Assembly (NCBI RefSeq): GCF_031679605.1
Contig: NZ_CP117522.1
Coordinates: 3,782,001 to 3,846,000 of the forward strand
Reading direction: 5' to 3'
DNA: 64,000 nt
Source of the DNA: Streptomyces luomodiensis
GTDB lineage: Bacteria > Actinomycetota > Actinomycetes > Streptomycetales > Streptomycetaceae
Position numbers and translations under genes: made by a program. Within the stretch, counting starts at the first letter, position 1; every line of letters begins with the position of its first letter. The notes beneath the pieces were generated by a model that ran no database searches, was not told the origin of the DNA, and saw only the letters and a program-made list of their open reading frames with translations. Of this stretch, positions 1 through 64,000 are shown in pieces.

Positions 1-508
1 ATTCATAGATGAAGGCTGTGGAACCGCGCCGGCTGCCGCAGTAGTCGATGATCCCGTGCTCGATTTGCGTCCGTAGTGCCTTCTCGTATCCGTGGCGCTC
101 ATACGCACCCGAGTCGCCGCCGGCTATGGGTACAAGATGCGTGGTGAGGTGCTGTAGTTTCGGCCGCAGGCCCGAAGCGGATGAGTACTCGAAGGCCCAG
201 CCGTTGACGAAGACACGGTCGATCCACCCCTTCAGCAGTGCGGGCATCGACCACCAGTACACGGGGAAGACCAACACGAGATCGGTGGCACGCTCAAGAC
301 GGCACTGCTCAGCCACGACGTCAGCCGGATGGTTGCCACCCTCCTGGTACGCCCGACGATCCGCTGAAGTGAACCGGGGGTCGAACCGCTCCTCGGACAG
401 GTCGGCGATCTCGACCGAACCGGGACGAAGCGCTGCCTCGAGTCTTCCCAGCACGAAATGCGTCAGGGACTGGGGGTCCGGGTTGGCGGCAACCAGCAAG
501 GTGTGCAT
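1..508 (-). CDS. NAD(P)H quinone oxidoreductase, flavodoxin-like fold (3' end cut off by window)
   Basis: The protein starts MHTLLVAANPDP, the flavin-phosphate loop region of the YwrO/MdaB/KefF-type quinone reductase family. It continues with a VFPVYWWSMPALLKGWIDRV stretch, the typical signature around the FMN site, and a later PIAGGDSGAYERHGYEKAL segment. The family transfers two electrons from NAD(P)H to quinones using FAD or FMN in the cytoplasm. The start ATG at 508-506 has a GGAG about eight bases upstream. About 169 residues are visible; the family is normally around 190-200, so only a short C-terminus is missing. It is read in the same direction as the NmrA-like reductase at 621-1457 and could be co-transcribed with it. 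Family is confident; substrate is unknown. Confidence 0.8.
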   Translation of the reverse strand, partial: MHTLLVAANPDPQSLTHFVLGRLEAALRPGSVEIADLSEERFDPRFTSADRRAYQEGGNHPADVVAEQCRLERATDLVLVFPVYWWSMPALLKGWIDRVFVNGWAFEYSSASGLRPKLQHLTTHLVPIAGGDSGAYERHGYEKALRTQIEHGIIDYCGSRRGSTAFIYE

Positions 509-620
509 CGATGGCTCCAGTTACCTGAAGAGCGGACGTTTACAAAGGCGAGGATGTGCGGGATTGCGCGCGGACTCCTTCTCCTGAATGTCCACTGCGC
601 CGGAGCGGCCGCCGCGGGAT

Positions 621-1457
621 TCAGCGCCGCCAGGCTCCCGCTGCTGCGGCCCGCAGGACGAAGTCCTCAAAGGTCCGCGGCGCGCGTCCCAGCACGGTGA
701 CGACGTCGTCCGTCGTCCAGGCGGTCACCCCGCGCTCCAACAGCACGAACATTTCGGCGAGGAGATGGGCCTCGTTCTCGCGCCAGCCCTCCTGGACCAA
801 TGCCGCGGTGTACTCGGCCGGGGAGATCTGCCGGTAGGCGATGGGCAGTCCGGACGCCCGGGAGATCAACTCGACCGCCTCCGCCCAGCTCAGCCCGCGC
901 GGCCCCGTCAGCTCGTAGACCCGACCAGCATGTCGGCCGGGCTCGGCCAGCACTGCGGCCGCAACGTCGGCGACGTCCTCGAGGTCGATGAACGGCTCGG
1001 GCACCGCACCTGCCGGAAGCGCCAGCTCGCCAGCGGCCAGCGGGGCGTGAAAGGGGTGCCCGTCGAAGTTCTGGGCGAAGTTCGCGGCACGCAGAACGGT
1101 CCATTCCAACGTCGAACTGCGCACGGCATCCTCGGCCGAGCGCATGTCCAGCCCGAACGCGGAGTCGCCCCAGTCGTCGGCGCCGTGCCCGGAGAGCAGG
1201 ACCAGGCGCCGCACGTCGGCGGCCTCGGCCCGGGCCACGAACTCGTGCACTGGACCGGGCACGGTCGGGGGCACCACGTAGACAGTGGTGACGCCCTGCA
1301 GGACCTGATCCCAGTGGGCGGGGTGGAACCAGTCGAACGGGGTCTGGCTGGAACGGGAGGCGACGCGCACATGCGTGCCGCGCAACCGCAACCGGGCGGC
1401 TACCCGTCGACCGGTGTTGCCCGTCGCGCCAAGGACCAAAGTGGTGTCGCTGCTCAT
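621..1457 (-). CDS. NmrA-like / atypical SDR NAD(P)-binding protein
   Basis: 278 residues. The N-terminus LVLGATGNTGRRVAARL is a GxxGxxG Rossmann motif of the NmrA/HSCARG atypical short-chain dehydrogenase group. This is followed by LVLLSGHGADDWG and the LEWTVLRAANFAQNF segment typical of NAD(P)H azoreductase-like members. These proteins act as redox sensors or as quinone/azo reductases; they lack the classical YxxxK catalytic pair and none is evident here. The gene diverges from an AraC regulator at 1548 across about 90 bases and lies upstream of a quinone reductase on the same strand. This arrangement suggests an AraC-controlled detoxification pair. No strong ribosome site precedes the ATG. 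The fold is clear; the reaction is inferred. Confidence 0.8.
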   Translation of the reverse strand: MSSDTTLVLGATGNTGRRVAARLRLRGTHVRVASRSSQTPFDWFHPAHWDQVLQGVTTVYVVPPTVPGPVHEFVARAEAADVRRLVLLSGHGADDWGDSAFGLDMRSAEDAVRSSTLEWTVLRAANFAQNFDGHPFHAPLAAGELALPAGAVPEPFIDLEDVADVAAAVLAEPGRHAGRVYELTGPRGLSWAEAVELISRASGLPIAYRQISPAEYTAALVQEGWRENEAHLLAEMFVLLERGVTAWTTDDVVTVLGRAPRTFEDFVLRAAAAGAWRR

Positions 1458-1547
1458 GACGGCGATTCAACGGCACGCATTCGGACGGATCCATAGGCGA
1501 CAAGCCGAACCACCTGGTTAATCGTCCAGTTCGTTTAGTCTCGCAGG

Positions 1548-2561
1548 GTGGACGCTTTCGGTGACCTCCTACGCGGGGTGCGGGCCCAGGGCTCATTGTT
1601 CGGCAGCTCGACCCTGACCCCGCCCTGGGCGCTGCACTTCGTGGACGGTGCACCGCTGACGTTGTGCACTGTCCTCTCCGGGGGCGGCTGGATCGTGCCG
1701 GAGCACCGCCCGCCCGAACCTTTGTGCGTCGGCGAGACAGTGGTCGTGCGGGGCCCGGCGCCGTTCCTCTTCGTCGACGAGGTGGGCACCCGGGCGGAGC
1801 CCGTCGCGTGCGGCGCGTTCTGTTCGACGCCCGATCAGGGCGGAACCCGACACCGGCTCGGCTGGCACGAAACCTATGACGGAGGCGACAGCGCGACGAC
1901 ACTTGTCGTCGGCGCCTACCCGGTGCACGGCGAGATCAGCCGCAGGCTGCTGGACGCGCTGCCCGTCGTACTGCGCGTGGGGTCCGGCGGCAAGCCCGAC
2001 CCCGTGTGGGAACACCTCGCCGTCGAAGCCGCCGCCGACACACCGGGCCAGCAGGTGGTCCTCGACCGGCTGCTGGACTGGATGCTGGTGTGCGCACTGC
2101 GCGAGTACTTCGATCGGCCCGACGGTAATCCCCCGGGCTGGTATTCCGCCGGGCGGGACCCGGTGGTCGGCGGCGCGCTGCGGCTGCTGCACAGCGAACC
2201 CGCGGCGCCATGGACGGTCGCCTCACTGGCCGAGCGCACCGGGGTGTCACGCTCCACGCTGGCCAAGCGATTCACCGACCTGGTCGGCAAGCCGCCACTG
2301 ACCTACCTCACCCACTGGCGCATGACGCTCGCGGCGGACCTGCTGACCGAGCGCCAAACGGCGACGGTCGCGGAGATCGCCCGCACAGTGGGCTACTCCG
2401 ACGCGTTCGCATTCAGCGCGGCGTTCAAACGGCTCCGCGGCGTCAGTCCCAGCACATACCGCAGCGCCGCGACAGCCCTGTCCCAGCAGCCGGCCGGCAC
2501 CCTCCCGACCCACCCCGGTAACGGGCCCGCCATCCCGATTCAGGCCGGCTCACCCGCCTGA
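1548..2561 (+). CDS. AraC-family transcriptional regulator with N-terminal cupin-type domain
   Basis: 337 residues. Residues about 5-190 resemble the Cupin_6 ligand domain (WALHFVDGAPLTLCTVLSGGGW). Residues about 215-310 form the double helix-turn-helix, with TVASLAERTGVSRSTLAKRF and the second AraC helix IARTVGYSDAFAFSAAFKR. The start is GTG at 1548 and no Shine-Dalgarno sequence precedes it; a TTTAGTCT stretch lies just upstream, so the transcript may be leaderless or nearly so. It diverges from the NmrA-like gene at 621-1457, its most likely target. The C-terminal tail after the HTH is Pro/Ala-rich and variable. Family call is secure; ligand unknown. Confidence 0.88.
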   Translation: MDAFGDLLRGVRAQGSLFGSSTLTPPWALHFVDGAPLTLCTVLSGGGWIVPEHRPPEPLCVGETVVVRGPAPFLFVDEVGTRAEPVACGAFCSTPDQGGTRHRLGWHETYDGGDSATTLVVGAYPVHGEISRRLLDALPVVLRVGSGGKPDPVWEHLAVEAAADTPGQQVVLDRLLDWMLVCALREYFDRPDGNPPGWYSAGRDPVVGGALRLLHSEPAAPWTVASLAERTGVSRSTLAKRFTDLVGKPPLTYLTHWRMTLAADLLTERQTATVAEIARTVGYSDAFAFSAAFKRLRGVSPSTYRSAATALSQQPAGTLPTHPGNGPAIPIQAGSPA

Positions 2562-3049
2562 GCCCGCCACCCGACCCGCAGCGTTTGTGGACCATGGTCA
2601 GCTATGAGGGGAGAGGGTGCCGTGCGCAGGCCGGTCACAGGCGAGGGGCATGTCCACTGCAGCCAGATCTGCGCCGCGAGCGACCCGAACAGCGCGAATC
2701 CGGGTCGCCCGCCCTGACACACCACACGCGGAACCGTTGCGAGCCGCCGCGCGTCGAAGCGGTGTGCTGAGGGGGAGTCCCCGTACGGCGGTCATCGGTC
2801 TCGCTGTCGGCCGCGTCGCCGACCGCCCTCTCCGCCGCCCGCGGCCCGCAGCACCCGCCGCCGACGCGACACCCCTCCCAGAGCGTCGGCGGCGCCCCGG
2901 GGGGGCCGAAACGCGTCGTACGGCCGTCGGACGGGACACACCACCGGGCCGACAAGATGAGCAACTTTCCTTGACCGGGACCGGGTTGGTGTCCCAGCGT
3001 GTCCAGCACACCTTCGGCCGCCCCCTCCGAACCCGTGGAAGGAGTGCGG
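2562..3049. other. Intergenic region before the GH3 gene, no gene seen
   Basis: About 490 bases separate the AraC gene from the GH3 start. Open frames exist on both strands, but none has a ribosome site together with a recognisable protein. They are Arg/Pro/Ala-rich, as expected for random frames in GC-rich DNA. The promoter of the GH3 gene must lie here. A DasR-type dre sequence was looked for and not found. Confidence 0.5.
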
Positions 3050-4972
3050 GTGCATACGCCCACGTCCCGCCGTGCCTTGCTCACCGCCACCCTGGCCGCC
3101 GCCGCGGCCGGTGCCTGTAGCGCGCCGACGCACAGCTCGCCCGCGTCCGCCACTCCCGCGCGCCACCCCGCCTCCGGTTCCGGCGGCGCTTCCGCGACCC
3201 CCTCCGGACCCGCCTCCGGCTCCGGCCGGGACCGGGAGCGCGACCGCCGGCGGATCGACGACCTCATCGGGCGGATGACGCTGGATCAGAAGATCGGCCA
3301 GCTCTTCGTGATGCGGGTGTACGGCCATTCGGCCACCCGCCCGGACCCCGCCGACGTGGCGGCCAACCGCAAGGAGATCGGCGTCGACAACGCCGCCGAG
3401 CTGATCGCGAAGTACCACGTGGGCGGGGTGATGTACATCCGCTGGGCGCACAACATCCGCGACCCCCACCAGGTCGCCGCGCTCTCCAACGGCATCCAGA
3501 AGGCCGCCGCGAAGGGCTCCGCGCCCGTCCCCGTCCTGATCTCCACCGACCAGGAGTACGGCACCGTCGCCCGGATCGGCGCGCCCGCCACGCTGTTCCC
3601 CGCCGCCATGGCGCTCGGCGCGGGCGGCAGCGCGGCCGACGCCCGTACGGCCGCCCGTACCGCGGGGGCCGAGCTGGCCGCGCTCGGCATCCGGCAGGAC
3701 TACGCCCCGATCGCGGACGTCAACGTCAACCCCGCCAACCCGGTGATCGGCGTGCGCTCCTTCGGGGCCGATCCGAAGGCCGTGGCCCGGCTGGTGGCGG
3801 CCCAGGTGGCGGGCTATCAGAGCGCCGGGGTCGCGGCCACCGCCAAGCACTTCCCCGGCCACGGCGACACCAGCGTGGACAGCCATGTCGGCCTGCCGCT
3901 GATCACCCACTCACGGAAGGAGTGGGAGCGGCTGGACGCGCCGCCGTTCCGGGCCGCGATCGAGGCGGGAATCGACTCGATCATGACGGCGCATCTGCTC
4001 TTCCCCGCGCTCGACCCGGCCGACGACCCCGCCACGCTCTCCCGCCCCATCCTCACCGGAGTGCTCCGCGAGGAGCTGGGCTACGACGGGGTGGTGGTCA
4101 CCGACTCCCTCGGCATGCAGGGGGTGCGGAAGAAGTACGGCGACGACCGGGTGCCGGTGCTCGCGCTCAAGGCGGGCGTGGACCAGCTGCTGAACCCGCC
4201 GAGTCTGTCCGTCGCCTTCCAGGGGGTGCGCGCGGCCGTCCGGGCGGGCGAGATCGACGAGGACCGGATCGACCGGTCGCTGCGGCGCATCCTGGACCTC
4301 AAGGCGCGCCGGGGGCTGTTCGACGACCCGTACACCAGCGACCGCGCGGTCAACCGCACGGTGGGCACCCGCGAGCACCGCGCCACCGCCGACCGGATCG
4401 CCGAGCGCACCACCACCCTGATCACCAACCGCGGCGGGCTGCTCCCGCTGTCACCGGACCGCCATCGCGACCTGCTCGTGGTGGGCGTGGACGCCGCCGC
4501 GCCCTCCGGCACCGGCGGCCCGCCGACGGCCGTCCTGGCCCGCGCCCTGTCCGGGCTGGGCTTCTCGGCGGAGGCGCTGCCCACCGGCACGGACGGCTCG
4601 CCCGGCCCCTCGCCGGAGCGGATCGAGGCGGCGGTCGCGGCGGCCCGGGGGCGGGACGCGGTGATCGTGACGACGTACGACATCGCCTCCGGCTCGTCCC
4701 AGCGCACCCTGGTGGCGCGGCTGGTGGCCACCGGTGTGCCGGTGGTGCATCTGGCGCTGCGCAATCCGTACGACATCGCACGGCTGGACGGACGCGGCAC
4801 GGCCCCCGGGGCGTCGCTGGCCACGTACTGCTGGACGGACGGGGAGCTGCGCGCGGCCGCCCGGGTCATCGCGGGACGGGCCACCCCGCGCGGCAAGCTG
4901 CCGGTGGCGGTGCGGCGCGCGGACGACCCGTCCCGGGTGCTGTACGAGATCGGGCACGGGCTGACGTACTAG
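3050..4972 (+). CDS. GH3 beta-N-acetylhexosaminidase (NagZ-like), Tat lipoprotein
   Basis: 640 residues from the GTG at 3050, chosen because GGAAGGAG sits five bases upstream; a longer frame to 2999 has no ribosome site. The N-terminus reads [19 protein letters not shown], a twin-arginine signal ending in a lipobox-like cysteine, so the protein is probably exported folded and anchored outside. The GH3 domain carries the NagZ hallmark [14 protein letters not shown] (near residue 265) with the catalytic His. The nucleophile motif TDSLGMQGV is near residue 352, and a C-terminal domain spans about 420-640. GH3 enzymes of this group remove terminal GlcNAc from chitooligosaccharides or muropeptides. 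Other GlcNAc genes in the window (GH20, glmS) fit. It is convergent with the S37 peptidase. Confidence 0.9.
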
Positions 4973-5028
4973 CCATCCGGGCGGGCGTACCAGCCCACCC
5001 GGGCGGCGTACCGAGCCCGTGCCCGATC
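4948..5028. repeat. Inverted repeat joining the GH3 3' end to the downstream spacer
   Basis: The 15-base GATCGGGCACGGGCT at 4948-4962 encodes the last codons of the GH3 protein. Its exact reverse complement, AGCCCGTGCCCGATC, lies at 5014-5028. The 51-base spacing allows a long stem that would include the stop codon. It may act as a terminator for either convergent gene, or be a trace of an inverted duplication. Confidence 0.6.
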
Positions 5029-5044
5029 GGGTCCAGGGTCCTTG

Positions 5045-5077
5045 CGGACGTTACGGACGTTACGGATGTTACGGACG
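5045..5077. repeat. 9-bp tandem repeat (about 3.7 copies) at the S37 gene end
   Basis: CGGACGTTA is repeated at 5045, 5054 and 5063 (one substitution), plus a partial copy at 5072. The array overlaps the stop codon of the minus-strand peptidase gene (5069-5071). No function is evident. Confidence 0.7.
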
Positions 5078-6472
5078 CAGCACCGGCTCGCGCTCGATCC
5101 CGCGCCGGTCGAGCTTCGCGTCGTGCCGGGCAAGCGGCTCGCGCGTCTGGCTGACGCCCGCCCACCGCTGTACCTCCGCCGTGGCCTTGGCCTTCTCCTC
5201 GGCCGAGAGCTGGGCGATGTTCGAGCCGTGGTTGCCGCCGGCGACCGTGTAGACGTAAGCGTCCTTGGCGCCCTTGCCGACCCGGAACCGCTCGGCGCCC
5301 CACGGGTCGTTCTGCCCGTAGACGAAGAGCATCCGCTGGGCGTCCTGCCGCACCCAGCGGTCGATGTCCCGCATGGCGGCCGGGTGGAAGCGCATCGGGA
5401 TGTCGCGCGGCACATAGCTGCGCGGGGCGTAGATGCCGGGGTAGCGCAGCAGCCCGGCCAGGTGCGGGGTCGCGAAGGTGGGCGAGCCGAGCTCGGTGCC
5501 CGCCTGGTAGTAGTACGGCGTGTAGGTCTCCAGGCCCTGGTCGGTGTAGGCGGAAAAGCCCGAGATCTCGTCGATGAAGCCGTACAGTTCGTCGGTCGAG
5601 GCGGTGGGGGCGGGGACGTCCCCACAGTCCTTCAGCAGGTGGTACTGCCAGAAGGCCCACACCAGGTCCAGGACGACGTTCTCGTACGCCTTGTCGGCGC
5701 TGCCGACGACGGTGAAGGTCTGCCCCTCGTCGTCCGCCCACTTCTGGTAGCGCGTCACGATCTCGTCGCGCCGCACCAGCGCCTCGTGCTGCACCGCGTT
5801 CAGCTTGTCGCGGCATTCGGCCGTGCCGACGTTCGCGAAGAAGCGGTCGTAGGCGGAGTCCTCCTTGTCGACCACGTCGTTGGGCGCCACGTAGGCGATG
5901 GTCCCGTTCATGTCACGCGGATAGAAACGGCGGTAGTAGGTGGCCGTCATTCCGCCCTTGCTGCCGCCGGTGGCCAGCCAGTTCTTGCCGTAGACGGGCT
6001 TGAGGGCCCGGTAGAGGCGGTGCTGGTCGCTGGCGGCCTGCCAGATGTCCAGCTTGGACCAGTCGGCGGGCTGCGGCCGGGACGGGGTGAAGAAGCGGTA
6101 CTCCAGCGACACCTGGTTGCCGTCCACGATCTGCGTCGGCTCGCTGCGGCGCGGTGCGGTGGTGACGTTGTAGCCCGAGGTGTAGAAGACCGTGGGCCGG
6201 TCGGTGGCCTTGTGCAGCAGGGTGAACCGCTGCTGGAAGGTGCCCTGGGAAGGATGCCGGTGGTCCACCGGCTGGGTGTAGGTGAAGACGAGGAAGCGGT
6301 AGCCCTCGTAGGGCTGTTCCTCGACGAAACGCATGCCGGGAATCGCCAGGACGCGTTCCTTGATGTCCGGCTGGGCGGGGGCGGCCGGTGCCGCGGACGC
6401 GCCGGTGGCACCCGCGCCGACCGCCCCCATCAGTATCGCGAGCGACAGCAGCCATCTGAGCACCTTGCGCAT
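5069..6472 (-). CDS. Secreted S37-family tripeptidyl aminopeptidase
   Basis: 467 residues from ATG 6472, which has GGGGAG eight bases upstream. A Sec signal peptide is clear (MRKVLRWLLSLAILMGAVGA, then ASA-A). The mature protein matches the S37 peptidase family: TGGSKGGMTATYYRRFYPRD carries the nucleophilic serine in a GxSxGG elbow, followed by YVAPNDVVDKEDSAY. The C-terminal FVYGQNDPWGAERF and VAGGNHGSNI contain the likely acid and histidine of the alpha/beta-hydrolase triad. Family members remove tripeptides from secreted proteins during mycelial growth. The gene is single, with its own promoter region at 6473-6655. The stop codon lies in a 9-bp repeat array. Confidence 0.88.
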   Translation of the reverse strand: MRKVLRWLLSLAILMGAVGAGATGASAAPAAPAQPDIKERVLAIPGMRFVEEQPYEGYRFLVFTYTQPVDHRHPSQGTFQQRFTLLHKATDRPTVFYTSGYNVTTAPRRSEPTQIVDGNQVSLEYRFFTPSRPQPADWSKLDIWQAASDQHRLYRALKPVYGKNWLATGGSKGGMTATYYRRFYPRDMNGTIAYVAPNDVVDKEDSAYDRFFANVGTAECRDKLNAVQHEALVRRDEIVTRYQKWADDEGQTFTVVGSADKAYENVVLDLVWAFWQYHLLKDCGDVPAPTASTDELYGFIDEISGFSAYTDQGLETYTPYYYQAGTELGSPTFATPHLAGLLRYPGIYAPRSYVPRDIPMRFHPAAMRDIDRWVRQDAQRMLFVYGQNDPWGAERFRVGKGAKDAYVYTVAGGNHGSNIAQLSAEEKAKATAEVQRWAGVSQTREPLARHDAKLDRRGIEREPVLRP

Positions 6473-6655
6473 GCACTCTCCCCTTGTCGCCGTTATGGCC
6501 CTCGCGACCCGTGAATTCGCACAGGTCGCCGAGAACCTATCCGGGCACACACGCGGGTGGCCAGAGGCTGTTGGCTCACCAACGCGACGCCGGATACGGA
6601 GAGTTGTTACCGTCGCCCTCTTTCGTAGCGGGCTGTGATGGCTCATGCTGCCTGT

Positions 6656-7099
6656 ATGGACCGAGACGAACGGCACGACCGGAGTGAACGGGCCGAGCGG
6701 CTGACGCGGTATCTGAACGAATTGCAGGAACGGATCGACCCTCGCTCGCTGGAGCTGCTGATGCGGCTGCTGCGCGAGCTGAGCACCTCACCGGCCGTCC
6801 GCGGAGGGACGTACGAGCTCGGTATGGGGCCGGAGGAGAAAGAGCTGTTCACCCCCGCTCTCCAGGCCGAGTTGCTGGTGTTGTTCGGCCTGCTCACCTC
6901 CCAGGACGAGCGTGTGGTGGTCGACCTCGGCGACAGTCCGCACGCCAAGGGCATGAAGGTGCTGGTCCCTCAGGAGCGGGCCCAGGACCCCGAATTCCTG
7001 TACCGCCACAAGCAGCGGGTGGCGGCCGAGGCGGAGCAGCGGGAGCGCGACCGGCGGGAGGTGGAGGGCATAGCGAGGGCCAGCGGCATGGAACCGTGA
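6656..7099 (+). CDS. Conserved hypothetical protein, charged, helical
   Basis: 147 residues beginning MDRDERHDRSERAERL. The central part LTRYLNELQERIDPRSLELLMRLLRELST is strongly helical. The C-terminal third is rich in Arg/Glu (RVAAEAEQRERDRREVEGIA) and may form a coiled coil. There are no transmembrane segments, cysteines or known catalytic motifs. The start is uncertain: ATG 6656 is preferred because conserved acidic residues begin there, but GTG 6635 and ATG 6638 are in frame. None has a clear ribosome site, so the transcript may be leaderless. No function is assigned. Confidence 0.6.
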   Translation: MDRDERHDRSERAERLTRYLNELQERIDPRSLELLMRLLRELSTSPAVRGGTYELGMGPEEKELFTPALQAELLVLFGLLTSQDERVVVDLGDSPHAKGMKVLVPQERAQDPEFLYRHKQRVAAEAEQRERDRREVEGIARASGMEP

Positions 7100-7401
7100 C
7101 GTTACCGTACGTAACATCGGGCGAACGCTGAGCGTTACCGGCCATAAGGCGGCCGTAAGGCGACCATGCGGCAGATGGGCGACACACGGTCGGCACGTGG
7201 GGCGACACACGGGCGGCATGGGGGCGGCATATGACCGGTGCACTCCCCCCGCCCCCGCGCCGCGGGCCCACCCGACGCGCTGCCACGCGACGGCGGGCCC
7301 ACGCGACGCGGGCCATCGGCGAGTGCCGGGCGACGGCGGAGGCCGGCGGCGGGCCGCCACCGCCCGCGGGCTCAGGCGACGGCGGGGGCCGTCAGCACGT
7401 G
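7100..7401. other. Intergenic region between convergent genes, repeat-bearing
   Basis: No gene is visible. A small palindrome-like element (GTTAC, 5 bases, GTAAC) lies at 7101-7115. Degenerate copies of the ABC gene 3' end occur from 7328 onward, with a perfect copy at 7372-7393. Confidence 0.5.
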
Positions 7402-7423
7402 TCAGGCGACGGCGGGGGCCGTC
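7372..7423. repeat. 22-bp direct repeat duplicating the end of the ABC gene
   Basis: Bases 7372-7393 are identical to 7402-7423, and the latter includes the ABC gene stop codon (7402-7404) and its last six codons. The start-to-start distance is 30 bases. A weaker third copy is at 7328-7346. It looks like local slippage or a short duplication across the stop codon. Confidence 0.75.
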
Positions 7424-10400
7424 TCGCCCATGAAGGTGCGCCACAGCTCGGCGTACCGGCCGTCCCGCGCCACCAGCTCCTCGTGGGTGCCGTCCTCGAC
7501 GACCCGGCCGTGGTCCAGGACCACCACCCGGTCCGCGCGGGCCGCGGTGGTCAGCCGGTGCGCGACGACCAGTGTGGTGCGCCGGCCCGTCAGGCGGTCC
7601 GTGGCCTGGTTGACCAGGGCCTCGGTGGCCAGATCGAGCGCGGCCGTGGCCTCGTCGAGCAGCAGGACGTCCGGGTCGACCAGCTCGGCGCGGGCCAGCG
7701 CGATCAGCTGCCGCTGCCCGGCAGAGAGATTGCGCCCGCGCTCGGAGACCTCGTGCAGATAGCCACCGTCGAGCGACGCCACCATCGCGTGGGCGCCGAC
7801 CGCCCGCGCGGCGGCCTCCACCTCCGCGTCGCTCGCGTCGGGGCGCCCGTAGGCGATGGCGTCCCGCACCGTCCCGGCGAACAGATACGGCTCCTGCGGG
7901 ACCACACCGAGGTGGCGGCGGTACCCGGCGAGGTCGAGCTCGCGCAGATCCGTTCCGTCCACCCGCACGGCGCCCCCGGTGGGGTCGTAGAACCGCGCCA
8001 CCAGCTTGACCAGGGTGGACTTACCGGCCCCGGTCTCCCCGACGAACGCCACGGTCTGCCCCGCGGGGATGGTGAGCGAGATGCCCGCCAGCGCCTCCTC
8101 GCCGTCCCCGTACCGGAACCGCACCTCGTCGAACGTGATCTCGCCGCGCATCCCACGCACCTCGCGCGGGGCGTCGGCGACCGGTGTGGTGGTGGGCTCG
8201 CGCAGCAGCTCCTGGATGCGGCCGAGCGACACGGTGGCCTGCTGATAGCCGTCGAAGACCTGGGAGAGCTGCTGGACGGGGGCGAAGAACAGATCGATGT
8301 AGAGGAGATAGGCCACCAGCGCGCCCGCCGTCAGCGTGCCGTCCCCGACCCGTCCGGCGCCCACGATGAGCACCAGCGCGGACGCCACGGACGACAGCAG
8401 CTGGACGAACGGGAAGTACACCGAGATCAGCCGCTGACCGCGCAACCGCGCCTGGCGGTAGGCGTCGCTGCGTGCCGCGAACCGCTCCCGGCCGGACCGC
8501 TCACGCCCGAACGCCTGCACGATCCGCAGCCCCGCCACGCTCTCCTGGAGATCCGCGTTGACCACGCTCACGCGCTCGCGGGCCAGCTGGTACGCCTTGA
8601 CGCTGCGGCGCCGGAACAGCACGGTGCCGAGGACGAGCGGCGGGAGGGTCAGGAAGACCACCAGCGCCAGCTGCACGTCGATGATGAGCAGCGCGACCAG
8701 GATGCCGAAGAAGGTCAGCAGGCTGACGACGGCGGTGACGAGGCCGGTCTGGAGGAACGTGGACAGCGCGTCGACATCGGTGGTCATCCGCGTCATGATC
8801 TTGCCGGTCAGCTCGCGCTCGTAGTAGTCGAGACCGAGCCGCTGCAACTGCGCGAAGATCTTGACGCGCAGCGCGTAGAGCACCCGTTCACCGGTCCGCC
8901 CGGTCATCCGCGTCTCGCCGATCTGGGCGGCCCACTGGACGAGGACGACGAGCAGCGCGAGCCCGGACGCGGTCCACACCGCCCCGAGCGCGAGCCGCTG
9001 GACGCCCTGGTCGATACCGTGCCGGATCAGCACCGGCAGCAGCAGCCCGGCGATCGCGTCCACGGCGACGAGCAGCAGCGCGAGCGCGAGCGGCGCCCCG
9101 AAACCGCGCAGCAGCCGCCGCAGCCCGTACGCCTCCTCGGGGCGGGTGGCCCGCTCCTCGTCGATGTCGGGCGTATCGGTGGCGGGCGGCAGGGCGGCGA
9201 CCTTCGCGAGCAGCTCGGGGGTGGCGGGCATCCCGGACAACGCCCCGGCGAACCCGGGCCCGGCCACGGCCCCCGCCCCGGCCGCCGGCGCCCCCGCCTT
9301 ACGTCCCTCACCATCGGACCGCACCCACAACTCGGGCGTCACGCCCTGCTCGGGGGTCGTGTCACGGCTCACGCCCTGCTCGGGGGCCACACCTCGCTCG
9401 CGGGTCGCGCCCCGCTCGGGGCCCGTCCCGGCCCCGTCGGGCCGGGGCCCCGGCGCGGGATACGGCTCGCTCGGTCCCTCGGCGCCCGCCGCACCGCCGG
9501 ACGCCCCGGCGAGCCCTGTCGCCCCCGCCCGGTCTCCGGCGCGGGCGTGGTCGGGGTCGTCCCCGCCGTGCGGGCGGCACCGCTCCTCGCCACTGCCGTC
9601 GGACCGCGCCCACAGCTCGGGCATCAGCCCGTCGCGCCCCGTTTCGCCCGTGGCGTGCGCCGGGTCGTCCCCGCCGCGCGGGCACAGGTCCGCGCCCGCG
9701 TCGGGGCGGCCCCCGTGGCCGTCACCGGTCCCCACCTCCGCGGCACCTGGCTCCGCTCGGTCCGCGACCGGGGCGTCGGCCCGGCCGGCCGCCTCCGGAC
9801 CACCGTTCTCCTGCCGCTCACCGTCACGGCACGGCGCGGTCGGCCCCGCCGGAGCGGCCTTGCCCCCGAAGGCGCCGGTGCGGCCCGCCTCCGTCCGGCC
9901 CTGCGCACCCCCGCGATGCGCCGGGTCGTCCCCGCCCCGCGCCCGCACGCCCGCCGCCGGGTGCGGGCACCCCTCGCGGTCGCGCGCCGGGCCGTCGCCA
10001 TCGGCGGACGGCTCCCCGTCGAGGTACGGCTCGGCCAGCCCCGTCGCGGCGGACTCCCCGCCGAACGCACCGGCGAACCCCGCCGCGCGCGTGGCGCCGC
10101 CGCGCGGCTCGGTATGGGCCGGGGCCGGGGCGGGCGCGTCCGCGCCCCGAGCCGCCGTGCCGTCGGCGCCCGGGGCGGCGGGCGCGGCGGGCGCGTCGTC
10201 CGTCAGCAGGCTCCGGTACACGGCGCTCCGCGCCCTCAGCTCCTCGTCCGTGCCCACGTCCACGACCCGGCCCCGCTCCATGACCGCTATGCGGTCGGCG
10301 AGGGCGAGCGTGGAGGGGCGGTGGGCGATCAGCAGCGTCGTACGGCCTGCCATGACGCCGCGCAGCGCCTCGTGGATCTCGTGCTCGACGCGTGCGTCCA

Positions 10401-11979
10401 CCGCCGAGGTGGCGTCGTCGAGGATGAGCAGCCGGGGGTCGGTGAGGATCGCGCGGGCCAGGGCCAGCCGCTGGCGCTGGCCGCCGGAGAGGGTCAGCCC
10501 CTGTTCGCCGACCTCGGTGTCGTAGCCGTCCGGCAGTGCCGTGATGAAACCGTCGGCCTGCGCGGCGCGCGCGGCGGCCCGGATGCGTTCCTCGGACGCG
10601 TCCGGCAGCCCGTAGGCGAGGTTGGCGCGCACCGTGTCGGAGAAGAGGAAGCTGTCCTCCGGCACCAGTCCGATCGCCCCGCGCAGCGAGTCGTACGTCA
10701 GCTCCCGCACATCGTGGCCGCCGATCCGCACCGCCCCCGACGACACGTCGTAGAAGCGCGGCAGCAGCATGGACAGCGTCGACTTGCCGCTTCCGGAGGC
10801 GCCCACGACGGCCAGGGTCTCGCCCGGTTCGATCCGCAGGGACACCTCGGACAGCACCGGGCGCTCGGGGTCGTAGCCGAAGCTCACCCGGTCGAACTCG
10901 ACCGTCGCGGGGGCGTCCTCGGGGAGCTCCCGGGCGTCGGGGCGCTCGTCGATGACCGGCTCGGTGTCGATCAGCTCGAAGACGCGCTCGACCCCGGCCC
11001 GCGCCTGCTGCCCGACGGTCAGGATCATCGTGAGCATCCGCACCGGCGCCACGAGCTGGGCGAGGTAGGTGGAGAAGGCCACGAAGGTGCCGAGGGTGAT
11101 CTGGCCCCGCGTGGCCATCCAGCCGCCGAGCGCCAGCATGGCGACCTGGCCGAGGGCGGGGACGGCCTGGAGGGCGGGGGTGTAGCGGGAGTTCAGCCGT
11201 ACGGTCCGCAGCCGGGCGGCGAACAGCCGGCGGCCGACCTCCCGCAGCTTGTCGGTCTCCTGCGCCTCCTGCCCGAACCCCTTGACCACCCGGACACCGG
11301 TCACGGCCCCGTCGACGACCCCCGCGACGGCGGCCGCCTGCCCCTGGGCGTACCAGGTGGCGGGGAAGAGCCGGACGCGGCTGCGCGAGGCGAGGATCCA
11401 CAGGGCGGGGGCGACGGCGAGGGCGACGACGGTGAGCAGCGGTGACAGCACCGCCATCACGACGAGGGAGACCAGGAAGAGCAGTACGTTGCCGATCATC
11501 ATCGGCACCATGAAGAGCAGGCCCTGGATCAGCTGGAGGTCGCTGGTGGCCCGGCCGATGATCTGGCCGGTGGAGAGGTTGTCCTGCCGCCTGCCGTCGA
11601 AGCGGGTGATCGCCGCGAACATATCGGTGCGCAGCGCGTGCTGGACGTCGAGGGCGAGCCGTCCGCCGTAGAAACGGCGGATGTAGGTGAGGACGTACAC
11701 CACGAGCGCGGCGACGATCAGCAGGGTGGCCCAGGGGGCGAGTGACCGGTCGTGCCGGACGATCACATCGTCGATGATCAGCTTCGGCACCAGTGGGACG
11801 AGCGCCATGACGGCCATCCCGACGAGCGAGGCGCCCAGCGCGAGCAGCACATCGCCGCGGTACCGCCAGCAGTAGCCGAACAGCCGCCGTACCCAGCCCT
11901 GTCCTGCATCCGCGCCGCCGGCGTCCGCTCCGCCCGCTTTGACCGCTCCGCCCGTTTCGCCAGCCGCTACGTCCGCCAC
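7402..11979 (-). CDS. Fused two-half ABC exporter (TMD-NBD-linker-TMD-NBD)
   Basis: 1525 residues from GTG 11979, chosen because GGAGG lies seven bases upstream; a longer frame to 12024 has none. The first half has six membrane segments (about residues 30-330) and an NBD with Walker A GASGSGKST near 393, signature LSGGQ and Walker B LLILDDATSAVD. The position of the catalytic glutamate is Asp (residue 522). The second half (from about residue 940) has a full set: GETGAGKST, LSAGQ, and LLLDEAT with Glu 1443. One degenerate site paired with the altered partner signature is the known pattern of heterodimeric exporters such as TM287/288 and LmrCD, so here both subunits appear fused. The linker (about 595-935) is Ala/Gly/Pro-rich and repetitive. 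It is a single gene; substrate, drug or lipid, is unknown. Confidence 0.9.
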   Translation of the reverse strand: MADVAAGETGGAVKAGGADAGGADAGQGWVRRLFGYCWRYRGDVLLALGASLVGMAVMALVPLVPKLIIDDVIVRHDRSLAPWATLLIVAALVVYVLTYIRRFYGGRLALDVQHALRTDMFAAITRFDGRRQDNLSTGQIIGRATSDLQLIQGLLFMVPMMIGNVLLFLVSLVVMAVLSPLLTVVALAVAPALWILASRSRVRLFPATWYAQGQAAAVAGVVDGAVTGVRVVKGFGQEAQETDKLREVGRRLFAARLRTVRLNSRYTPALQAVPALGQVAMLALGGWMATRGQITLGTFVAFSTYLAQLVAPVRMLTMILTVGQQARAGVERVFELIDTEPVIDERPDARELPEDAPATVEFDRVSFGYDPERPVLSEVSLRIEPGETLAVVGASGSGKSTLSMLLPRFYDVSSGAVRIGGHDVRELTYDSLRGAIGLVPEDSFLFSDTVRANLAYGLPDASEERIRAAARAAQADGFITALPDGYDTEVGEQGLTLSGGQRQRLALARAILTDPRLLILDDATSAVDARVEHEIHEALRGVMAGRTTLLIAHRPSTLALADRIAVMERGRVVDVGTDEELRARSAVYRSLLTDDAPAAPAAPGADGTAARGADAPAPAPAHTEPRGGATRAAGFAGAFGGESAATGLAEPYLDGEPSADGDGPARDREGCPHPAAGVRARGGDDPAHRGGAQGRTEAGRTGAFGGKAAPAGPTAPCRDGERQENGGPEAAGRADAPVADRAEPGAAEVGTGDGHGGRPDAGADLCPRGGDDPAHATGETGRDGLMPELWARSDGSGEERCRPHGGDDPDHARAGDRAGATGLAGASGGAAGAEGPSEPYPAPGPRPDGAGTGPERGATRERGVAPEQGVSRDTTPEQGVTPELWVRSDGEGRKAGAPAAGAGAVAGPGFAGALSGMPATPELLAKVAALPPATDTPDIDEERATRPEEAYGLRRLLRGFGAPLALALLLVAVDAIAGLLLPVLIRHGIDQGVQRLALGAVWTASGLALLVVLVQWAAQIGETRMTGRTGERVLYALRVKIFAQLQRLGLDYYERELTGKIMTRMTTDVDALSTFLQTGLVTAVVSLLTFFGILVALLIIDVQLALVVFLTLPPLVLGTVLFRRRSVKAYQLARERVSVVNADLQESVAGLRIVQAFGRERSGRERFAARSDAYRQARLRGQRLISVYFPFVQLLSSVASALVLIVGAGRVGDGTLTAGALVAYLLYIDLFFAPVQQLSQVFDGYQQATVSLGRIQELLREPTTTPVADAPREVRGMRGEITFDEVRFRYGDGEEALAGISLTIPAGQTVAFVGETGAGKSTLVKLVARFYDPTGGAVRVDGTDLRELDLAGYRRHLGVVPQEPYLFAGTVRDAIAYGRPDASDAEVEAAARAVGAHAMVASLDGGYLHEVSERGRNLSAGQRQLIALARAELVDPDVLLLDEATAALDLATEALVNQATDRLTGRRTTLVVAHRLTTAARADRVVVLDHGRVVEDGTHEELVARDGRYAELWRTFMGETAPAVA
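9240..10200 (-). repeat. Degenerate coding repeats in the ABC fusion linker
   Basis: The linker contains recurring peptide blocks. GGDDPAH or GGDDPDH occurs three times. TGAFGGK/AGAFGGE/AGASGG blocks are each followed by an EPYLDGE-, APCRDGE- or EPYPAPG-like segment. MPELWARSDG and TPELWVRSDG also recur. The order suggests several decayed copies of one unit of about 70-80 residues. Boundaries are approximate. Confidence 0.65.
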
Positions 11980-12160
11980 CCGTGAACCTCCCGATCCGCA
12001 CACTCTTCCGGAAGGCGGCAACACACTGAGGTGCGGATTTCATCCTGCCGCAACAAACGGACCGGGGCGCGTCAGGCCACCGGACCCCGGACCGCCCCTG
12101 CTCACCCGTCCTGATCAGGGTGGCCCCGGCCGGGCCGGGATGTCGTCGGCCTGCTGCGCA

Positions 12161-12194
12161 CGGGCGGACCGGGCGGACCGGACGGACCGGGCAC
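12161..12194. repeat. 9-bp tandem repeat downstream of a response regulator gene
   Basis: CGGGCGGAC occurs at 12161 and 12170, with a one-base variant at 12179 and a partial copy at 12188. The array starts about 14 bases beyond the stop codon of the minus-strand response regulator (12208). Confidence 0.65.
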
Positions 12195-12207
12195 CGGGTG
12201 AACCAGG

Positions 12208-12882
12208 TCAGAACGCGGCCGGGCGCACCAGTCCCGTCTCGTAGGCGAACACCGCCGCCTGGGTCCGGTCACGCAGCTCCAGCTTGGCCAGGATGCGGCT
12301 GACATGGGTCTTCACGGTCTGCTCGGCCAGCACCAGCCGTTCGGCGATCTCCGCGTTCGACAGCCCCTGGGCGATCAGGGTGAGCACCTCGGTCTCGCGC
12401 TCGGTCAGGTTTCCGACGCGCTCTTTGAGCGGGGCCCGGTGCCCGGCCGTCACCCGGGAGAACTCGCCGATCAGGCGCTTGGTGATGTTCGGCGCCAGCA
12501 GTGCGTCACCGGCCGCCACCACCCGTACCGCCTGGGCCAGTTCGTCCGCCGAGGCGTCCTTGAGCAGAAACCCGGACGCGCCCGCGCGCAGCGCCTCGTA
12601 GACGTATTCGTCGAGGTCGAAGGTGGTCAGCACGAGGACCTTGACGGTGGCGTCGGCGGGTTCGGTGAGCCGGCGGGTGGCCTCGATACCGCCGACACCC
12701 GGCATCCGTATGTCCATCAGCACGACGTCGGGGGCGAGTTCGGCGACCTGGTCGACGGCGTCGGCGCCGTCCACGGCCTGGCCGACAACCTCGATGTCCG
12801 GTTCCGCGTTCAGCAGGACCGTGAAGCCCTGGCGGACCATCATCTGGTCGTCGGCGATCAGCACCCGGATGGTCGTCGTCAT
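12208..12882 (-). CDS. NarL/LuxR-type two-component response regulator
   Basis: 224 residues. The receiver domain (about 1-125) has the acidic pair D11-D12, phosphoacceptor D57 in VVLMDIRMPG, the conserved T in VLVLTTFD and K in GFLLKDAS. The C-terminal LuxR helix-turn-helix is at about 160-215 (LTERETEVLTLIAQGLSNAEIAERL and TVKTHVSRILAKL). Its ATG overlaps the TGA of the histidine kinase gene by four bases, so the two are translationally coupled. It should be phosphorylated by that kinase and control genes that may include its own operon of hydrolase and acyltransferase. Confidence 0.93.
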   Translation of the reverse strand: MTTTIRVLIADDQMMVRQGFTVLLNAEPDIEVVGQAVDGADAVDQVAELAPDVVLMDIRMPGVGGIEATRRLTEPADATVKVLVLTTFDLDEYVYEALRAGASGFLLKDASADELAQAVRVVAAGDALLAPNITKRLIGEFSRVTAGHRAPLKERVGNLTERETEVLTLIAQGLSNAEIAERLVLAEQTVKTHVSRILAKLELRDRTQAAVFAYETGLVRPAAF

Positions 12883-14270
12883 GCGGTGTCCTCGGCGGTC
12901 TCGGTCGCGGCGGTGCCGGTCGCCGCGGTCTCGGGCGCGGGGCTGCCGGTCGCCGCGGTGGCTCGGGCGGGGTCGTGCGTGGGCAGCACGGCGGTCACCT
13001 CGTAACCGCCGTCCGGCGTCGGGCCGGTGGTCAGCTCGCCCCCTAGCATCGCAGCGCGCTCCCGCATCCCGAGCAGCCCGTGCCCGGCGCCCGGTGAGGG
13101 CGGGGCGGGCCGGTCCGGCGGGGTGTTGACGACCCGGACGGTGAGCCCGCGCCGCTGGTACCCCAGCTCCACCCGTGCCTCGGCCCCCGGCGCGTGCCGC
13201 ATCAGATTGCTCAGCGCCTCCTGCACGATGCGGAACGCCGACAGCTCGACACCCGGCGGCAGCGGCCGCCGCTCCCCGGTGACCTCGGTGCCGATCGCGA
13301 TCCCGGTCCCCCGCACCGTGCCCACCAGCTCGTCCAGCCGGTCCAGGGTGGGCTGCGGGGCGTGCCGGGCGGCGTCGGCCAGGGGGTCCTCGGAGCGCAG
13401 CACACCCAGCACCCGGCGCAGTTCGGCCAGCGCCTCGACCGCGTTCTGACGGATGCCCGCGAGGTTCTCCTTCAGCTCGTCCGAGGGGTTCTCGGCCAGA
13501 TGCGGGGCGACCTGCGCCTGGATGGAGATCACCGACATGTGATGCGCCACCACGTCGTGCAGTTCACGGGCGATCCGGCTGCGTTCCTCCAGCAGGGTGC
13601 GCCGGGCCCGTTCCTCCGCGGTGAGCTCCTCCTGCTCGACCAGCCGGGTCCGGGCCACCCGGCGCCCGCGCAGCGCGGCGCCCACCACCACGGCGATCGC
13701 GAACCACAGGGTGCCCGTGTTGAGGACCGCGGTGTGGGCCGCCAAGTGGTCCTCGGTGTGGCGCCGCAGGCCGATGAGCACATTGAGCGCCCCCGACAGC
13801 AGGGTCAGCACCAGCGCCTCGACCACGATCCGCGGGCGGACCCGCAGCGCGAGGAGGAACAGCAGGAGGGTGTGCAGCGCCATCTGCCCGTCGTTCCAGG
13901 GCCAGTGCGCGGGATTCTCGCCGCACACCGCCGCCAGGAAGAGCACGGCGGTCGACAGCCACCAGGCGGCTATGGGCCGGGTCAGCGCGAGGAGGACGGC
14001 CACCGACTGGAGCACCACGAACAGCAGCGGATCGGGCCCCGGCACGGACGCGACGCGGGGCCCGTCCATCTCGATCACGTTGAGCTGGCCCATGAGCACG
14101 GCGCAGAGCACCACCAGCACATGGGGTGTCCAGGCCAGCCAGCGCATCCGCGGCAGCGGGTCGCGCGCCAGGGTGCACAGGTCCTCGCGCAGGACGCGCG
14201 GCACCGCCCGCAGCCCCGCCGTCAGTCGCCCCGCCCTCGTACCGCCCGTCATGACCTTGACCCTAGACAT
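12879..14270 (-). CDS. NarL-partner sensor histidine kinase (HisKA_3)
   Basis: 463 residues if started at ATG 14270. Membrane segments occupy about residues 40-210. The HisKA_3 dimerisation helix follows, with the phosphoacceptor His in ERSRIARELHDVVAHHMSVI. The ATPase domain is at about 330-430, ending with a GHGLLGMRERAAML G-box. The C-terminal tail is an Ala/Thr/Glu-rich repeat region (ATAATGSPAPETAATGTAATETAE) with no known role. The start overlaps the end of the acyltransferase gene by eight bases. A second ATG at 14252 is possible, and neither has a strong ribosome site. It is the third gene of a coupled four-gene operon. Confidence 0.9.
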   Translation of the reverse strand: MSRVKVMTGGTRAGRLTAGLRAVPRVLREDLCTLARDPLPRMRWLAWTPHVLVVLCAVLMGQLNVIEMDGPRVASVPGPDPLLFVVLQSVAVLLALTRPIAAWWLSTAVLFLAAVCGENPAHWPWNDGQMALHTLLLFLLALRVRPRIVVEALVLTLLSGALNVLIGLRRHTEDHLAAHTAVLNTGTLWFAIAVVVGAALRGRRVARTRLVEQEELTAEERARRTLLEERSRIARELHDVVAHHMSVISIQAQVAPHLAENPSDELKENLAGIRQNAVEALAELRRVLGVLRSEDPLADAARHAPQPTLDRLDELVGTVRGTGIAIGTEVTGERRPLPPGVELSAFRIVQEALSNLMRHAPGAEARVELGYQRRGLTVRVVNTPPDRPAPPSPGAGHGLLGMRERAAMLGGELTTGPTPDGGYEVTAVLPTHDPARATAATGSPAPETAATGTAATETAEDTA

Positions 14271-15498
14271 TCCGCTCCGCCACCTGCCCGGCCCCCCGCG
14301 TGGGACGTCCCCCGCGGACGGGCCGGCCCCCGCGACGGACGACCCGGCTGCCGCCCTTCCGCGGCCGCCCCGCCTCGTAGCTGTGGAACGCCGCCCAGCA
14401 GATCAGCAGCGCCACCGCGAACACCGGCAGCCACAGCAGCCGGTCGACCACCCAGCCGGGGCCGTCGGGCACGGTGTGCAGTCCGGCCAGCGGTCCGGCC
14501 GGCCGCAGGGCGGTCACGGTGACCGCCATCATCGCGGTCTGGTGCCACAGGAATATCGTCATCGCGGAGAGGTTGACCAGCGCCACCGCCGCCCACGCGG
14601 CGGGCCGCGCCATCGCCCGGCGCAGCGGACCGCGCAGCAGCAGGGCCGCGCCGCACTGGGCGAGGCCGAAGGTGACGGCGGCCAGGGTGGGTGGGTTGAG
14701 GTTGGAGACCGGGGCGCCGGGCACCCCGACCATGGCCGCCGGATAGCCGCCGACCAGAACGAGCCCGGCGGTGACGACCACGCCCCCGATCAGCAGCACC
14801 CACCCGGCCAACCGCCCGGCCAACCGCCCGCGCGGCCGGCCCTGGCCCCACATGGCGCCCAGGCAGTACGGAACCAGCCAGCCCGCCGGCAGGTTGATCC
14901 AGCCGAGCCAGGCCGGGCCGTCGAAGCCGAACCGGACCAGGTCCACATGCAGTACGACGGCGAGCGGCCACAGCGGATGCAGCCGCGCCACCAGCGGGGT
15001 CGCGGCCGTGAGCACCGCGTAGACCAGCAGGAACCACAGCGGGGACAGGACGAGTTCGAGCAGCGTGTGCACGGTCAGCAGGCTCACCCCGGAGCCGAGC
15101 AGCACCCCCGCCGCCACGGCCCACACGGTGAGCACGACGGCGACGGGCCGGAACAGCCGGGCCAGCCGGGCCCGCAGCCACCGCCGGTAGCCGACGCCCC
15201 GGGCGCGGGCGGCGGCGTAGCCCTTGGCAGCCGTGTGTCCGCCGACCAGGAAGAACAGCGCGAGGGTCTGGAACACCCAGGAGACCGGGGTGAGTTCGGG
15301 CTGGTACCGCAGCGGGCTGGCCGCGCGCAGGGTGCCGCTGTCGGCGACGAGCGCGGTCACCAGCCAGTGGCCGAGCACGACACCAAGGATGGCGACGGCC
15401 CGCAGGGCGTCCACGGCACGGTCGCGGCCGGGCGGGGTGGCGGCGTCGATCCGCCGCACGAGGGCACGCACCCGGCCAAGGCCACGGAGGTCACGCAT
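14263..15498 (-). CDS. Acyltransferase family 3 integral membrane protein
   Basis: 411 residues from ATG 15498. There are about ten predicted membrane segments. The family start RDRAVDALRAVAILGVVLGHWLV contains the conserved Arg and His of acyltransferase-3 proteins. ALFFLVGGHTAAKGY is the second conserved loop. These enzymes O-acylate sugars, peptidoglycan, antibiotics or lipids at the membrane, usually passing an acyl group outward. The C-terminus is a basic Arg/Gly-rich tail. The gene begins inside the last codons of the upstream secreted hydrolase and ends inside the kinase start. This makes it part of a tightly coupled operon and suggests that hydrolase and acyltransferase act on the same extracellular substrate. 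Substrate unknown. Confidence 0.87.
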   Translation of the reverse strand: MRDLRGLGRVRALVRRIDAATPPGRDRAVDALRAVAILGVVLGHWLVTALVADSGTLRAASPLRYQPELTPVSWVFQTLALFFLVGGHTAAKGYAAARARGVGYRRWLRARLARLFRPVAVVLTVWAVAAGVLLGSGVSLLTVHTLLELVLSPLWFLLVYAVLTAATPLVARLHPLWPLAVVLHVDLVRFGFDGPAWLGWINLPAGWLVPYCLGAMWGQGRPRGRLAGRLAGWVLLIGGVVVTAGLVLVGGYPAAMVGVPGAPVSNLNPPTLAAVTFGLAQCGAALLLRGPLRRAMARPAAWAAVALVNLSAMTIFLWHQTAMMAVTVTALRPAGPLAGLHTVPDGPGWVVDRLLWLPVFAVALLICWAAFHSYEAGRPRKGGSRVVRRGGRPVRGGRPTRGAGQVAERNV

Positions 15499-16414
15499 CA
15501 CGGCCCGCCACGATGCGGCTCATGCTCGCCAGGGCGGTGGACCCGGGCTTGAGGTAGTCGCTGTGCCCGGCGTCCCCCGCGTCGAAGACCCGTGCGCCGA
15601 ACTCCCGCGAGACCGGGTCGGTACCGAAGCCGACGGTCGTGACCAGCAGCGGTATCCGCACATGCGGCACCCCGCCGATCCAGTCGCTCCCGCCCCGCCC
15701 GGCCCAGACGGTGGCCCGGGTGCGCAGCTGCCGGGCGCTGTCGAACCCGGTGCCGGGGCTGCCGTACAGGACGATGTCCTCGGCGTCCAGTCCATGTGCG
15801 GCCCTGGCGCAGACCACGGAACCGTAGGAGTGGCACAGCAGCGAGATCCGGGCCCCGGGCTTGGCCGCGGCCAACTCCCGGACGAACGAGGTGAGTCGGG
15901 GCGCCGCGCTGTCGGCCGTCCCCGTGGTCAGCACCTCGGGTTCCACGGTGCCGGGCGTCCTGTACCCGAGCCAGCTGACGACGGCGGCCTTCTCCCCCAG
16001 CCGACGGCTCAGCGCGAGGGCCCCGTTCCGGAGCCGCGCGTAGGTGTCCAGGCTGGTGTCCGACCCCGGTACCAGCACCGCGACCCGCCGGGCGCGCCCC
16101 AGGTCCCCGTACACCTCGACGGCACGCCCCCCGTCCCGCCCGTCGAAGGACAGAAAGCGCCGCCCCGGCTTCCGCATGGTCCGCAGGGCGGCCGCCCGCC
16201 GCCGGTCCCCGTGCCGGTCGGCCATCCGCTCGGCCGCCCGGATCCCCTCCCGGTTGGCCGCGTACCGCTCCTGAAGCCCCGCGACGCTCACCGGCCCCAG
16301 CGCCACGGGCTTCGGCGCCGGCACCTCACCGGGCCCGGAGGCCCCCACCAGGGGTACCACCACCGAGGCGGTGACCAGCGCCGCGAGCAGGGCGCGACGA
16401 AGACGGGACGCCAT
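15491..16414 (-). CDS. Secreted alpha/beta hydrolase (DUF1023 type)
   Basis: 307 residues. The signal peptide MASRLRRALLAALVTASVVVPLVGA is followed by a mature domain. LLCHSYGSVVCARAA contains the nucleophile Ser in a GxSxG-like elbow (H-S-Y-G). VAVLVPGSDTSLDTY is the oxyanion-hole region. DAGDAGHSDYL is a likely His site. This DUF1023 group in actinobacteria includes uncharacterised esterases or amidases. It is the first gene of the hydrolase-acyltransferase-kinase-regulator operon. The ribosome site GGAAGGA, eight bases before ATG 16414, lies in one arm of an inverted repeat (16422-16456), so translation could be controlled by folding of the leader. Confidence 0.85.
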   Translation of the reverse strand: MASRLRRALLAALVTASVVVPLVGASGPGEVPAPKPVALGPVSVAGLQERYAANREGIRAAERMADRHGDRRRAAALRTMRKPGRRFLSFDGRDGGRAVEVYGDLGRARRVAVLVPGSDTSLDTYARLRNGALALSRRLGEKAAVVSWLGYRTPGTVEPEVLTTGTADSAAPRLTSFVRELAAAKPGARISLLCHSYGSVVCARAAHGLDAEDIVLYGSPGTGFDSARQLRTRATVWAGRGGSDWIGGVPHVRIPLLVTTVGFGTDPVSREFGARVFDAGDAGHSDYLKPGSTALASMSRIVAGRDA

Positions 16415-16421
16415 GACTGTT

Positions 16422-16456
16422 CCTTCCGTACCGACCGATGTCGTGAGTACGGAAGG
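16422..16456 (-). promoter_or_regulatory. Inverted repeat covering the hydrolase ribosome-binding site
   Basis: CCTTCCGTAC at 16422-16431 is the exact complement of GTACGGAAGG at 16447-16456, with a 15-base spacer. In the minus-strand mRNA the arm next to the start contains the Shine-Dalgarno GGAAGG. The element could be a leader hairpin that hides the ribosome site, or a DNA operator, perhaps for the response regulator of the same operon. Confidence 0.6.
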
Positions 16457-16636
16457 TACGAAGCCGGCCGTGTGGTCGGCGTCCCACCAGGGAGTGCATC
16501 TGGGGGGTAGCTCTCAGGTATGACGGGGACGAGGATGCGCTCCGATGCGCCGTTGACGTACCGTCACGCGCCGCACGATGGTCATACAGCCGACTCACGG
16601 TGAGTGATCCGCCGATGACAGCACGGAGGAACGTGC

Positions 16637-16888
16637 ATGAATGAAGTCGCCCCCATGCCATGGGGCCTGACCCGTATGAAGCCATTCCCATCAGGCGCAC
16701 ACCTTCCCCACGCCACTGTCGTGCTCGATCCAGAGACACAGACCGGATGCTGGTCCGTGGAGGACGGCGACCTCGCCCCCGTGGCGGCCAAGCACAAAAG
16801 ATCCGAAACCTCGAAAGAGACCAAGCCGAAGACCAGCTTGGACGGCAATACGGACGAGGGGAGCGACCAGAGCGGGGACAACGACTGA
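16637..16888 (+). CDS. tgmA: ATP-grasp-modified RiPP (graspetide) precursor peptide
   Basis: 83 residues; ATG 16637 has AGGA six bases upstream. The leader part includes MPWGLTRMKPFPSG and ATVVLDPETQTGCW, matching the GRASP_targ type of precursor found next to ATP-grasp ligases. The C-terminal core begins near KHKRSETSKETKPK. It is rich in Thr/Ser (S56, T58, S59, T62, T66, S67), then has a D69-G70-N71 turn, then acidic residues D73, E74, D77, D81 and D83. This order of hydroxyl donors, an Asp-Gly loop and carboxylate acceptors fits side-chain ester cross-links plus aspartimide formation at D69. The stop TGA overlaps the ligase start (TGATG), so the two are translationally coupled. Ring pattern and cleavage site are not known. 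Confidence 0.85.
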   Translation: MNEVAPMPWGLTRMKPFPSGAHLPHATVVLDPETQTGCWSVEDGDLAPVAAKHKRSETSKETKPKTSLDGNTDEGSDQSGDND

Positions 16889-17868
16889 TGAGCCGAGCCG
16901 GGAAGGACTCGGCGGTGCTCGTGGTGACCGCGTTGGATGATGTCACCGCAGACCTCGTCATCCAGGTGCTCAACGAGCGGAAAGTCCCCGCCGTCCGACT
17001 GGACCTCGGCGACTTCCCCACATCCGTGACGACGGACGCGTATCTCGGCCAGACCGGAATCAGCGGCCACGTGATCACGGAGACCCGCGCCCTGGACCTG
17101 GCGAGGGTCCGGTCGGTCTACTGGCGGCGCCCGAGTCCCTACACCAGTTCCGCGGACTTGACCGAGCAAGACGCCCAGTGGTGCGTCGAACAGGCCAGAT
17201 ATGGGCTCGGTGGCATTCTGGCCGCGCTTCCGGGCGCCCATTACGTGAACCACCCGTGGCGCAACCGCGACGCCGAATACAAACCCGCCCAGCTCGCGAC
17301 GGCAGCGCGGTGCGGACTGCCCGTGCTACCGACTTTAATCACCAACGACCCTGGTAAGGCGACCCGGTTCGCCATCGACCACGGTCCGGTGGTCTACAAA
17401 CCACTACGGAACAGCGACTACCTCAGCGAGGACGCCCAAGCTCTCACGGTGTGGGTCGACGAGGTGGACCCGGTGAGCATCGGCCCAGGTCTGGCGCAGA
17501 CCATGCACCTCTTCCAACGACGGCTGGACAAGGTGGCCGACATACGGCTCACAGCGGTGGGCGAGCACGTCTTCGCCGTACGCATCGACGGGTCACCTGG
17601 TCTTGACTGGCGCCGCGACTACGACGCACTGCGCTACACCCTGGTCGAGCCACCGCCGGCGGTGGTCAAGGGTGTTCACGCCTATCTGGACGCCTTCCAT
17701 CTGAGCTTTGGCGCCTTCGACTTCGGTCTCGACCGCGCTGGCCGCTGGTGGATGTACGAATGCAACCCGAACGGCCAGTGGGCGTGGTTCCCGGCCCACA
17801 TCACCGAACGAATCGCCCAAGCCCTCGCAAACCAACTCCAGTGCCGAGGACAGTTACATGACTGCTGA
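16888..17868 (+). CDS. tgmB: ATP-grasp ligase maturing the RiPP precursor
   Basis: 326 residues. The N-terminal domain begins VLVVTALDDVTADLVIQVLNERK. The ATP-grasp fold follows, with VVYKPLRNSDYL (nucleotide-binding lysine region), DIRLTAVGEHVFAVRIDG and the metal-binding end FDFGLDRAGRWWMYECNPNG, holding the E and N expected to bind Mg2+. The family phosphorylates Asp/Glu side chains of the precursor and joins them to Thr/Ser or Lys as esters or amides. Codon 150 (17335-17337) is TTA, decoded only by the bldA tRNA in Streptomyces. Product formation may therefore be tied to development. Its end overlaps the methyltransferase start by 11 bases. Confidence 0.92.
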   Translation: MSRAGKDSAVLVVTALDDVTADLVIQVLNERKVPAVRLDLGDFPTSVTTDAYLGQTGISGHVITETRALDLARVRSVYWRRPSPYTSSADLTEQDAQWCVEQARYGLGGILAALPGAHYVNHPWRNRDAEYKPAQLATAARCGLPVLPTLITNDPGKATRFAIDHGPVVYKPLRNSDYLSEDAQALTVWVDEVDPVSIGPGLAQTMHLFQRRLDKVADIRLTAVGEHVFAVRIDGSPGLDWRRDYDALRYTLVEPPPAVVKGVHAYLDAFHLSFGAFDFGLDRAGRWWMYECNPNGQWAWFPAHITERIAQALANQLQCRGQLHDC

Positions 17869-18991
17869 TACCGCCTCACTGCGCCGCGCTCTCGCGGCGA
17901 AGATCGGCGGCGGTTCGCTGAAGGACCCCGCCTGGCGAGCCGCCGTCGGGTCCGTACCCCGGGAGCTCTTCCTCGGCGCGGGCCTCTTCCGCCCCAATGG
18001 GTCGCTGTGGGAACCGGTTCGTCGCGCCACGGTCGGAGAGGAGGAGTGGCACCGATTGGCCTACGCCGACACCACGTGGGTGACCCAGGTGGAGGGTGTT
18101 GACGCCACCGAGGCGGTCGGTCCGCTGACGGGCCGGCCGACATCCTCCTCGACGCTGCCCTCCCTCGTCGTCCGCACGCTTGAAGTGGCCGGCATCCACG
18201 ACGGCGACAAGGTGTTGGAAATCGGCACCGGAACCGGTTACTCGACCGCGGTCATCTGCCACAGGCTGGGCGACGCCAACGTCACCTCCATCGAGTACGA
18301 CAGTCGTCTGGCGGAGAGCGCCGCCGCCAGCCTTCGCACGGCCGGTTACGCCCCGACCCTGGTGACCGGCGATGGCCTGCACGGATACCGGGATGGCGCC
18401 GAGTACGACGCCGTGGTCGCCACCTGCGCGGTACGGCACATCCCCCGCTCCTGGCTCTGGCAGCTCCGCGACGGCGGAACCATCACCGCACCCCTCGGCG
18501 GCTGGATGGTGGCGTCCGGCCTGATCCGCCTCACACTGGGCGACGACGGCGTTGCCGAGGGCCGCTTCTCCGGGGACCGTGTCTCCTACATGCTGGCCCG
18601 CCCCCACGAACGCCCGCCCCGCCCGACGTTCTACCCGCTTCCTGGCGAAGCCAGGCGGTCCCGTGTCAACCCCGGCCTCTTGCAGGACTGGACAGCACAC
18701 TTCGTCGCCCAGCTTGCAGCTCCCTCGGCAGAGCTGGTGATGTCGGGCGAGGAGGTGATCCTGGTCGACGTGGCGACCGGCTCCCAAGCGTGGACCGAGC
18801 CCGCAGGAGACGGCTGGTCGGTTCACCAGGACGGCCCGCTCCGCCTCTGGGATCAGGTTGAGGACGCGCTCGCGACGTGGCAGACCGCCGGCTCTCCGGA
18901 CCAGACCGCCTTCGGAATGACGGTCACCGACGAGACGCAGCGGGTGTGGCTCGGCGACCCGGCCGGTCCGAGTTGGAGGCTCCCGACCTGA
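17858..18991 (+). CDS. tgmC: PIMT-type methyltransferase of the graspetide cluster
   Basis: 377 residues; ATG 17858 has GAGGA nine bases upstream. SAM motif I is VLEIGTGTGYSTAVICHRLG near residue 115, set in a protein L-isoaspartate methyltransferase-like domain (motif II region YDAVVATCAVRHIP). Unlike housekeeping PIMT (about 210 residues), it has a C-terminal extension of about 150 residues. In fuscimiditide-type pathways such enzymes methylate an Asp of the cross-linked peptide, which then closes to an aspartimide. Overlap with tgmB and the Asp-Gly in the core support the same role here. Function is inferred from family and context; no separate protease or transporter is adjacent. Confidence 0.87.
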   Translation: MTADTASLRRALAAKIGGGSLKDPAWRAAVGSVPRELFLGAGLFRPNGSLWEPVRRATVGEEEWHRLAYADTTWVTQVEGVDATEAVGPLTGRPTSSSTLPSLVVRTLEVAGIHDGDKVLEIGTGTGYSTAVICHRLGDANVTSIEYDSRLAESAAASLRTAGYAPTLVTGDGLHGYRDGAEYDAVVATCAVRHIPRSWLWQLRDGGTITAPLGGWMVASGLIRLTLGDDGVAEGRFSGDRVSYMLARPHERPPRPTFYPLPGEARRSRVNPGLLQDWTAHFVAQLAAPSAELVMSGEEVILVDVATGSQAWTEPAGDGWSVHQDGPLRLWDQVEDALATWQTAGSPDQTAFGMTVTDETQRVWLGDPAGPSWRLPT

Positions 18992-19002
18992 TTCCGGAGC
19001 GG

Positions 19003-19206
19003 TCAGGGGATGAGGTGGTCGAGGCCGCCCGCCCGCCTTGACGCCGACGATGAAGGCGGCGAGGCGGGCGGGGTGCTGGTGAGGATGGTGCAGGGGGCGT
19101 CGCTCTCACGGAGGAGGACGGCGCTGGCGCCGCGTGCGAATTCGACGCAGTCGGGATCTTGCGCGCCCGAAAATGACGACTTCCGCCGGTTGAACAACGT
19201 GCTCAC
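19003..19206 (-). CDS. DUF397 protein with a scrambled C-terminal segment
   Basis: 67 residues; GTG 19206 lies two bases after the stop of the upstream DUF397 gene. The N-terminal half is a good DUF397 match (RRKSSFSGAQDPDCVEFA, then VLLRESDAPCTILTSTP). The expected helix is not in this frame: translated reads [15 protein letters not shown]. The +1-shifted frame of the same DNA reads RLAAFIVGVKAGG, the normal DUF397 ending seen in the neighbour. The original frame resumes with GLDHLIP. Two compensating indels, near 19066-19073 and 19026-19036 in G/C runs, explain this. DUF397 proteins such as BldB act in development with XRE partners. The product may be non-functional or altered. Confidence 0.72.
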   Translation of the reverse strand: MSTLFNRRKSSFSGAQDPDCVEFARGASAVLLRESDAPCTILTSTPPASPPSSSASRRAGGLDHLIP

Positions 19207-19208
19207 GG

Positions 19209-19424
19209 CTACGCCCTCTCTATTCGGCCCGCGAACGCGTCGAACTCCCCCGCCTTCGCGGCGGCGAGGAACATCGCGAAGCGGCTCGGATCGAGGGAGA
19301 GAACGGCTCGGGGCTCGTCACTCTCCCGCAGAAGGACCCCGCCGGACCCGCGCGCCACTTCGACGCAGTCCGGCCCTTGGGCACCCGAGAAGCTCGACTT
19401 CCGCCACTGAATCGGAGTACTCAT
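19209..19424 (-). CDS. DUF397 protein (BldB-like family)
   Basis: 71 residues from ATG 19424, with GAGAGG seven bases upstream. It shows the full family pattern: IQWRKSSFSGAQGPDCVEVA, GGVLLRESDEPRAVLSL, then FAMFLAAAKAGEFDAF. Known relatives are BldB and WhiJ-linked small proteins, thought to bind or modulate the partner XRE regulator. It sits 11 bases after the XRE gene (19436-20290) on the same strand and 2 bases before a second DUF397 gene, so all three form one operon. Confidence 0.87.
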   Translation of the reverse strand: MSTPIQWRKSSFSGAQGPDCVEVARGSGGVLLRESDEPRAVLSLDPSRFAMFLAAAKAGEFDAFAGRIERA

Positions 19425-19435
19425 GACCACACCTC

Positions 19436-20290
19436 TCACAGTTCACGCGCGATGTGATGGATGAGCTGCCGCGATTCCTCCGTGCCGAGCGCCGCGCCCT
19501 CAGCCTTGTCAAGCAGCTCTCGAAACCTCTGAAGCTCGGCCTCGGCGTCCAGAAAGCGGCCTCCGACCACGCTGTCCACCTGAACCGTGTCCAATTGGGG
19601 AACCGCCGCGCCAGCGTACAAAATTGGATGAGTGGTCTCAACGAATTGCTCGTTGGTGAAGGGGACGACCCTCAAGGTGATCGATGGGTTGCCGGAGACC
19701 TCCATCAAACGCTCAAGCTGCTTACGGGCCACCTTCCGGCCCCCGAACCGCATGCGCAGCGCCGCCTCATGAATCGTCGCCGTCAGGCGGACCGGCTCCT
19801 CCCGCTCCAGAACCACCTGCCTCTTCATCCTGTGCTCAACACGCGTGTTGATCTCGTCCGCAGGCAGTGGTGGAGCGCCGCCCTGGAAGAGGACACGTGC
19901 GTAGTCCTCGGTCTGCAACAGCCCCGGGATGACCATCGCCTGCATGGAGCGCAGGTACACCGCGTGGTGCTCCATCTCGGCCACATCCAGAAACCCGGGT
20001 ACAAGGATGCCTCGATACTCGTCCCACCAGAACTGCCCCCGCCGTTCCTCGGCGATGGCGCACAGGGCGTCGACCAACGCGGTGTCCGCACATGCGTAGA
20101 AGGTGGCGAGACGGCGGATGCGCTCACCGCTCACGCCAATGCGCCCGGCTTCGATGTTGCTCACCCTGGCCTGGTCAACGCCCAGCAAGCCAGCGGTCTC
20201 GCGAGCCGTCCTGCCCGCGCGTTCACGCATCTTGCGTAACTCGGTGCCGAGGCGCACCTGTCGGGCCGTAGGGGTGTCCCTTGGCGGCAT
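19436..20290 (-). CDS. XRE-family regulator with DUF5753 ligand domain (WhiJ-like)
   Basis: 284 residues from ATG 20290. The helix-turn-helix is at about residues 12-65 (LGTELRKMRERAGRTARETAGLLGVDQARVSNIEAGR is the region; the key recognition helix is VDQARVSNIEAG). The remaining 200 residues are the DUF5753 domain, with FWWDEYRGILVPGFLDVAEME, GLLQTEDYARVLF and the TLRVVPF motif. Such regulators pair with DUF397 partners and an anti-sigma-like ATPase in Streptomyces (whiJ type) and often repress development genes. The gene diverges from the HATPase gene at 20434. The start has GGGAGGG eleven bases away, slightly long. A longer N-terminus to 20362 is open but less likely. Confidence 0.9.
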   Translation of the reverse strand: MPPRDTPTARQVRLGTELRKMRERAGRTARETAGLLGVDQARVSNIEAGRIGVSGERIRRLATFYACADTALVDALCAIAEERRGQFWWDEYRGILVPGFLDVAEMEHHAVYLRSMQAMVIPGLLQTEDYARVLFQGGAPPLPADEINTRVEHRMKRQVVLEREEPVRLTATIHEAALRMRFGGRKVARKQLERLMEVSGNPSITLRVVPFTNEQFVETTHPILYAGAAVPQLDTVQVDSVVGGRFLDAEAELQRFRELLDKAEGAALGTEESRQLIHHIAREL

Positions 20291-20369
20291 GACTACGTCA
20301 GCCCTCCCTTGATTCGCCACCCACATGAGTGAGACAGCACGGAAAACGTTGTTCCGGTGCAACCGTGGG

Positions 20370-20392
20370 TCGTACCGTCTGTGATCGTACCG
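20370..20392. promoter_or_regulatory. Paired TCGTACCG direct repeat in the XRE/HATPase intergenic region
   Basis: TCGTACCG occurs at 20370-20377 and 20385-20392, spaced 15 bases apart. It lies between the divergent XRE and ATPase genes and is a candidate binding site for the XRE protein. No proof beyond position and repetition. Confidence 0.35.
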
Positions 20393-20433
20393 CTACACAA
20401 ACCACCCAGGTGCACTCCCAAGGGAGGACATCC

Positions 20434-20880
20434 ATGTACGAACTCCACGACGAACCCGACCGCCGCTACACGATGCGCGCCCCCAACATCCCCGAAACCG
20501 CCAAGGTCGCACGGGAGATGGTCTCGGGGCTGCTCTCGGCCACCGGACACCCCTCCCTCATCGACACCGCCCGCCTCCTCGTCTCCGAGCTGGTGTCCAA
20601 CGTGCATCTGCACACCAAGGTCCCGCTCCTGATGCTGGAGGCCACGGTCCGCGCGGACCAACTCCACGTATCCGTACGGGACGAGGACCCCTCCGGGATG
20701 CCCAATACGACAACGCGACCCACTCCACACGCCGAACACGGCCGCGGCTTACTCCTGGTCCAGGCGTACGCGGACGCATGGGGCACCGTCTGGCACGGCG
20801 GGCTGCACCCGCGTGGCAAGAGCGTGTGGTTCGAGCTGGCCGACCAGCCGCGAGCACGGTCCGGTTCGTCCAACGCCTGA
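20434..20880 (+). CDS. Anti-sigma-factor-like ATP-binding protein (HATPase_c_2)
   Basis: 148 residues; ATG 20434 has AGGGAGGA five bases upstream. GHKL ATPase motifs are visible: TARLLVSELVSNVHLHT (N-box, with H where many have A), VSVRDEDPSGMP (G1 box), and HGRGLLLVQAYADAWGT (G2 box). Proteins of this RsbW/SpoIIAB-like family are very numerous in Streptomyces and may bind sigma factors or anti-sigma antagonists. Divergence from an XRE/DUF397 operon is the standard arrangement of whiJ-type sets. Partner sigma factor is unknown. Confidence 0.87.
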   Translation: MYELHDEPDRRYTMRAPNIPETAKVAREMVSGLLSATGHPSLIDTARLLVSELVSNVHLHTKVPLLMLEATVRADQLHVSVRDEDPSGMPNTTTRPTPHAEHGRGLLLVQAYADAWGTVWHGGLHPRGKSVWFELADQPRARSGSSNA

Positions 20881-20959
20881 CCCATCGGACACATCGGGTC
20901 CGGCATGACGCCCGGTCGCCGGACCTCGGAAGAAAATCCATGGCTGATGTGCACCGCAT

Positions 20960-21742
20960 ATGGCAACGTCCCTCGCCGTGGCAGACATCGACGGCATCAC
21001 CATCACCCGGCTCTCCGAGCGCCCGGCGCTGATCGACCGCGTCTATGACATCGACGGGAACTGGCCCGCCTTCCTCCCCCATGATCTGGTCGGGAACGCC
21101 CTGCTGAACCAGGTGCCGGCGGACTTCCCCGAGTACTGCGTGGTAGCGACCGACGGCGACCGGGTGGTGGCGCGGGGGCTCAGCGTGCCGTTCAACGCCG
21201 AGCTCGACGGGCGGGAGGAAATGCCCGACCAGGGCTGGAGCCGCGTACTGGCGTGGGCGTTCCGCGATCGGCGCCGCGGGCAGCCGCCGACGGCGGCCAG
21301 CGCGCTGGAGATCACGGTGGACAACGCGTACCTGGGCGGCGGTCTGTCCTACCCCATGCTGGCGGCGATGCGGGAGGCGGTCCGGGAGCAGGGCCACGAG
21401 TCGCTGCTGGCCCCGGTCCGCCCGACGGCCAAGCACCGGCAACCGCACGTCCCCATGGCCGACTACATCCTCCAGCTGCGCGACGACGGACTGCCGAGCG
21501 ACCCCTGGCTACGGGTGCACGTCAAGAGTGGCGGCACCATCGAGAAGGTCGCGCCCGCGTCGATGACGGTCAGCGGATCCCTGGCTCAGTGGCGGCAGTG
21601 GACCGACCTGCCCTTCGACCGCGACGGTGACGTCGAGGTGCCCGGTGCGCTGGTCCCGGTGCGGTGCGACCTCACCCATGACCGCGCGGTCTACGTCGAA
21701 CCCAACGTGTGGATCCGGCACGGCGCACGCAGCCACCCCTAA
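20960..21742 (+). CDS. GNAT-fold N-acetyltransferase-like protein
   Basis: 260 residues from ATG 20960, the only upstream in-frame start because a stop lies at 20945. It contains a GNAT-like core: YCVVATDGDRVVARGLSVPF (strand pair), then ALEITVDNAYLGGGLSYPMLAAMREAVREQG in place of the usual R/QxxGxG/A acetyl-CoA loop. The AKHRQPHVPMADY part resembles a late GNAT segment. The acetyl-CoA loop is not canonical, so activity is uncertain. The stop codon overlaps that of the convergent SRPBCC gene. It follows the HATPase gene by 79 bases but has no strong ribosome site. Function is unknown. Confidence 0.65.
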   Translation: MATSLAVADIDGITITRLSERPALIDRVYDIDGNWPAFLPHDLVGNALLNQVPADFPEYCVVATDGDRVVARGLSVPFNAELDGREEMPDQGWSRVLAWAFRDRRRGQPPTAASALEITVDNAYLGGGLSYPMLAAMREAVREQGHESLLAPVRPTAKHRQPHVPMADYILQLRDDGLPSDPWLRVHVKSGGTIEKVAPASMTVSGSLAQWRQWTDLPFDRDGDVEVPGALVPVRCDLTHDRAVYVEPNVWIRHGARSHP

Positions 21743-22371
21743 CCCTCGGGCACGTAGAACTCCGTCGTCGCCCGCACCGCGGCCGCCGCCACATCCGCCG
21801 ACGCGCCCGAGGCCGCGTACGCCACGCCCCAGGCTTCGCTGCTGCGGGTCATGAACTCCCGCCCCTCGCCCGAGGTCTGCCACGCCTCCGGGCCGGCGGG
21901 GAGCTCGCCACCCGACAGATACAGCCCGAGGCCGAGCAGTCCGCCGTCCCAGCCGACGCCCACCGCACCGGGGCCGAACTGGTCCCACATCCCGGGCGGT
22001 ACGACCGCGACATGCTCCAGCTCGAACACGGTCCGCTCCTCGCCCTCGGCCGTCAGCCGGACCTCGACCTCGCTGAATCCGGGGTTCTCGCCGAACAGCC
22101 AGCTCACCGCGAGCAGTCGTGGCGGCTCACAGCGCAGGATCTCGCCGCCCGCGTTGCCCTCCAGCTGATAGTGGCCACCGAGCTTCAGGTCACCGCTCAC
22201 CGGCAGGAACCAGCGGCCGATCCGCTCCGGGTCGGTGCACGCGTCCCATACGTCCTTGATCGCGGCGTCGTAGGTGCGCCGCACCAGGATGGTGCGCGCC
22301 TCACCCTCGGGCACCTCGCGGGTGCCGACCTCGCGGTGGATGTGGTTGATCTGGTCGACGATCTCGCTCAT
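21739..22371 (-). CDS. SRPBCC (AHSA1-like) domain protein
   Basis: 210 residues. The START/AHSA1 pattern is clear: RRTYDAAIKDVWDACTDPERIGRWFLPVSGDLKLGG near the N-terminus and the later FELEHVAVVPPGMWDQFGPGAVGVGWDGGL. These proteins bind small hydrophobic ligands or act with an ArsR partner; none is assigned here. The ATG at 22371 is three bases after the stop of the ArsR gene, so the two are co-translated. ArsR-SRPBCC pairs are common in actinobacteria, and the repressor probably controls this gene. Confidence 0.87.
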   Translation of the reverse strand: MSEIVDQINHIHREVGTREVPEGEARTILVRRTYDAAIKDVWDACTDPERIGRWFLPVSGDLKLGGHYQLEGNAGGEILRCEPPRLLAVSWLFGENPGFSEVEVRLTAEGEERTVFELEHVAVVPPGMWDQFGPGAVGVGWDGGLLGLGLYLSGGELPAGPEAWQTSGEGREFMTRSSEAWGVAYAASGASADVAAAAVRATTEFYVPEG

Positions 22372-22374
22372 GGC

Positions 22375-22752
22375 CTACGTTTCCCCATCGGTATCGGTCG
22401 CACGGCCGCCGCCGCGCCCCTGGTCGAGCCGTCGTCGGCGGTTGCCCCGCGCCAGTTCCGTCCCCAGCGCGTCCAGCCGCTGCTCCCAGAAGCCCCGGAA
22501 CCGCTCGAGCCACCGGTCGACTTCCCGCAGGGGGGCGGCCTCGACGGCATACAGCCGCCGGGTGCCCTCGGCCCGTACGGAGGCGAATCCGGCTTCCCGC
22601 AACACCCGCAGATGCTGCGACACGGCGGGCTGCGAGATGCCGAACTCCTGCTGGATGACGGAGCTGACCTGGCCGGACGGCCGCTCTCCCTCGGCGAGCA
22701 GCTCCAGTATCCGGCGCCGGACGGGGTCTCCCAGGACATCGAGTGCGTGCAC
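22375..22752 (-). CDS. ArsR-family repressor
   Basis: 125 residues from GTG 22752. The winged helix spans about residues 5-80: LDVLGDPVRRRILELLAEGERPSGQV, ISQPAVSQHLRVLREAGFASVRAEGTRRLYAV. No metal-binding cysteines are seen, so it belongs to the non-metal group that pairs with AHSA1 proteins. A plausible -35/-10 pair is placed so that transcription would begin at or next to this GTG, giving a leaderless mRNA. A longer frame to 22788 would place the promoter inside the gene and is rejected. It is the first gene of a two-gene operon. Confidence 0.88.
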   Translation of the reverse strand: MHALDVLGDPVRRRILELLAEGERPSGQVSSVIQQEFGISQPAVSQHLRVLREAGFASVRAEGTRRLYAVEAAPLREVDRWLERFRGFWEQRLDALGTELARGNRRRRLDQGRGGGRATDTDGET

Positions 22753-22788
22753 ATCCGGACTCTGCCAGCTGCCGCTTATATAAGTCAA
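22752..22788 (-). promoter_or_regulatory. Promoter of the ArsR-SRPBCC operon with AT-rich palindrome
   Basis: On the minus strand TTGACT (22788-22783) and CAGAGT (22764-22759) are spaced by 18 bases and fit a housekeeping-type promoter. Transcription would begin about at 22752, the GTG start. The perfect CTTATATAAG palindrome overlaps the promoter at 22775-22784 and is the best candidate for the ArsR operator. Confidence 0.5.
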
Positions 22789-22835
22789 GGCTTAACAAGA
22801 GGAGGCGACGCTCCGCCGGATGCCCCGCCCCCCCA

Positions 22836-23510
22836 CTACCCCGAAGACCGCCGCAGCAGCCCCCGTTCCATGGCCACGACCACGGCGCGGGTCCGGTCGT
22901 TCACATCGAGCTTGGCGAAGAGCCGCAGCAGATGGGTCTTGACCGTGGCCTCCGCGATGACCAGCCGCTGACCGATCTCGGCGTTGGTGAGCCCGTCGGC
23001 GACCGCGTTCAGCACATCGGTCTCCCGCGCGGTCAGCGGCACCTGCACCGGCTGGCGCATCCGGGCCACCAGTTTCTCGGCCACGCGCGGGGCCAGGACG
23101 GTCTCGCCGCGCGCGGCCGCGTGGATGGCGTCGACCAGTTGCTCGCGGGTGGTGTCCTTGAGCAGATAGCCGATCGCGCCGGCCTCGACGCCGCGTTCGA
23201 TCTCGGCGTCCGTGTCGTACGTGGTGAGGATCAGCACCCGGGTCCGCGGATGGTGGGCGACGATCTCGGCCGTGGTCGCGACCCCGTCGAGGACCGGCAT
23301 CCGCAGATCGATCAGGGCGACGTCGGGGGTGTGGCGGGCGACCAGTTCCAGGGCCTGGCGGCCGTCGGCCGCCTCGCCGATGATCTCGATGGTGGGTTCG
23401 GAGGCGAGGAGGGCGATCACTCCGGCGCGCATCACGGTGTGGTCGTCCACCACCAGGACCCGCAGGGGGCCCGACGGTCCGCCCGTCCGGCCGGTCATGC
23501 CACTGGTCAT
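22836..23510 (-). CDS. NarL/LuxR-type response regulator (partner of MMPL operon kinase)
   Basis: 224 residues. The receiver domain has D22-D23, phosphoacceptor D68 in VALIDLRMPVLDG, and K in GYLLKDTT. The LuxR HTH is at about 158-215 (LTARETDVLNAVADGLTNAEIGQRL, TVKTHLLRLFAKL). The start ATG 23510 overlaps the kinase stop (ATGA), with an alternative ATG 12 bases inside. It is the last gene of the MMPL-kinase-regulator operon and probably controls the transporter in response to envelope stress or an exported compound. Confidence 0.92.
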   Translation of the reverse strand: MTSGMTGRTGGPSGPLRVLVVDDHTVMRAGVIALLASEPTIEIIGEAADGRQALELVARHTPDVALIDLRMPVLDGVATTAEIVAHHPRTRVLILTTYDTDAEIERGVEAGAIGYLLKDTTREQLVDAIHAAARGETVLAPRVAEKLVARMRQPVQVPLTARETDVLNAVADGLTNAEIGQRLVIAEATVKTHLLRLFAKLDVNDRTRAVVVAMERGLLRRSSG

Positions 23511-24742
23511 GCCACTACCTCGTCCTCGGTCGTGGGGATCACGGCCAGTACGCGGGTGCCGTCGCCGACCGAGCTGGTGACCGTGAGCCGGCCACCGAGT
23601 TCGGCCAGGCGCTTGCGCATCCCGTCCAGCCCGAACCCCCGCGCTCGCCCGACCACGAAACCGCGTCCGTCATCGGTGATCTCCAGTTCCACGCCGAACG
23701 GCTGCTTGGAGAGGACGACGCCCACCGTGGACGCGGCCGCGTGCTTGCGCACATTGGCCAGGGACTCCTGCGTGCACCGCAGCAGGGCGATCCTGGTGGG
23801 CTGGTCGCACGCGATGTCCGCCAGGTCGGCGGTGACGGTGAGTCCGGAGTCCTCGGTGAACCGGTCCAGGGTGCGGCGCAGCGTCTGGGCCACCGATCCC
23901 ACGGCCACCTGGCCGACCTGCGCGGAGCCGACCAGGGCACGGGCCTCGGCCAGGTTCTCGCGCGCGGTGTTCTCGATCGAGCGCAACTGCTGGGCGCTCC
24001 TTTCCGTGTCCGTGTCGAGCCCGGCCCGTGCGGCTTCGGCCAGCACGATGATCGATGCGAATCCCTGCGCGAGCGTGTCGTGGATGTCCCGCGCGATGCG
24101 CTCGCGCTCGTCCGCGGCGCCCTGGCGCTGGTGCGCCTCGGACAGCTCCAGCTGGGTGCGTTCCAACGCGGCGATCAGCCCGGCCCGTTCCTTGCTCTGG
24201 GCGACGACCGCGTGCACCCACAGCCCGAGCAGCACGCTGGCCGCGGCCACGATGAGGGTGGACACGAGCGTGGAGCTCAGGAAGTCCGCGCTCCAGCCCT
24301 GCCGCAGCCAGCTCCCGGTCAGCGACGAGACGGTGGCGAGCCCGGTGAACACGATGGACGTCCGCGGCGTCCTGCCGAACAGCCAGTAGTGCGGCAGCGT
24401 CACGATGAACAGCGCCGCATAGCCGCCGCGCAGATACGACAGGCCGCCGAGCCCGAGGACGAGCACCCACAGATAGGTGTGCGGCCGCAGGACGGGGTTG
24501 TCGGGGAAGCGGTCGAGGATCAGATAGGCGAGCGCCACACAGCCCAGCAGCGCCAGGGCCGCGTACTTGCTGCCGCCGGGCCGGTCCAGCGCGGCCAGCC
24601 CCACGGACATGGCCGCGAACAGCACCCAGCAGACCGCGTTCCACTGCCGGAGCGAGGCGACCCAGAACGGGTCGGCGGGGTGGCCGACGGCCGCTTCCCT
24701 GTCGGAGTTCGCACGGCCGCCGGCCCTCCACCACACGTTCAC
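23507..24742 (-). CDS. Sensor histidine kinase (HisKA_3) of the MMPL operon
   Basis: 411 residues from GTG 24742, five bases after the MMPL stop codon. Five to six membrane helices (about 35-195) are followed by a short coiled segment and the HisKA_3 site ERERIARDIHDTLAQGFASIIVL with its phosphoacceptor His. The ATPase part carries ITDDGRGF and GFGLDGMRKRLAELGG. There is no large extracellular sensor domain, so it probably senses through the membrane or through the MMPL protein. The start lacks a ribosome site and may depend on re-initiation after MMPL. Confidence 0.9.
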   Translation of the reverse strand: MNVWWRAGGRANSDREAAVGHPADPFWVASLRQWNAVCWVLFAAMSVGLAALDRPGGSKYAALALLGCVALAYLILDRFPDNPVLRPHTYLWVLVLGLGGLSYLRGGYAALFIVTLPHYWLFGRTPRTSIVFTGLATVSSLTGSWLRQGWSADFLSSTLVSTLIVAAASVLLGLWVHAVVAQSKERAGLIAALERTQLELSEAHQRQGAADERERIARDIHDTLAQGFASIIVLAEAARAGLDTDTERSAQQLRSIENTARENLAEARALVGSAQVGQVAVGSVAQTLRRTLDRFTEDSGLTVTADLADIACDQPTRIALLRCTQESLANVRKHAAASTVGVVLSKQPFGVELEITDDGRGFVVGRARGFGLDGMRKRLAELGGRLTVTSSVGDGTRVLAVIPTTEDEVVA

Positions 24743-24747
24743 GGGGA

Positions 24748-27012
24748 TCAACGTACGTCGGCCGGTACGGTCTCCCCAACCGGCCCCCGGGCTTCCCCAA
24801 CCGGCCCCGGGGCATCCCCAACCGGCCCCGGGCGCACGGCGGTCGACTGGGCGCGCCGCATTCCGCGCGAGGGCCACCAGCTCGCCTTGCCGAGCAGCAG
24901 CATCACCGACGGCAGGATCATGATGCGGATGATGAAGGCGTCCAGCAGCACGGCCGCCGCCAGTACGAAGCCGATCTGCTTCATCTCGATCAGATGCAGG
25001 AAGACGAAGCTGGCGAAGACCGTCACCATCACCACCGCCGCGCTGGTCACCACGCGCGCCGAGCTGCCGATCCCCTCCAGCACCGCCGTGCGGGTGGGCA
25101 CCCCGCGCAGCGCGGCCTCCCTGATCCGGCTCACCACGAACACCTGGTAGTCCATCGAGAGCCCGAAGAGGATGACGAACAGGAACAGCGGCACCCGGGA
25201 GCCGATCGACCCGGTGGAGTGGAAGCCGAGCAGTCCCTCCGCCCACTCGCCCTGGAACACCAGCACCAGCAGTCCGAGCGCCGCCGCGGCGGACAGCAGG
25301 TTGAGGACGACGCCGACGAGGCCGAGCACCACGGAGCGGAACGCGAGCACCGTCATGGCGAAGGTGACCAGCAGCAGCGCTCCGATGACCAGCGGGAGCT
25401 TGTCGCTCTGGTGCGCCGGATAGTCGGCGTAGCGGGCGACGTCCCCGGTCACCCCGTACTGCACGCCCCGCAGCGCGCCGACCGTGGCGGGCAGGTAGTC
25501 CTCGCGGAGGTGGCCGAGGGAGTCCCGGGCCTCGGTGGAGTCGCCCAGATACGGCACGGACAGCTCCAGCACGCTGACCGTGTGGTCCGCCGAGGTCCGC
25601 AGCCGGGGCGAACCGGTGAACAGCGGGTCGCCCTGGGCCCGTCGGCCCAGTTCCCGCAGCGCCTCCGTCACCTCGCCGGCCCGGTCCGCCGCCGCGCGCA
25701 CGACCACCTGATGGGTGACCCGCAGCTCCGGGAACGCCTCGTTCAGCCGGTCGTACGTACGCATGGCGGGGATGGCGCGGGAGTGGGTGTCCCGGCTCAT
25801 CTCGGTCAGGTTCAGCCCCGCCACCGGGGCGGCGAGGCCCAGCATGACCAGCACCGAGACGCACAGCGTCCGGGCGGGGTGGTGGGTCGCGGGCCGCATC
25901 AGCGCGGCCCACACCCGGCCGGAGCCGGTCCGCGGCTCCCGCCGCGCCCGCCGCTCCCGCCGCTCCCGCCACGGTGTCTTGTTGGCCGCCCGGCGCTCGG
26001 CCCGCTGACCGATCTTCACCAGCAGCGCGGGCAGCACGGTCAGCGAACTGACCACGGCCACGGCCACCACCACGACGGTGCCGGTCGCCAGCGAGGAGAA
26101 GATGACGTCGGACGCCAGGTACAGCGTCGCCGTGGAGGCGATGACGGCGAGCCCGGACACCACCACGGCCCGGCCTGAGGTCGCGGCGGCCAGCTCCACC
26201 AGGGCCTCGGGCCTCAGCGTCCCGCCCGTGCGCGCCCGTTCCTCACGCTCCCGCTTGAGGTAGAAGAGGGTGTAGTCGACGCCGACCGCGAGGCCGATGA
26301 GCAGGATGACGTTGTTGCCCACTCCGGCATCGGGGGAAAGGTGCGAGGCGATCATCGAAAGCCCCATGGCCGCGGCGATCGACGAGAGCGCCAGCAGCAG
26401 CGGCACCAGGGCCATGACCACCGAGCCGAACACGACCAGCAGGGTGATCAGGGTGACCGGCAGGGTGATCGCTTCGGAGAGGGCCAGATCGCTGCCGCGC
26501 TGCGCGTCCACGCCCTTGCCGATGGAGGGGCTGCCGGTCTCCTCCACCAGCAGCCTCGGGTTGTCCTTCTGGACCGCCGCCGACTGGGCGCGCAGCGGGT
26601 CGACATGCTTCTTGGCGTCCAGCTCCGAACCCTTCATGGTCACTTCGACCAGCAGGGTCTCGCCGTCCTTCGACATACGGGGCGGGGCGACGGTCTCGAC
26701 CTCGGGCAGCCGCTCCATCCGGGCGACGACGTCCCGCGCGGCGGCGTCGGCCGCCGCCTTGTCCAGGGCGCCCGCGCCCGGCCTCGCCGAGATCAGCACC
26801 TGCTCGGTGGGGCGGCGCTGAAGATGTCCGTCGGCCGCCATGGCCTCGGCCCGGCCGGCCTCGCCGACCCGGTAGTCCTCGGTGGTCGCGCCATGGGTGC
26901 CGACCGCGCTGCCGATGCCCAGGCACAGCACCACGAACACCAGCCATCCGACGATGGCACGCCAGGGGTGCAGAGCGCTCCAGCGAGCGGCGCGCACAGG
27001 TAGCTGTTTCAT
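24748..27012 (-). CDS. MMPL-family (RND-type) membrane transporter
   Basis: 754 residues and about 12 membrane helices arranged as two similar halves: one helix, an exported loop, then five helices. The conserved proton-path motifs appear in both halves: LAVGVDYTLFYLKRERE and LFGLSMDYQVFVVSRIRE. Such proteins export lipids, siderophores or drugs and are frequent in actinobacteria. The gene leads an operon with a histidine kinase and response regulator. The C-terminus ends in three near-identical 7-residue units (GPVGDAP, GPVGEAR, GPVGETV) made by a 21-bp DNA repeat. Substrate unknown. Confidence 0.9.
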   Translation of the reverse strand: MKQLPVRAARWSALHPWRAIVGWLVFVVLCLGIGSAVGTHGATTEDYRVGEAGRAEAMAADGHLQRRPTEQVLISARPGAGALDKAAADAAARDVVARMERLPEVETVAPPRMSKDGETLLVEVTMKGSELDAKKHVDPLRAQSAAVQKDNPRLLVEETGSPSIGKGVDAQRGSDLALSEAITLPVTLITLLVVFGSVVMALVPLLLALSSIAAAMGLSMIASHLSPDAGVGNNVILLIGLAVGVDYTLFYLKREREERARTGGTLRPEALVELAAATSGRAVVVSGLAVIASTATLYLASDVIFSSLATGTVVVVAVAVVSSLTVLPALLVKIGQRAERRAANKTPWRERRERRARREPRTGSGRVWAALMRPATHHPARTLCVSVLVMLGLAAPVAGLNLTEMSRDTHSRAIPAMRTYDRLNEAFPELRVTHQVVVRAAADRAGEVTEALRELGRRAQGDPLFTGSPRLRTSADHTVSVLELSVPYLGDSTEARDSLGHLREDYLPATVGALRGVQYGVTGDVARYADYPAHQSDKLPLVIGALLLVTFAMTVLAFRSVVLGLVGVVLNLLSAAAALGLLVLVFQGEWAEGLLGFHSTGSIGSRVPLFLFVILFGLSMDYQVFVVSRIREAALRGVPTRTAVLEGIGSSARVVTSAAVVMVTVFASFVFLHLIEMKQIGFVLAAAVLLDAFIIRIMILPSVMLLLGKASWWPSRGMRRAQSTAVRPGPVGDAPGPVGEARGPVGETVPADVR
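24773..24835. repeat. 21-bp tandem repeat in the MMPL 3' end
   Basis: Three copies beginning TCCCCAACCGGCCCC start at 24773, 24794 and 24815. They encode the repeated GPVG-containing heptads at the protein C-terminus. Low divergence suggests a recent expansion. Confidence 0.75.
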
Positions 27013-27128
27013 ACGGCCAAGCCTTGTTGACCAGGCCCTTCGCCCAACAGCATCACCCGGTTGTACTTTCGATCCACCGGTCGGTGTACTCCCCGGGTGG
27101 GGTTATCCCCCCTGCGGTTCGCCGCGCG

Positions 27129-27446
27129 TCACCGAGGCGGCGGGGGCGGACCCGGCGGCCGCTGCGGGCGCGGCGGGTTCGGGGGCTGGGGCGGGCCCGG
27201 CGGGTTCGGGGGCTGGGGCCGGATTCGGCGCCCCCTCCTCCGCAGCCAGTCGCGCTTCACCTCGTCCATGGCCGCGTGCCATTGCATATGGCCGCAGCCC
27301 GCACAGACGAAGGCGTTGAAGACGGTGTGCTTGCTGACGAGCCCACCCGGTTTGCGCATTCCGAACTGCCCGGCCAACTCGATCTCGTAGACCTCGTCGC
27401 CCCTGCAGGCCGAGCACCGGCCACCCTGCATGTTCTCCATCGCCAT
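27129..27446 (-). CDS. Small zinc-ribbon protein with proline-rich tail
   Basis: 105 residues. CSAC near the N-terminus and CAGC about 36 residues later form a CxxC...CxxC zinc-ribbon-like pair flanking VYEIELAGQFGMRKPGG. The last 35 residues are a Pro/Arg-rich tail (PQPPNPPGPPQPPNPPRPQR) with internal duplication. The start is either ATG 27446 or ATG 27440; no ribosome site stands out. The DNA of the tail is extremely GC-rich. It is a conserved hypothetical in appearance, and no role is proposed. Confidence 0.65.
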   Translation of the reverse strand: MAMENMQGGRCSACRGDEVYEIELAGQFGMRKPGGLVSKHTVFNAFVCAGCGHMQWHAAMDEVKRDWLRRRGRRIRPQPPNPPGPPQPPNPPRPQRPPGPPPPPR

Positions 27447-27650
27447 GCCGACCGACCCTATCCAGGCCGGTCGATGCGGTGCGTGTCCACCGACGCGGGC
27501 ACCGTCAGGGTCACACCGGCGAGAACGGCAGGCTTTCCAGGTAGCGGACGTCCTCGGACACCACGAGCTCGTCGAGAACCTGGACGGCGGCCGCGAACCG
27601 CGGCGAAGGCGATGCGGCCGGCGCGGCGAACGCGCGGGACCCGTGCCACC

Positions 27651-27675
27651 GACATCGTGGCCCCGGCACGATGTC
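27651..27675. promoter_or_regulatory. Perfect inverted repeat upstream of the phosphatase gene
   Basis: GACATCGTG (27651-27659) and CACGATGTC (27667-27675) are exact complements with a 7-base spacer. ATGTCCAT is repeated at 27671 and again about 30 bases later. The element lies 63 bases before the phosphatase start and is a good candidate operator for a dimeric regulator not encoded next to it. Confidence 0.55.
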
Positions 27676-27738
27676 CATCGGGACCGGTTATTGGGACACC
27701 ATGTCCATTTTCTCGCCGCAGGGGCGACAATAGGTCAC

Positions 27739-28539
27739 ATGCCGATACCCAGCGCCGTGCCCAGCCGTGCCGAACTGATCGACCACCTCATCCGTACGCG
27801 CATCGCGGGCGATGTCGCCACCCCCCGCGAGAACAACCTCTCCCACTACCGCAAGCTCGCGAACGGCGACCGCCACTACTGGCTGGGACTGGAGCTGGGC
27901 GACCGCTGGACCGATGAGCAGGACGTGCTGGCGGTCATGGCGGAGCGGTGCGGGGTGGTCGACGACCCGGAGCACCGCTCGGGGCAGGACACGATCGACC
28001 CGGAGCTGACGGTCGGCGCGCTGGACCGGATGGCGTCGGTGCTGCGGAAGGCGGCGGAGGCGAAGGAGCGGGTGCTGTTCGCCACCGGGCATCCGGGCGG
28101 GCTGCTGGAGGTCCACCGGGCCACGGCGGCGGCGCTGCGGGCGGCGGGGTGCGAGATCGTGGAGATCCCGGGCGGGCTCCAGGCGGACGAGGGGTACGTC
28201 TTCCAGTTCTGCGACGTGGCGATGCTGGAGCGGGGTGCCACGCTGTGGCACACCCACTCCCCCGCGCCCATGGCGGCGATCCTCGACGGACTGGCCCACG
28301 AGGGGCGTCCGCTGCCCGATCTGGTGGTCGCCGACCACGGCTGGGCGGGGTGCGCGGGACAGCGGGGCATCGACGCGGTCGGCTACGCGGACTGCAATGA
28401 CCCGGCACTCTTCCTGGGCGAGTCCGAGGGCACGCTGTCGGTGGTGGTCCCGCTGGACGACCACGTCACCAGCCCGAGGTTCTACGACCCGATGACGGCG
28501 TACCTGCTGGACGCGGCGGGACTGACGGCCCAGTTCTGA
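27739..28539 (+). CDS. Phosphatase-like conserved protein
   Basis: 266 residues from ATG 27739. It is a well conserved actinobacterial protein usually named phosphatase. Visible blocks are RIAGDVATPRENNLSHYRKLANGDRHYWLGLEL, RVLFATGHPGGLLEVHRA, TLWHTHSPAPM, VVADHGWAGCAGQRG and VVPLDDHVTSPRFYDPM. The His/Asp-rich blocks (GHPGG, HTHS, ADHGW) look like metal or phosphate ligands. The actual substrate is not known. It stands alone, with a strong inverted repeat upstream and a repeat-filled convergent intergenic region downstream. Confidence 0.72.
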   Translation: MPIPSAVPSRAELIDHLIRTRIAGDVATPRENNLSHYRKLANGDRHYWLGLELGDRWTDEQDVLAVMAERCGVVDDPEHRSGQDTIDPELTVGALDRMASVLRKAAEAKERVLFATGHPGGLLEVHRATAAALRAAGCEIVEIPGGLQADEGYVFQFCDVAMLERGATLWHTHSPAPMAAILDGLAHEGRPLPDLVVADHGWAGCAGQRGIDAVGYADCNDPALFLGESEGTLSVVVPLDDHVTSPRFYDPMTAYLLDAAGLTAQF

Positions 28540-29044
28540 CCCGAGCGGGACGGCCCGTTCGGCGCCGGGCCCACGGAGGTCCCGTACGGCGTGTCGGTAC
28601 CGGGCCCGCAGACTGGCACGCCGACGTCCGGCCCACGCACGGCCTGTCTGCGCCCGGCACACGCACGGCCCACAGGGCGCACAGCCCATGGACAACACGA
28701 CGCGGCCGGGCCCGCAGGGCGCACGGCGCACGCACGACACGCCGTGGCCGGGACCACAGACGGCACGCAGGCGCCCGACGCACGCACGGCCCGTCGCGGC
28801 CGGGACCACAGACGGCCCCCAGTGTCCGGCGCACGCACGACCCGGCGGCCTCCAGCGCACGCACGGCCTGACGCGGCCGGGACCGCAAACGGCCCGCCGG
28901 TGCCCGACGCACGCACGGCCCGCCGTGGCCGGGACCACAGACGGCACGCAGGCCGCCCGGCGTACGGACGACACGCCCGCGCCCAGCGCACCCGCACCCG
29001 GGCCTACCCGGGCCGCCCCGCGCGCCCCGCCATCCCCACCACGC
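28540..29044. repeat. Intergenic degenerate minisatellite with 52-bp period
   Basis: No gene is seen in these 505 bases between convergent phosphatase and thioesterase genes. From about 28704 to 28950 the motif GGCCGGGACC, followed by CACAGACGGC and ACGCACGGCC blocks, recurs. GGCCGGG starts occur at 28704, 28746, 28798, 28875 and 28927. Two of the intervals are exactly 52 bases. Copies differ by substitutions and small indels. Six-frame translations are Arg/Pro/Cys-rich and non-protein-like. Confidence 0.65.
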
Positions 29045-29938
29045 TCACTTCTTCTCGCGCGGTACCCGCATGACCCCTTCCTGGATCACGGAGACGGCCA
29101 GCCGCCCGTCGGCGGTGAAGATGCGGCCCTTCGCGAGACCGCGCCCGCCGGACGCGGAGGGGCTCTCCTGGTCGTACAGCAGCCAGTCGTCCACCCGGAA
29201 CGGCCGGTGGAACCACATGGCGTGGTCCAGGCTGGCCCCGACGATGTCGCCGACCGCCCAGCCGCCGCGCCCATGGGCGAGCAGCACGGAGTCCAGCAGC
29301 GTCATGTCGGAGACATAGGTCGCCAGGCAGACGTGGAGCAAGGGGTGGTCGGCGACGCCGTCCAGTTTGCCGTTGGTCCGGAACCAAACCTGCGACTTGG
29401 GCTCACGCGGCCGTCCAACGCTGCCGAAGGGCGGCTCGTCCACGTACCGCAGATCGACCGCGGCCCGCGCCTGGAGCATCCGCTCGGTCACGCCGGGGCC
29501 GGCGAAGAGGTGCTCGTACCGGGGCAGCAGCTCCGCGGCGGTCGGCAGGGAGAGCGGGTCCGGTACGTCCGGCATCCGCTCCTGGTGCTCGAGGCCGTCC
29601 TCGTAGAGCTGGAAGGAGGCCGAGAGGTGGAAGATGGGCTGCCCGTGCTGGACGGCGACCACCCGGCGGGTGGTGAAGGAGCGGCCGTCCCGGATCCGGT
29701 CGACGGTGTAGACGATGGGCGCCCCGGGATCGCCGGGCCGCAGGAAGTACGCGTGCAGCGAATGTGCCGAGCGGTCCTCGGGGACGGTACGGCCCGCGGC
29801 GACCAGGGCCTGGGCGGCGACCTGACCGCCGAAGACCCGCGGTACGAGGGGTGCGGCGTCGCTGGTGCCGCGGAAGATGTCCTCCTCGATCTGCTCGAGG
29901 TCGAGCAGATCGAGGAGTCCCTGAAGTGCGTCATTCAT
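29045..29938 (-). CDS. tesB: Acyl-CoA thioesterase II
   Basis: 297 residues forming a double hot-dog fold. RVFGGQVAAQALVAA and HSLHAYFLRPGDP mark the N-terminal hot dog. IVGASLDHAMWFHRPF carries the catalytic Asp and VIQEGVMR the catalytic Gln of the TesB triad, with Ser/Thr between them. The enzyme hydrolyses medium- to long-chain acyl-CoA in the cytoplasm. The ATG is at 29938. It is read in the same direction as the acyl-CoA dehydrogenase at 29998 with a 59-base gap, so the two may be co-transcribed and fit the fatty/branched acid degradation theme of the region. Confidence 0.92.
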   Translation of the reverse strand: MNDALQGLLDLLDLEQIEEDIFRGTSDAAPLVPRVFGGQVAAQALVAAGRTVPEDRSAHSLHAYFLRPGDPGAPIVYTVDRIRDGRSFTTRRVVAVQHGQPIFHLSASFQLYEDGLEHQERMPDVPDPLSLPTAAELLPRYEHLFAGPGVTERMLQARAAVDLRYVDEPPFGSVGRPREPKSQVWFRTNGKLDGVADHPLLHVCLATYVSDMTLLDSVLLAHGRGGWAVGDIVGASLDHAMWFHRPFRVDDWLLYDQESPSASGGRGLAKGRIFTADGRLAVSVIQEGVMRVPREKK

Positions 29939-29997
29939 GATTCAAGCAGTCTTGCAGACCCGTATTGCGGTCCTGTTGCCGCTGGTCATGACGGTCG

Positions 29998-31155
29998 TCA
30001 CAGGCCCAAGGACTTGGCGACGATGGAGCGCATGACCTCGCTGGTGCCGCCGTAGATCCGGTTGACGCGGGTGTCCGCGTACAGCCGCGCGATGGGGTAC
30101 TCCATCATGTAGCCGTAGCCGCCGTGGAGCTGGAGGCACTTGTCGATGACGACGGCGGCGCGCTCGGAGGTGAAGAGCTTGGCGGAGGCGGCGTCGGCGG
30201 CGGTCAGCTCTCCGGCGTCATGCGCGTCCAGGGCCCGGTCCACGACCGCCTCCATCGCGTCCACCTCGGACTTGCAGTCGGCGAGCACGAACTTGGTGTT
30301 CTGGAACGACGCCACCGTCTTGCCGAAGACGGTGCGGTCCCGCACGTACTCGGTGGCGAACCGGACGGCGGCCGCGGCCTGTGCGTACGCCCCGATGGCG
30401 ATGCCCAGGCGCTCCTGCGGCAGATTGTGGGCGAGGTAGCCGAACGCCTTGCCCTCCTCACCCAGCAGGTCCTCCACCGGCACCTTGACGTCGGTGAAGG
30501 AGAGCTCGGCGGTGTCGGAGGTCTTCAGGCCCAGCTTCTCCAGCTTGCGGCCGACCGCGTAGCCCTCGCTCTTGGTGTCCACGACGAGGATGGATATGCC
30601 GCTGCGGCGGTCCTCGGGGGTGGGCGGGGCGGTGCGGGCGCAGACCAGCACCCGGTCGGCGAGGACACCGCCGGTGATGAAGGTCTTGGCGCCGTTGAGG
30701 ACGTAGTGGGTGCCGTCCTCGGAGAGCTTGGCGGTGGTCTTCATGCCCGCCAGGTCGGAGCCGGTGCCGGGCTCGGTCATGGCGATGGCGGTCATCATCT
30801 CGCCGGTGACGAAGGGGGGCAGCCAGCGCCGCTTCTGCTCCTCGTTGGCGTACTTGAGGAGGTAGGGCAGGCACAGCGCGGTGTGGACACTGCTGCCGCC
30901 GAAGCTGACCCCGGCGCGCGCGGTCTCCTCGGTGATCACCGCATTGAACTTGAAGCTGGTCTCGCCCGCCCCGCCGTACTCCTCGGGCACCTCGATGCCG
31001 AAGACGCCGAGCTCGCCGAGCTTCTTGTAGAACTCGCGCGGGGCCTGGCCCGCCTCCCGCCACTCCTCGTAGTACGGCACGACCTCGGCCGCGATGAAGT
31101 CGCGGATGGTCTCCCGGAACGCCTCGTGGTCCTCGTTGAACACCGTGCGGCGCAT
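29998..31155 (-). CDS. Acyl-CoA dehydrogenase (long-chain/isovaleryl-type active site)
   Basis: 385 residues. Family motifs are MTEPGTGSDLAGMKTTA, the FAD-binding FGKTVASFQNTKF and QLHGGYGYMMEYPIARLYAD. The position of the usual medium-chain catalytic Glu reads IYGGTSEVMR, with Gly. The Glu in LPQERL near residue 240 matches the alternative base used by long-chain and isovaleryl dehydrogenases. ATG 31155 has GGAGG ten bases upstream, and a TetR-type palindrome lies 26 bases before the start. The gene is downstream of, and co-oriented with, the TetR gene, which probably represses it. Confidence 0.9.
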   Translation of the reverse strand: MRRTVFNEDHEAFRETIRDFIAAEVVPYYEEWREAGQAPREFYKKLGELGVFGIEVPEEYGGAGETSFKFNAVITEETARAGVSFGGSSVHTALCLPYLLKYANEEQKRRWLPPFVTGEMMTAIAMTEPGTGSDLAGMKTTAKLSEDGTHYVLNGAKTFITGGVLADRVLVCARTAPPTPEDRRSGISILVVDTKSEGYAVGRKLEKLGLKTSDTAELSFTDVKVPVEDLLGEEGKAFGYLAHNLPQERLGIAIGAYAQAAAAVRFATEYVRDRTVFGKTVASFQNTKFVLADCKSEVDAMEAVVDRALDAHDAGELTAADAASAKLFTSERAAVVIDKCLQLHGGYGYMMEYPIARLYADTRVNRIYGGTSEVMRSIVAKSLGL

Positions 31156-31180
31156 ATTGGCGCGACCTCCCCGAGTCTTG

Positions 31181-31198
31181 GCTAAGCGCTTGCTCAGC
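31181..31198. promoter_or_regulatory. TetR-type operator before the acyl-CoA dehydrogenase
   Basis: GCTAAGCGCTTGCTCAGC is an imperfect palindrome with half-sites GCTRAGC. It lies between the TetR stop codon and the dehydrogenase start. The AAGCGCTTGCT core resembles operators of TetR regulators of fatty-acid degradation. Confidence 0.55.
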
Positions 31199-31214
31199 GA
31201 AAGCTACCCGCGAG

Positions 31215-31859
31215 TCATCGGGCCTGTCCAGAGCCGTCCGCACCGCGGGCGCCACCGAAGGCGCCATGGGCACCGCCGAAGGCGCCGAGCGCGAGACGGC
31301 GCAGCAGCGCGGCGGTGGCCGCACGTCCGGGGAGGGAGCCGGGGCGGCCGAGGTGGGGGGTGGAGTTGAGCAGCCCGAAGACGGCGTGGACACACGCGCG
31401 GGCCTCGGCCTCGGCGAGCCCGGGATAGACCTTGCGCACCACTTCGACCCACAGTTCCACGTACTGCCGCTGGAGTGAGCGCACCAGCTTGCGGTCGGTG
31501 TCCCGGAGCCGGTCGAGCTCGCGGTCATGGAGGACGATCAGCGGGCGGTCGTCGAGGGCGAAGTCGATATGGCCCTCGATCAGCGAGTCCAGCACCTCGG
31601 CCGGGGTCTGCCCGGCCCCCTCCCCCTCGGCGACGCGCCGCTTGCCGCCCGTCAGCAGCCGGCCGCTGATGCCCACGAGCAGCTCGGCGAGCATGGCCTC
31701 CTTGCCGGGGAAGTGGCGGTAGAGACCGGGGCCGCTGATGCCGACCGCCGCGCCTATCTCATCGACGCCGACGCCGTGGAAGCCGCGCTCGGCGAAGAGG
31801 CGCGCGGCCTCCTTGAGGATCTGCTCGCGGCGGGTCGGTGCGGGTGCTTGCGTGCTCAT
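31215..31859 (-). CDS. TetR-family repressor of the acyl-CoA / leucine degradation genes
   Basis: 214 residues. The N-terminal HTH is RREQILKEAARLFAERGFHGVGVDEIGAAVGISGPGLYRHFPGKEAML. The ligand domain follows and ends in a Gly/Ala-rich tail (GAFGGAHGAFGGARGA) made by a short DNA duplication at about 31250-31288. It diverges from the carboxylase beta gene at 32004 and is upstream of the acyl-CoA dehydrogenase on its own strand. Strong palindromes occur on both sides of the gene, so it probably controls both units and responds to an acyl-CoA. Confidence 0.9.
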   Translation of the reverse strand: MSTQAPAPTRREQILKEAARLFAERGFHGVGVDEIGAAVGISGPGLYRHFPGKEAMLAELLVGISGRLLTGGKRRVAEGEGAGQTPAEVLDSLIEGHIDFALDDRPLIVLHDRELDRLRDTDRKLVRSLQRQYVELWVEVVRKVYPGLAEAEARACVHAVFGLLNSTPHLGRPGSLPGRAATAALLRRLALGAFGGAHGAFGGARGADGSGQAR

Positions 31860-31880
31860 GAAATCAATTCTAGACAGCGC

Positions 31881-31927
31881 GGTTAGTGGTCGTTAACCTG
31901 GTGGTGAAGAGTTAACGATGACTAACC
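31881..31927. promoter_or_regulatory. Double operator between TetR and the carboxylase operon
   Basis: GGTTAGTGGTCGTTAAC at 31881-31897 and GTTAACGATGACTAACC at 31911-31927 are complementary at 15 of 17 positions, with 13 bases between. Each arm is itself an imperfect palindrome of the form TTAGT-N4-GTTAA or its complement. The pattern suits two TetR dimers on the divergent promoter. Confidence 0.65.
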
Positions 31928-32003
31928 GGATCGAGCTGGATTCGAGCTGGAGCGAGCTGGGTCGACCCGGATCGAGCGATACCGAGCGAGGGGGCTCGTA
32001 GCC

Positions 32004-33656
32004 ATGGAGCAGGCACCGGCGCTGCGCAGCGGCGCCGACCCGGCGTCCGACACCTGGCGGGTCAATGAGGCCGCCCACCGCGAGCTGGCCGCGCGGCTGC
32101 GCGAGAAGCTGGCCGTCGCGCGGCTGGGCGGCGGGGAGAAGGCGCGGGCGCGGCACACCGCGCGCGGCAAGCTGCTGCCGCGCGACCGGGTGGACACGCT
32201 GCTGGACCCGGGCTCCCCGTTCCTGGAGCTGGCGCCCCTCGCGGCCGAGGGGATGTACGAGGGCCAGGCCCCGGCGGCGGGGGTGATCGCCGGAATCGGG
32301 CGGGTGGCGGGCCGCGAGGTGGTCGTGGTCGCCAATGACGCCACGGTCAAGGGCGGCACGTACTACCCGATGACGGTGAAGAAGCATCTGCGCGCCCAGG
32401 AGGTCGCGCTCGACAACCACTTGCCGTGCGTCTATCTGGTCGACTCCGGCGGCGCCTTCCTCCCCATGCAGGACGAGGTCTTCCCGGACCGCGACCACTT
32501 CGGGCGGATCTTCTACAACCAGGCGCGGCTGTCCGGCGCCGGGATTCCGCAGGTCGCGGCGGTGATGGGGTCCTGCACGGCGGGCGGGGCGTATGTCCCG
32601 GCGATGAGCGACGAGGCCGTGATCGTGCGCGGGCAGGGCACGATCTTCCTGGGCGGGCCGCCGCTGGTGAAGGCGGCCACCGGAGAGGTCGTCTCGGCCG
32701 AGGAGCTGGGCGGCGGCGAGGTCCACTCCCGGGTCTCGGGCGTCACCGACCACCTGGCGGAGGACGACGCCCACGCGCTGCGGATCGTCCGCTCCATCGT
32801 CGCCACCCTGCCGCCGTCCCCGCTGCGGCAGGGGTCGCCGCCGTGGCCGCTGGAGCCCTCCGAGGAGCCCGCCGTGGACCCGGCGGGGCTCTACGGGGCG
32901 GTTCCGGTCGATTCCCGCACGCCCTACGACGTGCGAGAGGTCATCGCGCGGCTGGTGGACGGCTCGCGGTTCGCCGAGTTCAAGGCCGAGTTCGGCACCA
33001 CCCTGGTCACGGGCTTCGCGCGGATCATGGGCCACCCGGTGGGCATCGTCGCCAACAACGGCATCCTGTTCTCCGAATCGGCCCAGAAGGGCGCCCATTT
33101 CATCGAGCTGTGCGACCAGCGCGGCATCCCGCTGGTCTTCCTCCAGAACATCTCGGGCTTCATGGTGGGCCGCAGCTATGAGGCGGGCGGGATCGCCAAG
33201 CACGGCGCCAAGATGGTGACCGCCGTCGCCTGCACCCGCGTCCCCAAGCTGACGGTCGTGATCGGCGGTTCCTACGGCGCGGGCAATTACTCGATGTGCG
33301 GCCGCGCCTATTCGCCGCGCTTCCTGTGGATGTGGCCCAACGCGAAGATCTCCGTGATGGGCGGTGAGCAGGCCGCCTCCGTGCTCGCCACCGTCAAGCG
33401 CGACCAGATGGAGGCGCGCGGCGAGGACTGGAGCGCCGAGGAAGAGGAGGCGTTCCGGGCCCCGGTCCGCGAGCAGTACGAGGCGCAGGGAAACGCCTAC
33501 TACGCCACGGCCCGGCTGTGGGACGACGGCGTGATCGACCCCCTGGAGACCCGCACGGTCCTCGGGCTCGCCCTGACCGCCTGCGCCAACGCCCCGCTGC
33601 CCGGCCGTGCGGCCACCGAGACCGTGGCGCCCGGCTACGGCGTCTTCCGGATGTGA
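32004..33656 (+). CDS. accD1: Acyl-CoA carboxylase beta subunit (methylcrotonyl-CoA carboxylase type)
   Basis: 550 residues. It is a typical carboxyltransferase. The N-terminal half has [43 protein letters not shown] and the [16 protein letters not shown] oxyanion region. The C-terminal half has [17 protein letters not shown] and [39 protein letters not shown] is characteristic of methylcrotonyl-CoA rather than propionyl-CoA carboxylases. The gene order with biotin subunit, HMG-CoA lyase and an acyl-CoA dehydrogenase confirms leucine catabolism. The upstream spacer carries a CGAGCTGG element three times (31932-31960). Confidence 0.92.
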
Positions 33657-33670
33657 GGGGGATGCACCCG

Positions 33671-36175
33671 ATGAGCCCTACGAGCCCTACGAGCCCTACG
33701 AGCCCGACCAGCTTGCCGACCGGGACGCCTGCGGTGAGCCCGTCGCCCGCGCTGTTCGACACCGTCCTGGTGGCCAACCGCGGCGAGATCGCCGTGCGCG
33801 TCATCCGCACCCTGCGGCGGCTCGGGGTGCGCTCGGTCGCCGTCCACAGCGACGCGGACGCGGACGCCCGGCATGTGCGGGAGGCGGACACGTCGGTGCG
33901 GATCGGCCCCGCCCCCGCCGCGCAGAGCTATCTGTCCATCGAGCGGCTGCTGGAGGCCGCGGCGCGCACCGGCGCCCAGGCCGTCCACCCCGGCTACGGC
34001 TTCCTCGCGGAGAACGGGGCGTTCGCCCGCGCCTGCGCCGACGCCGGGCTCGCCTTCATCGGGCCGCCCGCCGGGGCCATCGAGCTGATGGGCGACAAGA
34101 TCCGCGCCAAGGAGACCGTGCACGCGGCCGGGGTGCCGGTGGTGCCGGGCTCCTCGGGCAGCGGGCTGACGGACGCACAGCTCATCACCGCCGCCCGCGA
34201 GATCGGGACGCCGGTGCTGCTGAAGCCCTCGGCGGGCGGCGGCGGCAAGGGCATGCGGCTGGTCCGCGACGAGGCGCTGCTCGCCGACGAGATCGCGGCC
34301 GCCCGGCGGGAGGCCCGTGGCGCGTTCGGCGATGACACGCTGCTGGTGGAGCGCTGGATCGACCGGCCCCGGCATATCGAGATCCAGGTGCTGGCGGACG
34401 GTCACGGCCATGTGGTGCACCTCGGGGAGCGCGAGTGCTCGCTCCAGCGCCGCCATCAGAAGATCATCGAAGAGGCGCCCAGTCCGCTGCTGGACGAGGC
34501 CACCCGGGCGCGGATGGGCGAGGCGGCGGTGGCGGCGGCGCGGTCGTGCGGCTATGTGGGCGCGGGCACGGTCGAGTTCATCGTGCCGGGCGACGATCCG
34601 TCCGCGTACTGCTTCATGGAGATGAACACCCGGCTCCAGGTGGAGCATCCGGTGACCGAGCTGACGGTATCGGTCGGCGGACGGGCGGGCCTGGACCTGG
34701 TGGAGTGGCAGCTGCGCGTCGCCGCGGGCGAGCCGCTGCCGTTCGGACAGGACGACATCGCCTTCGGCGGCCATGCGGTGGAGGCCCGTATCTGTGCCGA
34801 GACCGCCCGCTCGGCGGCCGACGGCCGGGTGGACTTCCTGCCCTCGGCCGGCACCGTGCTGGCGCTGGACGAGCCGGCGGGCGAGGGGGTGCGGGTCGAC
34901 TCCGGGCTGAGCACGGGCACCGAGGTCGGCACGGTCTACGACCCCATGCTCGCCAAGGTCATCGCCCACGGCCCCGACCGCCCCACGGCCCTGCGCCGGC
35001 TGCGCGCCGCCCTCGGCTCCCTGACCGTCCTCGGCGTGGACACCAACACCGGCTTCCTGCGCCGCCTGGCCGCCCACCCCACGGTCGTCTCGGGCGAGCT
35101 CGACACGGGCCTGGTCGACCGCGCGGCGGCCGCGCTGATCCCCTCGGCCATACCGCAGGAGGTCTACGCGGCGGCGGCCCTGCTGCGCCAGGCGGCGCTG
35201 GAACCCACGGCTCCGCGCGGCGGCGGGCCCGGTCCGCATCCAGAGCCCGTCGGCCCCGGCGGTCCCGGCGGCCCGGCGCGCGGCCCGGCCGCGGACGTCT
35301 GGGTCGATCCGTTCTCGGTGCCGACCGGCTGGCGGCTGGGCGGAGCCCCCGCCTGGACCATCCACCGCCTGCGCGTGCCGGGCCACTCCCCGGTGACCGT
35401 CCGCATGCGCGGCCGCGCGCATGACGCGGAACTGCGGATCGAGCACCCGGCCTCCCACACAGCGGAGGACACCACACCCGTGCGACCCGCAGGGCCGGCC
35501 GGTGCGGCGGCCCACAGCGCGCCGGAGATGGCACCCGGCGCCGGCGGCACCACGGCGGGCGCGGGCGAGTCGCCCCGGGCCCCCGGCGCGAGCGGCCGCC
35601 CGGCAGCCGGGATGAGCGGCCCGGCAGCCGCTCACCAGCCGGCGGCGGACTACGGGCCCGGCGGCGCGGCCGGGGCCACGCGAGTCCCGGCAGCCGCCGC
35701 GGACGCAGGAGGCGTGCGGGCTCGGCTCGTCGTCCTGGACGAGGGCACCGTGCTGGTGGACCTCGGCGGGGTCACCCACCGCTTCCGCCATGCCGCCCAT
35801 GGCACGAGCCACTGGCTGGGCCGGGACGGGGACACCTGGCGCGTGGTCGGCCACGACCCCGTGGAGGAGGCGCTGCGCGGAGGGGCCGCCGCCGCGCACG
35901 CCGGGGAGCTGACCGCGCCCATGCCCGGCACCGTCACCGTCGTGAAGGCGGCCGTGGGCGACGAGGTCACCGCGGGTCAGGGCCTGCTGGTGGTCGAGGC
36001 GATGAAGATGGAGCACCTCATCTCCGCCCCGCACGACGGGACCGTCACCGAGCTCGATGTGGCCCCCGGCAGCACGGTCGCCATGGACCAGCTGCTGGCG
36101 GTCGTCACCCCGCACGAGAGCACTCCGCATGAGAACCACGAGAGCACTCCGCACGAGAACGAGGAGCGTGAGTGA
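33671..36175 (+). CDS. accA1: Acyl-CoA carboxylase alpha subunit (biotin carboxylase-BCCP)
   Basis: 834 residues from ATG 33671, which has GAGGGGG nine bases upstream; ATG 33662 is too close to it. The N-terminal tail is (SPT)n from a 9-bp repeat. The biotin carboxylase domain (about 25-470) has [17 protein letters not shown], the ATP-grasp loop [12 protein letters not shown] and [17 protein letters not shown] Gly/Ala/Pro-rich linker at about 600-680 separates it from the biotinyl domain with VEAMKMEH near the end. The tail [13 protein letters not shown] is a 24-bp duplication. It carboxylates biotin for the beta subunit in 3-methylcrotonyl-CoA breakdown. Start and stop are close to or overlap the neighbouring genes. 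Confidence 0.92.
33674..33706 (+). repeat. 9-bp coding repeat at the start of the carboxylase alpha gene
   Basis: AGCCCTACG occurs three times in tandem from 33674 and is followed by one degenerate copy. It encodes Ser-Pro-Thr units just after the start codon, so copy-number changes would not shift the frame. Confidence 0.75.
36113..36160 (+). repeat. 24-bp tandem duplication at the carboxylase alpha 3' end
   Basis: Two copies (36113-36136 and 36137-36160) differ by a single base and encode HESTPHEN twice, after the biotinyl domain. They extend the C-terminus beyond the usual family end. Confidence 0.75.
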
Positions 36176-37119
36176 TGACCCTCCCGATGTCCCTCCCCAT
36201 GACCGTCCCGGCCCCCGGGCTGCCCGCCCGGGTCCGGATCCACGAGGTGGGCCCGCGGGACGGGCTGCAGAACGAGAAGACGCTGGTCCCGGCGGCCATC
36301 AAGGCCGAGTTCATCCGGCGGCTCGCCGAGGCCGGTCTCACCACCATCGAGGCCACCAGCTTCGTCCATCCGAAGTGGGTGCCCCAGCTGGCCGACGCCG
36401 AGGAGCTGATGCGGCTGGTCGACGACGTGGACGCCCGGCTCCCGGTGCTGGTGCCCAATGAGCGCGGGCTGGACCGCGCCCTCGCGCTGGGCGCGCGCGA
36501 GATCGCCGTCTTCGCCAGCGCCACGGAGTCCTTCGCCAGGGCCAATCTCAACCGCACGGTGGACGAGGCGCTGGAGATGTTCACACCGGTCGTCGCCAAG
36601 GCCGAGGACGCGGGCGTGGCCGTGCGCGGCTATCTGTCGATGTGCTTCGGCGACCCGTGGGAGGGGCCGGTCCCGGTCTCCCAGACCGTCTCGGTCAGCC
36701 GCCGCCTCCTGGACATGGGGTGCGACGAGATCAGTCTCGGCGACACCATCGGCGTGGCCACCCCCGGCCATGTGCGGGAGCTGCTGGACGCGCTCAACGA
36801 GGCGGGCATCGCCGATGACCGGCTGGCCGTGCACTTCCACGACACCTACGGCCAGGCCCTCGCCAACACCCTCGCGGCCCTGCAGCACGGTGTGACCACC
36901 GTCGACGCCTCCGCCGGGGGCCTCGGCGGCTGCCCCTACGCGAAGAGCGCCACCGGCAATCTCGCCACCGAGGACCTCGTGTGGATGCTCGACGGCCTCG
37001 GCATCGAGACCGGGGTCGACATCGGCCGTCTCACCGCAACCAGCGTGTGGATGGCCCGGCACCTGGGCCGGCCCAGCCCGTCCCGCACCGTCCGCGCCCT
37101 CTCCCAGAAGGAGACCTGA
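36175..37119 (+). CDS. hmgL: Hydroxymethylglutaryl-CoA lyase
   Basis: 314 residues from ATG 36175, which overlaps the stop codon of the carboxylase alpha gene (TGATG). The TIM-barrel lyase motifs are present: VGPRDGLQNEK (metal-binding Asp and catalytic Arg), LAVHFHDTYGQALAN (metal-binding His pair) and ASAGGLGGCPYAKSATGN with the catalytic Cys. It cleaves HMG-CoA to acetyl-CoA and acetoacetate, the last step of leucine degradation. It sits between carboxylase and dehydrogenase in one operon. Confidence 0.93.
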   Translation: MTLPMSLPMTVPAPGLPARVRIHEVGPRDGLQNEKTLVPAAIKAEFIRRLAEAGLTTIEATSFVHPKWVPQLADAEELMRLVDDVDARLPVLVPNERGLDRALALGAREIAVFASATESFARANLNRTVDEALEMFTPVVAKAEDAGVAVRGYLSMCFGDPWEGPVPVSQTVSVSRRLLDMGCDEISLGDTIGVATPGHVRELLDALNEAGIADDRLAVHFHDTYGQALANTLAALQHGVTTVDASAGGLGGCPYAKSATGNLATEDLVWMLDGLGIETGVDIGRLTATSVWMARHLGRPSPSRTVRALSQKET

Positions 37120-37122
37120 GCC

Positions 37123-38289
37123 ATGCCGATCGACCACCGACTCAGCCCGGAACACGAGGAACTGCGCCGTACCGTCGAGGCGTTCGCGCACGATGTGGTC
37201 GCCCCCAAGATCGGGGAGTACTGGGAGCACCATGAGTTCCCGTACGAGATCGTCCGCGAGATGGGCCGGATGGGCCTGTTCGGCCTGCCCTTCCCGGAGG
37301 AGTACGGCGGTATGGGCGGGGACTACTTCGCGCTCTGCATCGCCCTGGAGGAGCTGGCCCGGGTGGACTCCTCGGTGGCCATCACCCTGGAGGCGGGGGT
37401 CTCGCTCGGTGCGATGCCGATCTTCCGCTACGGCACGGAGGAGCAGAAGCGCACCTGGCTGCCGGCGCTATGCTCCGGGGAGGCCCTGGGCGCGTTCGGC
37501 CTGACCGAGCCCGGCGGCGGCTCGGACGCGGGTGCCACCCGCACCACGGCCCGGCTGGACGAGGCCACCGGCGAGTGGGTGATCAACGGCACCAAGTGCT
37601 TTATCACCAACTCCGGTACGGACATCACCACGCTGGTCACCGTCACCGCGGTCACCGGCCGCACGGAGGACGGCCGCCCCGAGATCTCCTCGATCATCGT
37701 GCCGTCGGGCACGCCCGGCTTCAGCGTGGCCGCCCCCTACTCCAAGGTGGGGTGGAACGCCTCGGACACCCGCGAGCTGTCCTTCGCCGACTGCCGGGTC
37801 CCGGCCGCGAACCTGCTGGGCGCGGAGGGCCGGGGCTACGCCCAGTTCCTGCGGATCCTGGACGAGGGCCGGATCGCGATCTCCGCGCTGGCCACCGGGC
37901 TCGCCCAGGGCTGTGTGGACGAGTCGGTGGCGTACGCCAGGACGCGCGAGGCGTTCGGCCGTCCCATCGGCGCCAACCAGGCGATCCAGTTCAAGCTCGC
38001 CGATATGGAGTCGCGCGCCCATATGGCCCGGGTGGCCTGGCGTGACGCGGCCTCCCGGCTGGTGCTCGGCGAACCGTTCAAGAAAGAGGCGGCGATCGCG
38101 AAGCTCTACTCCTCCGAGGTCGCGGTGGACAACGCCCGCGAGGCCACCCAGATCCACGGTGGCTATGGCTTCATGAACGAGTACCCGGTGGCCCGGATGT
38201 GGCGGGACTCCAAGATCCTGGAGATCGGCGAGGGCACCAGCGAGGTCCAGCGCATGCTGATCGCGCGAGAACTGGGCTTCGCAAGCTGA
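37123..38289 (+). CDS. acdH: Acyl-CoA dehydrogenase, branched/short-chain type
   Basis: 388 residues starting three bases after the lyase stop. Motifs: FGLTEPGGGSDAGATRTTA, FGRPIGANQAIQFKLADME and IHGGYGFMNEYPVARMWRD. IGEGTSEVQRMLIAR carries the catalytic Glu at the standard (MCAD) site, unlike the second dehydrogenase at 29998. From memory, the AcdH protein of S. coelicolor and S. avermitilis, in the same gene context, acts on isobutyryl-, isovaleryl- and related acyl-CoAs. It is the last gene of the leucine operon. Confidence 0.9.
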   Translation: MPIDHRLSPEHEELRRTVEAFAHDVVAPKIGEYWEHHEFPYEIVREMGRMGLFGLPFPEEYGGMGGDYFALCIALEELARVDSSVAITLEAGVSLGAMPIFRYGTEEQKRTWLPALCSGEALGAFGLTEPGGGSDAGATRTTARLDEATGEWVINGTKCFITNSGTDITTLVTVTAVTGRTEDGRPEISSIIVPSGTPGFSVAAPYSKVGWNASDTRELSFADCRVPAANLLGAEGRGYAQFLRILDEGRIAISALATGLAQGCVDESVAYARTREAFGRPIGANQAIQFKLADMESRAHMARVAWRDAASRLVLGEPFKKEAAIAKLYSSEVAVDNAREATQIHGGYGFMNEYPVARMWRDSKILEIGEGTSEVQRMLIARELGFAS

Positions 38290-38813
38290 CCCACCACAGG
38301 GCTCCGCCCGCAACCCCCGCCCCGCGGCACCGCCTCGTGGGCACCGCCCCATGGGCCCCCGCCCGTGGACCCGCCCCGCAGGCCCGCCCCCTGGCACCGC
38401 CCCGCAAGCCCCGCCTCCTAGGACGCCGCCCCGTGGGCCCGCCCCCTGGGGCGGGCCCACGGTCCGCCCCTTCGCGCGGTCCCGAGCCCCGAGCTCGGGG
38501 CCCGCACCCTCGCTCCGAGACCGTGACGGAAGGTCCCGCGCGTCAGCCTGACTGTGGCAGCCCCGCCCCTGGCGGGCGCCCGACGCCGGAGCCACCATCG
38601 AGCGCCCGCTCGCCGGGCCCACCACTGGGCCACCGCCCGCCGGAGCCAGGCCCACCATTCGAGGTAGGGCCACACCCCGGGACAAGACCACACCCCAGAG
38701 GCCAGGCCCACAACCCATCCGCAAGGTCGAGGGCACGCGGCCCCCGCGTCCCGGCGCCCCGGGGACGCGGGGGCGCGGGGGCGCGGGGGCGCGGGGGCCG
38801 TGCCGGTGGGGGG
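38290..38813. other. Very GC-rich convergent intergenic region
   Basis: About 520 bases with no credible gene. The first part is C/G-rich low-complexity sequence with many CCGCCCC runs. It ends with a strong hairpin (38740-38774) and an 8-bp tandem array of GGGGGCGC up to about 38798. Frames on both strands are Pro/Arg/Ala-rich without ribosome sites. Confidence 0.55.
38740..38774. terminator. Hairpin terminator between acdH and the GH20 gene
   Basis: GCCCCCGCGTCCC (38740-38752) pairs exactly with GGGACGCGGGGGC (38762-38774), a 13-bp stem with a 9-base loop. It lacks a U-tract, which is common for Streptomyces terminators, and could work for both convergent genes. Confidence 0.6.
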
Positions 38814-40463
38814 TCAGTCGGTGGGCCAGGGGATCTGCGGGGAGGGGTAGTACGCGATGCGCAGCGCGTCCCAGCGGGGGCCCTGCGCCGCGAGCCGGAC
38901 CCGGTAGTCGCTCCAGTCGTGCGTACGCGCGGGCGACCAGCCGAGTTCGGCGATGCCGGGGAGGCGGGGGAAGGCCATGTACTCGAGCTGCGGGCTGGTC
39001 AGCAGGGTCTCCGACCACAGTGGCGCCTCGACACCGAGCACCGATGACGCCGGGGCGTCCTTGATGTAGGTGGCCGGGTCCCAGTCGTAGGACTGCTTCG
39101 CCTCGACGTACCCGGCCCAACTCAGCCCCAGCGGAGTATCGGCGTCGTACTTCATGTCCAGATAGGCGCGGTTGGCCGGTGAGAGGACCAGCCGGGTGCC
39201 CGCCTTGGCCGCCTCGGCGACCTCCTTCTCGTTCCCGTTCAGGCCCCAGTACTGGGCGATCGCGCCCTTCGCGGGACGCGCTCCGGTGAGCTGGTGCCAG
39301 CCGACCACCGTCTTGCCGTACTTGGCGACGACCGGCTGTACCCGGTCCATGAAGGCCGCGTAGTCCTCATGGCTGGTGGAGTGGGCCTCGTCCCCGCCGA
39401 TGTGCAGATAGCGGCCGGGGGTAAGCGCGGCGAGTTCGCGGATGACGTCGTCCACGAAGTCGTACGTCACCTCCTTGGGCGCGCACAGGGAGCTGAAGCC
39501 GACATCGGTGCCGGTGTAGAGCGGCTGGGCGACGCTGTCGCAGTTGAGCCGCGCGTAGGAGGCGAGCGCCGCGTTGGTGTGGCCCGGCATGTCGATCTCG
39601 GGGACGACGGTCAGCTCACGGCTCGCCGCGTAACGCACGATCTCGCGGTAGTCGGCCTTGGTGTAGTAGCCGCCGGGCCCGCCCCCGACCTGCGTGGAGC
39701 CGCCGTACGTGGCCAGCCGTGGCCAGGAGTCGATCGCGATCCGCCACCCCTGGTCGTCCGAGAGGTGCAGATGCAGCTTGTTGAGCTTGTAGAGAGCCAA
39801 CTGGTCGATGTAGCGCTTGACCTGATCCACGCTGAAGAAGTGCCGGGAGACATCGAGCATCGCGCCCCGCCAGGCGTAGCGCGGCACATCGGTGATGGTG
39901 CCTCGGGAGACCCGCCACGGGCCCGGCTGCCGGGTGGTGCGCTCGACCGACGCGGGCAGCAGCTGCCGCAGCGTCTGCACGCCGTGGAACAGCCCCGCGG
40001 AGCCACGCGCGCTGAGGGTGATCGCGCGTCCGGTGACCTCCAGCCGGTATCCCTCCGCGCCCAGCTTCCGCACCCCGGCGGCCTGGGGCAGCAGCCGCAG
40101 CCGGATGCCGTCGCCGCCCGACCGCGCGGTCACGGGCAGCGAAAAGCCGGTGGAGGGGCGCAGCACCTTCGCCAGGTAGTCGCCCACCCGGCGCGCCGGA
40201 CGCGCCGAGCCGTCGGAGGCGGACACCCGGATGCGGGTGTTCGAGCGGATCGTGTACGAGCCCGCCGCGGGCCGTACGGACGCGGGCGCGGGCACCACCC
40301 GGTCCAGGGGGGCCGGGGCGGTGGCGGCCTGGGCCACCCCGGCGGCGTGCGAAGGGGAAGCGAAAGAAGCGGAAGAGGCGGACGCGGAGGAGGCCGCGGT
40401 CCCCGCCCCGGCGACCACGGTCAGCAGCAGCGAACACAGAAGTCGGGCACGGCGTCGTCTCAC
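38814..40463 (-). CDS. Secreted GH20 beta-N-acetylhexosaminidase
   Basis: 549 residues from GTG 40463, which has AAGGGA six bases upstream; the longer frame to 40478 has no ribosome site. The N-terminus is a basic Sec signal (RRRRARLLCSLLLTVVAGAG) followed by an Ser/Ala-rich stretch. A GH20b-type domain comes first, then the catalytic barrel with DVSRHFF, LHLHLSDDQGWRI, VVPEIDMPGHT and the catalytic Asp-Glu pair in YLHIGGDEAHST. It releases GlcNAc from chitobiose outside the cell. A DasR-like dre element lies 57 bases upstream. Together with glmS and GH3 it supports amino-sugar use. Confidence 0.93.
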   Translation of the reverse strand: MRRRRARLLCSLLLTVVAGAGTAASSASASSASFASPSHAAGVAQAATAPAPLDRVVPAPASVRPAAGSYTIRSNTRIRVSASDGSARPARRVGDYLAKVLRPSTGFSLPVTARSGGDGIRLRLLPQAAGVRKLGAEGYRLEVTGRAITLSARGSAGLFHGVQTLRQLLPASVERTTRQPGPWRVSRGTITDVPRYAWRGAMLDVSRHFFSVDQVKRYIDQLALYKLNKLHLHLSDDQGWRIAIDSWPRLATYGGSTQVGGGPGGYYTKADYREIVRYAASRELTVVPEIDMPGHTNAALASYARLNCDSVAQPLYTGTDVGFSSLCAPKEVTYDFVDDVIRELAALTPGRYLHIGGDEAHSTSHEDYAAFMDRVQPVVAKYGKTVVGWHQLTGARPAKGAIAQYWGLNGNEKEVAEAAKAGTRLVLSPANRAYLDMKYDADTPLGLSWAGYVEAKQSYDWDPATYIKDAPASSVLGVEAPLWSETLLTSPQLEYMAFPRLPGIAELGWSPARTHDWSDYRVRLAAQGPRWDALRIAYYPSPQIPWPTD

Positions 40464-40519
40464 AGGGGATCCCTTCACCGAAACGTCGCTCTTGGGTACC
40501 GCGAGGCCCAGGTGCGGTC

Positions 40520-40534
40520 AAGGTGTAGACCAAT
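40520..40534. promoter_or_regulatory. DasR-type dre site of the GH20 gene
   Basis: AAGGTGTAGACCAAT matches the dre consensus (ACTGGTCTAGACCACT) at 11 of 15 aligned positions, including the TAGACCA half. From established work, DasR represses chitin/GlcNAc genes and releases them when GlcN-6-P binds. The position fits control of the hexosaminidase. Confidence 0.6.
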
Positions 40535-40657
40535 GTGTCGCCATGGAGCCGCCGGAATGCACCACATGGCGTAATTCGCCCGCATATCACCCAACAAGAG
40601 GGCATGTGCGGCCTCGACGGCGAAAGCGCGCCCCAGAACTCCGCGTTCACCCCAAGC

Positions 40658-40677
40658 CCTGCCCGATATCGGGCAGG
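40658..40677. promoter_or_regulatory. Perfect 20-bp palindrome between GH20 and a small conserved gene
   Basis: CCTGCCCGATATCGGGCAGG is a perfect, uninterrupted palindrome. It lies 55 bases before the ATG of the small gene on the plus strand and 195 bases before the GH20 start. It suggests an operator for an unidentified dimeric regulator. Confidence 0.55.
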
Positions 40678-40731
40678 ATTGTTGCGAAACCCGTCTCCGC
40701 ATCGCAGTATCAACGGGTGCTCGATCGCCGT

Positions 40732-40992
40732 ATGTCCCACGATGACCTTATCGACCACCTGGTCCGCAGTACGCCGCTCAGCCGCGGCGAGGCGGCCCGG
40801 GTGGTGCTGGACGTGCTGGCGTACTTCGACGAGACGACGGAGGAGTTCGTCCGGCGCCGCCACCGCGAGCTACAGTCCGGCGGGCTGACCAACGCGGACA
40901 TCTTCGAGCGAATCACCGCCGAGCTGCCGCACCGCGCGGTGGCCCCGCCCGAACTCTCGCTGCGCCAGCTGCGCCGCATCGTCTACGGCTGA
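40732..40992 (+). CDS. Conserved hypothetical small protein
   Basis: 86 residues from ATG 40732; GTG 40717 is an in-frame alternative. Sequence: MSHDDLIDHLVRSTPLSRG, then AARVVLDVLAYFDETTEEFVRRRHRELQSGG, ending in LRQLRRIVYG. It is charged and mostly helical. The LIDHLVRSTPLSRGEAARVVLDVLAYF part resembles DNA-binding HU-like or regulator helices only in general terms. No ribosome site is evident, so a leaderless mRNA is possible. It precedes glmS by 116 bases on the same strand. Function unknown. Confidence 0.6.
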   Translation: MSHDDLIDHLVRSTPLSRGEAARVVLDVLAYFDETTEEFVRRRHRELQSGGLTNADIFERITAELPHRAVAPPELSLRQLRRIVYG

Positions 40993-41108
40993 CGACGCCA
41001 ATCCACGACGCCAATACACGACACCGGCCCACGACGGCGGCCGCCACCGCCGAACGCCGGCACGGGCACGAGCACGCATGAGCGATCCAATGGGAGGCCC
41101 AGAACACC

Positions 41109-42950
41109 ATGTGCGGAATCGTCGGATACATCGGAAAACGCGATGTGGCACCGCTGCTGCTGGAGGGACTACAGCGCCTGGAGTACCGCGGCTACGACTC
41201 CGCGGGCATCGCGATCCAGGGCAAGCCGGGTAAGGGCGGGCAGAACGCCTCGTCGACCGGGCTGAAGACCGCCAAGGCCAAGGGCCGGGTCCGCGAGCTG
41301 GAGGCCAAGCTTCCCAAGCGGTTCACGGGCACCACCGGTATCGCCCACACCCGCTGGGCCACCCACGGCGCGCCCAACGACCGCAACGCGCATCCGCATC
41401 TGGACGCGGACGGCAAGGTGGCCGTCGTCCACAACGGCATCATCGACAACGCCGCCGAGCTGCGCGCCAAGCTCACCGCCGACGGCGTGGAACTGGCCTC
41501 CGACACCGACTCCGAGGCGCTCGCCCACCTCATCGGCCGCTCCCAGGCGCCCACTCTGGAGGAGAAGGTCCGTCACGCGCTCGCGATGGTCGAGGGCACC
41601 TACGGCATCGCCGTGCTGCACGCGGACTTCCCCGACCGCATCATCGTCGCCCGCAACGGCTCGCCGGTGGTGCTGGGCATCGGCGAGAAGGAGATGTTCG
41701 TCGCCTCGGACGTCGCCGCGCTGGTCAGCCACACCCGCCAGGTGGTCACCCTGGACGACGGCGAGATGGCCACCCTCAAGGCCGACGACTACCGCACCTA
41801 CACCACCGAGGGCAGCCGCACCTCCACCTCCCCCACCACCGTGGAGTGGGAGGCCGAGTCGTACGACATGGGCGGCCACGACACCTATATGCACAAGGAG
41901 ATCCACGAGCAGGTCGACGCCGTGGACCGGGTGCTGCGCGGCCGGATCGACGACCGCTTCTCCACCGTCCGGCTGGGCGGGCTCAACCTGGACGCCCGCG
42001 AGGCGCGCGGGGTGCGCCGGGTCAAGATCCTCGGCTGTGGTTCGGCGTACCACACGGGTCTGATCGGGGCCCAGCTGATCGAGGAGCTGGCCCGGATCCC
42101 GGCGGACGCGGAGCCCGCGAGCGAGTTCCGCTACCGCAACCCGGTCGTGGACCCGGACACCCTCTACATCGCGGTCAGCCAGTCCGGCGAGACCTACGAC
42201 ACCCTGGCGGCCGTCCAGGAGCTCAAGCGCAAGGGCGCGCGGGTGCTGGGCGTCGTCAACGTCGTGGGCAGCGCGATCGCCCGGGAGACGGACGGCGGGG
42301 TGTACGTCCACGCGGGCCCGGAGGTGTGCGTCGTCTCCACCAAGTGCTTCACCAACACCGCCGTCGCCTTCGCGCTGCTCGCCCTGCACCTGGGCCGGAT
42401 CCGCGATCTCTCGGTCGCCGACGGCAAGCGGATCATCGACGGGCTGCGCAAGCTGCCCGAGCAGATCGCCGAGGTGCTGCGCGGCGAGCAGGAGATCGAG
42501 AAGCTCGCCGCCGAATATGCGAACGCAAAGAGCATGATGTTCGTCGGGCGGGTCCGCGGCTACCCGGTGGCGCGCGAGGCGTCCCTGAAGCTGAAGGAGG
42601 TCTCGTACATCCACGCCGAGGCGTACCCGGCCTCCGAGCTCAAGCACGGGCCGCTCGCCCTGATCGAGCCCGAGGTGCCGACCGTGGCGGTCCTCCCGGA
42701 CGACGACCTGCTAGAGAAGAACCGCGCGACACTGGAGGAGATCAAGGCCCGCAGCGGCCGGATCCTGGCCGTCGCCCACCGGGAGCAGGAGAAGGCCGAC
42801 CACACGATCGTGGTACCCCGCAACGAGCCCGAGCTCGACCCGATCCTCATGGGCATCCCGCTCCAGCTGCTCGCGTACCACACGGCGCTGGCGCTCGGCC
42901 GGGACATCGACAAGCCCCGGAACCTCGCCAAGTCGGTGACGGTCGAATAG
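41109..42950 (+). CDS. glmS: Glutamine-fructose-6-phosphate aminotransferase
   Basis: 613 residues. The N-terminal glutaminase domain starts MCGIVGYIG, with Cys as nucleophile after Met removal, and has the LEYRGYDSAGI and TRWATHGAPNDRNAHPH motifs. Two SIS domains follow (ILGCGSAYHTG, AVSQSGETYDTLAAV, and EVSYIHAEAYPASELKHGPLALIE). The end KPRNLAKSVTVE is the conserved C-terminal tail. The enzyme makes glucosamine-6-phosphate for peptidoglycan. GGGAGG lies ten bases before the ATG. Most Streptomyces have two copies; this one is in the adpA region. Confidence 0.95.
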   Translation: MCGIVGYIGKRDVAPLLLEGLQRLEYRGYDSAGIAIQGKPGKGGQNASSTGLKTAKAKGRVRELEAKLPKRFTGTTGIAHTRWATHGAPNDRNAHPHLDADGKVAVVHNGIIDNAAELRAKLTADGVELASDTDSEALAHLIGRSQAPTLEEKVRHALAMVEGTYGIAVLHADFPDRIIVARNGSPVVLGIGEKEMFVASDVAALVSHTRQVVTLDDGEMATLKADDYRTYTTEGSRTSTSPTTVEWEAESYDMGGHDTYMHKEIHEQVDAVDRVLRGRIDDRFSTVRLGGLNLDAREARGVRRVKILGCGSAYHTGLIGAQLIEELARIPADAEPASEFRYRNPVVDPDTLYIAVSQSGETYDTLAAVQELKRKGARVLGVVNVVGSAIARETDGGVYVHAGPEVCVVSTKCFTNTAVAFALLALHLGRIRDLSVADGKRIIDGLRKLPEQIAEVLRGEQEIEKLAAEYANAKSMMFVGRVRGYPVAREASLKLKEVSYIHAEAYPASELKHGPLALIEPEVPTVAVLPDDDLLEKNRATLEEIKARSGRILAVAHREQEKADHTIVVPRNEPELDPILMGIPLQLLAYHTALALGRDIDKPRNLAKSVTVE

Positions 42951-43026
42951 GCCCGAGCCCCGGTCCGCACCCCGCGCGACCTCGGCGGATCCCTCGGCAG
43001 GTCCCCTCGACGAACCGCTCGGCGGT

Positions 43027-43056
43027 CCCCCGCGTGTGCCACCACGCACGCGGGGG
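43027..43056 (+). terminator. Hairpin terminator after glmS
   Basis: CCCCCGCGTG (43027-43036) pairs exactly with CACGCGGGGG (43047-43056) across a 10-base loop, 76 bases after the glmS stop. There is no U-tract. Confidence 0.6.
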
Positions 43057-43484
43057 CCGCCTCCCCTTCGCCGACGTCGCCCTGGCACGCCGGCGGCTGG
43101 CCGCCGCGCGGGAACCGTCACTTCCCGCGCGACAGCACGATCGAACGATTTGTACCCCTCACAAACGCACAATCCACCTCTACGCACCGGTAGGTTTATC
43201 GGTTGTCAAGATGAACTTGACGCCATCTCGCTTGCGGTCCAGCGGAGTTGAAGGTGTCCGGTTCCAGGCGCCCGCGCCAAGTCGTCACGACGAAAGAGGT
43301 TTTGGCTTGAACAACGACGCTTGACGAAGCGGCTCCGGGACACAGCGCGCTGGACGCACAGGGGCCTCGAAGGGCGCGGAAAGCCCCGGACCCGAATGCC
43401 CAGCCCAGGAGAACTCCGGGCCGTTCAGGGCTCCTCAGGGCCGCTCAGCGGCCGCCCGGAACACCTCGCGACCACTCACGGCAG
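43057..43484. other. Intergenic stretch with promoter-like sequence but no clear gene
   Basis: About 430 bases. Part of it (43135-43235) is less GC-rich and contains TTGTACCCCT, GTTTATCGG and an inverted repeat GTCAAG-N5-CTTGAC at 43205-43221. After AAAGAGG, a TTG at 43307 opens only a five-codon frame (L-N-N-D-A, stop). This looks like a promoter and ribosome site whose gene has been lost, or a very short leader peptide. Confidence 0.4.
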
Positions 43485-43543
43485 CTCACGGGACTCAGGG
43501 GATGACGCAGCTCACGACAACTCACGGGACTCAGGGGATGACG
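43485..43543. repeat. 23-bp direct repeat across the Usp stop codon
   Basis: Bases 43485-43507 are repeated at 43521-43543 with a 36-base period. The second copy includes the stop and last codons of the minus-strand Usp gene, and the first copy lies in its 3' flank. Confidence 0.7.
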
Positions 43544-44052
43544 ATGACGGGCCGCTGCGCCCGCCGCGCGAGCCGCCCCGCCACCGAGCCGAAGATCCGC
43601 CCCACCAGCCCGTGCGTGGAGCCCACCACAATCGCGTCGGCCGCGTACTCCCGGCCGACCTCCTCCAGCTCATGACAGATGTCCCCGCCCCGCTCGACGA
43701 GGATCCAGGGCACCTCGGCGAGATGGTCGGCGCAGGCCAGCTCGAGCCCCAGCACCTCGGTGCGGTGATCGGGAACGTCGACGAAGACGGGCGGCTCACA
43801 GCCCGCCCATACGGTCGTCGGCAGCCGGTTGGCCACATGGACGATGATCAGCCCTGAGCCGGAGCGCCGGGCCATGCCGATGGCGTAGGCGAGGGCGCGC
43901 TCGCTCGATGTGGAACCGTCGAATCCCACCACGACTCCGTGCTGGAACGCTGGATCGCAGGAATGACGTGTTTCTTCCGCCGCTTCGGGGTGCGCCATGT
44001 GATCGGCGACCCGCTTGCGGTCCGCGGGTTCGGGGATTTCGTGACCGGCCAT
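43531..44052 (-). CDS. Universal stress protein (UspA-like)
   Basis: 173 residues. After a charged 35-residue N-terminal extension the Usp domain starts VVVGFDGSTSSERALAYAIG. The ATP-binding pattern at the end is VVGSTHGLVGRIFGSVAGRLARRAQRPVIVIP, close to GxxGx(9)G(S/T), although the second part has G-S-V. It is a single gene, with a large upstream region of 530 bases. Usp proteins bind ATP and act in stress and dormancy in actinobacteria. The 3' end is duplicated in the adjoining spacer. Confidence 0.88.
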   Translation of the reverse strand: MAGHEIPEPADRKRVADHMAHPEAAEETRHSCDPAFQHGVVVGFDGSTSSERALAYAIGMARRSGSGLIIVHVANRLPTTVWAGCEPPVFVDVPDHRTEVLGLELACADHLAEVPWILVERGGDICHELEEVGREYAADAIVVGSTHGLVGRIFGSVAGRLARRAQRPVIVIP

Positions 44053-44583
44053 CGGTGTCTCGGCGAAGGATGTCCTCGTGCGGAGGGATCGGCGGGGGCT
44101 CAGGTTGCGGGCTGTCGGGGGACATGAGCTCCGCTGGAGCTCGGGGACGTCATCGAGGGGTCGAAATCCGTCCGGGATTCATCTTTCCAAGCCCTTACCC
44201 CCAAGGGTACGGCGGCATTCACCGCCTGCCCAGAGGTTGCCTCGGGAGCGGAGCCGCCCCGAAGCGTTCCCCGGAGCATGCCGGAGGGCGGCCCGTAACG
44301 CAATGCCCCAAGTGGTCCCACTCGCCCCGGGACTCGCACCGGGACCCGGCCCGGGACCCGCCCAGGCCGGGCCGCCGCGGTACGCCGTGCGGCCGCCCTG
44401 CAGTGACCTGGGGGCGGGCCGGGCGTTGTAGTAGCGGCACGGGGACGGCGGCCCCGGCCCACCCCGGCCACCTGCCCGGCCACCTGCCCGGACGCACCGC
44501 CCGCCGCCCCCTCGTCACCCCCGCGCCGACCCCCGTCGGCACCCCGCCGACCCCCGCCGGCCGCTAGATGAGGAGCCCTGCCC
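44053..44583. other. Divergent intergenic region, no gene seen
   Basis: About 530 bases between the Usp gene and a small membrane protein gene. It includes GC-rich blocks with a repeated CCGGCCACCTGCC element (around 44457-44490) and short CCGGGACCC repeats. The promoters of both divergent genes must lie here. Frames on both strands look like noise. Confidence 0.45.
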
Positions 44584-44976
44584 GTGCCCGTCACCCCCGC
44601 GTACGACGCCCGTCGCGGCGCCCCCGACGGCGGCGCCGGGGCCCCCGGACGGCCGCACGTTCCAAGCTCCGCTCGAGCCCCGGTCCAGCCCGCCGCGAGC
44701 GACGCGGTGAGCGAGGTGAGCGCGGTGAACGAGGTGATCCGCTGGGCCGCCTTCGGCTGCGCCGTGGTCCCCGTCGTCCTGCTGATGTGCGGAGCGCCCC
44801 TCGGCGGCGCGGTGGCGGCCGCCGCGGGCCTGGCCGCCGTGACGGCCGCCAGCCGCGCCCTGCTGCGCCATTCCGAGCGCACCGCGGCCCGGCTGGACGC
44901 GGACGGCGCCAATCCGCACCGGGGCCGCCACGGCCGTACGGGGATCGGCGCGCACCGGGGCGGCCGCCGCGCCTGA
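44584..44976 (+). CDS. Small membrane protein with two helices
   Basis: 130 residues from GTG 44584, which has GAGGAG about eight bases upstream. A Pro/Ala-rich N-terminus of about 50 residues precedes two hydrophobic helices, IRWAAFGCAVVPVVLLMCGA and GGAVAAAAGLAAVTAAS. The C-terminal tail is basic and His/Arg-rich (RHSERTAARLDADGANPHRGRHGRT). It sits between Usp and adpA in the same direction as adpA. Unknown function; it looks like a conserved Streptomyces hypothetical. Confidence 0.6.
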   Translation: MPVTPAYDARRGAPDGGAGAPGRPHVPSSARAPVQPAASDAVSEVSAVNEVIRWAAFGCAVVPVVLLMCGAPLGGAVAAAAGLAAVTAASRALLRHSERTAARLDADGANPHRGRHGRTGIGAHRGGRRA

Positions 44977-45548
44977 GGACACGACCGAGGCACGCCCGCG
45001 GGCGGTACGCGGCCGTGCCCCGCCCGCGGGCGTGACCGAGAAGGTGACCGAGAACCCGTCCGCCGACGTGTCCCAGGGCGTGTCCGCGGACGCGTTCGGT
45101 AGCGCTCCGCACACTCAGCGCTGATCGAGTACTGCCGAACCCCTGCGGAAGTACGAGCGGGTCGTACGCCGGTCGCATGACGCATCCGCACATCTGCGCC
45201 CGCTTGTTTTCAGCCAACTTCGCGTCACAGTTCTTCCCTTGGCAAACACCGTGCTCAACCCCCGTCCGGCCAGCGTGGAAAGGGGTCAGAGGCGCATGTA
45301 CCCCCTACGGGAAGTGGGTGTCCGCACAAGGCGTACTTCACAGCGAGGGCTACGAGTGCAACGCTTCGTGATCGAATGCTTCGCGCCAAGTTGTCATGTC
45401 GACATAGTGGCGGGTGGTGAACTGGTCACGGCGACCACACGCGACACAGTAGATTCGATCTTGGCCATGACCGGCGGGGGAACCGTTCAGGACCGAGGGG
45501 AAACGTGCAGGACCGAGAGGACGCGACCACCGAGGGGGGCTTAGTGCC
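44977..45548. other. adpA upstream region
   Basis: About 570 bases with no convincing gene. The part from 45210 is less GC-rich (GCTTGTTTTCAGCCAAC, CACAGTTCTTCCCTTGGC) and resembles a long promoter-leader. adpA promoters in Streptomyces are known to bind several regulators including AdpA itself. A TGGCGGGTGG sequence at 45410 approximates the AdpA site, but not closely enough to call. Confidence 0.45.
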
Positions 45549-46880
45549 ATGAGCCAGGACTCCACGACCGTACCGGAGACCTCGCGCAAGCTCTCCGGAC
45601 GCCGGCGACGAGAAATCGTCGCGGTGCTGCTGTTCAGCGGCGGCCCCATCTTCGAAAGCTCCATCCCGCTCTCCGTCTTCGGTATCGACCGGCAGGACGC
45701 CGGAGTCCCTCGGTACCGACTGCTGGTGTGTGCGGGCGAAGATGTGCCACTGCGAACGACTGGCGGACTGGAACTGACCGCACCATACGGCCTGGAGGCA
45801 CTCTCCCGGGCCGGGACCGTCGTCGTACCGGCCTGGCGGTCGATAACCCAGCCGCCACCGGCCGCCGCGCTCGACGCGCTGCGCCGCGCGCACGAGGAGG
45901 GTGCGCGGATCGTGGGCCTGTGCACCGGGGCCTTCGTACTGGCCGCCGCCGGGCTGCTGGACGGCCGCCCGGCGACCACCCACTGGATGTACGCGCCGAC
46001 GCTCGCCAAGCGCTACCCGTCGGTCCATGTGGACCCGCGCGAGCTCTTCGTCGACGACGGCGACGTACTGACCTCGGCGGGCACCGCCGCCGGGATCGAC
46101 CTGTGCCTGCACATCGTGCGCACCGACCACGGCGCGGACGCCGCCGGCGCCCTCGCCCGGCGCCTGGTCGTCCCGCCGCGGCGCAGCAGTGGAGGGCAGG
46201 AGCGCTATCTGGACAGGTCGTTACCAGAGGAGATCGGGGCGGACCCGCTCGCCGAGGTGGTGGCGTGGGCGCTCGAGCATCTGCACGAGCAGTTCGACGT
46301 CGAGGCCCTGGCCGCCCGCGCCTATATGAGCCGCAGAACCTTCGACCGCAGGTTCCGTTCGCTCACTGGGAGCGCTCCACTCCAGTGGTTGATCACCCAG
46401 CGGGTGCTCCAGGCGCAGCGGCTCCTGGAGACCTCCGACTACTCGGTCGACGAGGTCGCCGGGCGCTGCGGCTTCCGCTCGCCGGTCGCGCTGCGCGGAC
46501 ACTTCCGGCGGCAGCTGGGGTCCTCCCCGGCCGCCTACCGGGCCGCGTACCGGGCCCGCAGGCCCCAGGGCGGCCCGGCGGAGCGTACGGACCGCCCGGA
46601 CCGCGCCGACCGCCTGGAGCGGCTGGAGCGGGCCGACCGGCCCGACCGCGCCGAGGTGATCGAACAGCGCGGCGATCACTCGCTGGCGCTGCGGCGGCCG
46701 GGCGCGCCCGGCGGCCACACGGGTCACCCGGCGCATCCCGGGCACCATCACCACGCTCCGCATCCGGAACCTGGCAAACCGGAGTCGGACACCTACGCCC
46801 CGCGCCTGCCCGAACAGGCCGCGGGTCGTGCTCCGGGCCGTCCGTCCGTGCCCGGCCAGCGGGAACGCCCCGTAGGGTGA
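45549..46880 (+). CDS. adpA: AdpA/BldH, AraC-type master regulator of development
   Basis: 443 residues; ATG 45549 with GAGGGGGG nine bases upstream. The N-terminal ThiJ/PfpI-like dimerisation domain (about 25-215) has [25 protein letters not shown] and [26 protein letters not shown]. Next comes the TTA codon 225 (46221-46223, in DRSLPEE), then the AraC domain (about 235-330) with [24 protein letters not shown] and [19 protein letters not shown]. The C-terminal region is a variable Arg/Asp/His-rich tail. AdpA activates hundreds of developmental and secretion genes. The TTA codon makes its translation bldA-dependent, as known for this gene. orn follows 5 bases after the stop. Confidence 0.95.
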
Positions 46881-46885
46881 GACGT

Positions 46886-47494
46886 ATGAACGATCGCATG
46901 GTGTGGATCGACTGCGAGATGACCGGGCTCTCGCTGGCGAACGACGCGCTTATCGAGGTGGCCGCGCTGGTCACGGACTCCGAGCTGAACATCCTGGGCG
47001 AGGGAGTGGACATCGTTGTCCGGCCCCCCGCGGAAGCGCTGGTCACCATGGACGAGGTGGTGCGCACGATGCACACCACCTCCGGCCTGCTCGCCGAGCT
47101 CGAGGGCGGGACCACGCTCGAGGACGCCCAGGACCGGGTCCTGGCCTACATCCGCGAGCACGTCCCCGACGCCGGCAAGGCCCCGCTGTGCGGAAACTCG
47201 GTCTCCACCGACCGCGGCTTCCTCCTGCGGGACATGCCGACGCTCGAGAGCTACCTCCACTACCGGATCGTCGACGTCTCCTCGATCAAGGAGCTGGCCC
47301 GCCGCTGGTATCCGCGGGCCTACTTCAACAGTCCCAAGAAGAACGGCAACCACCGCGCGCTCGCGGACATCCACGAGTCCATCGCCGAGCTGCGCTACTA
47401 CCGGGAGGCGGTCTTCGTCCCCCAGCCCGGCCCGGACTCGGACACGGCGAAGGCCATCGCGGCCAAGCACGTCCTGCCCGCCCGGCACGCCTGA
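46886..47494 (+). CDS. orn: Oligoribonuclease
   Basis: 202 residues from ATG 46886. The DEDDh exonuclease sites are visible: D9 and E11 in [11 protein letters not shown], then the [21 protein letters not shown] region. [20 protein letters not shown] carries the His and the final Asp. Orn degrades 2-5 nt RNAs and finishes c-di-GMP breakdown by cleaving pGpG, which matters for Streptomyces development. Its location next to adpA is conserved in the genus. A strong hairpin follows the stop codon. Confidence 0.96.
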
Positions 47495-47497
47495 CCC

Positions 47498-47538
47498 GGT
47501 GCTCGCTCCCGACTCCCCGAAAGCCGGGAGCGAGCACC
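47498..47538 (+). terminator. Hairpin terminator after orn
   Basis: GGTGCTCGCTCCCG (47498-47511) pairs exactly with CGGGAGCGAGCACC (47525-47538), a 14-bp stem with a 13-base loop, four bases after the orn stop. A run of five T occurs about 20 bases later. Confidence 0.7.
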
Positions 47539-47589
47539 CCTCCGGACCCTGTACACTTTTTCTCGGCCGGTGCGGAAAGCGCCGGTCAT

Positions 47590-47663
47590 GGTGGGTATAG
47601 CTCAGCTGGTAGAGCACCTGGTTGTGGTCCAGGATGTCGCGGGTTCGAGTCCCGTTACTCACC
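47590..47663 (+). tRNA. tRNA-His (GTG anticodon)
   Basis: The cloverleaf is complete: acceptor arms GTGGGTA (47591-47597) and TACTCAC (47656-47662), D-arm GCTCAGCTGGTAGAGC, anticodon loop TTGTGGT with GTG, and TPsiC arm GGGTTCGAGTCCC. The extra G at position -1 (47590) faces C73 (47663), the identity element of tRNA-His. CCA is not encoded. It is a plausible integration site because an integrase remnant follows. Confidence 0.93.
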
Positions 47664-47669
47664 CTTGGC

Positions 47670-47721
47670 GATCAGCCGGTGACCTGCGGAAACGCGGCAC
47701 CGGCTGATCTTCTTTTGTTTT
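47670..47721 (+). terminator. Intrinsic terminator after tRNA-His
   Basis: GATCAGCCGGTG (47670-47681) pairs exactly with CACCGGCTGATC (47698-47709), followed by the T-rich TTCTTTTGTTTT. This is a classical hairpin plus U-tract. Confidence 0.85.
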
Positions 47722-47772
47722 GGGCCAAACGCGGGCCTAACCGGACCTCCGAATCGCTCCTCCTCTCCCTTC

Positions 47773-48027
47773 ATGGCGACCATCAGGAAGCGTGAGCGCA
47801 GGGACGGCTCAGCGATCTATCAAGTCCGGTGGCTCCAAGGCGGCCGAGGCGGATCGTGGCCTCTCCCTCCTCCGGCATACCGACCATGTCGGTATGCCGT
47901 GCCAGCCACCATCGCCAACATCACCCCCGACGACATCACCGACTGGGTGCGCGCGGAAGAAGACGGCAAGCGCAATCCCGAGGAACCGAAAAAGTGGCTG
48001 CGACGCCCGGCGGCGCCCCGGCCATGA
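47773..48027 (+). pseudogene. Truncated tyrosine integrase remnant next to tRNA-His
   Basis: An 84-codon frame begins MATIRKRERRDGSAIYQVRWLQGGRGGSW. This is the usual beginning of actinobacterial phage/ICE tyrosine recombinases (the SAM-like/AP2-like DNA arm). After about 30 residues the match fades, and only ITPDDITDWVRAEEDGKR is suggestive of the core-binding domain. The catalytic domain with R...HxxR...Y is absent, so the gene is a relic. Its start lies about 110 bases beyond tRNA-His, the normal position for an integrase of an element inserted in that tRNA gene. Confidence 0.65.
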
Positions 48028-48077
48028 GTCCAGCGTGCGGCGGCCGCCAGGTGCGCGCATCCCCAGAGCCTTCCGAT

Positions 48078-49088
48078 TCAGGCGGAGCGGACCGGACCGA
48101 AGTACGCCGGCGACAGGAACAGCGCCTCGAACGCCTTCGCCCCGTGCCGGTCCCGCAGCCACGCGCACAGCGGCGTCAGGACCCCGCTGATCATCGATGT
48201 CAGAACCGTGGCGTGCAGGTCGTCGGCCTCCGAGCGGCCGACCTCGTCGAGGAACATGCCGTAGCGCTGATTCACCGACGCCTGATACCTCCCCATAGCC
48301 CCGAGGAGATCGGCGGCGGCCGGGGTCGGGGCCACCGCGTCGCACACCTCCTGGCGGGCGAGCTCGTCCGTATCCGCGATGTCCAGCAGCCCCGTCACAT
48401 CCCGATAGCCGTAGCGATCGATGCCGACCAGCTCCGCCACGCCGAACTGCTGAGCCGCTGCACGGGCGATGCTGCGCGCCTCGCGGTCACACGCACCCTC
48501 CATCACCACGCCCAGGTTCCGCGTGGTCGGCGATCCGGCCAGGTCCGGGGCCGAGTACGTGCGGCCGTCGTGCCTGCGGAAGTTCACGCCGTACTGAGTG
48601 CGCACGACCTCGTTGCCGCGCAGCCGGTAGCTGCGGTACGAGCCGTAGTGCAGGCAGCCGTGCGCGTACGCCCGCAGTAAGTCCAGCGCGGCCATATCGG
48701 GCCGCTCCGGCAGGCCAGCCGCCATGGGCCCGTAGGTGGTGATCAGGGCCCGCATCTGCAAGTGCCGGTAGCCCTGGTTGGAGTAATGAAAGCCCCCGAA
48801 TGCGCCGTCGCGGCTGGACTGGACGCCGACCAGCACGCGCTCCAGCGGGAGCAGCCGGGACAGGCTTAGGGCTGCGTAGCGGGGCCGCAGGACCGCCAAC
48901 CCGTACCGGAACAGGCCCGTGTTCAGCCCGGCCGCCTCCCACCGGCGCAGGGCCTGCGGGAGCGGCCGGAAGGTGACCGTCGGGTGTTGCTCGGTCAGGG
49001 TGTCCGTCGTCGCGCGCAGCTCGGCCAGCCGTGCCAGGAGCTGGCCGATGTCGGCGGTGCCGGCCAGATGCTCGTTCGGCGCGAGCAA
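48078..49088 (-). CDS. Unknown protein, His/Tyr-rich central motif
   Basis: About 336 residues if the TTG at 49088 is the start. The frame continues upstream over the Nudix gene, but that part is antisense-like noise. A CTG at 49106 with AAGGA nine bases before it, at the Nudix stop, is another possible start. Visible features are FRPLPQALRRWEAAGLNTGLFRYGL, GGFHYSNQGYRHLQMRALITTYGPMAAGL, LRAYAHGCLHYGSYRSYRLRGNEVVRTQYG and GACDREARSIARAAAQQFG. No known domain is recognised. The dense H/Y motifs suggest a metal or nucleic-acid site. It appears coupled to the Nudix gene upstream. Confidence 0.6.
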   Translation of the reverse strand: MLAPNEHLAGTADIGQLLARLAELRATTDTLTEQHPTVTFRPLPQALRRWEAAGLNTGLFRYGLAVLRPRYAALSLSRLLPLERVLVGVQSSRDGAFGGFHYSNQGYRHLQMRALITTYGPMAAGLPERPDMAALDLLRAYAHGCLHYGSYRSYRLRGNEVVRTQYGVNFRRHDGRTYSAPDLAGSPTTRNLGVVMEGACDREARSIARAAAQQFGVAELVGIDRYGYRDVTGLLDIADTDELARQEVCDAVAPTPAAADLLGAMGRYQASVNQRYGMFLDEVGRSEADDLHATVLTSMISGVLTPLCAWLRDRHGAKAFEALFLSPAYFGPVRSA

Positions 49089-49114
49089 CCGCGGGCTGAC
49101 GCCGACCGGCCGGA

Positions 49115-49573
49115 TCAGTCGTTCGGGTCCTTGCCCAGGATCAGGAGCCGGTGCGACTCCTGCATCCCCTCGGGCAGTTCGTCCGGCGAGAACCATTTCG
49201 CCTCCAGGATCTCGAAGCTGTCGATCTTCAGTTCGCCACCGACGAGTACGGCCTCGTAGGCGGCTTCGATGCGCAGCCGGTAACCGCTCTTGAGGTGCAC
49301 CAGGCGGCCCGGCTTGACCTCCAGGCCGGTCTCCTCGCGCACCTCCCGGACGACCGTCCGCGCGAACTCCTCGCCCTTGACGGCGTAGCCGGTGGGCAGG
49401 CCCCACTGGCGGCCCGGCGGCCACATGCGGTGGCGCAGCAGCAGCACCCGGCCCGCGTCGTCACGGACAACGCCGGTTACGCCGACCATGAACTTCGCGT
49501 GCGCCAGCCACAGGACTCGCCACTGCATCGGGCCCCGGATGATCCGCCACAGGCGGGCAATGATCCGCTTCAT
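49115..49573 (-). CDS. Nudix hydrolase
   Basis: 152 residues from ATG 49573, with GGAGGAGG five to eight bases upstream. The Nudix box is complete: G-YAVKG-E-EFARTVV-REVREETG-L, matching Gx5Ex7REUxEExGU. A hydrophobic N-terminal helix (RIIARLWRIIRGPMQWRVLWLAHAK) precedes the fold. Nudix enzymes cleave nucleoside diphosphates linked to other groups. In actinomycete integrative elements such as pSAM2, a Nudix protein (Pif) provides immunity against redundant transfer. The neighbouring integrase relic and XRE regulator make such an origin possible but unproven. Confidence 0.87.
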   Translation of the reverse strand: MKRIIARLWRIIRGPMQWRVLWLAHAKFMVGVTGVVRDDAGRVLLLRHRMWPPGRQWGLPTGYAVKGEEFARTVVREVREETGLEVKPGRLVHLKSGYRLRIEAAYEAVLVGGELKIDSFEILEAKWFSPDELPEGMQESHRLLILGKDPND

Positions 49574-49775
49574 CTCGACCTCCTCCGTGTTCGGCCGCAT
49601 TCAGCGCGGCCGCGGACCCGTCACGATGGCGCATGGAGCGTGTCGGAACAAACACGCCGCGTATCGGGATGATCTGGTGTATGCCGTCCGACCTCGGCGG
49701 GCGGTGGCTGTTGTGGAACCAGAGCACCGCACTGCGACCCCGGCGGCCACGGGCCTTTCACCGGATGTAAAGCCG

Positions 49776-49792
49776 TTTGCATGTCATGCAAA
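49776..49792. promoter_or_regulatory. Palindromic operator upstream of the XRE/TPR regulator
   Basis: TTTGCATGTCATGCAAA has perfect 8-bp arms around one central base. It lies 67 bases before the regulator start, in the divergent region with the Nudix gene. The AT-rich sequence stands out from the surroundings and is a probable autoregulatory site. Confidence 0.6.
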
Positions 49793-49858
49793 ACCGCCCG
49801 ATCACGCCCGAGATGTCCCTAAGCTGAGGGCTCGGCAGCCTCACCCCGGGACGGCGCG

Positions 49859-51217
49859 ATGGAACCGAGCAGCGTACGGCCAGCCCCCGAGAACACCCCC
49901 GGCGACCTCGTGCGCCGCACCCGCCGGGCAAAAGGGATGACGCTGTGCCAGCTCGGGCAGCTCACCGGCTACTCCACCGCGCAGGTCTCCCGCTACGAAC
50001 GCGGCATCTCACCCCTGACCGACGTGATGGTGCTGCGCCGGTTCGCGACCGCCCTGGGCATTCCGCCCCAGACCCTGGGACTCGCCCCCGAACCAGTCGC
50101 CCAGCACGGTCAACCAGCTGCGCCGATCACCGCCTATCCACGTCTCCCGGGACCTAGGGTGACGGGGACAGCCCAGGACGATGGCGGGGAGGACGCGGTG
50201 CGACGACGGCAGATACTCGCCCTGACCCTCACGGCAGCCGCGGCGGTTGGTGCCCCGGCCGGGGCCGAGCCGGTGCGCGGAGCCGCCATCGGCGACGCAC
50301 TCATCGACCGCCTGCGGGACGCCATGCTCGGCCTCCACCCGGCTGCCGACTTACCCCCTACCGACCTGCACGGGGAACTGGCTCGGGCCGCCGCCGACGC
50401 CCGCAACTGCCGGTATGACACCCTCGCCGTACGGCTGCCCCGCCTCCTGAGCACGGCCCACGCTGCGCCCGAGGGCTCGGCGGCTGACGGCGTGCTGGCG
50501 CAGAGCTATCTGCTGACCACCCGAGTCCTGGCGAAGCTGGAGGACCAGCAGCTCGGCTGGATGGCCGCGGACCGCGCCCGGCAGCTCGCCGAGGCTGTCG
50601 GCGACCCCCTGGCGATCGCCGAGGCAGTCCGGCAACTCGCCGTGCTGGCCCGCCGGGCAGGCTGGAACGACCAGGCGATGACGATCGCTCTCTCCGCCGC
50701 CGACGCGCCAGCCCTGCGTGACGCCGGACCCGACGGGACGGCTGCCCGCGGCCTGCTGATCCAGTCCGCTGCCTACACAGCTGCCCGCGACCACGACCAG
50801 GCCGGCATGCGGAAGCTCACCAAGGAGGCCGCCGCCATCGCCGGGGAACTCGGGGGTACGCGGCTGCGCGCCCACGGCGGGTTCAGCAGCGCCACGGTCC
50901 AGCTCCACCTGATCTCGGCCGAGTGTCGCGCCGGCGACCCATCCGCCGCCATCGCCGCCGCTGACAAGCTCGCGCCACAGGTGCTGCCCAGCATTGAGCG
51001 CCGCGCCCGTTACCACGTCGATGTCGCCACTGCCTACGCCCGGTGGGGACGCCGCCAGCAGTGCACCGACGCCCTACTGGCTGCCGAATTCCAGGCGCCG
51101 CAGGAGGTCTGCGGGCGCCCGGCGGTCCGCACGCTTATCTCCGGCCTGTTGGTCTCCGGCCGTACGTCGCCGGAACTCCGGGGGCTGGCCGCGCGGACCG
51201 GTGTCCTTGCCCGGTAG
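49859..51217 (+). CDS. XRE-family regulator with TPR-like C-terminal domain
   Basis: 452 residues. The N-terminal HTH (about 18-75) is GDLVRRTRRAKGMTLCQLGQLTGYSTAQVSRYERG. A Tat-like or low-complexity segment precedes the helical repeat region (about 130-450) rich in Ala/Leu, with GWMAADRARQLAEAVGDPLAIAEAVRQLAVLARRAGW resembling TPR units. In Streptomyces such regulators accompany Nudix, HD and ATP-grasp genes and are also found in AICE elements as activators. The start ATG has only a weak ribosome site. A perfect palindrome upstream may be its target. Confidence 0.82.
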   Translation: MEPSSVRPAPENTPGDLVRRTRRAKGMTLCQLGQLTGYSTAQVSRYERGISPLTDVMVLRRFATALGIPPQTLGLAPEPVAQHGQPAAPITAYPRLPGPRVTGTAQDDGGEDAVRRRQILALTLTAAAAVGAPAGAEPVRGAAIGDALIDRLRDAMLGLHPAADLPPTDLHGELARAAADARNCRYDTLAVRLPRLLSTAHAAPEGSAADGVLAQSYLLTTRVLAKLEDQQLGWMAADRARQLAEAVGDPLAIAEAVRQLAVLARRAGWNDQAMTIALSAADAPALRDAGPDGTAARGLLIQSAAYTAARDHDQAGMRKLTKEAAAIAGELGGTRLRAHGGFSSATVQLHLISAECRAGDPSAAIAAADKLAPQVLPSIERRARYHVDVATAYARWGRRQQCTDALLAAEFQAPQEVCGRPAVRTLISGLLVSGRTSPELRGLAARTGVLAR

Positions 51218-51233
51218 GTGTGTCGCACGGCCC

Positions 51234-51416
51234 CTACCCGGTGGGTAGTCGGCGTCCGATTCGGGTCACCAGCTCGGCTGCGACGTCGGCCAGCTCGCCG
51301 TCCTGCTCGGCGAGCCGCTGGAGCAGCTGCACGGCGGCCCGCGCCTCGCCGAGCGTGAGCAGCGGCTGCTGCTCGGCCTGGTCCTCGATCATCGTCCACA
51401 GCTGTGCCTCCTCCAT
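51234..51416 (-). CDS. Small acidic hypothetical protein
   Basis: 60 residues, MEEAQLWTMIEDQAEQQPLL, followed by a helix LGEARAAVQLLQRLAEQDGELADVAAELVTRIG. It is acidic and entirely helical. It is convergent with the XRE gene, with stops 17 bases apart. No ribosome site precedes the ATG. Coding potential rests on the amphipathic helix pattern only. Confidence 0.45.
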   Translation of the reverse strand: MEEAQLWTMIEDQAEQQPLLTLGEARAAVQLLQRLAEQDGELADVAAELVTRIGRRLPTG

Positions 51417-51526
51417 GCGCTACCAACAGCCCACGGGCCGCCGGGAGCACGGGCGCGCGTAGGAGCCCCACCTCATTCGGGCCGGAGGGGGCGTTTTACC
51501 TTGCTGTCTGATAGTTCGAGGAGCTG

Positions 51527-52105
51527 CTACGGCTTCTCGCCCAGCGCTGCACGGAGCCAGTCGAGAGATCCCTGGTTCAGCAGTTCGTCAGCAAGGCGCT
51601 TGCCGGTTTCTGTCACCAACCGGCTACGGCTGTTGTCGACCCAGCGCTGGGCGTTTTCGTATCCCTGGGACAGGTATTCGAGTCCCTGTAGCAGACACTC
51701 GAGCTTATCTGCGTCGCGAGCGCATACCGCCTCGGGCGATTCCTTCGCTTCGTACTCGCCGACCCATGCCCGTACAGCGGAAGCGAGGCCCTCGGGCATG
51801 TCGACGGTCTGGTCAGCGGTCACCGCCTGCGGGTCGGGGCTGGGCGCGTACTTCTTGCCCAGGTAGTTCACGTCGCCAGTACGTGTCTCCTGCGAGTCAT
51901 GCCAGACGGCCATGAGAGCGGCTCGGGCAGGATCGGCGCCTTCCAGCTGGGCGATGATCGAGGCAATCAGCGAAGTGCGCCAGGCATGCTCAGCGACTGT
52001 TTCAGGGTCTCGCACACCAGCCATCCACCAGCCTGTCCTGCGGTTCTGCTTCAGCGCGCCAGCTTCGAACAGGAAGCGTGCCACCGCATGCAGGTCGTCA
52101 GCCAC
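51527..52105 (-). CDS. HD-domain phosphohydrolase (YfbR-like)
   Basis: 192 residues from GTG 52105, with AGGAG six bases upstream. The HD metal sites are RDPETVAEHAWRTSLIA (His), AVWHDSQETRTGDV (His-Asp) and CARDADKLECLLQGLEYL (Asp). YfbR/HDDC2-type enzymes dephosphorylate dNMPs. It is part of the accessory block after the tRNA-His. Substrate is inferred from family. Confidence 0.85.
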   Translation of the reverse strand: MADDLHAVARFLFEAGALKQNRRTGWWMAGVRDPETVAEHAWRTSLIASIIAQLEGADPARAALMAVWHDSQETRTGDVNYLGKKYAPSPDPQAVTADQTVDMPEGLASAVRAWVGEYEAKESPEAVCARDADKLECLLQGLEYLSQGYENAQRWVDNSRSRLVTETGKRLADELLNQGSLDWLRAALGEKP

Positions 52106-52463
52106 CGTCAACTCCTCTCACGCCTCAGCGAGGCGGATTGCGTACCGGATGCTCTCGAGCTCGCGGCGTGCGGGCGCGGAAATCTTCCGGCTATCCAACA
52201 TCACTGGCAGTCGTTCCCGGAGGGCGGTTGCGGCATCTCCTGAGCGGAGCGGCTCGGGCCTTGCGGCAAGCAGTGTCCATAGGGCGTGGACATTCAGATC
52301 GACGTATCCATGATGCGGTGCGAGCCCCGGCGCACACGACGGGAACGCAAGCCCAGCCCGAGATCCTCGGCGGCCTGCCGTTCCGTGTCCCCAATACCTC
52401 ATAAAAACCGATACAGTGCTCATCCCCCCACACGCCACATCCGTGTATACCCAGGGGGGAACC
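52106..52463. other. Region without a clear gene; partial open frame on minus strand
   Basis: On the minus strand a frame ending at 52118 contains a protein-like segment: YVDLNVHALWTLLAARPEPL, then ALRERLPVMLDSRKISAPARRELESIRYAIRLAEA. No start codon with a ribosome site is found, and the upstream part turns into noise. It may be the tail of a broken gene formerly coupled to the HD gene. The lipoprotein promoter lies at the right end. Confidence 0.35.
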
Positions 52464-53090
52464 ATGCGCGCCCGCGCCGTCGCCGTCATCGCCACCGCCG
52501 TCCTCTGCCTGTCTCTCGCCGCATGCGGCAGCGAGGACGACAAGGGCAGCGGCATCAGCACCAACCCCAAGACCGAGTCCTCCTCACAAGCCGCCTCCGC
52601 CGACGAGACCGCGGGCACCGAGGACACCAAGGACGCCAAGGACGCCGCCGCAGACGCATCCGAGCAGCCCGCGGACGCCCGCGTCGGGGACACCATCACG
52701 CTCTCGGGCCAAGAGGACGGCGAACAGCTCGACGTCACCATGAAGAAGTGGCTGGACCCCGCCAAGAGCGCGGATGAGTTCACCACGCCCGGGGCCGGCA
52801 AGCGCTGGGTCGCGGTTCAGGTCCAGCTCACCAACACCGGCACCGCCACGTACAGCGACAGCCCGTCCAACGGTCTCCAGGCCGTGGACACCGACGGCCA
52901 GCGGTTCGACGCCACGTTCGCCGACATCACGGCCGGCCCGCAGATGACCTCCGACCTCAAGCTCCCGGCGGGTGACAAGGCACTCGGCTGGGTCGTCCTC
53001 GAGGTACCCGAGGCATCGAAGATCGCCACGCTGCAGTTCACGATGAACAGTGGCTTCGCCGACGAGACCGGCCAGTGGAAGATCGGCTAG
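52464..53090 (+). CDS. DUF4352-type secreted lipoprotein
   Basis: 208 residues; ATG 52464 follows GGGGGGAACC. The signal peptide MRARAVAVIATAVLCLSLAAC ends in a lipobox LAAC. An acidic Ser/Thr/Glu linker (about 22-72) is followed by a beta-rich domain (about 75-208): VGDTITLSGQEDGEQLDVTMKKW, WVAVQVQLTNTGTATYSDSPSNG, LPAGDKALGWVVLEVPEAS. This is the immunoglobulin-like DUF4352 fold. Such lipoproteins sit on the outer face of the membrane; function unknown. The 53106 gene on the opposite strand is convergent. Confidence 0.85.
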   Translation: MRARAVAVIATAVLCLSLAACGSEDDKGSGISTNPKTESSSQAASADETAGTEDTKDAKDAAADASEQPADARVGDTITLSGQEDGEQLDVTMKKWLDPAKSADEFTTPGAGKRWVAVQVQLTNTGTATYSDSPSNGLQAVDTDGQRFDATFADITAGPQMTSDLKLPAGDKALGWVVLEVPEASKIATLQFTMNSGFADETGQWKIG

Positions 53091-53105
53091 TCGCCGCTGC
53101 CGGGG

Positions 53106-53462
53106 CTACTCCACCGGCTCCACCAGGAGAGTGGTGTGCTGGTTGTCATAGCCCTCCACCATCACGAGGGCACAGGCCGTGACCACCGCCTGATAGACCC
53201 GGCTCACCTGGAGGTCGCCGCGGGGGACCAGCGGATACGGGCGGAGCAGGAGGCCACCGTTGCCCCCGCGGCTGGCGTGCACGTGGTTCATGTACCGGAT
53301 GCCGGTGTCCAGGTCGAGAACGACTGGGTACTGGCACGGGTCGGCCCACGTCGGGGGCTTGTACCGCTTCTTCTCCGGCCGTGTGTCGGCGAACTCGGTG
53401 ACCTCGATCTTGTGTCCCGCGGGTATCGCGGCGGGATAGTTCAGGGCGAGTGTTAAGGCCAT
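53106..53462 (-). CDS. Hypothetical protein with a TTA codon at position 3
   Basis: 118 residues from ATG 53462: MALTLALNYPAAIPAGHKIEV. Codon 3 is TTA, so translation should depend on bldA. A core with LDLDTGIRYMNHVHASRGGNGGLLLRPYPLVPRGDLQVSRVYQAVVTACALVMVEGYDNQHTTLLVE has beta-strand character, with no membrane or catalytic motifs known to me. Its 51-codon longer version to 53513 has no ribosome site. The gene is convergent with the lipoprotein gene. Confidence 0.55.
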   Translation of the reverse strand: MALTLALNYPAAIPAGHKIEVTEFADTRPEKKRYKPPTWADPCQYPVVLDLDTGIRYMNHVHASRGGNGGLLLRPYPLVPRGDLQVSRVYQAVVTACALVMVEGYDNQHTTLLVEPVE

Positions 53463-53488
53463 GTGGTGAGCGTAAACCGCCCGCCCGG

Positions 53489-53866
53489 TCAAGCAGCGGA
53501 TTGCGGGATGCACACCCCGCCGTCGACCGTGCCGTGCGCCGCCTCGATGACGGCCTCGAGGCGGTCGCGGGTCATGGCCAGGTCGGCCATCTGGGCGTTG
53601 ATGCGGTCGCGTTCGGCGGCCAGGCGGGCGAGGATGTCGGGGGTGGCGATACCGGTGTGGGTACAGGGGAGGAGTTCGCGGAGGACCTTGCTCGACAGGC
53701 CCGCGGCGTAGAGGTGCTGGATGAACAGCACGCGCTCGACCGCGGTGTCGGGGTAGTGACGCTGGCCGCTGGGGCTGCGCTCCGAGGCGAGCAGCTCCTG
53801 CTCCTCGTAGTAGCGCAGCGCTCGCACGCTGACACCCGTGCGAGCGGCGAGTTCTCCGATGCGCAC
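53489..53866 (-). CDS. MerR-family regulator
   Basis: 125 residues from GTG 53866, with AGGAG five bases upstream. The winged HTH is VRIGELAARTGVSVRALRYYEEQELLASERSPSGQRHY. A coiled-coil dimerisation helix (AAERDRINAQMADLAMTRDRLEAVIEAAHG) follows, with cysteines C87 (LLPCTHTG) and C119 (GVCIPQ). It may sense redox or small molecules; it is not a metal-type MerR by C-terminal motif. It ends before the hypothetical gene at 53462, possibly co-transcribed. Confidence 0.88.
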   Translation of the reverse strand: MRIGELAARTGVSVRALRYYEEQELLASERSPSGQRHYPDTAVERVLFIQHLYAAGLSSKVLRELLPCTHTGIATPDILARLAAERDRINAQMADLAMTRDRLEAVIEAAHGTVDGGVCIPQSAA

Positions 53867-53897
53867 CGTGACTCCTGCCTCTGACGTCAGGGAGGTT

Positions 53898-54242
53898 TCA
53901 GGATAGTCGCGGTGCGGGCTCGTCGGCGCGCTCGGTGCGCTGGACCTCGTCCTTGAGGAGCAGGGAGAGGAGCGAGGCCACGGGGAGCCCGGCTTCGGCC
54001 GGGTGGCGCAGGACCTTCCCCGGCTCGATGCGGTACGTGTTGGTGCGCCCCTCACGGGTGTGGGACAGATATCCGTCCTGCTCCAGGTCAACGATGATCT
54101 TCTGGACGGCACGCTCCGTCAGCCGACAGTGCGCGGCGATGTCGCGGATACGCACGTTCGGGTCATCGGCGATCGCGGCCAGGACGCGGGCGTGGTTGGT
54201 CAGGAATGTCCATCCGGTGTGCGACTCAGCAGCTCCTCCCAT
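53898..54242 (-). CDS. Winged-helix (MarR-like) regulator
   Basis: 114 residues. The HTH region is LTNHARVLAAIADDPNVRIRDIAAHCRLTERAVQKIIVDLEQDGYLSHTREGRTNTYRI, a standard winged helix. The C-terminus is short: SLLLKDEVQRTERADEP. It is upstream of the MerR gene on the same strand with a 31-base gap. The start ATG 54242 has no obvious ribosome site. GGAGGAG occurs just inside the gene instead, so a start slightly downstream cannot be ruled out. Confidence 0.8.
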   Translation of the reverse strand: MGGAAESHTGWTFLTNHARVLAAIADDPNVRIRDIAAHCRLTERAVQKIIVDLEQDGYLSHTREGRTNTYRIEPGKVLRHPAEAGLPVASLLSLLLKDEVQRTERADEPAPRLS

Positions 54243-54372
54243 GGCTGCATGATATTGCCGAGACGACGAACGTACCTAGAAACATGAATCACGTTTCGTG
54301 TAAAGCAGGTCGTGTGACACCGGCGCGGCGACCCCGAGGAAAGACAGACAGGTGCACGCACGAGAGGCCATC

Positions 54373-54792
54373 ATGCCCGAGTCCGGACACCACCCGCCGC
54401 ACAGGCCCATGAACGACGCGGCACCCGGCACATCGGCCGACTCGACGCCGCCGTACCCGTCCGCCCTCCTCACCGACAGCTACTCGGAGGGGCCCCGGAA
54501 GGTCGTCATGGTCCGGGGCGAAGTGGACTACGAGACCGCCCCCGCCCTGACCGCCGCCCTGCGCGAGGCCCTGCGCACGTCCGCCGACGGTGTCGACCTG
54601 GACCTCGACGCGGTGCGGTTCTGGGACTGCTCGGCCCTCAACGCGCTGCTGAGGCTGCGCCGAGAGGCGCTCGCGCACGGCAAGACGGTCACCGTCCGTT
54701 CCGCGAGTCGCTTCGTCAGGCGAGTCCTCACCCTGACCGGTACATCGCCGCTGTTCCGGCTCCCGGGCGGCGGCACCGACGCGGTGGTCTGA
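54373..54792 (+). CDS. STAS-domain anti-sigma factor antagonist
   Basis: 139 residues from ATG 54373, which has GAGAGG five bases upstream. A 30-residue variable N-terminus precedes the STAS fold: VVMVRGEVDYETAPALTAALREAL, then VDLDLDAVRFWDCSALNALLRLRREA, where the Ser in DCSAL is the usual phosphorylation site. These proteins bind anti-sigma kinases such as the HATPase type. The partner is not adjacent; an HATPase occurs at 20434 but is far away. Confidence 0.87.
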   Translation: MPESGHHPPHRPMNDAAPGTSADSTPPYPSALLTDSYSEGPRKVVMVRGEVDYETAPALTAALREALRTSADGVDLDLDAVRFWDCSALNALLRLRREALAHGKTVTVRSASRFVRRVLTLTGTSPLFRLPGGGTDAVV

Positions 54793-54817
54793 GCCGCCGG
54801 GTCCCGGGGCCGGCCGG

Positions 54818-55615
54818 TCACGCCTCCTTCTCGCTCCCGCTCCCGTTCTCGCTCTCGTTCTTGCTCTCGTTCTTGCTCTCGTTCTCGATGGCCGCGGCGA
54901 TCCGGGCCAGCACCTGGGCGATGTTCTCCGCGGCGGCGGCCTTGTCGATGCCGAGGCCGCTCAGCAGGCCCGAGCCGCCCTCGTGTTCGAGGAGGGCGAG
55001 GAGGATGTGCTCGGTGCCGATGTAGTTGTGGCCCAGCCGCAGGGCCTCGCGGAAGGTGAGTTCCAGCACCTTGCGGGCGCCCGCGTCGTACGGAATGAGC
55101 TCCGGCACCTCCTCGGCGGCCGGGGGCAGCGCCTCGGTGGCCGCCTGGCGGACGGTGTCCAGCGTGACACCCTGGGCGAGGATCGCCTTCGCGGCGAGGC
55201 CGTCCGGCTCGTGGAGGAGGCCCAGGACCAGGTGCTCGGGGCGGACCTCGCCGTTGACGGCGGCGCGGGCCTCGTTCGTCGCCGCCATCACGACGTTCTT
55301 GGCCCGCGGGGTGTAGCGGCTGAAGCCCTGGCCGGGGTCGAGGTCCGACGACTCGCCGGGCGCCTTGGGGACGAAGCGCTTCTGGGCCGCCTGCCGCGTC
55401 ACCCCCATGCTCTTGCCGATGTCGGTCCAGGAGGCGCCGGAGCGGCGGGCCTGGTCCACGAAGTGGCCGATGAGGTGGTCGGCCACCTCGCCGAGGTGCT
55501 CGGCGGCGATCACGGCGTCGGAGAGCTGCTCGAGGGCGTCGGTGTGGACCTTCTTGATGGCCTCGATCAGATCGTCGAGGCGCACGGAATGGGTGAGTCC
55601 GACTGGATTCGTCAT
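54818..55615 (-). CDS. Clp N-terminal-domain protein with HTH-like segment
   Basis: 265 residues. The N-terminal part (about 1-85) has a helix-turn-helix-like RRSGASWTDIGKSMGVTRQAAQKRF. Two Clp_N repeats follow (about 95-240): YTPRAKNVVMAATNEARAAVNGEVRPEHLVLGLL and LTFREALRLGHNYIGTEHILLALLEHEG. There is no AAA+ domain, so it is not a Clp ATPase. It could be a DNA-binding regulator or adaptor of the ClpC system. Two identical-type palindromes start one base upstream of its ATG, suggesting self-control. The C-terminus is a (NESK)n repeat from a 12-bp DNA array. Confidence 0.85.
   Translation of the reverse strand: MTNPVGLTHSVRLDDLIEAIKKVHTDALEQLSDAVIAAEHLGEVADHLIGHFVDQARRSGASWTDIGKSMGVTRQAAQKRFVPKAPGESSDLDPGQGFSRYTPRAKNVVMAATNEARAAVNGEVRPEHLVLGLLHEPDGLAAKAILAQGVTLDTVRQAATEALPPAAEEVPELIPYDAGARKVLELTFREALRLGHNYIGTEHILLALLEHEGGSGLLSGLGIDKAAAAENIAQVLARIAAAIENESKNESKNESENGSGSEKEA
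54851..54886 (-). repeat. 12-bp tandem repeat at the ClpN protein end
   Basis: GCTCTCGTTCTT occurs at 54851 and 54863, with a one-base variant at 54875. It encodes repeats of Asn-Glu-Ser-Lys near the C-terminus. Confidence 0.75.
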
Positions 55616-55662
55616 GTGTCAACCATAGGTTGACACCCGCGGAGCGTCAACCCCGGGTTGAC
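55616..55662. promoter_or_regulatory. Two palindromic operators at the ClpN-protein gene start
   Basis: Site 1 (55616-55636) has perfect 9-bp arms GTGTCAACC and GGTTGACAC around ATA. Site 2 (55646-55662) has perfect arms GTCAACCC and GGGTTGAC around one base. Their centres are 28 bases apart. Site 1 begins one base beyond the ATG, so binding would block transcription or sit in the leader. Confidence 0.7.
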
Positions 55663-55700
55663 ACCAGACCGTTCCATGCGGCTGTGACAGGGTGCGGGGT

Positions 55701-56183
55701 ATGAACTCTGATGCGCCGACGGTCCGTTGCGACCGTTACCTGGAGGACTACCGGCCCGGGGAAAGCCACGACTGCGGCTCGGTCACGGTCACGGAGGAGG
55801 AGATCGTCGAGTTCGCGACGCGGTTCGATCCGCAGTTCTTCCACGTCGACCCCGAGGCGGCGGCCGACGGCCCGTTCGGCGGCCTCATCGCGAGCGGTTG
55901 GCACACCACGGCGCTGATGATGCGGCTGTACGCCGACCACTACCTCTCCCCCGTCGCGAGCCTGGGCGGTCCGGGCGTGGACGAGCTGCGCTGGACCGCC
56001 CCGGTCCGGCCGGGGGACACGCTCCGGCTGCGCGTGACCGTCCTGGAGGCCCGGCCGTCGCGGTCCAAGCCCGACCGCGGGATTCTGCGCAGCCGGGTCG
56101 AGATGACCAATCAGCGCCAGGAGACGGTGCTCCGGCTCACCGTGCTCAACATGCTGCGCGTCCGGCCGGCGGACAGCGGCTGA
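55701..56183 (+). CDS. MaoC-like (R)-hydratase/dehydratase
   Basis: 160 residues from ATG 55701. The hot-dog hydratase motif is VTEEEIVEFATRFDPQFFHVDPEAAADGPFGGLIASGWHT, with the catalytic Asp and His (FDPQFFHVD). It ends with RLTVLNMLRVRP. MaoC proteins hydrate enoyl-CoA or related thioesters. The upstream region carries the double palindromes of the divergent ClpN gene, so both could be controlled together. The ribosome site is weak. Confidence 0.88.
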   Translation: MNSDAPTVRCDRYLEDYRPGESHDCGSVTVTEEEIVEFATRFDPQFFHVDPEAAADGPFGGLIASGWHTTALMMRLYADHYLSPVASLGGPGVDELRWTAPVRPGDTLRLRVTVLEARPSRSKPDRGILRSRVEMTNQRQETVLRLTVLNMLRVRPADSG

Positions 56184-56199
56184 GCCCGCGGCCGTGGCT

Positions 56200-56460
56200 T
56201 CACCGCGCCGAACGGCGCCGCGGCCAGAACGTGGTCCAGGTGAACTTGTCGCCGCCCACCCACCGGACCACGTCCGGGTCGTCCAGGTCCACGTCGTCCA
56301 GGCCGACCTCGCGGGCGATCTCGATGACGTCCAGCACCGAGTGCGCCTTGCCCGCCAGCTCACCGGCGATCTCGACCAGCCGGAACGGGGGGTCGTTCGG
56401 CTGGACGCCGAGCACCACGATCGGAGGCCGGTGGATGCGCGGGGCCTGGGATTCGGTCAT
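56200..56460 (-). CDS. Conserved small hypothetical protein
   Basis: 86 residues from ATG 56460: MTESQAPRIHRPPIVVLGV, then NDPPFRLVEIAGELAGKAHSVLDVIEIAREVGLDDVDLDDPDVVRWVGG. It looks globular, with acidic loops and a conserved-type core, and has a short basic end (FWPRRRSAR). No known domain. GGGA lies six bases before the start. It is convergent with the MaoC gene, 16 bases away. Confidence 0.6.
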   Translation of the reverse strand: MTESQAPRIHRPPIVVLGVQPNDPPFRLVEIAGELAGKAHSVLDVIEIAREVGLDDVDLDDPDVVRWVGGDKFTWTTFWPRRRSAR

Positions 56461-56651
56461 ATGTCCCAGGTTGCGCCCCACGTCCCCGCGCCGCACCTCA
56501 GACCCGCCGGGCGGGCGGCTCGGGCGGGCACGCGTGGCTCGGAGGGGCACCGGACGGGCGGCCCGGACGCCCCGGACGCCCCGGACGGCCGGGGACACTC
56601 CGTCGGACCACCCGGCTCGCCCGCCTCCACGGTGCGGCCCACGATGGCACG

Positions 56652-58286
56652 GTGGACGGAGAAGATGGCCGCATAGCCGGCGGGCTGGGCCGCCGGGGCT
56701 TCCTCGGAGCCGCCGCCGCGGCGGGTGCCGGGGCCGCCGGGATGGCCGCGACGGGCTGCGACTCCTCGGCCGAACGGAACGGCGGCCACCGCGCCCGCCC
56801 GTCCCGTCGCGGCGACGCCGCGCGCCGCGCGGAGGAGGCGGAGCGGGCCCGGCCGGGCGATGCCGACTGGCGCATCCGCTCGACGGGGCCGCCCGATGCC
56901 ATCGAGGGCTACGCCGACCGGGTGAGCGTCCTGCCCGGTGAGGAGTTCGGGCTGTACGTGTCGACCACGGCCCCCGCCTTCCGCGTATCGGCCTACCGGA
57001 TCGGCTGGTACGACGGGGCGCAGGCACGGCTGGTGTGGCGGTCGGGCCGGGTGGCCGGCCGGAAGCAGGGCGTGCCGCTGTTCCTCGACGCCACCCGCAC
57101 GGTGCGGGCCGACTGGGACCGCTCGCTCCGCGTCCGCACCCGGAACTGGCCGGAGGGCGCGTATCTGCTGCGGCTGGACGCCTCGAACCGCCATCAGCGC
57201 TATGTGCCGCTGATCGTGCGCTCACGGCAGGCGCGGGGCCGGACGGTGCTGATGCACGCACCGGCCACCTGGCAGGCGTACAACACCTGGGGCGGCTTCA
57301 GCCTCTACCAGGGCCAGGACGGTGCCTACGGGACGCGTTCGCTGGCCGTCAGCTTCGACCGGCCGTACGCGGGCAGCGGGGCGGAGAAGTTCCTGGTCTA
57401 CGAGCGGGCCCTGGTCGTCCTCGCCGAACGGCTGGGCCTGCCGCTCGCGTACACCACGGGGATGGACGTCCATCTGGACCCGGCCGTGCTGCGGGGCGCC
57501 TCGGCCGTCATATCGCTCGGCCACGACGAGTACTGGACCCCTCAGCAGCGGCAGTACGTGACCCGGGCCCGGGACGACGGGACCAACCTGGCCTTCCTCG
57601 GCGCCAACACCTGCTTCCGCCGCATCCGGCTGGCCCCCGGCCCCGGGGGTGCGCCCGCGCGCACCGTGATCTGCTACAAGACCGCCTACCGTGACGATCC
57701 GTATCTGGTGTCCCACCGCGACCTGGTGACCACCGACTTCCGCCAGGCCCCCGCGCCCGATCCCGAGTCCTCGCTGACCGGCGTCCTCTACGAGGGCTAT
57801 CCGACGGACGCCCCGTACGTGGTCCTGGACAGCGGCCACTGGCTGTTCGCCGGGACCGGGGTGGACGAGGGCGACTCCTTCGACCACCTGGTGGGCGTGG
57901 AGTACGACCGGGTCACCCCGGGCGACCCCACCCCGGCGCCGCTGCGGATCATCGCCCACTCCCCCGTGGTCTGCCGGGGGCGGCACAGCCACTCCGACTC
58001 CGCGTACTACACCGTGCCGAGCGGGGCGGGGGTCTTCGCCTCGGGCACGATGCGCTGGGTGGAGGCCCTGATGGCCGGGACCCGGGAGAACGGGCGCAAC
58101 CACGGGATGGACGCGCGCACCGGGGCCTTCGTCACCCGCACCACGGAGAACCTGCTGCGCGCCTTCGCGGCGGGGCCCTGCGGCCGGACCAGGCCCAAGC
58201 CGAAGGACAACGTGCGCGCGGTGTACGAGGCCGGGACACGGCTGTCCTGGCCCGAGGCCGACACGGGGACGACGGAACGGACCTAG
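56652..58286 (+). CDS. N,N-dimethylformamidase beta-like Tat lipoprotein
   Basis: 544 residues from GTG 56652. The N-terminus GRRGFLGAAAAAGAGAAGMAATGC has twin Arg and a lipobox cysteine, suggesting Tat export and lipid anchoring. The main domain matches the C-terminal part of the dimethylformamidase large subunit: VSAYRIGWYDG, PATWQAYNTWGGFSLYQ, VISLGHDEYWTPQQR and FLGANTCFRRIR. FLGANTC and AYNTWGG are family hallmarks. Activity is uncertain, as the enzyme's iron ligands (two Tyr and a Glu) cannot be mapped without alignment. No ribosome site is seen before the GTG. The gene faces the GH48 gene across a strong hairpin. Confidence 0.72.
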   Translation: MDGEDGRIAGGLGRRGFLGAAAAAGAGAAGMAATGCDSSAERNGGHRARPSRRGDAARRAEEAERARPGDADWRIRSTGPPDAIEGYADRVSVLPGEEFGLYVSTTAPAFRVSAYRIGWYDGAQARLVWRSGRVAGRKQGVPLFLDATRTVRADWDRSLRVRTRNWPEGAYLLRLDASNRHQRYVPLIVRSRQARGRTVLMHAPATWQAYNTWGGFSLYQGQDGAYGTRSLAVSFDRPYAGSGAEKFLVYERALVVLAERLGLPLAYTTGMDVHLDPAVLRGASAVISLGHDEYWTPQQRQYVTRARDDGTNLAFLGANTCFRRIRLAPGPGGAPARTVICYKTAYRDDPYLVSHRDLVTTDFRQAPAPDPESSLTGVLYEGYPTDAPYVVLDSGHWLFAGTGVDEGDSFDHLVGVEYDRVTPGDPTPAPLRIIAHSPVVCRGRHSHSDSAYYTVPSGAGVFASGTMRWVEALMAGTRENGRNHGMDARTGAFVTRTTENLLRAFAAGPCGRTRPKPKDNVRAVYEAGTRLSWPEADTGTTERT

Positions 58287-58299
58287 CGCAGAGCGAGAG

Positions 58300-58330
58300 C
58301 GGCGGGGCTCCCGGTCCGGGAGCCCCGCCG
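58300..58330. terminator. Bidirectional hairpin between the DMFase-like and GH48 genes
   Basis: CGGCGGGGCTCCC (58300-58312) pairs exactly with GGGAGCCCCGCCG (58318-58330), a 13-bp stem and 5-base loop. No U-tract. It is placed between convergent genes. Confidence 0.7.
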
Positions 58331-58373
58331 TGGTGCGGTGGTGGCCGGCTGACGACCTGCCCAGCTGATCCGA

Positions 58374-61307
58374 CTATTCGAAGAGGTCCGCGTACGACCC
58401 CATCGCCAGCGCGATGTCCGCCTGGGCCCAGAACCGGTGGTACGTGAAGCTCGGGACCGCGCCGCCCTTCAGATACGCCTCGACCTTCGACCAGGCCGGG
58501 TCGTCCTCGTAGAAGGAGCGGATCGACGCGAAGGTCGAGCCGGCGTTGATCGTGTCACCGTTCGGCATGGTCCCGGTCCAGCCGCTGGGCACGTAGACCG
58601 GGTCGTCGAAGCGGTTGTAGTCGGCGCGGGTCTCCGGGACCGCGATGCCCAGGGCGTCCTGGTAGTTGTTCCACATGCCGTCCAGGAGCGCCTTCGCGGT
58701 GTCCCTGGCCTTGGTGTCGCCGGACTTGGCGGCGTAGTAGGACAGGGTCTTGGCGTACGCGGCCGCCACGCCGACGTCGTTGGTGTAGTCGGCGACGGTG
58801 ACGTGCAGGCTCGCGTTGGCGCCGGGGCTGGCGGCGTTCCAGGTGTCGGGCTGGCCGGACCACTGGAGGGTGGACGGGAAGCGGTAGCTGCCGTCGGCGT
58901 TGACGGTGGTCTCGGACAGCGCCCACTTGACCCACTTGTCCAGGACCGTCTTGGCGGAGGCGTCACCGGTGCGGTTGTAGTACTCCGCGACGCGCTCCAT
59001 GGACCACGCCTGGAAGCCGAACCACTGGTTGGACGGCGGGTCGTGGTAGACCGGCTTCTCGTCGTAGTACATCCCGTAGAAGGTGGACGTGCCCGACGGC
59101 GGCGTGGCGTAGCGGCCCTGCCAGCTGTTGGTGGCGCCGCCCGCGATGGCGCCCTCGCTGGACTGGAGCCAGCGGTAGAACTCCAGCTGGCGCTTGAGGC
59201 TGGTGGACCAGTCGCTCGCGCCCGTCGCGGACTTGGGCTTGAGGTCGGCGTACGAGCTGAGGGCCCAGGCCGCCATCGGGTTCTGGTAGCCGCCGTGGGC
59301 GTGGCTGGAGCCGATGCGCCAGGACCAGCCCGCGGAGGTGTCGGTGGCGCCGCCCCAGGCGTAGTACCAGGACAGCAGGTAGTGGGAGCTGTTCTTGCCG
59401 CTGCCGGCCGCGCAGGTGGTCTCCCCGACGCAGTTGCCGACCTTCTTGAAGTACTTGTCGTACATCGCGTAGCGCAGGTAGTCGCCCATCTTGGCGGCCT
59501 TGGCGATGTTGCCGGAGATCTGGCCGCCCTTGCCCTGCGCCTTGGCCCACTCCGAGGCCCAGTAGGCGGCCTGGACGACGCGGGCATCGGCGTCGGGGGC
59601 GTTGGTGAACTTCCACTGCTTGGAGTACGCGGCGTCGCCGGTGAACAGGTCCAGATAGCCGTTCTTGCCGCCGTACTTGAAGCTGTCGCAGGTGGGCTGG
59701 GTCACGGTCTCCCAGACCGACTCCTGCGGGCCGCGCTGGAAGGTGTTGACATAGCTCGGACCGGTGTCGCTCGGCCCCGCCTCGCACTTGCCGGGGGCGT
59801 TGCCGTAGCCGTAGACGTTGTCGACGTCCTGGATCCAGTGCATGCCGTAGATGTCATCGGTGCCGTACGCGCTCTTCAGCTCGGCGGCGATGGGGTCGTT
59901 CCCGACCGCCACATTGCCGTTGAGCTGCGAGGGGTACTGGGAGGGCTGATCCCACTCGGGCGCGTAGGTGGCCGGTTTGGACGCGTTGTAGAAGCTGTTG
60001 GTGGACTGGTCGGCGTGGGTGGGGATCATGTACTTCTCCATGATGTCCCACGCGTTGTTGAACTTGGACCAGTCGCCGCTGACCTTGCCGTACATCGCCT
60101 GGAGCCAGATCAGGTAGCTGTACGCCTCGGAGGTCGTCTCATGGCCGTGGTCGGGGGCCTCGACGATCAGGGTCTCCACCGAGTGGTACGGAACGCCCTC
60201 GGGCGAGAAGTAGCCCGCCGAGGGTGCGGTGATCTTGTTGTAGAGGTCCAGGAAGCGGGCGTCGTACACCTTGGCGGCGGCCAGCTGGGTGACGGTGACC
60301 TCGGCCTTGGTGTGGCCGGCGGCGGTCGCGGTGAAGGTGGCGGCGCCGGTGCCGCTGTCCGCGGCGGCGATGGTCACCTGCTGGGCGGTGTCCCAGTTGG
60401 CGGGGGTGAAGGTGAGGGTGGCGCCCGAGGAGATCGTCAGCCCGGTGTTGCCGGAGGTACGGGCGACGGAGACGGTGACGTTCCCGGACGGCTGGGTGGA
60501 CAGCTTGACCCCGAACGTCCCGGTCTTGCCCTGCTGCACCCCGAGCTGACCGGGGCTGGCCACCAGCGCGGGCCCGGCCGCCACATGGATGCCGACGGGG
60601 GTGGACTCGGCGGAGGCGCCCTGGCTGTCGTACGCCTTGGCATAGAGCGAGTAGTCGCCGGCCGGGACGTCGGTGTAGTCGAAGGCGTACGGGGAGGTGG
60701 TGTCGGTGCCGAGGAGCTTGGTGTCGCTGTAGAACTCGACCTTGGTGATCGTGGCACCGTCGGCCGCCGCGGCCGTGGCCGTCATCGGGACGGTGCCGCC
60801 GGAGGTGAAGACGGCGCCGGGGGACGGGCTGCTCAGCACCGCGATGGGCGGCTGGTGGGCGCCCCGGCAGGCCACGCCGTTGACGGCGAAGGAGGTGGGG
60901 GCGGTGTTGGTGCCGCTGTAGCTGAACTGGGCGCCGGTGGTGACATTGCCCCCGGCCGCGATCTTGGTGTTGTGCGCGGCGTTGGTGACGGTGACGGTCT
61001 TGCCGGACTGTGACCAGTTGCCGTTCCAGCCGTTGCTCAGCTTCTGGTTGCCGGCGTAGGCGTAGGTCAGGGTCCAGCCGTCGATGGCGTCGGCGCCGGG
61101 GTTGCTGATGGTCAGCTCGGCGGTGAAGCCGGAGCCCCAGTCATTGGTCTTGTAGTCGACCCCGCACTGGACCGCGGCGGCGTGCGCCGGGGCGCCTCCG
61201 GCGGCGGTCATGGCCACGGGGAGCGAGAGGGCGGCGACCAGGGCGGTCATCAGCCGTCTCATCCGTAATCGCGTCCCTGACAAGGGCGAGCCACGCTGTG
61301 CGCGCAT
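58374..61307 (-). CDS. GH48 cellobiohydrolase with CBM2 and two Ig-like domains
   Basis: 977 residues from ATG 61307, with GGAGGT six bases upstream; a 39-residue longer frame is rejected. Sec signal [20 protein letters not shown]...AHA. Domains in order: CBM2 (about 35-135, [20 protein letters not shown] and [13 protein letters not shown]); Ig/Big-type (about 138-232); second Ig-like (about 233-330); GH48 catalytic (about 340-977). The last has [26 protein letters not shown] carrying the acid Glu, plus [12 protein letters not shown] and [16 protein letters not shown]. It works processively on crystalline cellulose from the reducing end. It is divergent from GH5, with CebR boxes between. Confidence 0.95.
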
Positions 61308-61366
61308 CGGGGGACCTCCTCGCGGTTCGTGCGGGTGGTGGGGAAGGAACCGGGTGTGCGAACCAG

Positions 61367-61380
61367 TGGGAGCGCTCCCA
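61367..61380. promoter_or_regulatory. CebR box 1
   Basis: TGGGAGCGCTCCCA is a perfect 14-bp palindrome and equals the established CebR consensus. It is 60 bases upstream of the GH48 start. CebR is the LacI-type repressor released by cellobiose and cellotriose. Confidence 0.85.
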
Positions 61381-61509
61381 AGGTTCGTGCGCGCCTGAAA
61401 GGGTGTCAAGTCTTTGAACAACACCGGGTCGTCGAACGTCTTCGACCGATAATTCGTGAACGGGATCTGTTGACATGCGCCCGCCGAGCGCTACCTTCAC
61501 TTCAACCAG

Positions 61510-61523
61510 TGGGAGCGGTTCCA
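61510..61523. promoter_or_regulatory. CebR box 2 (imperfect)
   Basis: TGGGAGCGGTTCCA differs from the CebR consensus at two positions. It is 49 bases upstream of the GH5 start, in the position expected to control the GH5-GH6 operon. Confidence 0.75.
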
Positions 61524-61571
61524 GCAGTCTGCGCCGCATCGAGCGGCGCGTGGACCTCAAGGAGTCGCTCC

Positions 61572-62759
61572 ATGCGAGCACCACCGCGCCTTTACGCCTT
61601 GGCGGCCGCCGCGGCCCTGGCCTTGGCGGGCACCGCCCTGGTGCCGGCCGCCGCCGCCACGGCGGCGAGCGCCCCGGCGACGACGACCGCGCCGGCGGCG
61701 GCCGGTCCGGCCGGCGCACCGTCGAAGCGACTCGCCCCCGAGGCCGCACCGCCGAAGCTGCGCGCCTCGGGCAACAAGCTCGTCGACGAGACGGGAGCCA
61801 CCCGGCGGCTGCTGGGTGTCAACCGCTCCGGCGGTGAGTTCATGTGCGTCCAGGGGCGCGGCATCTTCGACGGCCCGGTGGACGACGCGTCCGTCAAGGC
61901 CATCGCGGACTGGAAGGTCAACACGGTCCGGATCCCGCTCAACGAGGAGTGCTGGCTGGGCCTTTCCCACATCAACCCGGCCTATGGAGGGGCCAACTAC
62001 ATCGCGGCGGTCAAGGCGCTCGTCGCCCGGCTGGAGGCCCATGGCATCACGCCCGTCGTCGAGCTCCACTGGACCCACGGCAGGTACACCGGAGGGGACA
62101 GCCACTGCCCCGACACCGAGTACGCCACCTGCCAGAAGCCGATGCCGGACGCCCAGTACACCCCGGCCTTCTGGACCTCGGTCGCCCGGACCTTCGGGAA
62201 CGACCAGGCCGTGGTCTTCGACCTGTTCAACGAGCCGTTCCCGGACCGCGCCACCTCCGACCTCACGGCGGCGTGGAAGTGCTGGCGCGACGGCGGGAGC
62301 TGCCCCGGAATCGACTTCCCGGTCGCCGGGATGCAGACCCTGCTGAACGCGGTACGGGCCACCGGTGCCAAGAACCTGGTCCTGATCCCGGGGGTGGCCT
62401 ACTCCAACGATCTGCGCCAGTGGCTGACGTACAAGCCGAACGACCCGGCGGGCAACCTGGCCGCCGCCTGGCACGGCTACAACTTCAACACCTGCGCCAG
62501 TGAGAGCTGTTTCGACCAGCAGCTGGCCCCGGTCATCGCCCAGGTCCCGTTCGTGGCGGGCGAGATCGGCGAGAACACCTGCTCCCACGGCTATATCGAC
62601 CGGGTCATGGCCTGGCTGGACGCCAAGGGCGCCTCGTATCTGGGGTGGACCTGGAACACCTGGGACTGTTCCTCGGGCCCGTCTCTGATCAGCGATTACA
62701 ACGGCACGCCGACCAACTTCGGCGTGGGACTCCGTGATCACCTGAAGGGAATGCAATGA
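61572..62759 (+). CDS. Secreted GH5 cellulase
   Basis: 395 residues from ATG 61572, with AAGGAG eight bases upstream. An Ala-rich Sec signal (MRAPPRLYALAAAAALALAGTALVPAAAA) leads to a Pro/Ala-rich linker. The TIM barrel has LLGVNRSGGEFMC, WKVNTVRIPLNEECWLG and the acid/base Glu in VVFDLFNEPFPDR. The nucleophile Glu is in FVAGEIGENTCSH. No CBM is seen. The stop TGA overlaps the GH6 start. Regulated by CebR according to the upstream box. Likely endoglucanase. Confidence 0.92.
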   Translation: MRAPPRLYALAAAAALALAGTALVPAAAATAASAPATTTAPAAAGPAGAPSKRLAPEAAPPKLRASGNKLVDETGATRRLLGVNRSGGEFMCVQGRGIFDGPVDDASVKAIADWKVNTVRIPLNEECWLGLSHINPAYGGANYIAAVKALVARLEAHGITPVVELHWTHGRYTGGDSHCPDTEYATCQKPMPDAQYTPAFWTSVARTFGNDQAVVFDLFNEPFPDRATSDLTAAWKCWRDGGSCPGIDFPVAGMQTLLNAVRATGAKNLVLIPGVAYSNDLRQWLTYKPNDPAGNLAAAWHGYNFNTCASESCFDQQLAPVIAQVPFVAGEIGENTCSHGYIDRVMAWLDAKGASYLGWTWNTWDCSSGPSLISDYNGTPTNFGVGLRDHLKGMQ

Positions 62760-64000
62760 GCCGCAGAATCCGAATGGCGGGCACCCTGCTCGCCGCCTCC
62801 GCGCTGACCATGGGGGCGCTGACCGGCGTGGCGTCCGCCCAGGGGGACAGCGGCAGGGCGGCCGCCGCGAAGGTCGACAACCCGTACTCGGGCGCCAAGG
62901 TGTACGTGAACCCCGACTGGTCGGCGAAGGCCGCCGCCGAGCCCGGCGGCAGTAAGATCTCCAACCAGCCGACCGGCATCTGGCTGGACCGGATCGCCGC
63001 GATCAACGGTGTCAACGGCGCGATGGGGCTGCGCGCCCACCTCGACGAGGCGCTGAAGCAGTCGGGTGGCAGTCCGACCGTGGTCCAGCTGGTGGTCTAC
63101 GACCTGCCCGGCCGTGACTGCTCCGCGCTGGCGTCCAACGGCGAGCTCGGCCCGACCGAGATCGACAAGTACAAGACGCAGTTCATCGACCCGATCGCGG
63201 CGATCCTCTCCGAGTCCAAGTACGCCAACTCAAGTCTGCGGATCGTCAACACGATCGAGGTCGACTCGCTGCCCAACCTGGTCACCAACACCGGCGGCAA
63301 GGCCACCGCGACCCCCGAGTGCGACACGATGAAGGCGAACGGCAACTATGTGAAGGGCGTCGGCTACGCCCTGAACAAGCTGGGTGCCATCGGCAACGTC
63401 TACAACTACATCGACGCCGGGCACCACGGCTGGATCGGCTGGGACGACAACTTCAACCCCACCGCACAGGTGATCAAGCAGGCGGCGACGGCCGAGGGCA
63501 GCACGGTCGACAAGGTGGCCGGCATCATCACCAACACGGCCAACTTCAGCGCGCTGAAGGAGAACAACTTCACCATCAACGACTCGGTCAACGGCACCAC
63601 CGTGCGCCAGTCGAAGTGGGTGGACTGGAACCGGTACGTCGACGAGCTGTCCTACGCCCAGGCGTTCCGCCAGGAGCTGGTCAACGTCGGCTTCCCGAGC
63701 AACATCGGCGCGCTGATCGACACCTCCCGCAACGGCTGGGGCGGCTCGGCCCGGCCCACCGGCCCCGGCGCGAAGACCAGCGTGGACACCTACGTCGACG
63801 GCGGGCGCTACGACCGCCGGATCCACATCGGCAACTGGTGCAACCAGTCCGGCGCCGGGCTCGGTGAGCGGCCCAAGGCGGCACCCGCGTCCGGGATCGA
63901 CGCGTACGTCTGGATGAAGCCCCCGGGCGAGTCGGACGGCGCGAGCTCCGAGATCCCGAACGACGAGGGCAAGGGCTTCGACCGGATGTGCGACCCGACG
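62756..64000 (+). CDS. Secreted GH6 cellulase (3' end cut off by window)
   Basis: 415 codons are visible. The ATG at 62756 overlaps the GH5 stop (ATGA). Signal peptide MAGTLLAASALTMGALTGVASA. The GH6 fold has VVQLVVYDLPGRDCSALASNGE with a catalytic Asp, NTIEVDSLPNLVTNT, YNYIDAGHHGWIGWDDN and IDTSRNGWGG. IGNWCNQSGAGLGERPKA and the start of YVWMKPPGESDG are typical of exocellulases (bacterial Cel6B type). No N-terminal CBM is present; one may follow beyond the end. Coupled with GH5 for cellulose breakdown. Confidence 0.92.
   Translation, partial: MSRRIRMAGTLLAASALTMGALTGVASAQGDSGRAAAAKVDNPYSGAKVYVNPDWSAKAAAEPGGSKISNQPTGIWLDRIAAINGVNGAMGLRAHLDEALKQSGGSPTVVQLVVYDLPGRDCSALASNGELGPTEIDKYKTQFIDPIAAILSESKYANSSLRIVNTIEVDSLPNLVTNTGGKATATPECDTMKANGNYVKGVGYALNKLGAIGNVYNYIDAGHHGWIGWDDNFNPTAQVIKQAATAEGSTVDKVAGIITNTANFSALKENNFTINDSVNGTTVRQSKWVDWNRYVDELSYAQAFRQELVNVGFPSNIGALIDTSRNGWGGSARPTGPGAKTSVDTYVDGGRYDRRIHIGNWCNQSGAGLGERPKAAPASGIDAYVWMKPPGESDGASSEIPNDEGKGFDRMCDPT

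Follow-up and report, generated by a model that had tools for sequence, protein, structure and literature searches.

A predicted four-ester, short-loop graspimiditide from a group 13 graspetide cluster of Streptomyces luomodiensis

What peptide would a compact run of three genes in Streptomyces luomodiensis make, and how would its core be cross-linked? The genes lie in the 64,000-nucleotide stretch of DNA analysed here (the window), found at 3.78-3.85 Mb in a genome that consists of one 10.04-Mb contig. At 16637-18991 we found three uninterrupted, overlapping genes for a GRASP_targ precursor, an ATP-grasp maturase and a RiPP-type PIMT homologue, all on the forward strand, as are the features described within and just before them. 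An earlier note had read the locus in this way; its coordinates were right, and all three products score over the curated NCBI cut-offs, which we used for TIGR04186, TIGR04187 and TIGR04188. The precursor (A gene, 83 aa; 16637..16888) has a probable ribosome-binding site, GGAGG, 7 bases 5' of its ATG (16625..16629), and matches TIGR04186 GRASP_targ at 65.3 bits (cut-off 25) and PF14408 Actino_peptide at 52.5 bits. Its stop overlaps by 1 base the start of the gene for the ATP-grasp ester ligase (B gene, tgmB, 326 aa; 16888..17868), which scores 398.5 bits with TIGR04187 (cut-off 350) and belongs to the SAV_5884/tgmB subfamily of maturases. The ligase aligns over almost its full length with the solved chains 9bou (MvdD-like) and 7m4s (AMdnB). 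Membership of the microviridin maturases MvdC and MvdD was rejected, as the ligase reaches 130.5 and 121.4 bits against equivalog cut-offs of 425 and 475.

The third gene overlaps the second by 11 bases and encodes a PIMT-type peptide aspartyl methyltransferase with a C-terminal extension (M gene, tgmC, 377 aa; 17858..18991). It scores 459.5 bits with TIGR04188 (cut-off 380) and 90.8 bits with PCMT, and its residues 92-214 align with 1DL5. The SAM-binding motif EIGTGTG (residues 121-127; 18218..18238) is recognizable from the sequence and from this alignment. Nearer the C-terminus lies W341-Q-T-A-G-S-P347 (18878..18898), an instance of the WXXXGXP motif of RiPP-associated PIMTs (PMC13001092).

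Judged from these family models and the literature, the cluster is a group 13 graspetide cluster (a graspimiditide of the fuscimiditide type). The precursor stands beside its maturase, the ATP-grasp enzyme is of the tgmB type, and the PIMT has both the C-terminal extension and WXXXGXP; the core has, as a capacity of its sequence only, the residues for nested Thr/Ser-Asp esters and an Asp-X in the loop. The class given in the earlier note, a graspetide with a RiPP PIMT and an ester stem around an Asp-Gly loop, agrees with this. An imiditide or pamtide, in which a PIMT acts on a linear precursor and there is no ATP-grasp enzyme, was ruled out by the intact ATP-grasp gene between precursor and PIMT.

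To compare cores we took 93 distinct precursor frames, the window's among them, out of the fetched loci and sorted them by their cores into families A (39, including the window), B6 (11), B8 (3), C10 (3), D (10), E (21) and other (6). The leader segment PWGLTRMKPFP (residues 8-18; 16658..16690) conforms to a motif, P-[WF]-G-x-x-[RH]-M-x-[PSL]-[FY]-P, that is present in 39/39 family A precursors. By analogy with the conserved RPFG motif of ThfA (PMC13003496), it is a probable ligase recognition element. The predicted core, delimited by conservation and register scans, comprises residues 56-83 (SETSKETKPKTSLDGNTDEGSDQSGDND; 16802..16885) and follows the basic pair K54-R55. A basic pair directly precedes residue 56 in 38 of the 39 family A precursors, which suggests cleavage at this point; the core would then start at its first donor and end at its last acceptor. 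The leaders of 35 of the 39 family A sequences give a gap-free alignment, and in these 35 pN/pS is 0.29 in the core (last 28 residues) and 0.53 in the leader, a sign of stronger purifying selection in the core.

The residues from S56 to S67, D69-G70-N71, D73, E74, D77, D81 and D83 are numbered as the note had them. When core positions are indexed from the C-terminus (last residue = 0), the 34 profiled family A members have invariant Asp at 0, 2 and 10, and Asp at 6 in 33/34; positions 17, 21 and 25 are always Thr, and position 27 is always Ser or Thr. A search for solved-structure relatives of the core returned none for P0001, for two other cores or for a 10-core profile; in such searches fuscimiditide was recovered among solved chains only with a query made from the residues printed in its paper.

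These positions pair with each other in a single nested register. Across the 39 family A precursors, 156/156 scored Asp residues have a Thr/Ser mirror partner when the two indices sum to 27, and the next register pairs 95/197; other registers for this family were rejected on these pair counts. With Thr as the only donor the count falls to 120/156 because residue 56 is mostly Ser. Among 67 database proteins the sum-27 register pairs 255/261 Asp residues (next best, 142/199), and all four pairs are kept in 79 of 85 distinct cores. Like gene content, family membership and conservation, these register counts are observed. The connectivity predicted from them is S56-D83, T58-D81, T62-D77 and T66-D73, that is, four esters around the 6-residue loop S-L-D-G-N-T (S67-T72). 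Its D69-G70 (16841..16846), the predicted methylation/aspartimide site, is D-G in 79 of the 85 distinct cores. Reported graspimiditide loops have 10-12 residues (PMC12291112); in our comparative test for such a long loop, the best register leaves 6.

The other families can be read in the same way, with varying sharpness. With Thr/Ser donors, B6 pairs 44/44 at sum 27 (and 33/33 at sum 23, where fewer Asp are counted), B8 pairs 12/12 at sum 29 (9/9 at sum 25, again with fewer Asp counted), and C10 pairs 9/12 at sum 27, one Asp of four being unpaired. Family D is hardly decided, with 48/51 at 27 against 45/52 at 29 (Thr-only 30/51), and family E pairs 72/84 at sum 41 and 54/84 at 40. Shuffling the donor segments of seven representatives with Thr donors gave p values of 0.051 (A), 0.043 (B6), 0.099 (B8), 0.050 (C10), 0.017 (D), and 0.015 and 0.047 (two of E). 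The combined p is 3.4e-5, a value that overstates independence, as the families are related. For the window core itself, 3/4 pairs are made in this register when Thr is the sole donor (p 0.051). The paired residues of family A hardly vary, and much of the support for the register comes from homologous, non-independent families. All of these tests are comparative, and no mass or structure turned up for this family. A phylum-wide search added 14 new loci, of which two (L109 and L110) have broadly similar cores; these fit several registers to the same degree and do not discriminate, and for the same reason a 9-residue loop in L109 was dropped.

Natural variants bear on the individual pairs. Three precursors (P0010, P0012 and P0035) stop at D81, two residues short, and so are without D83; position 56 is Pro in each, and the remaining three pairs are intact. 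As these three are alike, the joint loss of D83 and S56 may be one event. In P0050, two extra residues lie inside the predicted loop, and the four pairs are kept at sum 29. In L018 there is a fifth Asp, at 8, and a Thr at its mirror place, 19; Thr at 19 has no acid partner in 27/34 family A members. There are counter-examples: in L026/P0051 (D77 to G) and in P0056 (D73 to G) an acceptor is gone but its Thr remains. Between families, the Thr/Asp rung lies at 25/2 in A, where position 23 is mostly Lys, and at 23/4 in B6, where position 2 is Gln or Asn. This rung swap is incomplete, with Ser at 25 in 10/11 B6 and Glu at 4 in 19/34 family A members. P0021 has an unrelated C-terminus, perhaps through a frame error.

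Not every acidic residue or possible donor appears to take part. The earlier note had counted E74 with D73, D77, D81 and D83 among the acceptors; the four Asp residues are paired in the register, but E74 is probably not an acceptor. Position 74 varies between Q (19/34) and E (14/34) in relatives and between E (41/67) and Q (21/67) in database homologues, and ThfB left Glu unesterified when it was substituted for Asp (PMC12291112). The same report has ThfB fully closing engineered loops of 4-12 residues and taking Ser donors. Our prediction of four rungs and a 6-residue loop is chemically plausible because ThfB modifies loops of this range and accepts Ser donors, not Glu acceptors. A separate case is Lys. 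Microviridins use Lys as an amide donor. This was rejected for the window core, as K60, K63 and K65 vary among relatives.

The methyl step can be followed across loci. In 91 loci, counted without the window and without an additional frame of L072, a methyltransferase match coincides with D-G in the last 36 residues of the precursor in 64; 14 have the enzyme without D-G, 12 have neither, and one has D-G without the enzyme. The association (p 3e-7) counts loci, not events. Eleven of the 14 loci with the enzyme and without D-G are B6, with D-S, and Ser after the loop Asp is allowed (PMC13001092). L030 also has D-S at the loop site, and L077 has D-D together with truncated enzymes. The lone D-G locus without the enzyme, L086, is 3.2 kb long, and its ligase match is broken. 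The 12 loci without both form one clade nested in the methyltransferase-bearing E group of a ligase tree made by a quick method; perhaps the D-G site and the methyltransferase were lost together, in one event. In this tree family A falls on one side of a branch with a support of only 39. A methyltransferase homologue lies beside the ligase in 27/27 family A loci, although a contig end cuts that of L018 and that of L077 is truncated.

Based on these comparisons, we propose a pathway that we consider likely to be right: a group 13 pathway with four nested esters, a 6-residue loop, and methylation of D69 followed by aspartimide formation. The leader of the precursor would dock on the ATP-grasp enzyme, which would phosphorylate the core Asp side chains and join them to Thr/Ser hydroxyls, with one water lost per bond. 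The bonds T66-D73, T62-D77, T58-D81 and S56-D83 would form a ladder stem closed by the loop S67-L-D69-G70-N-T72. The methyltransferase would then recognize the closed stem-loop and methylate D69, after which the G70 amide would expel methanol to give the aspartimide, and this may hydrolyse mainly to isoaspartate. An unlinked protease probably cuts the leader near K54-R55. We infer this chemistry by analogy; in characterized homologues, Thr-Asp esters form a stem-loop, the loop Asp is methylated, and the linear precursor is left unmodified (PMC13001092; PMC10787088).

The last step leaves room for an alternative that is compatible with the four-ester stem, namely that the physiological product contains isoaspartate. 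The aspartimide would be transient, and the task of the methyltransferase would be to isomerize D69 and so to relieve the small loop. The form in which SsfA(BM) was purified is isoAsp/Asp, graspimiditide aspartimides hydrolyse preferentially to isoAsp (PMC13001092; PMC10787088), and we infer that a 6-residue loop is more strained than one of 10 residues. However, three of the four characterized graspimiditide products were isolated with the aspartimide intact (PMC13001092), and nothing in the sequence decides its stability. We give this outcome slightly less than an even chance.

A different connectivity is unlikely. T62-D73 and T58-D77 could close a 10-residue loop, K63-T72, as a fuscimiditide-like bicycle in which D81 and D83 are free. 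A loop of this size would match those of fuscimiditide and amycolimiditide, also 10 residues long, and T58, T62, D73 and D77 are all conserved. Yet the register of the bicycle (sum 31) pairs 78/157 Asp residues in the 39 relatives against 156/156 at sum 27, it gives the conserved S/T56, T66, D81 and D83 no role, and it does not account for the joint loss of S56 and D83. We regard the four-ester ladder as the better description of the core.

It is more unlikely still that the genes, though present, have decayed or are not expressed. Decay does occur among relatives: L077 has truncated ligase and methyltransferase matches, the ligase match of L039 runs over two frames, and a second cluster in the same genome as the window has its ligase split over two frames. 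In the window, however, the three genes are uninterrupted and over their cut-offs, and selection on the family A core is stronger than on the leader. Least credible of all is that a common isoaspartate repair enzyme adjoins a graspetide pair by chance here, for, despite the PCMT domain, the methyltransferase reaches 78-89 bits with isoaspartate repair models whose cut-offs are 159-359 (TIGR04188, 459.5 bits), it carries both the C-terminal extension and WXXXGXP, and its homologue accompanies the ligase in all 27 family A loci.

Downstream of the three genes lie possible regulators. Two DUF397 small proteins, probable regulator partners (19003..19206, reverse strand, PF04149 30.9 bits; 19209..19439, reverse strand, PF04149 54.6 bits), are followed by an XRE-type regulator with DUF5753 (19436..20362, reverse strand; PF19054 161.7 bits, PF13560 52.4 bits) and a histidine-kinase-like ATPase, HATPase_c_2, as a possible regulatory neighbour (20329..20880, forward strand; PF13581 32.4 bits). 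A DUF397/DUF5753 gene pair, which the earlier note had passed over here, has been reported next to group 13 clusters (PMC13097080), and HATPase and DUF5753 regulators are described near ATP-grasp loci, the HATPase family as a frequent one (PMC8939145). A blastp match to the XRE-DUF5753 regulator of the window occurs in 8/27 family A loci where 1.3 are expected (Poisson 7e-5). The expectation is drawn from the genome of the window alone, which has 40 DUF5753 matches in its 10.04 Mb, and these were counted by another search method. The HATPase-like ORF group occurs in 4/27 family A loci. No other family was found in at least 4 of the 27, apart from apparent shadow frames over the three genes (by coordinates), in a scan of ORFs of at least 90 aa at 30% identity within flanks of up to 6 kb; a varied protease could escape such a scan.

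As the earlier note had it, no protease or exporter gene is directly adjacent. The cluster is adjoined at 15491-16414 by a divergent gene of the Abhydrolase_8 family; among the 67 loci L012-L078 it is matched in one (L021). Upstream, its end about 4.6 kb from the cluster, lies a double ABC exporter of 1540 aa in which ABC_membrane and ABC_tran each match two stretches; it was matched in 0/27 family A loci. According to PMC12291112, graspimiditides have no known native protease.

How novel is the product? The note had ranked it as the best candidate in the window for an undescribed product. As a kind it is well known, and precursors and enzymes are already named in databases. Group 13 clusters number 962, 1326 or 1432 depending on the survey (PMC13001092). 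At E <= 1e-3, 67 database proteins match the precursor, and a precursor match occurs in 67/199 genomes of the genus, the window's own being counted in both; 64 loci with ligase relatives were taken from named genomes, and among named loci those nearest to the window are mostly from Streptomyces. Many homologous precursors bear the name 'putative ATP-grasp-modified RiPP', and plasmid records label related genes tgmB and tgmC (among 10 listed of 25 matching records). The phylum-wide family search gave matches within the genus only (11/396 genomes), a weak negative with about 14 candidates scored per genome. The individual product looks uncharacterized. No description of it was found in literature that did not include the largest graspimiditide survey (PMC10993234, with eight clusters); a search on the core string 'TSLDG' found no graspetide paper, judged by titles, and one on 'SAV_5884' found nothing.

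In sum, the comparison adds a testable prediction, four rungs and a 6-residue loop, for one product of a known class. Beyond the window, we lean, a little past even, towards a wider claim: that short-loop graspimiditides with four rungs and a 6-residue Asp-Gly loop are a distinct type in several Streptomycetaceae genera, and that group 13 cores generally obey a mirror code. Donors and acceptors would be symmetric about the loop, and the sequence would tell which residues are joined, how many rungs there are and how long the loop is (6, 8, 10, 12 or 14 residues in the scored families). One graspetide survey found new precursor clusters to be mostly of unpredictable connectivity, with several candidate residues (PMC8939145). 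A sequence rule for rungs and loop size would sort the roughly one thousand reported group 13 clusters by expected structure. The biological role of graspimiditides and of their aspartimide is described as open in a 2026 review (PMC13001092).

Fuscimiditide (ThfA/ThfB/ThfM, Thermobifida fusca) resembles the window system in having a precursor, one ATP-grasp enzyme and one PIMT homologue. It follows the same nested rule, with T7-D18 and T3-D22 (PDB 7LI2 sequence; PMC12291112), and its Asp-Gly lies three residues after the innermost donor (T7/D10), as in the window (T66/D69); D10 is the sole loop Asp in the 7LI2 sequence. It differs in having two esters and a 10-residue loop, whereas four esters and a 6-residue loop are predicted here. 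Amycolimiditide (AmdA/B/M), which has a published NMR structure (PDB 8DYM) and was not found among the solved chains searched with other cores, shares with our prediction four nested esters and an aspartimide in the loop (PMC13001092; PMC12291112), but its loop has 10 residues rather than the predicted 6 (PMC12291112). SsfA(BM) of Streptomyces sp. F-3 is also made from three genes and has Asp81-Gly82-Asn83 where the window has D69-G70-N71; it carries five esters, one of which is thought to use the C-terminal carboxylate (PMC10787088). Its D81 lies 16 residues from the end (the peptide ends at 97), against 14 in the window, and this spacing, taken from residue numbers only, would fit family B8 and an 8-residue loop. 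Family B6 (for example L094, and L012 in the same genome) shares the sum-27 register and, by the same count, the 6-residue loop but has Asp-Ser in place of Asp-Gly and its Thr/Asp rung at 23/4 instead of 25/2.

One branch of the ATP-grasp ligase relatives has probably lost the aspartimide step. Twelve loci (L042-L045, L047-L049, L052, L054, L055, L065 and L066, the frame of L048 being cut short) gave no methyltransferase match, and they form a single clade nested within a group that bears the methyltransferase. Their cores are mostly rich in Ser/Thr and lack Asp-Gly, the predicted methylation site. It is likely that this clade represents a natural loss of the aspartimide step. In L043, the following ORF lies on the opposite strand.

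L077 of Streptomyces longispororuber (5453-6937 within the locus) displays truncated matches for both the ligase and the methyltransferase, and its core has Asp-Asp instead of Asp-Gly. It looks as if the enzymes and the core are decaying jointly.

The S. luomodiensis genome contains further clusters on the same contig. In the second graspimiditide cluster (L012, C1:4055000-4064000; 3026-3976 and 3859-4967 within the locus), the precursor frame is a stop-free continuation of the upstream HATPase frame, no start codon was found by eye at their junction, and the ligase is broken across two frames. This cluster is decaying or fused. The precursor of the third cluster (L013, core family C10, C1:4582000-4591000; 5830-7059) also shares its frame with an upstream HATPase, yet has its own GTG 3' of a GGAGGAG site; its loop is predicted to comprise 10 residues. 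Another ATP-grasp gene (L014, C1:8793000-8803000; about 4571-5830) accompanies a 63-aa precursor ending in TTTSTAGSKTHFDD. This core type recurs in eight other loci (L113-L117 and L119-L121), and no PIMT match was found within the 10-kb stretch of L014.

Within the window, a 260-aa ORF (20960-21742) had no Pfam match at E 0.001. On the minus strand, a 1540-aa ORF (7402-12024) carries two ABC_membrane and two ABC_tran stretches, as a fused double exporter, and has a long, low-complexity middle part.
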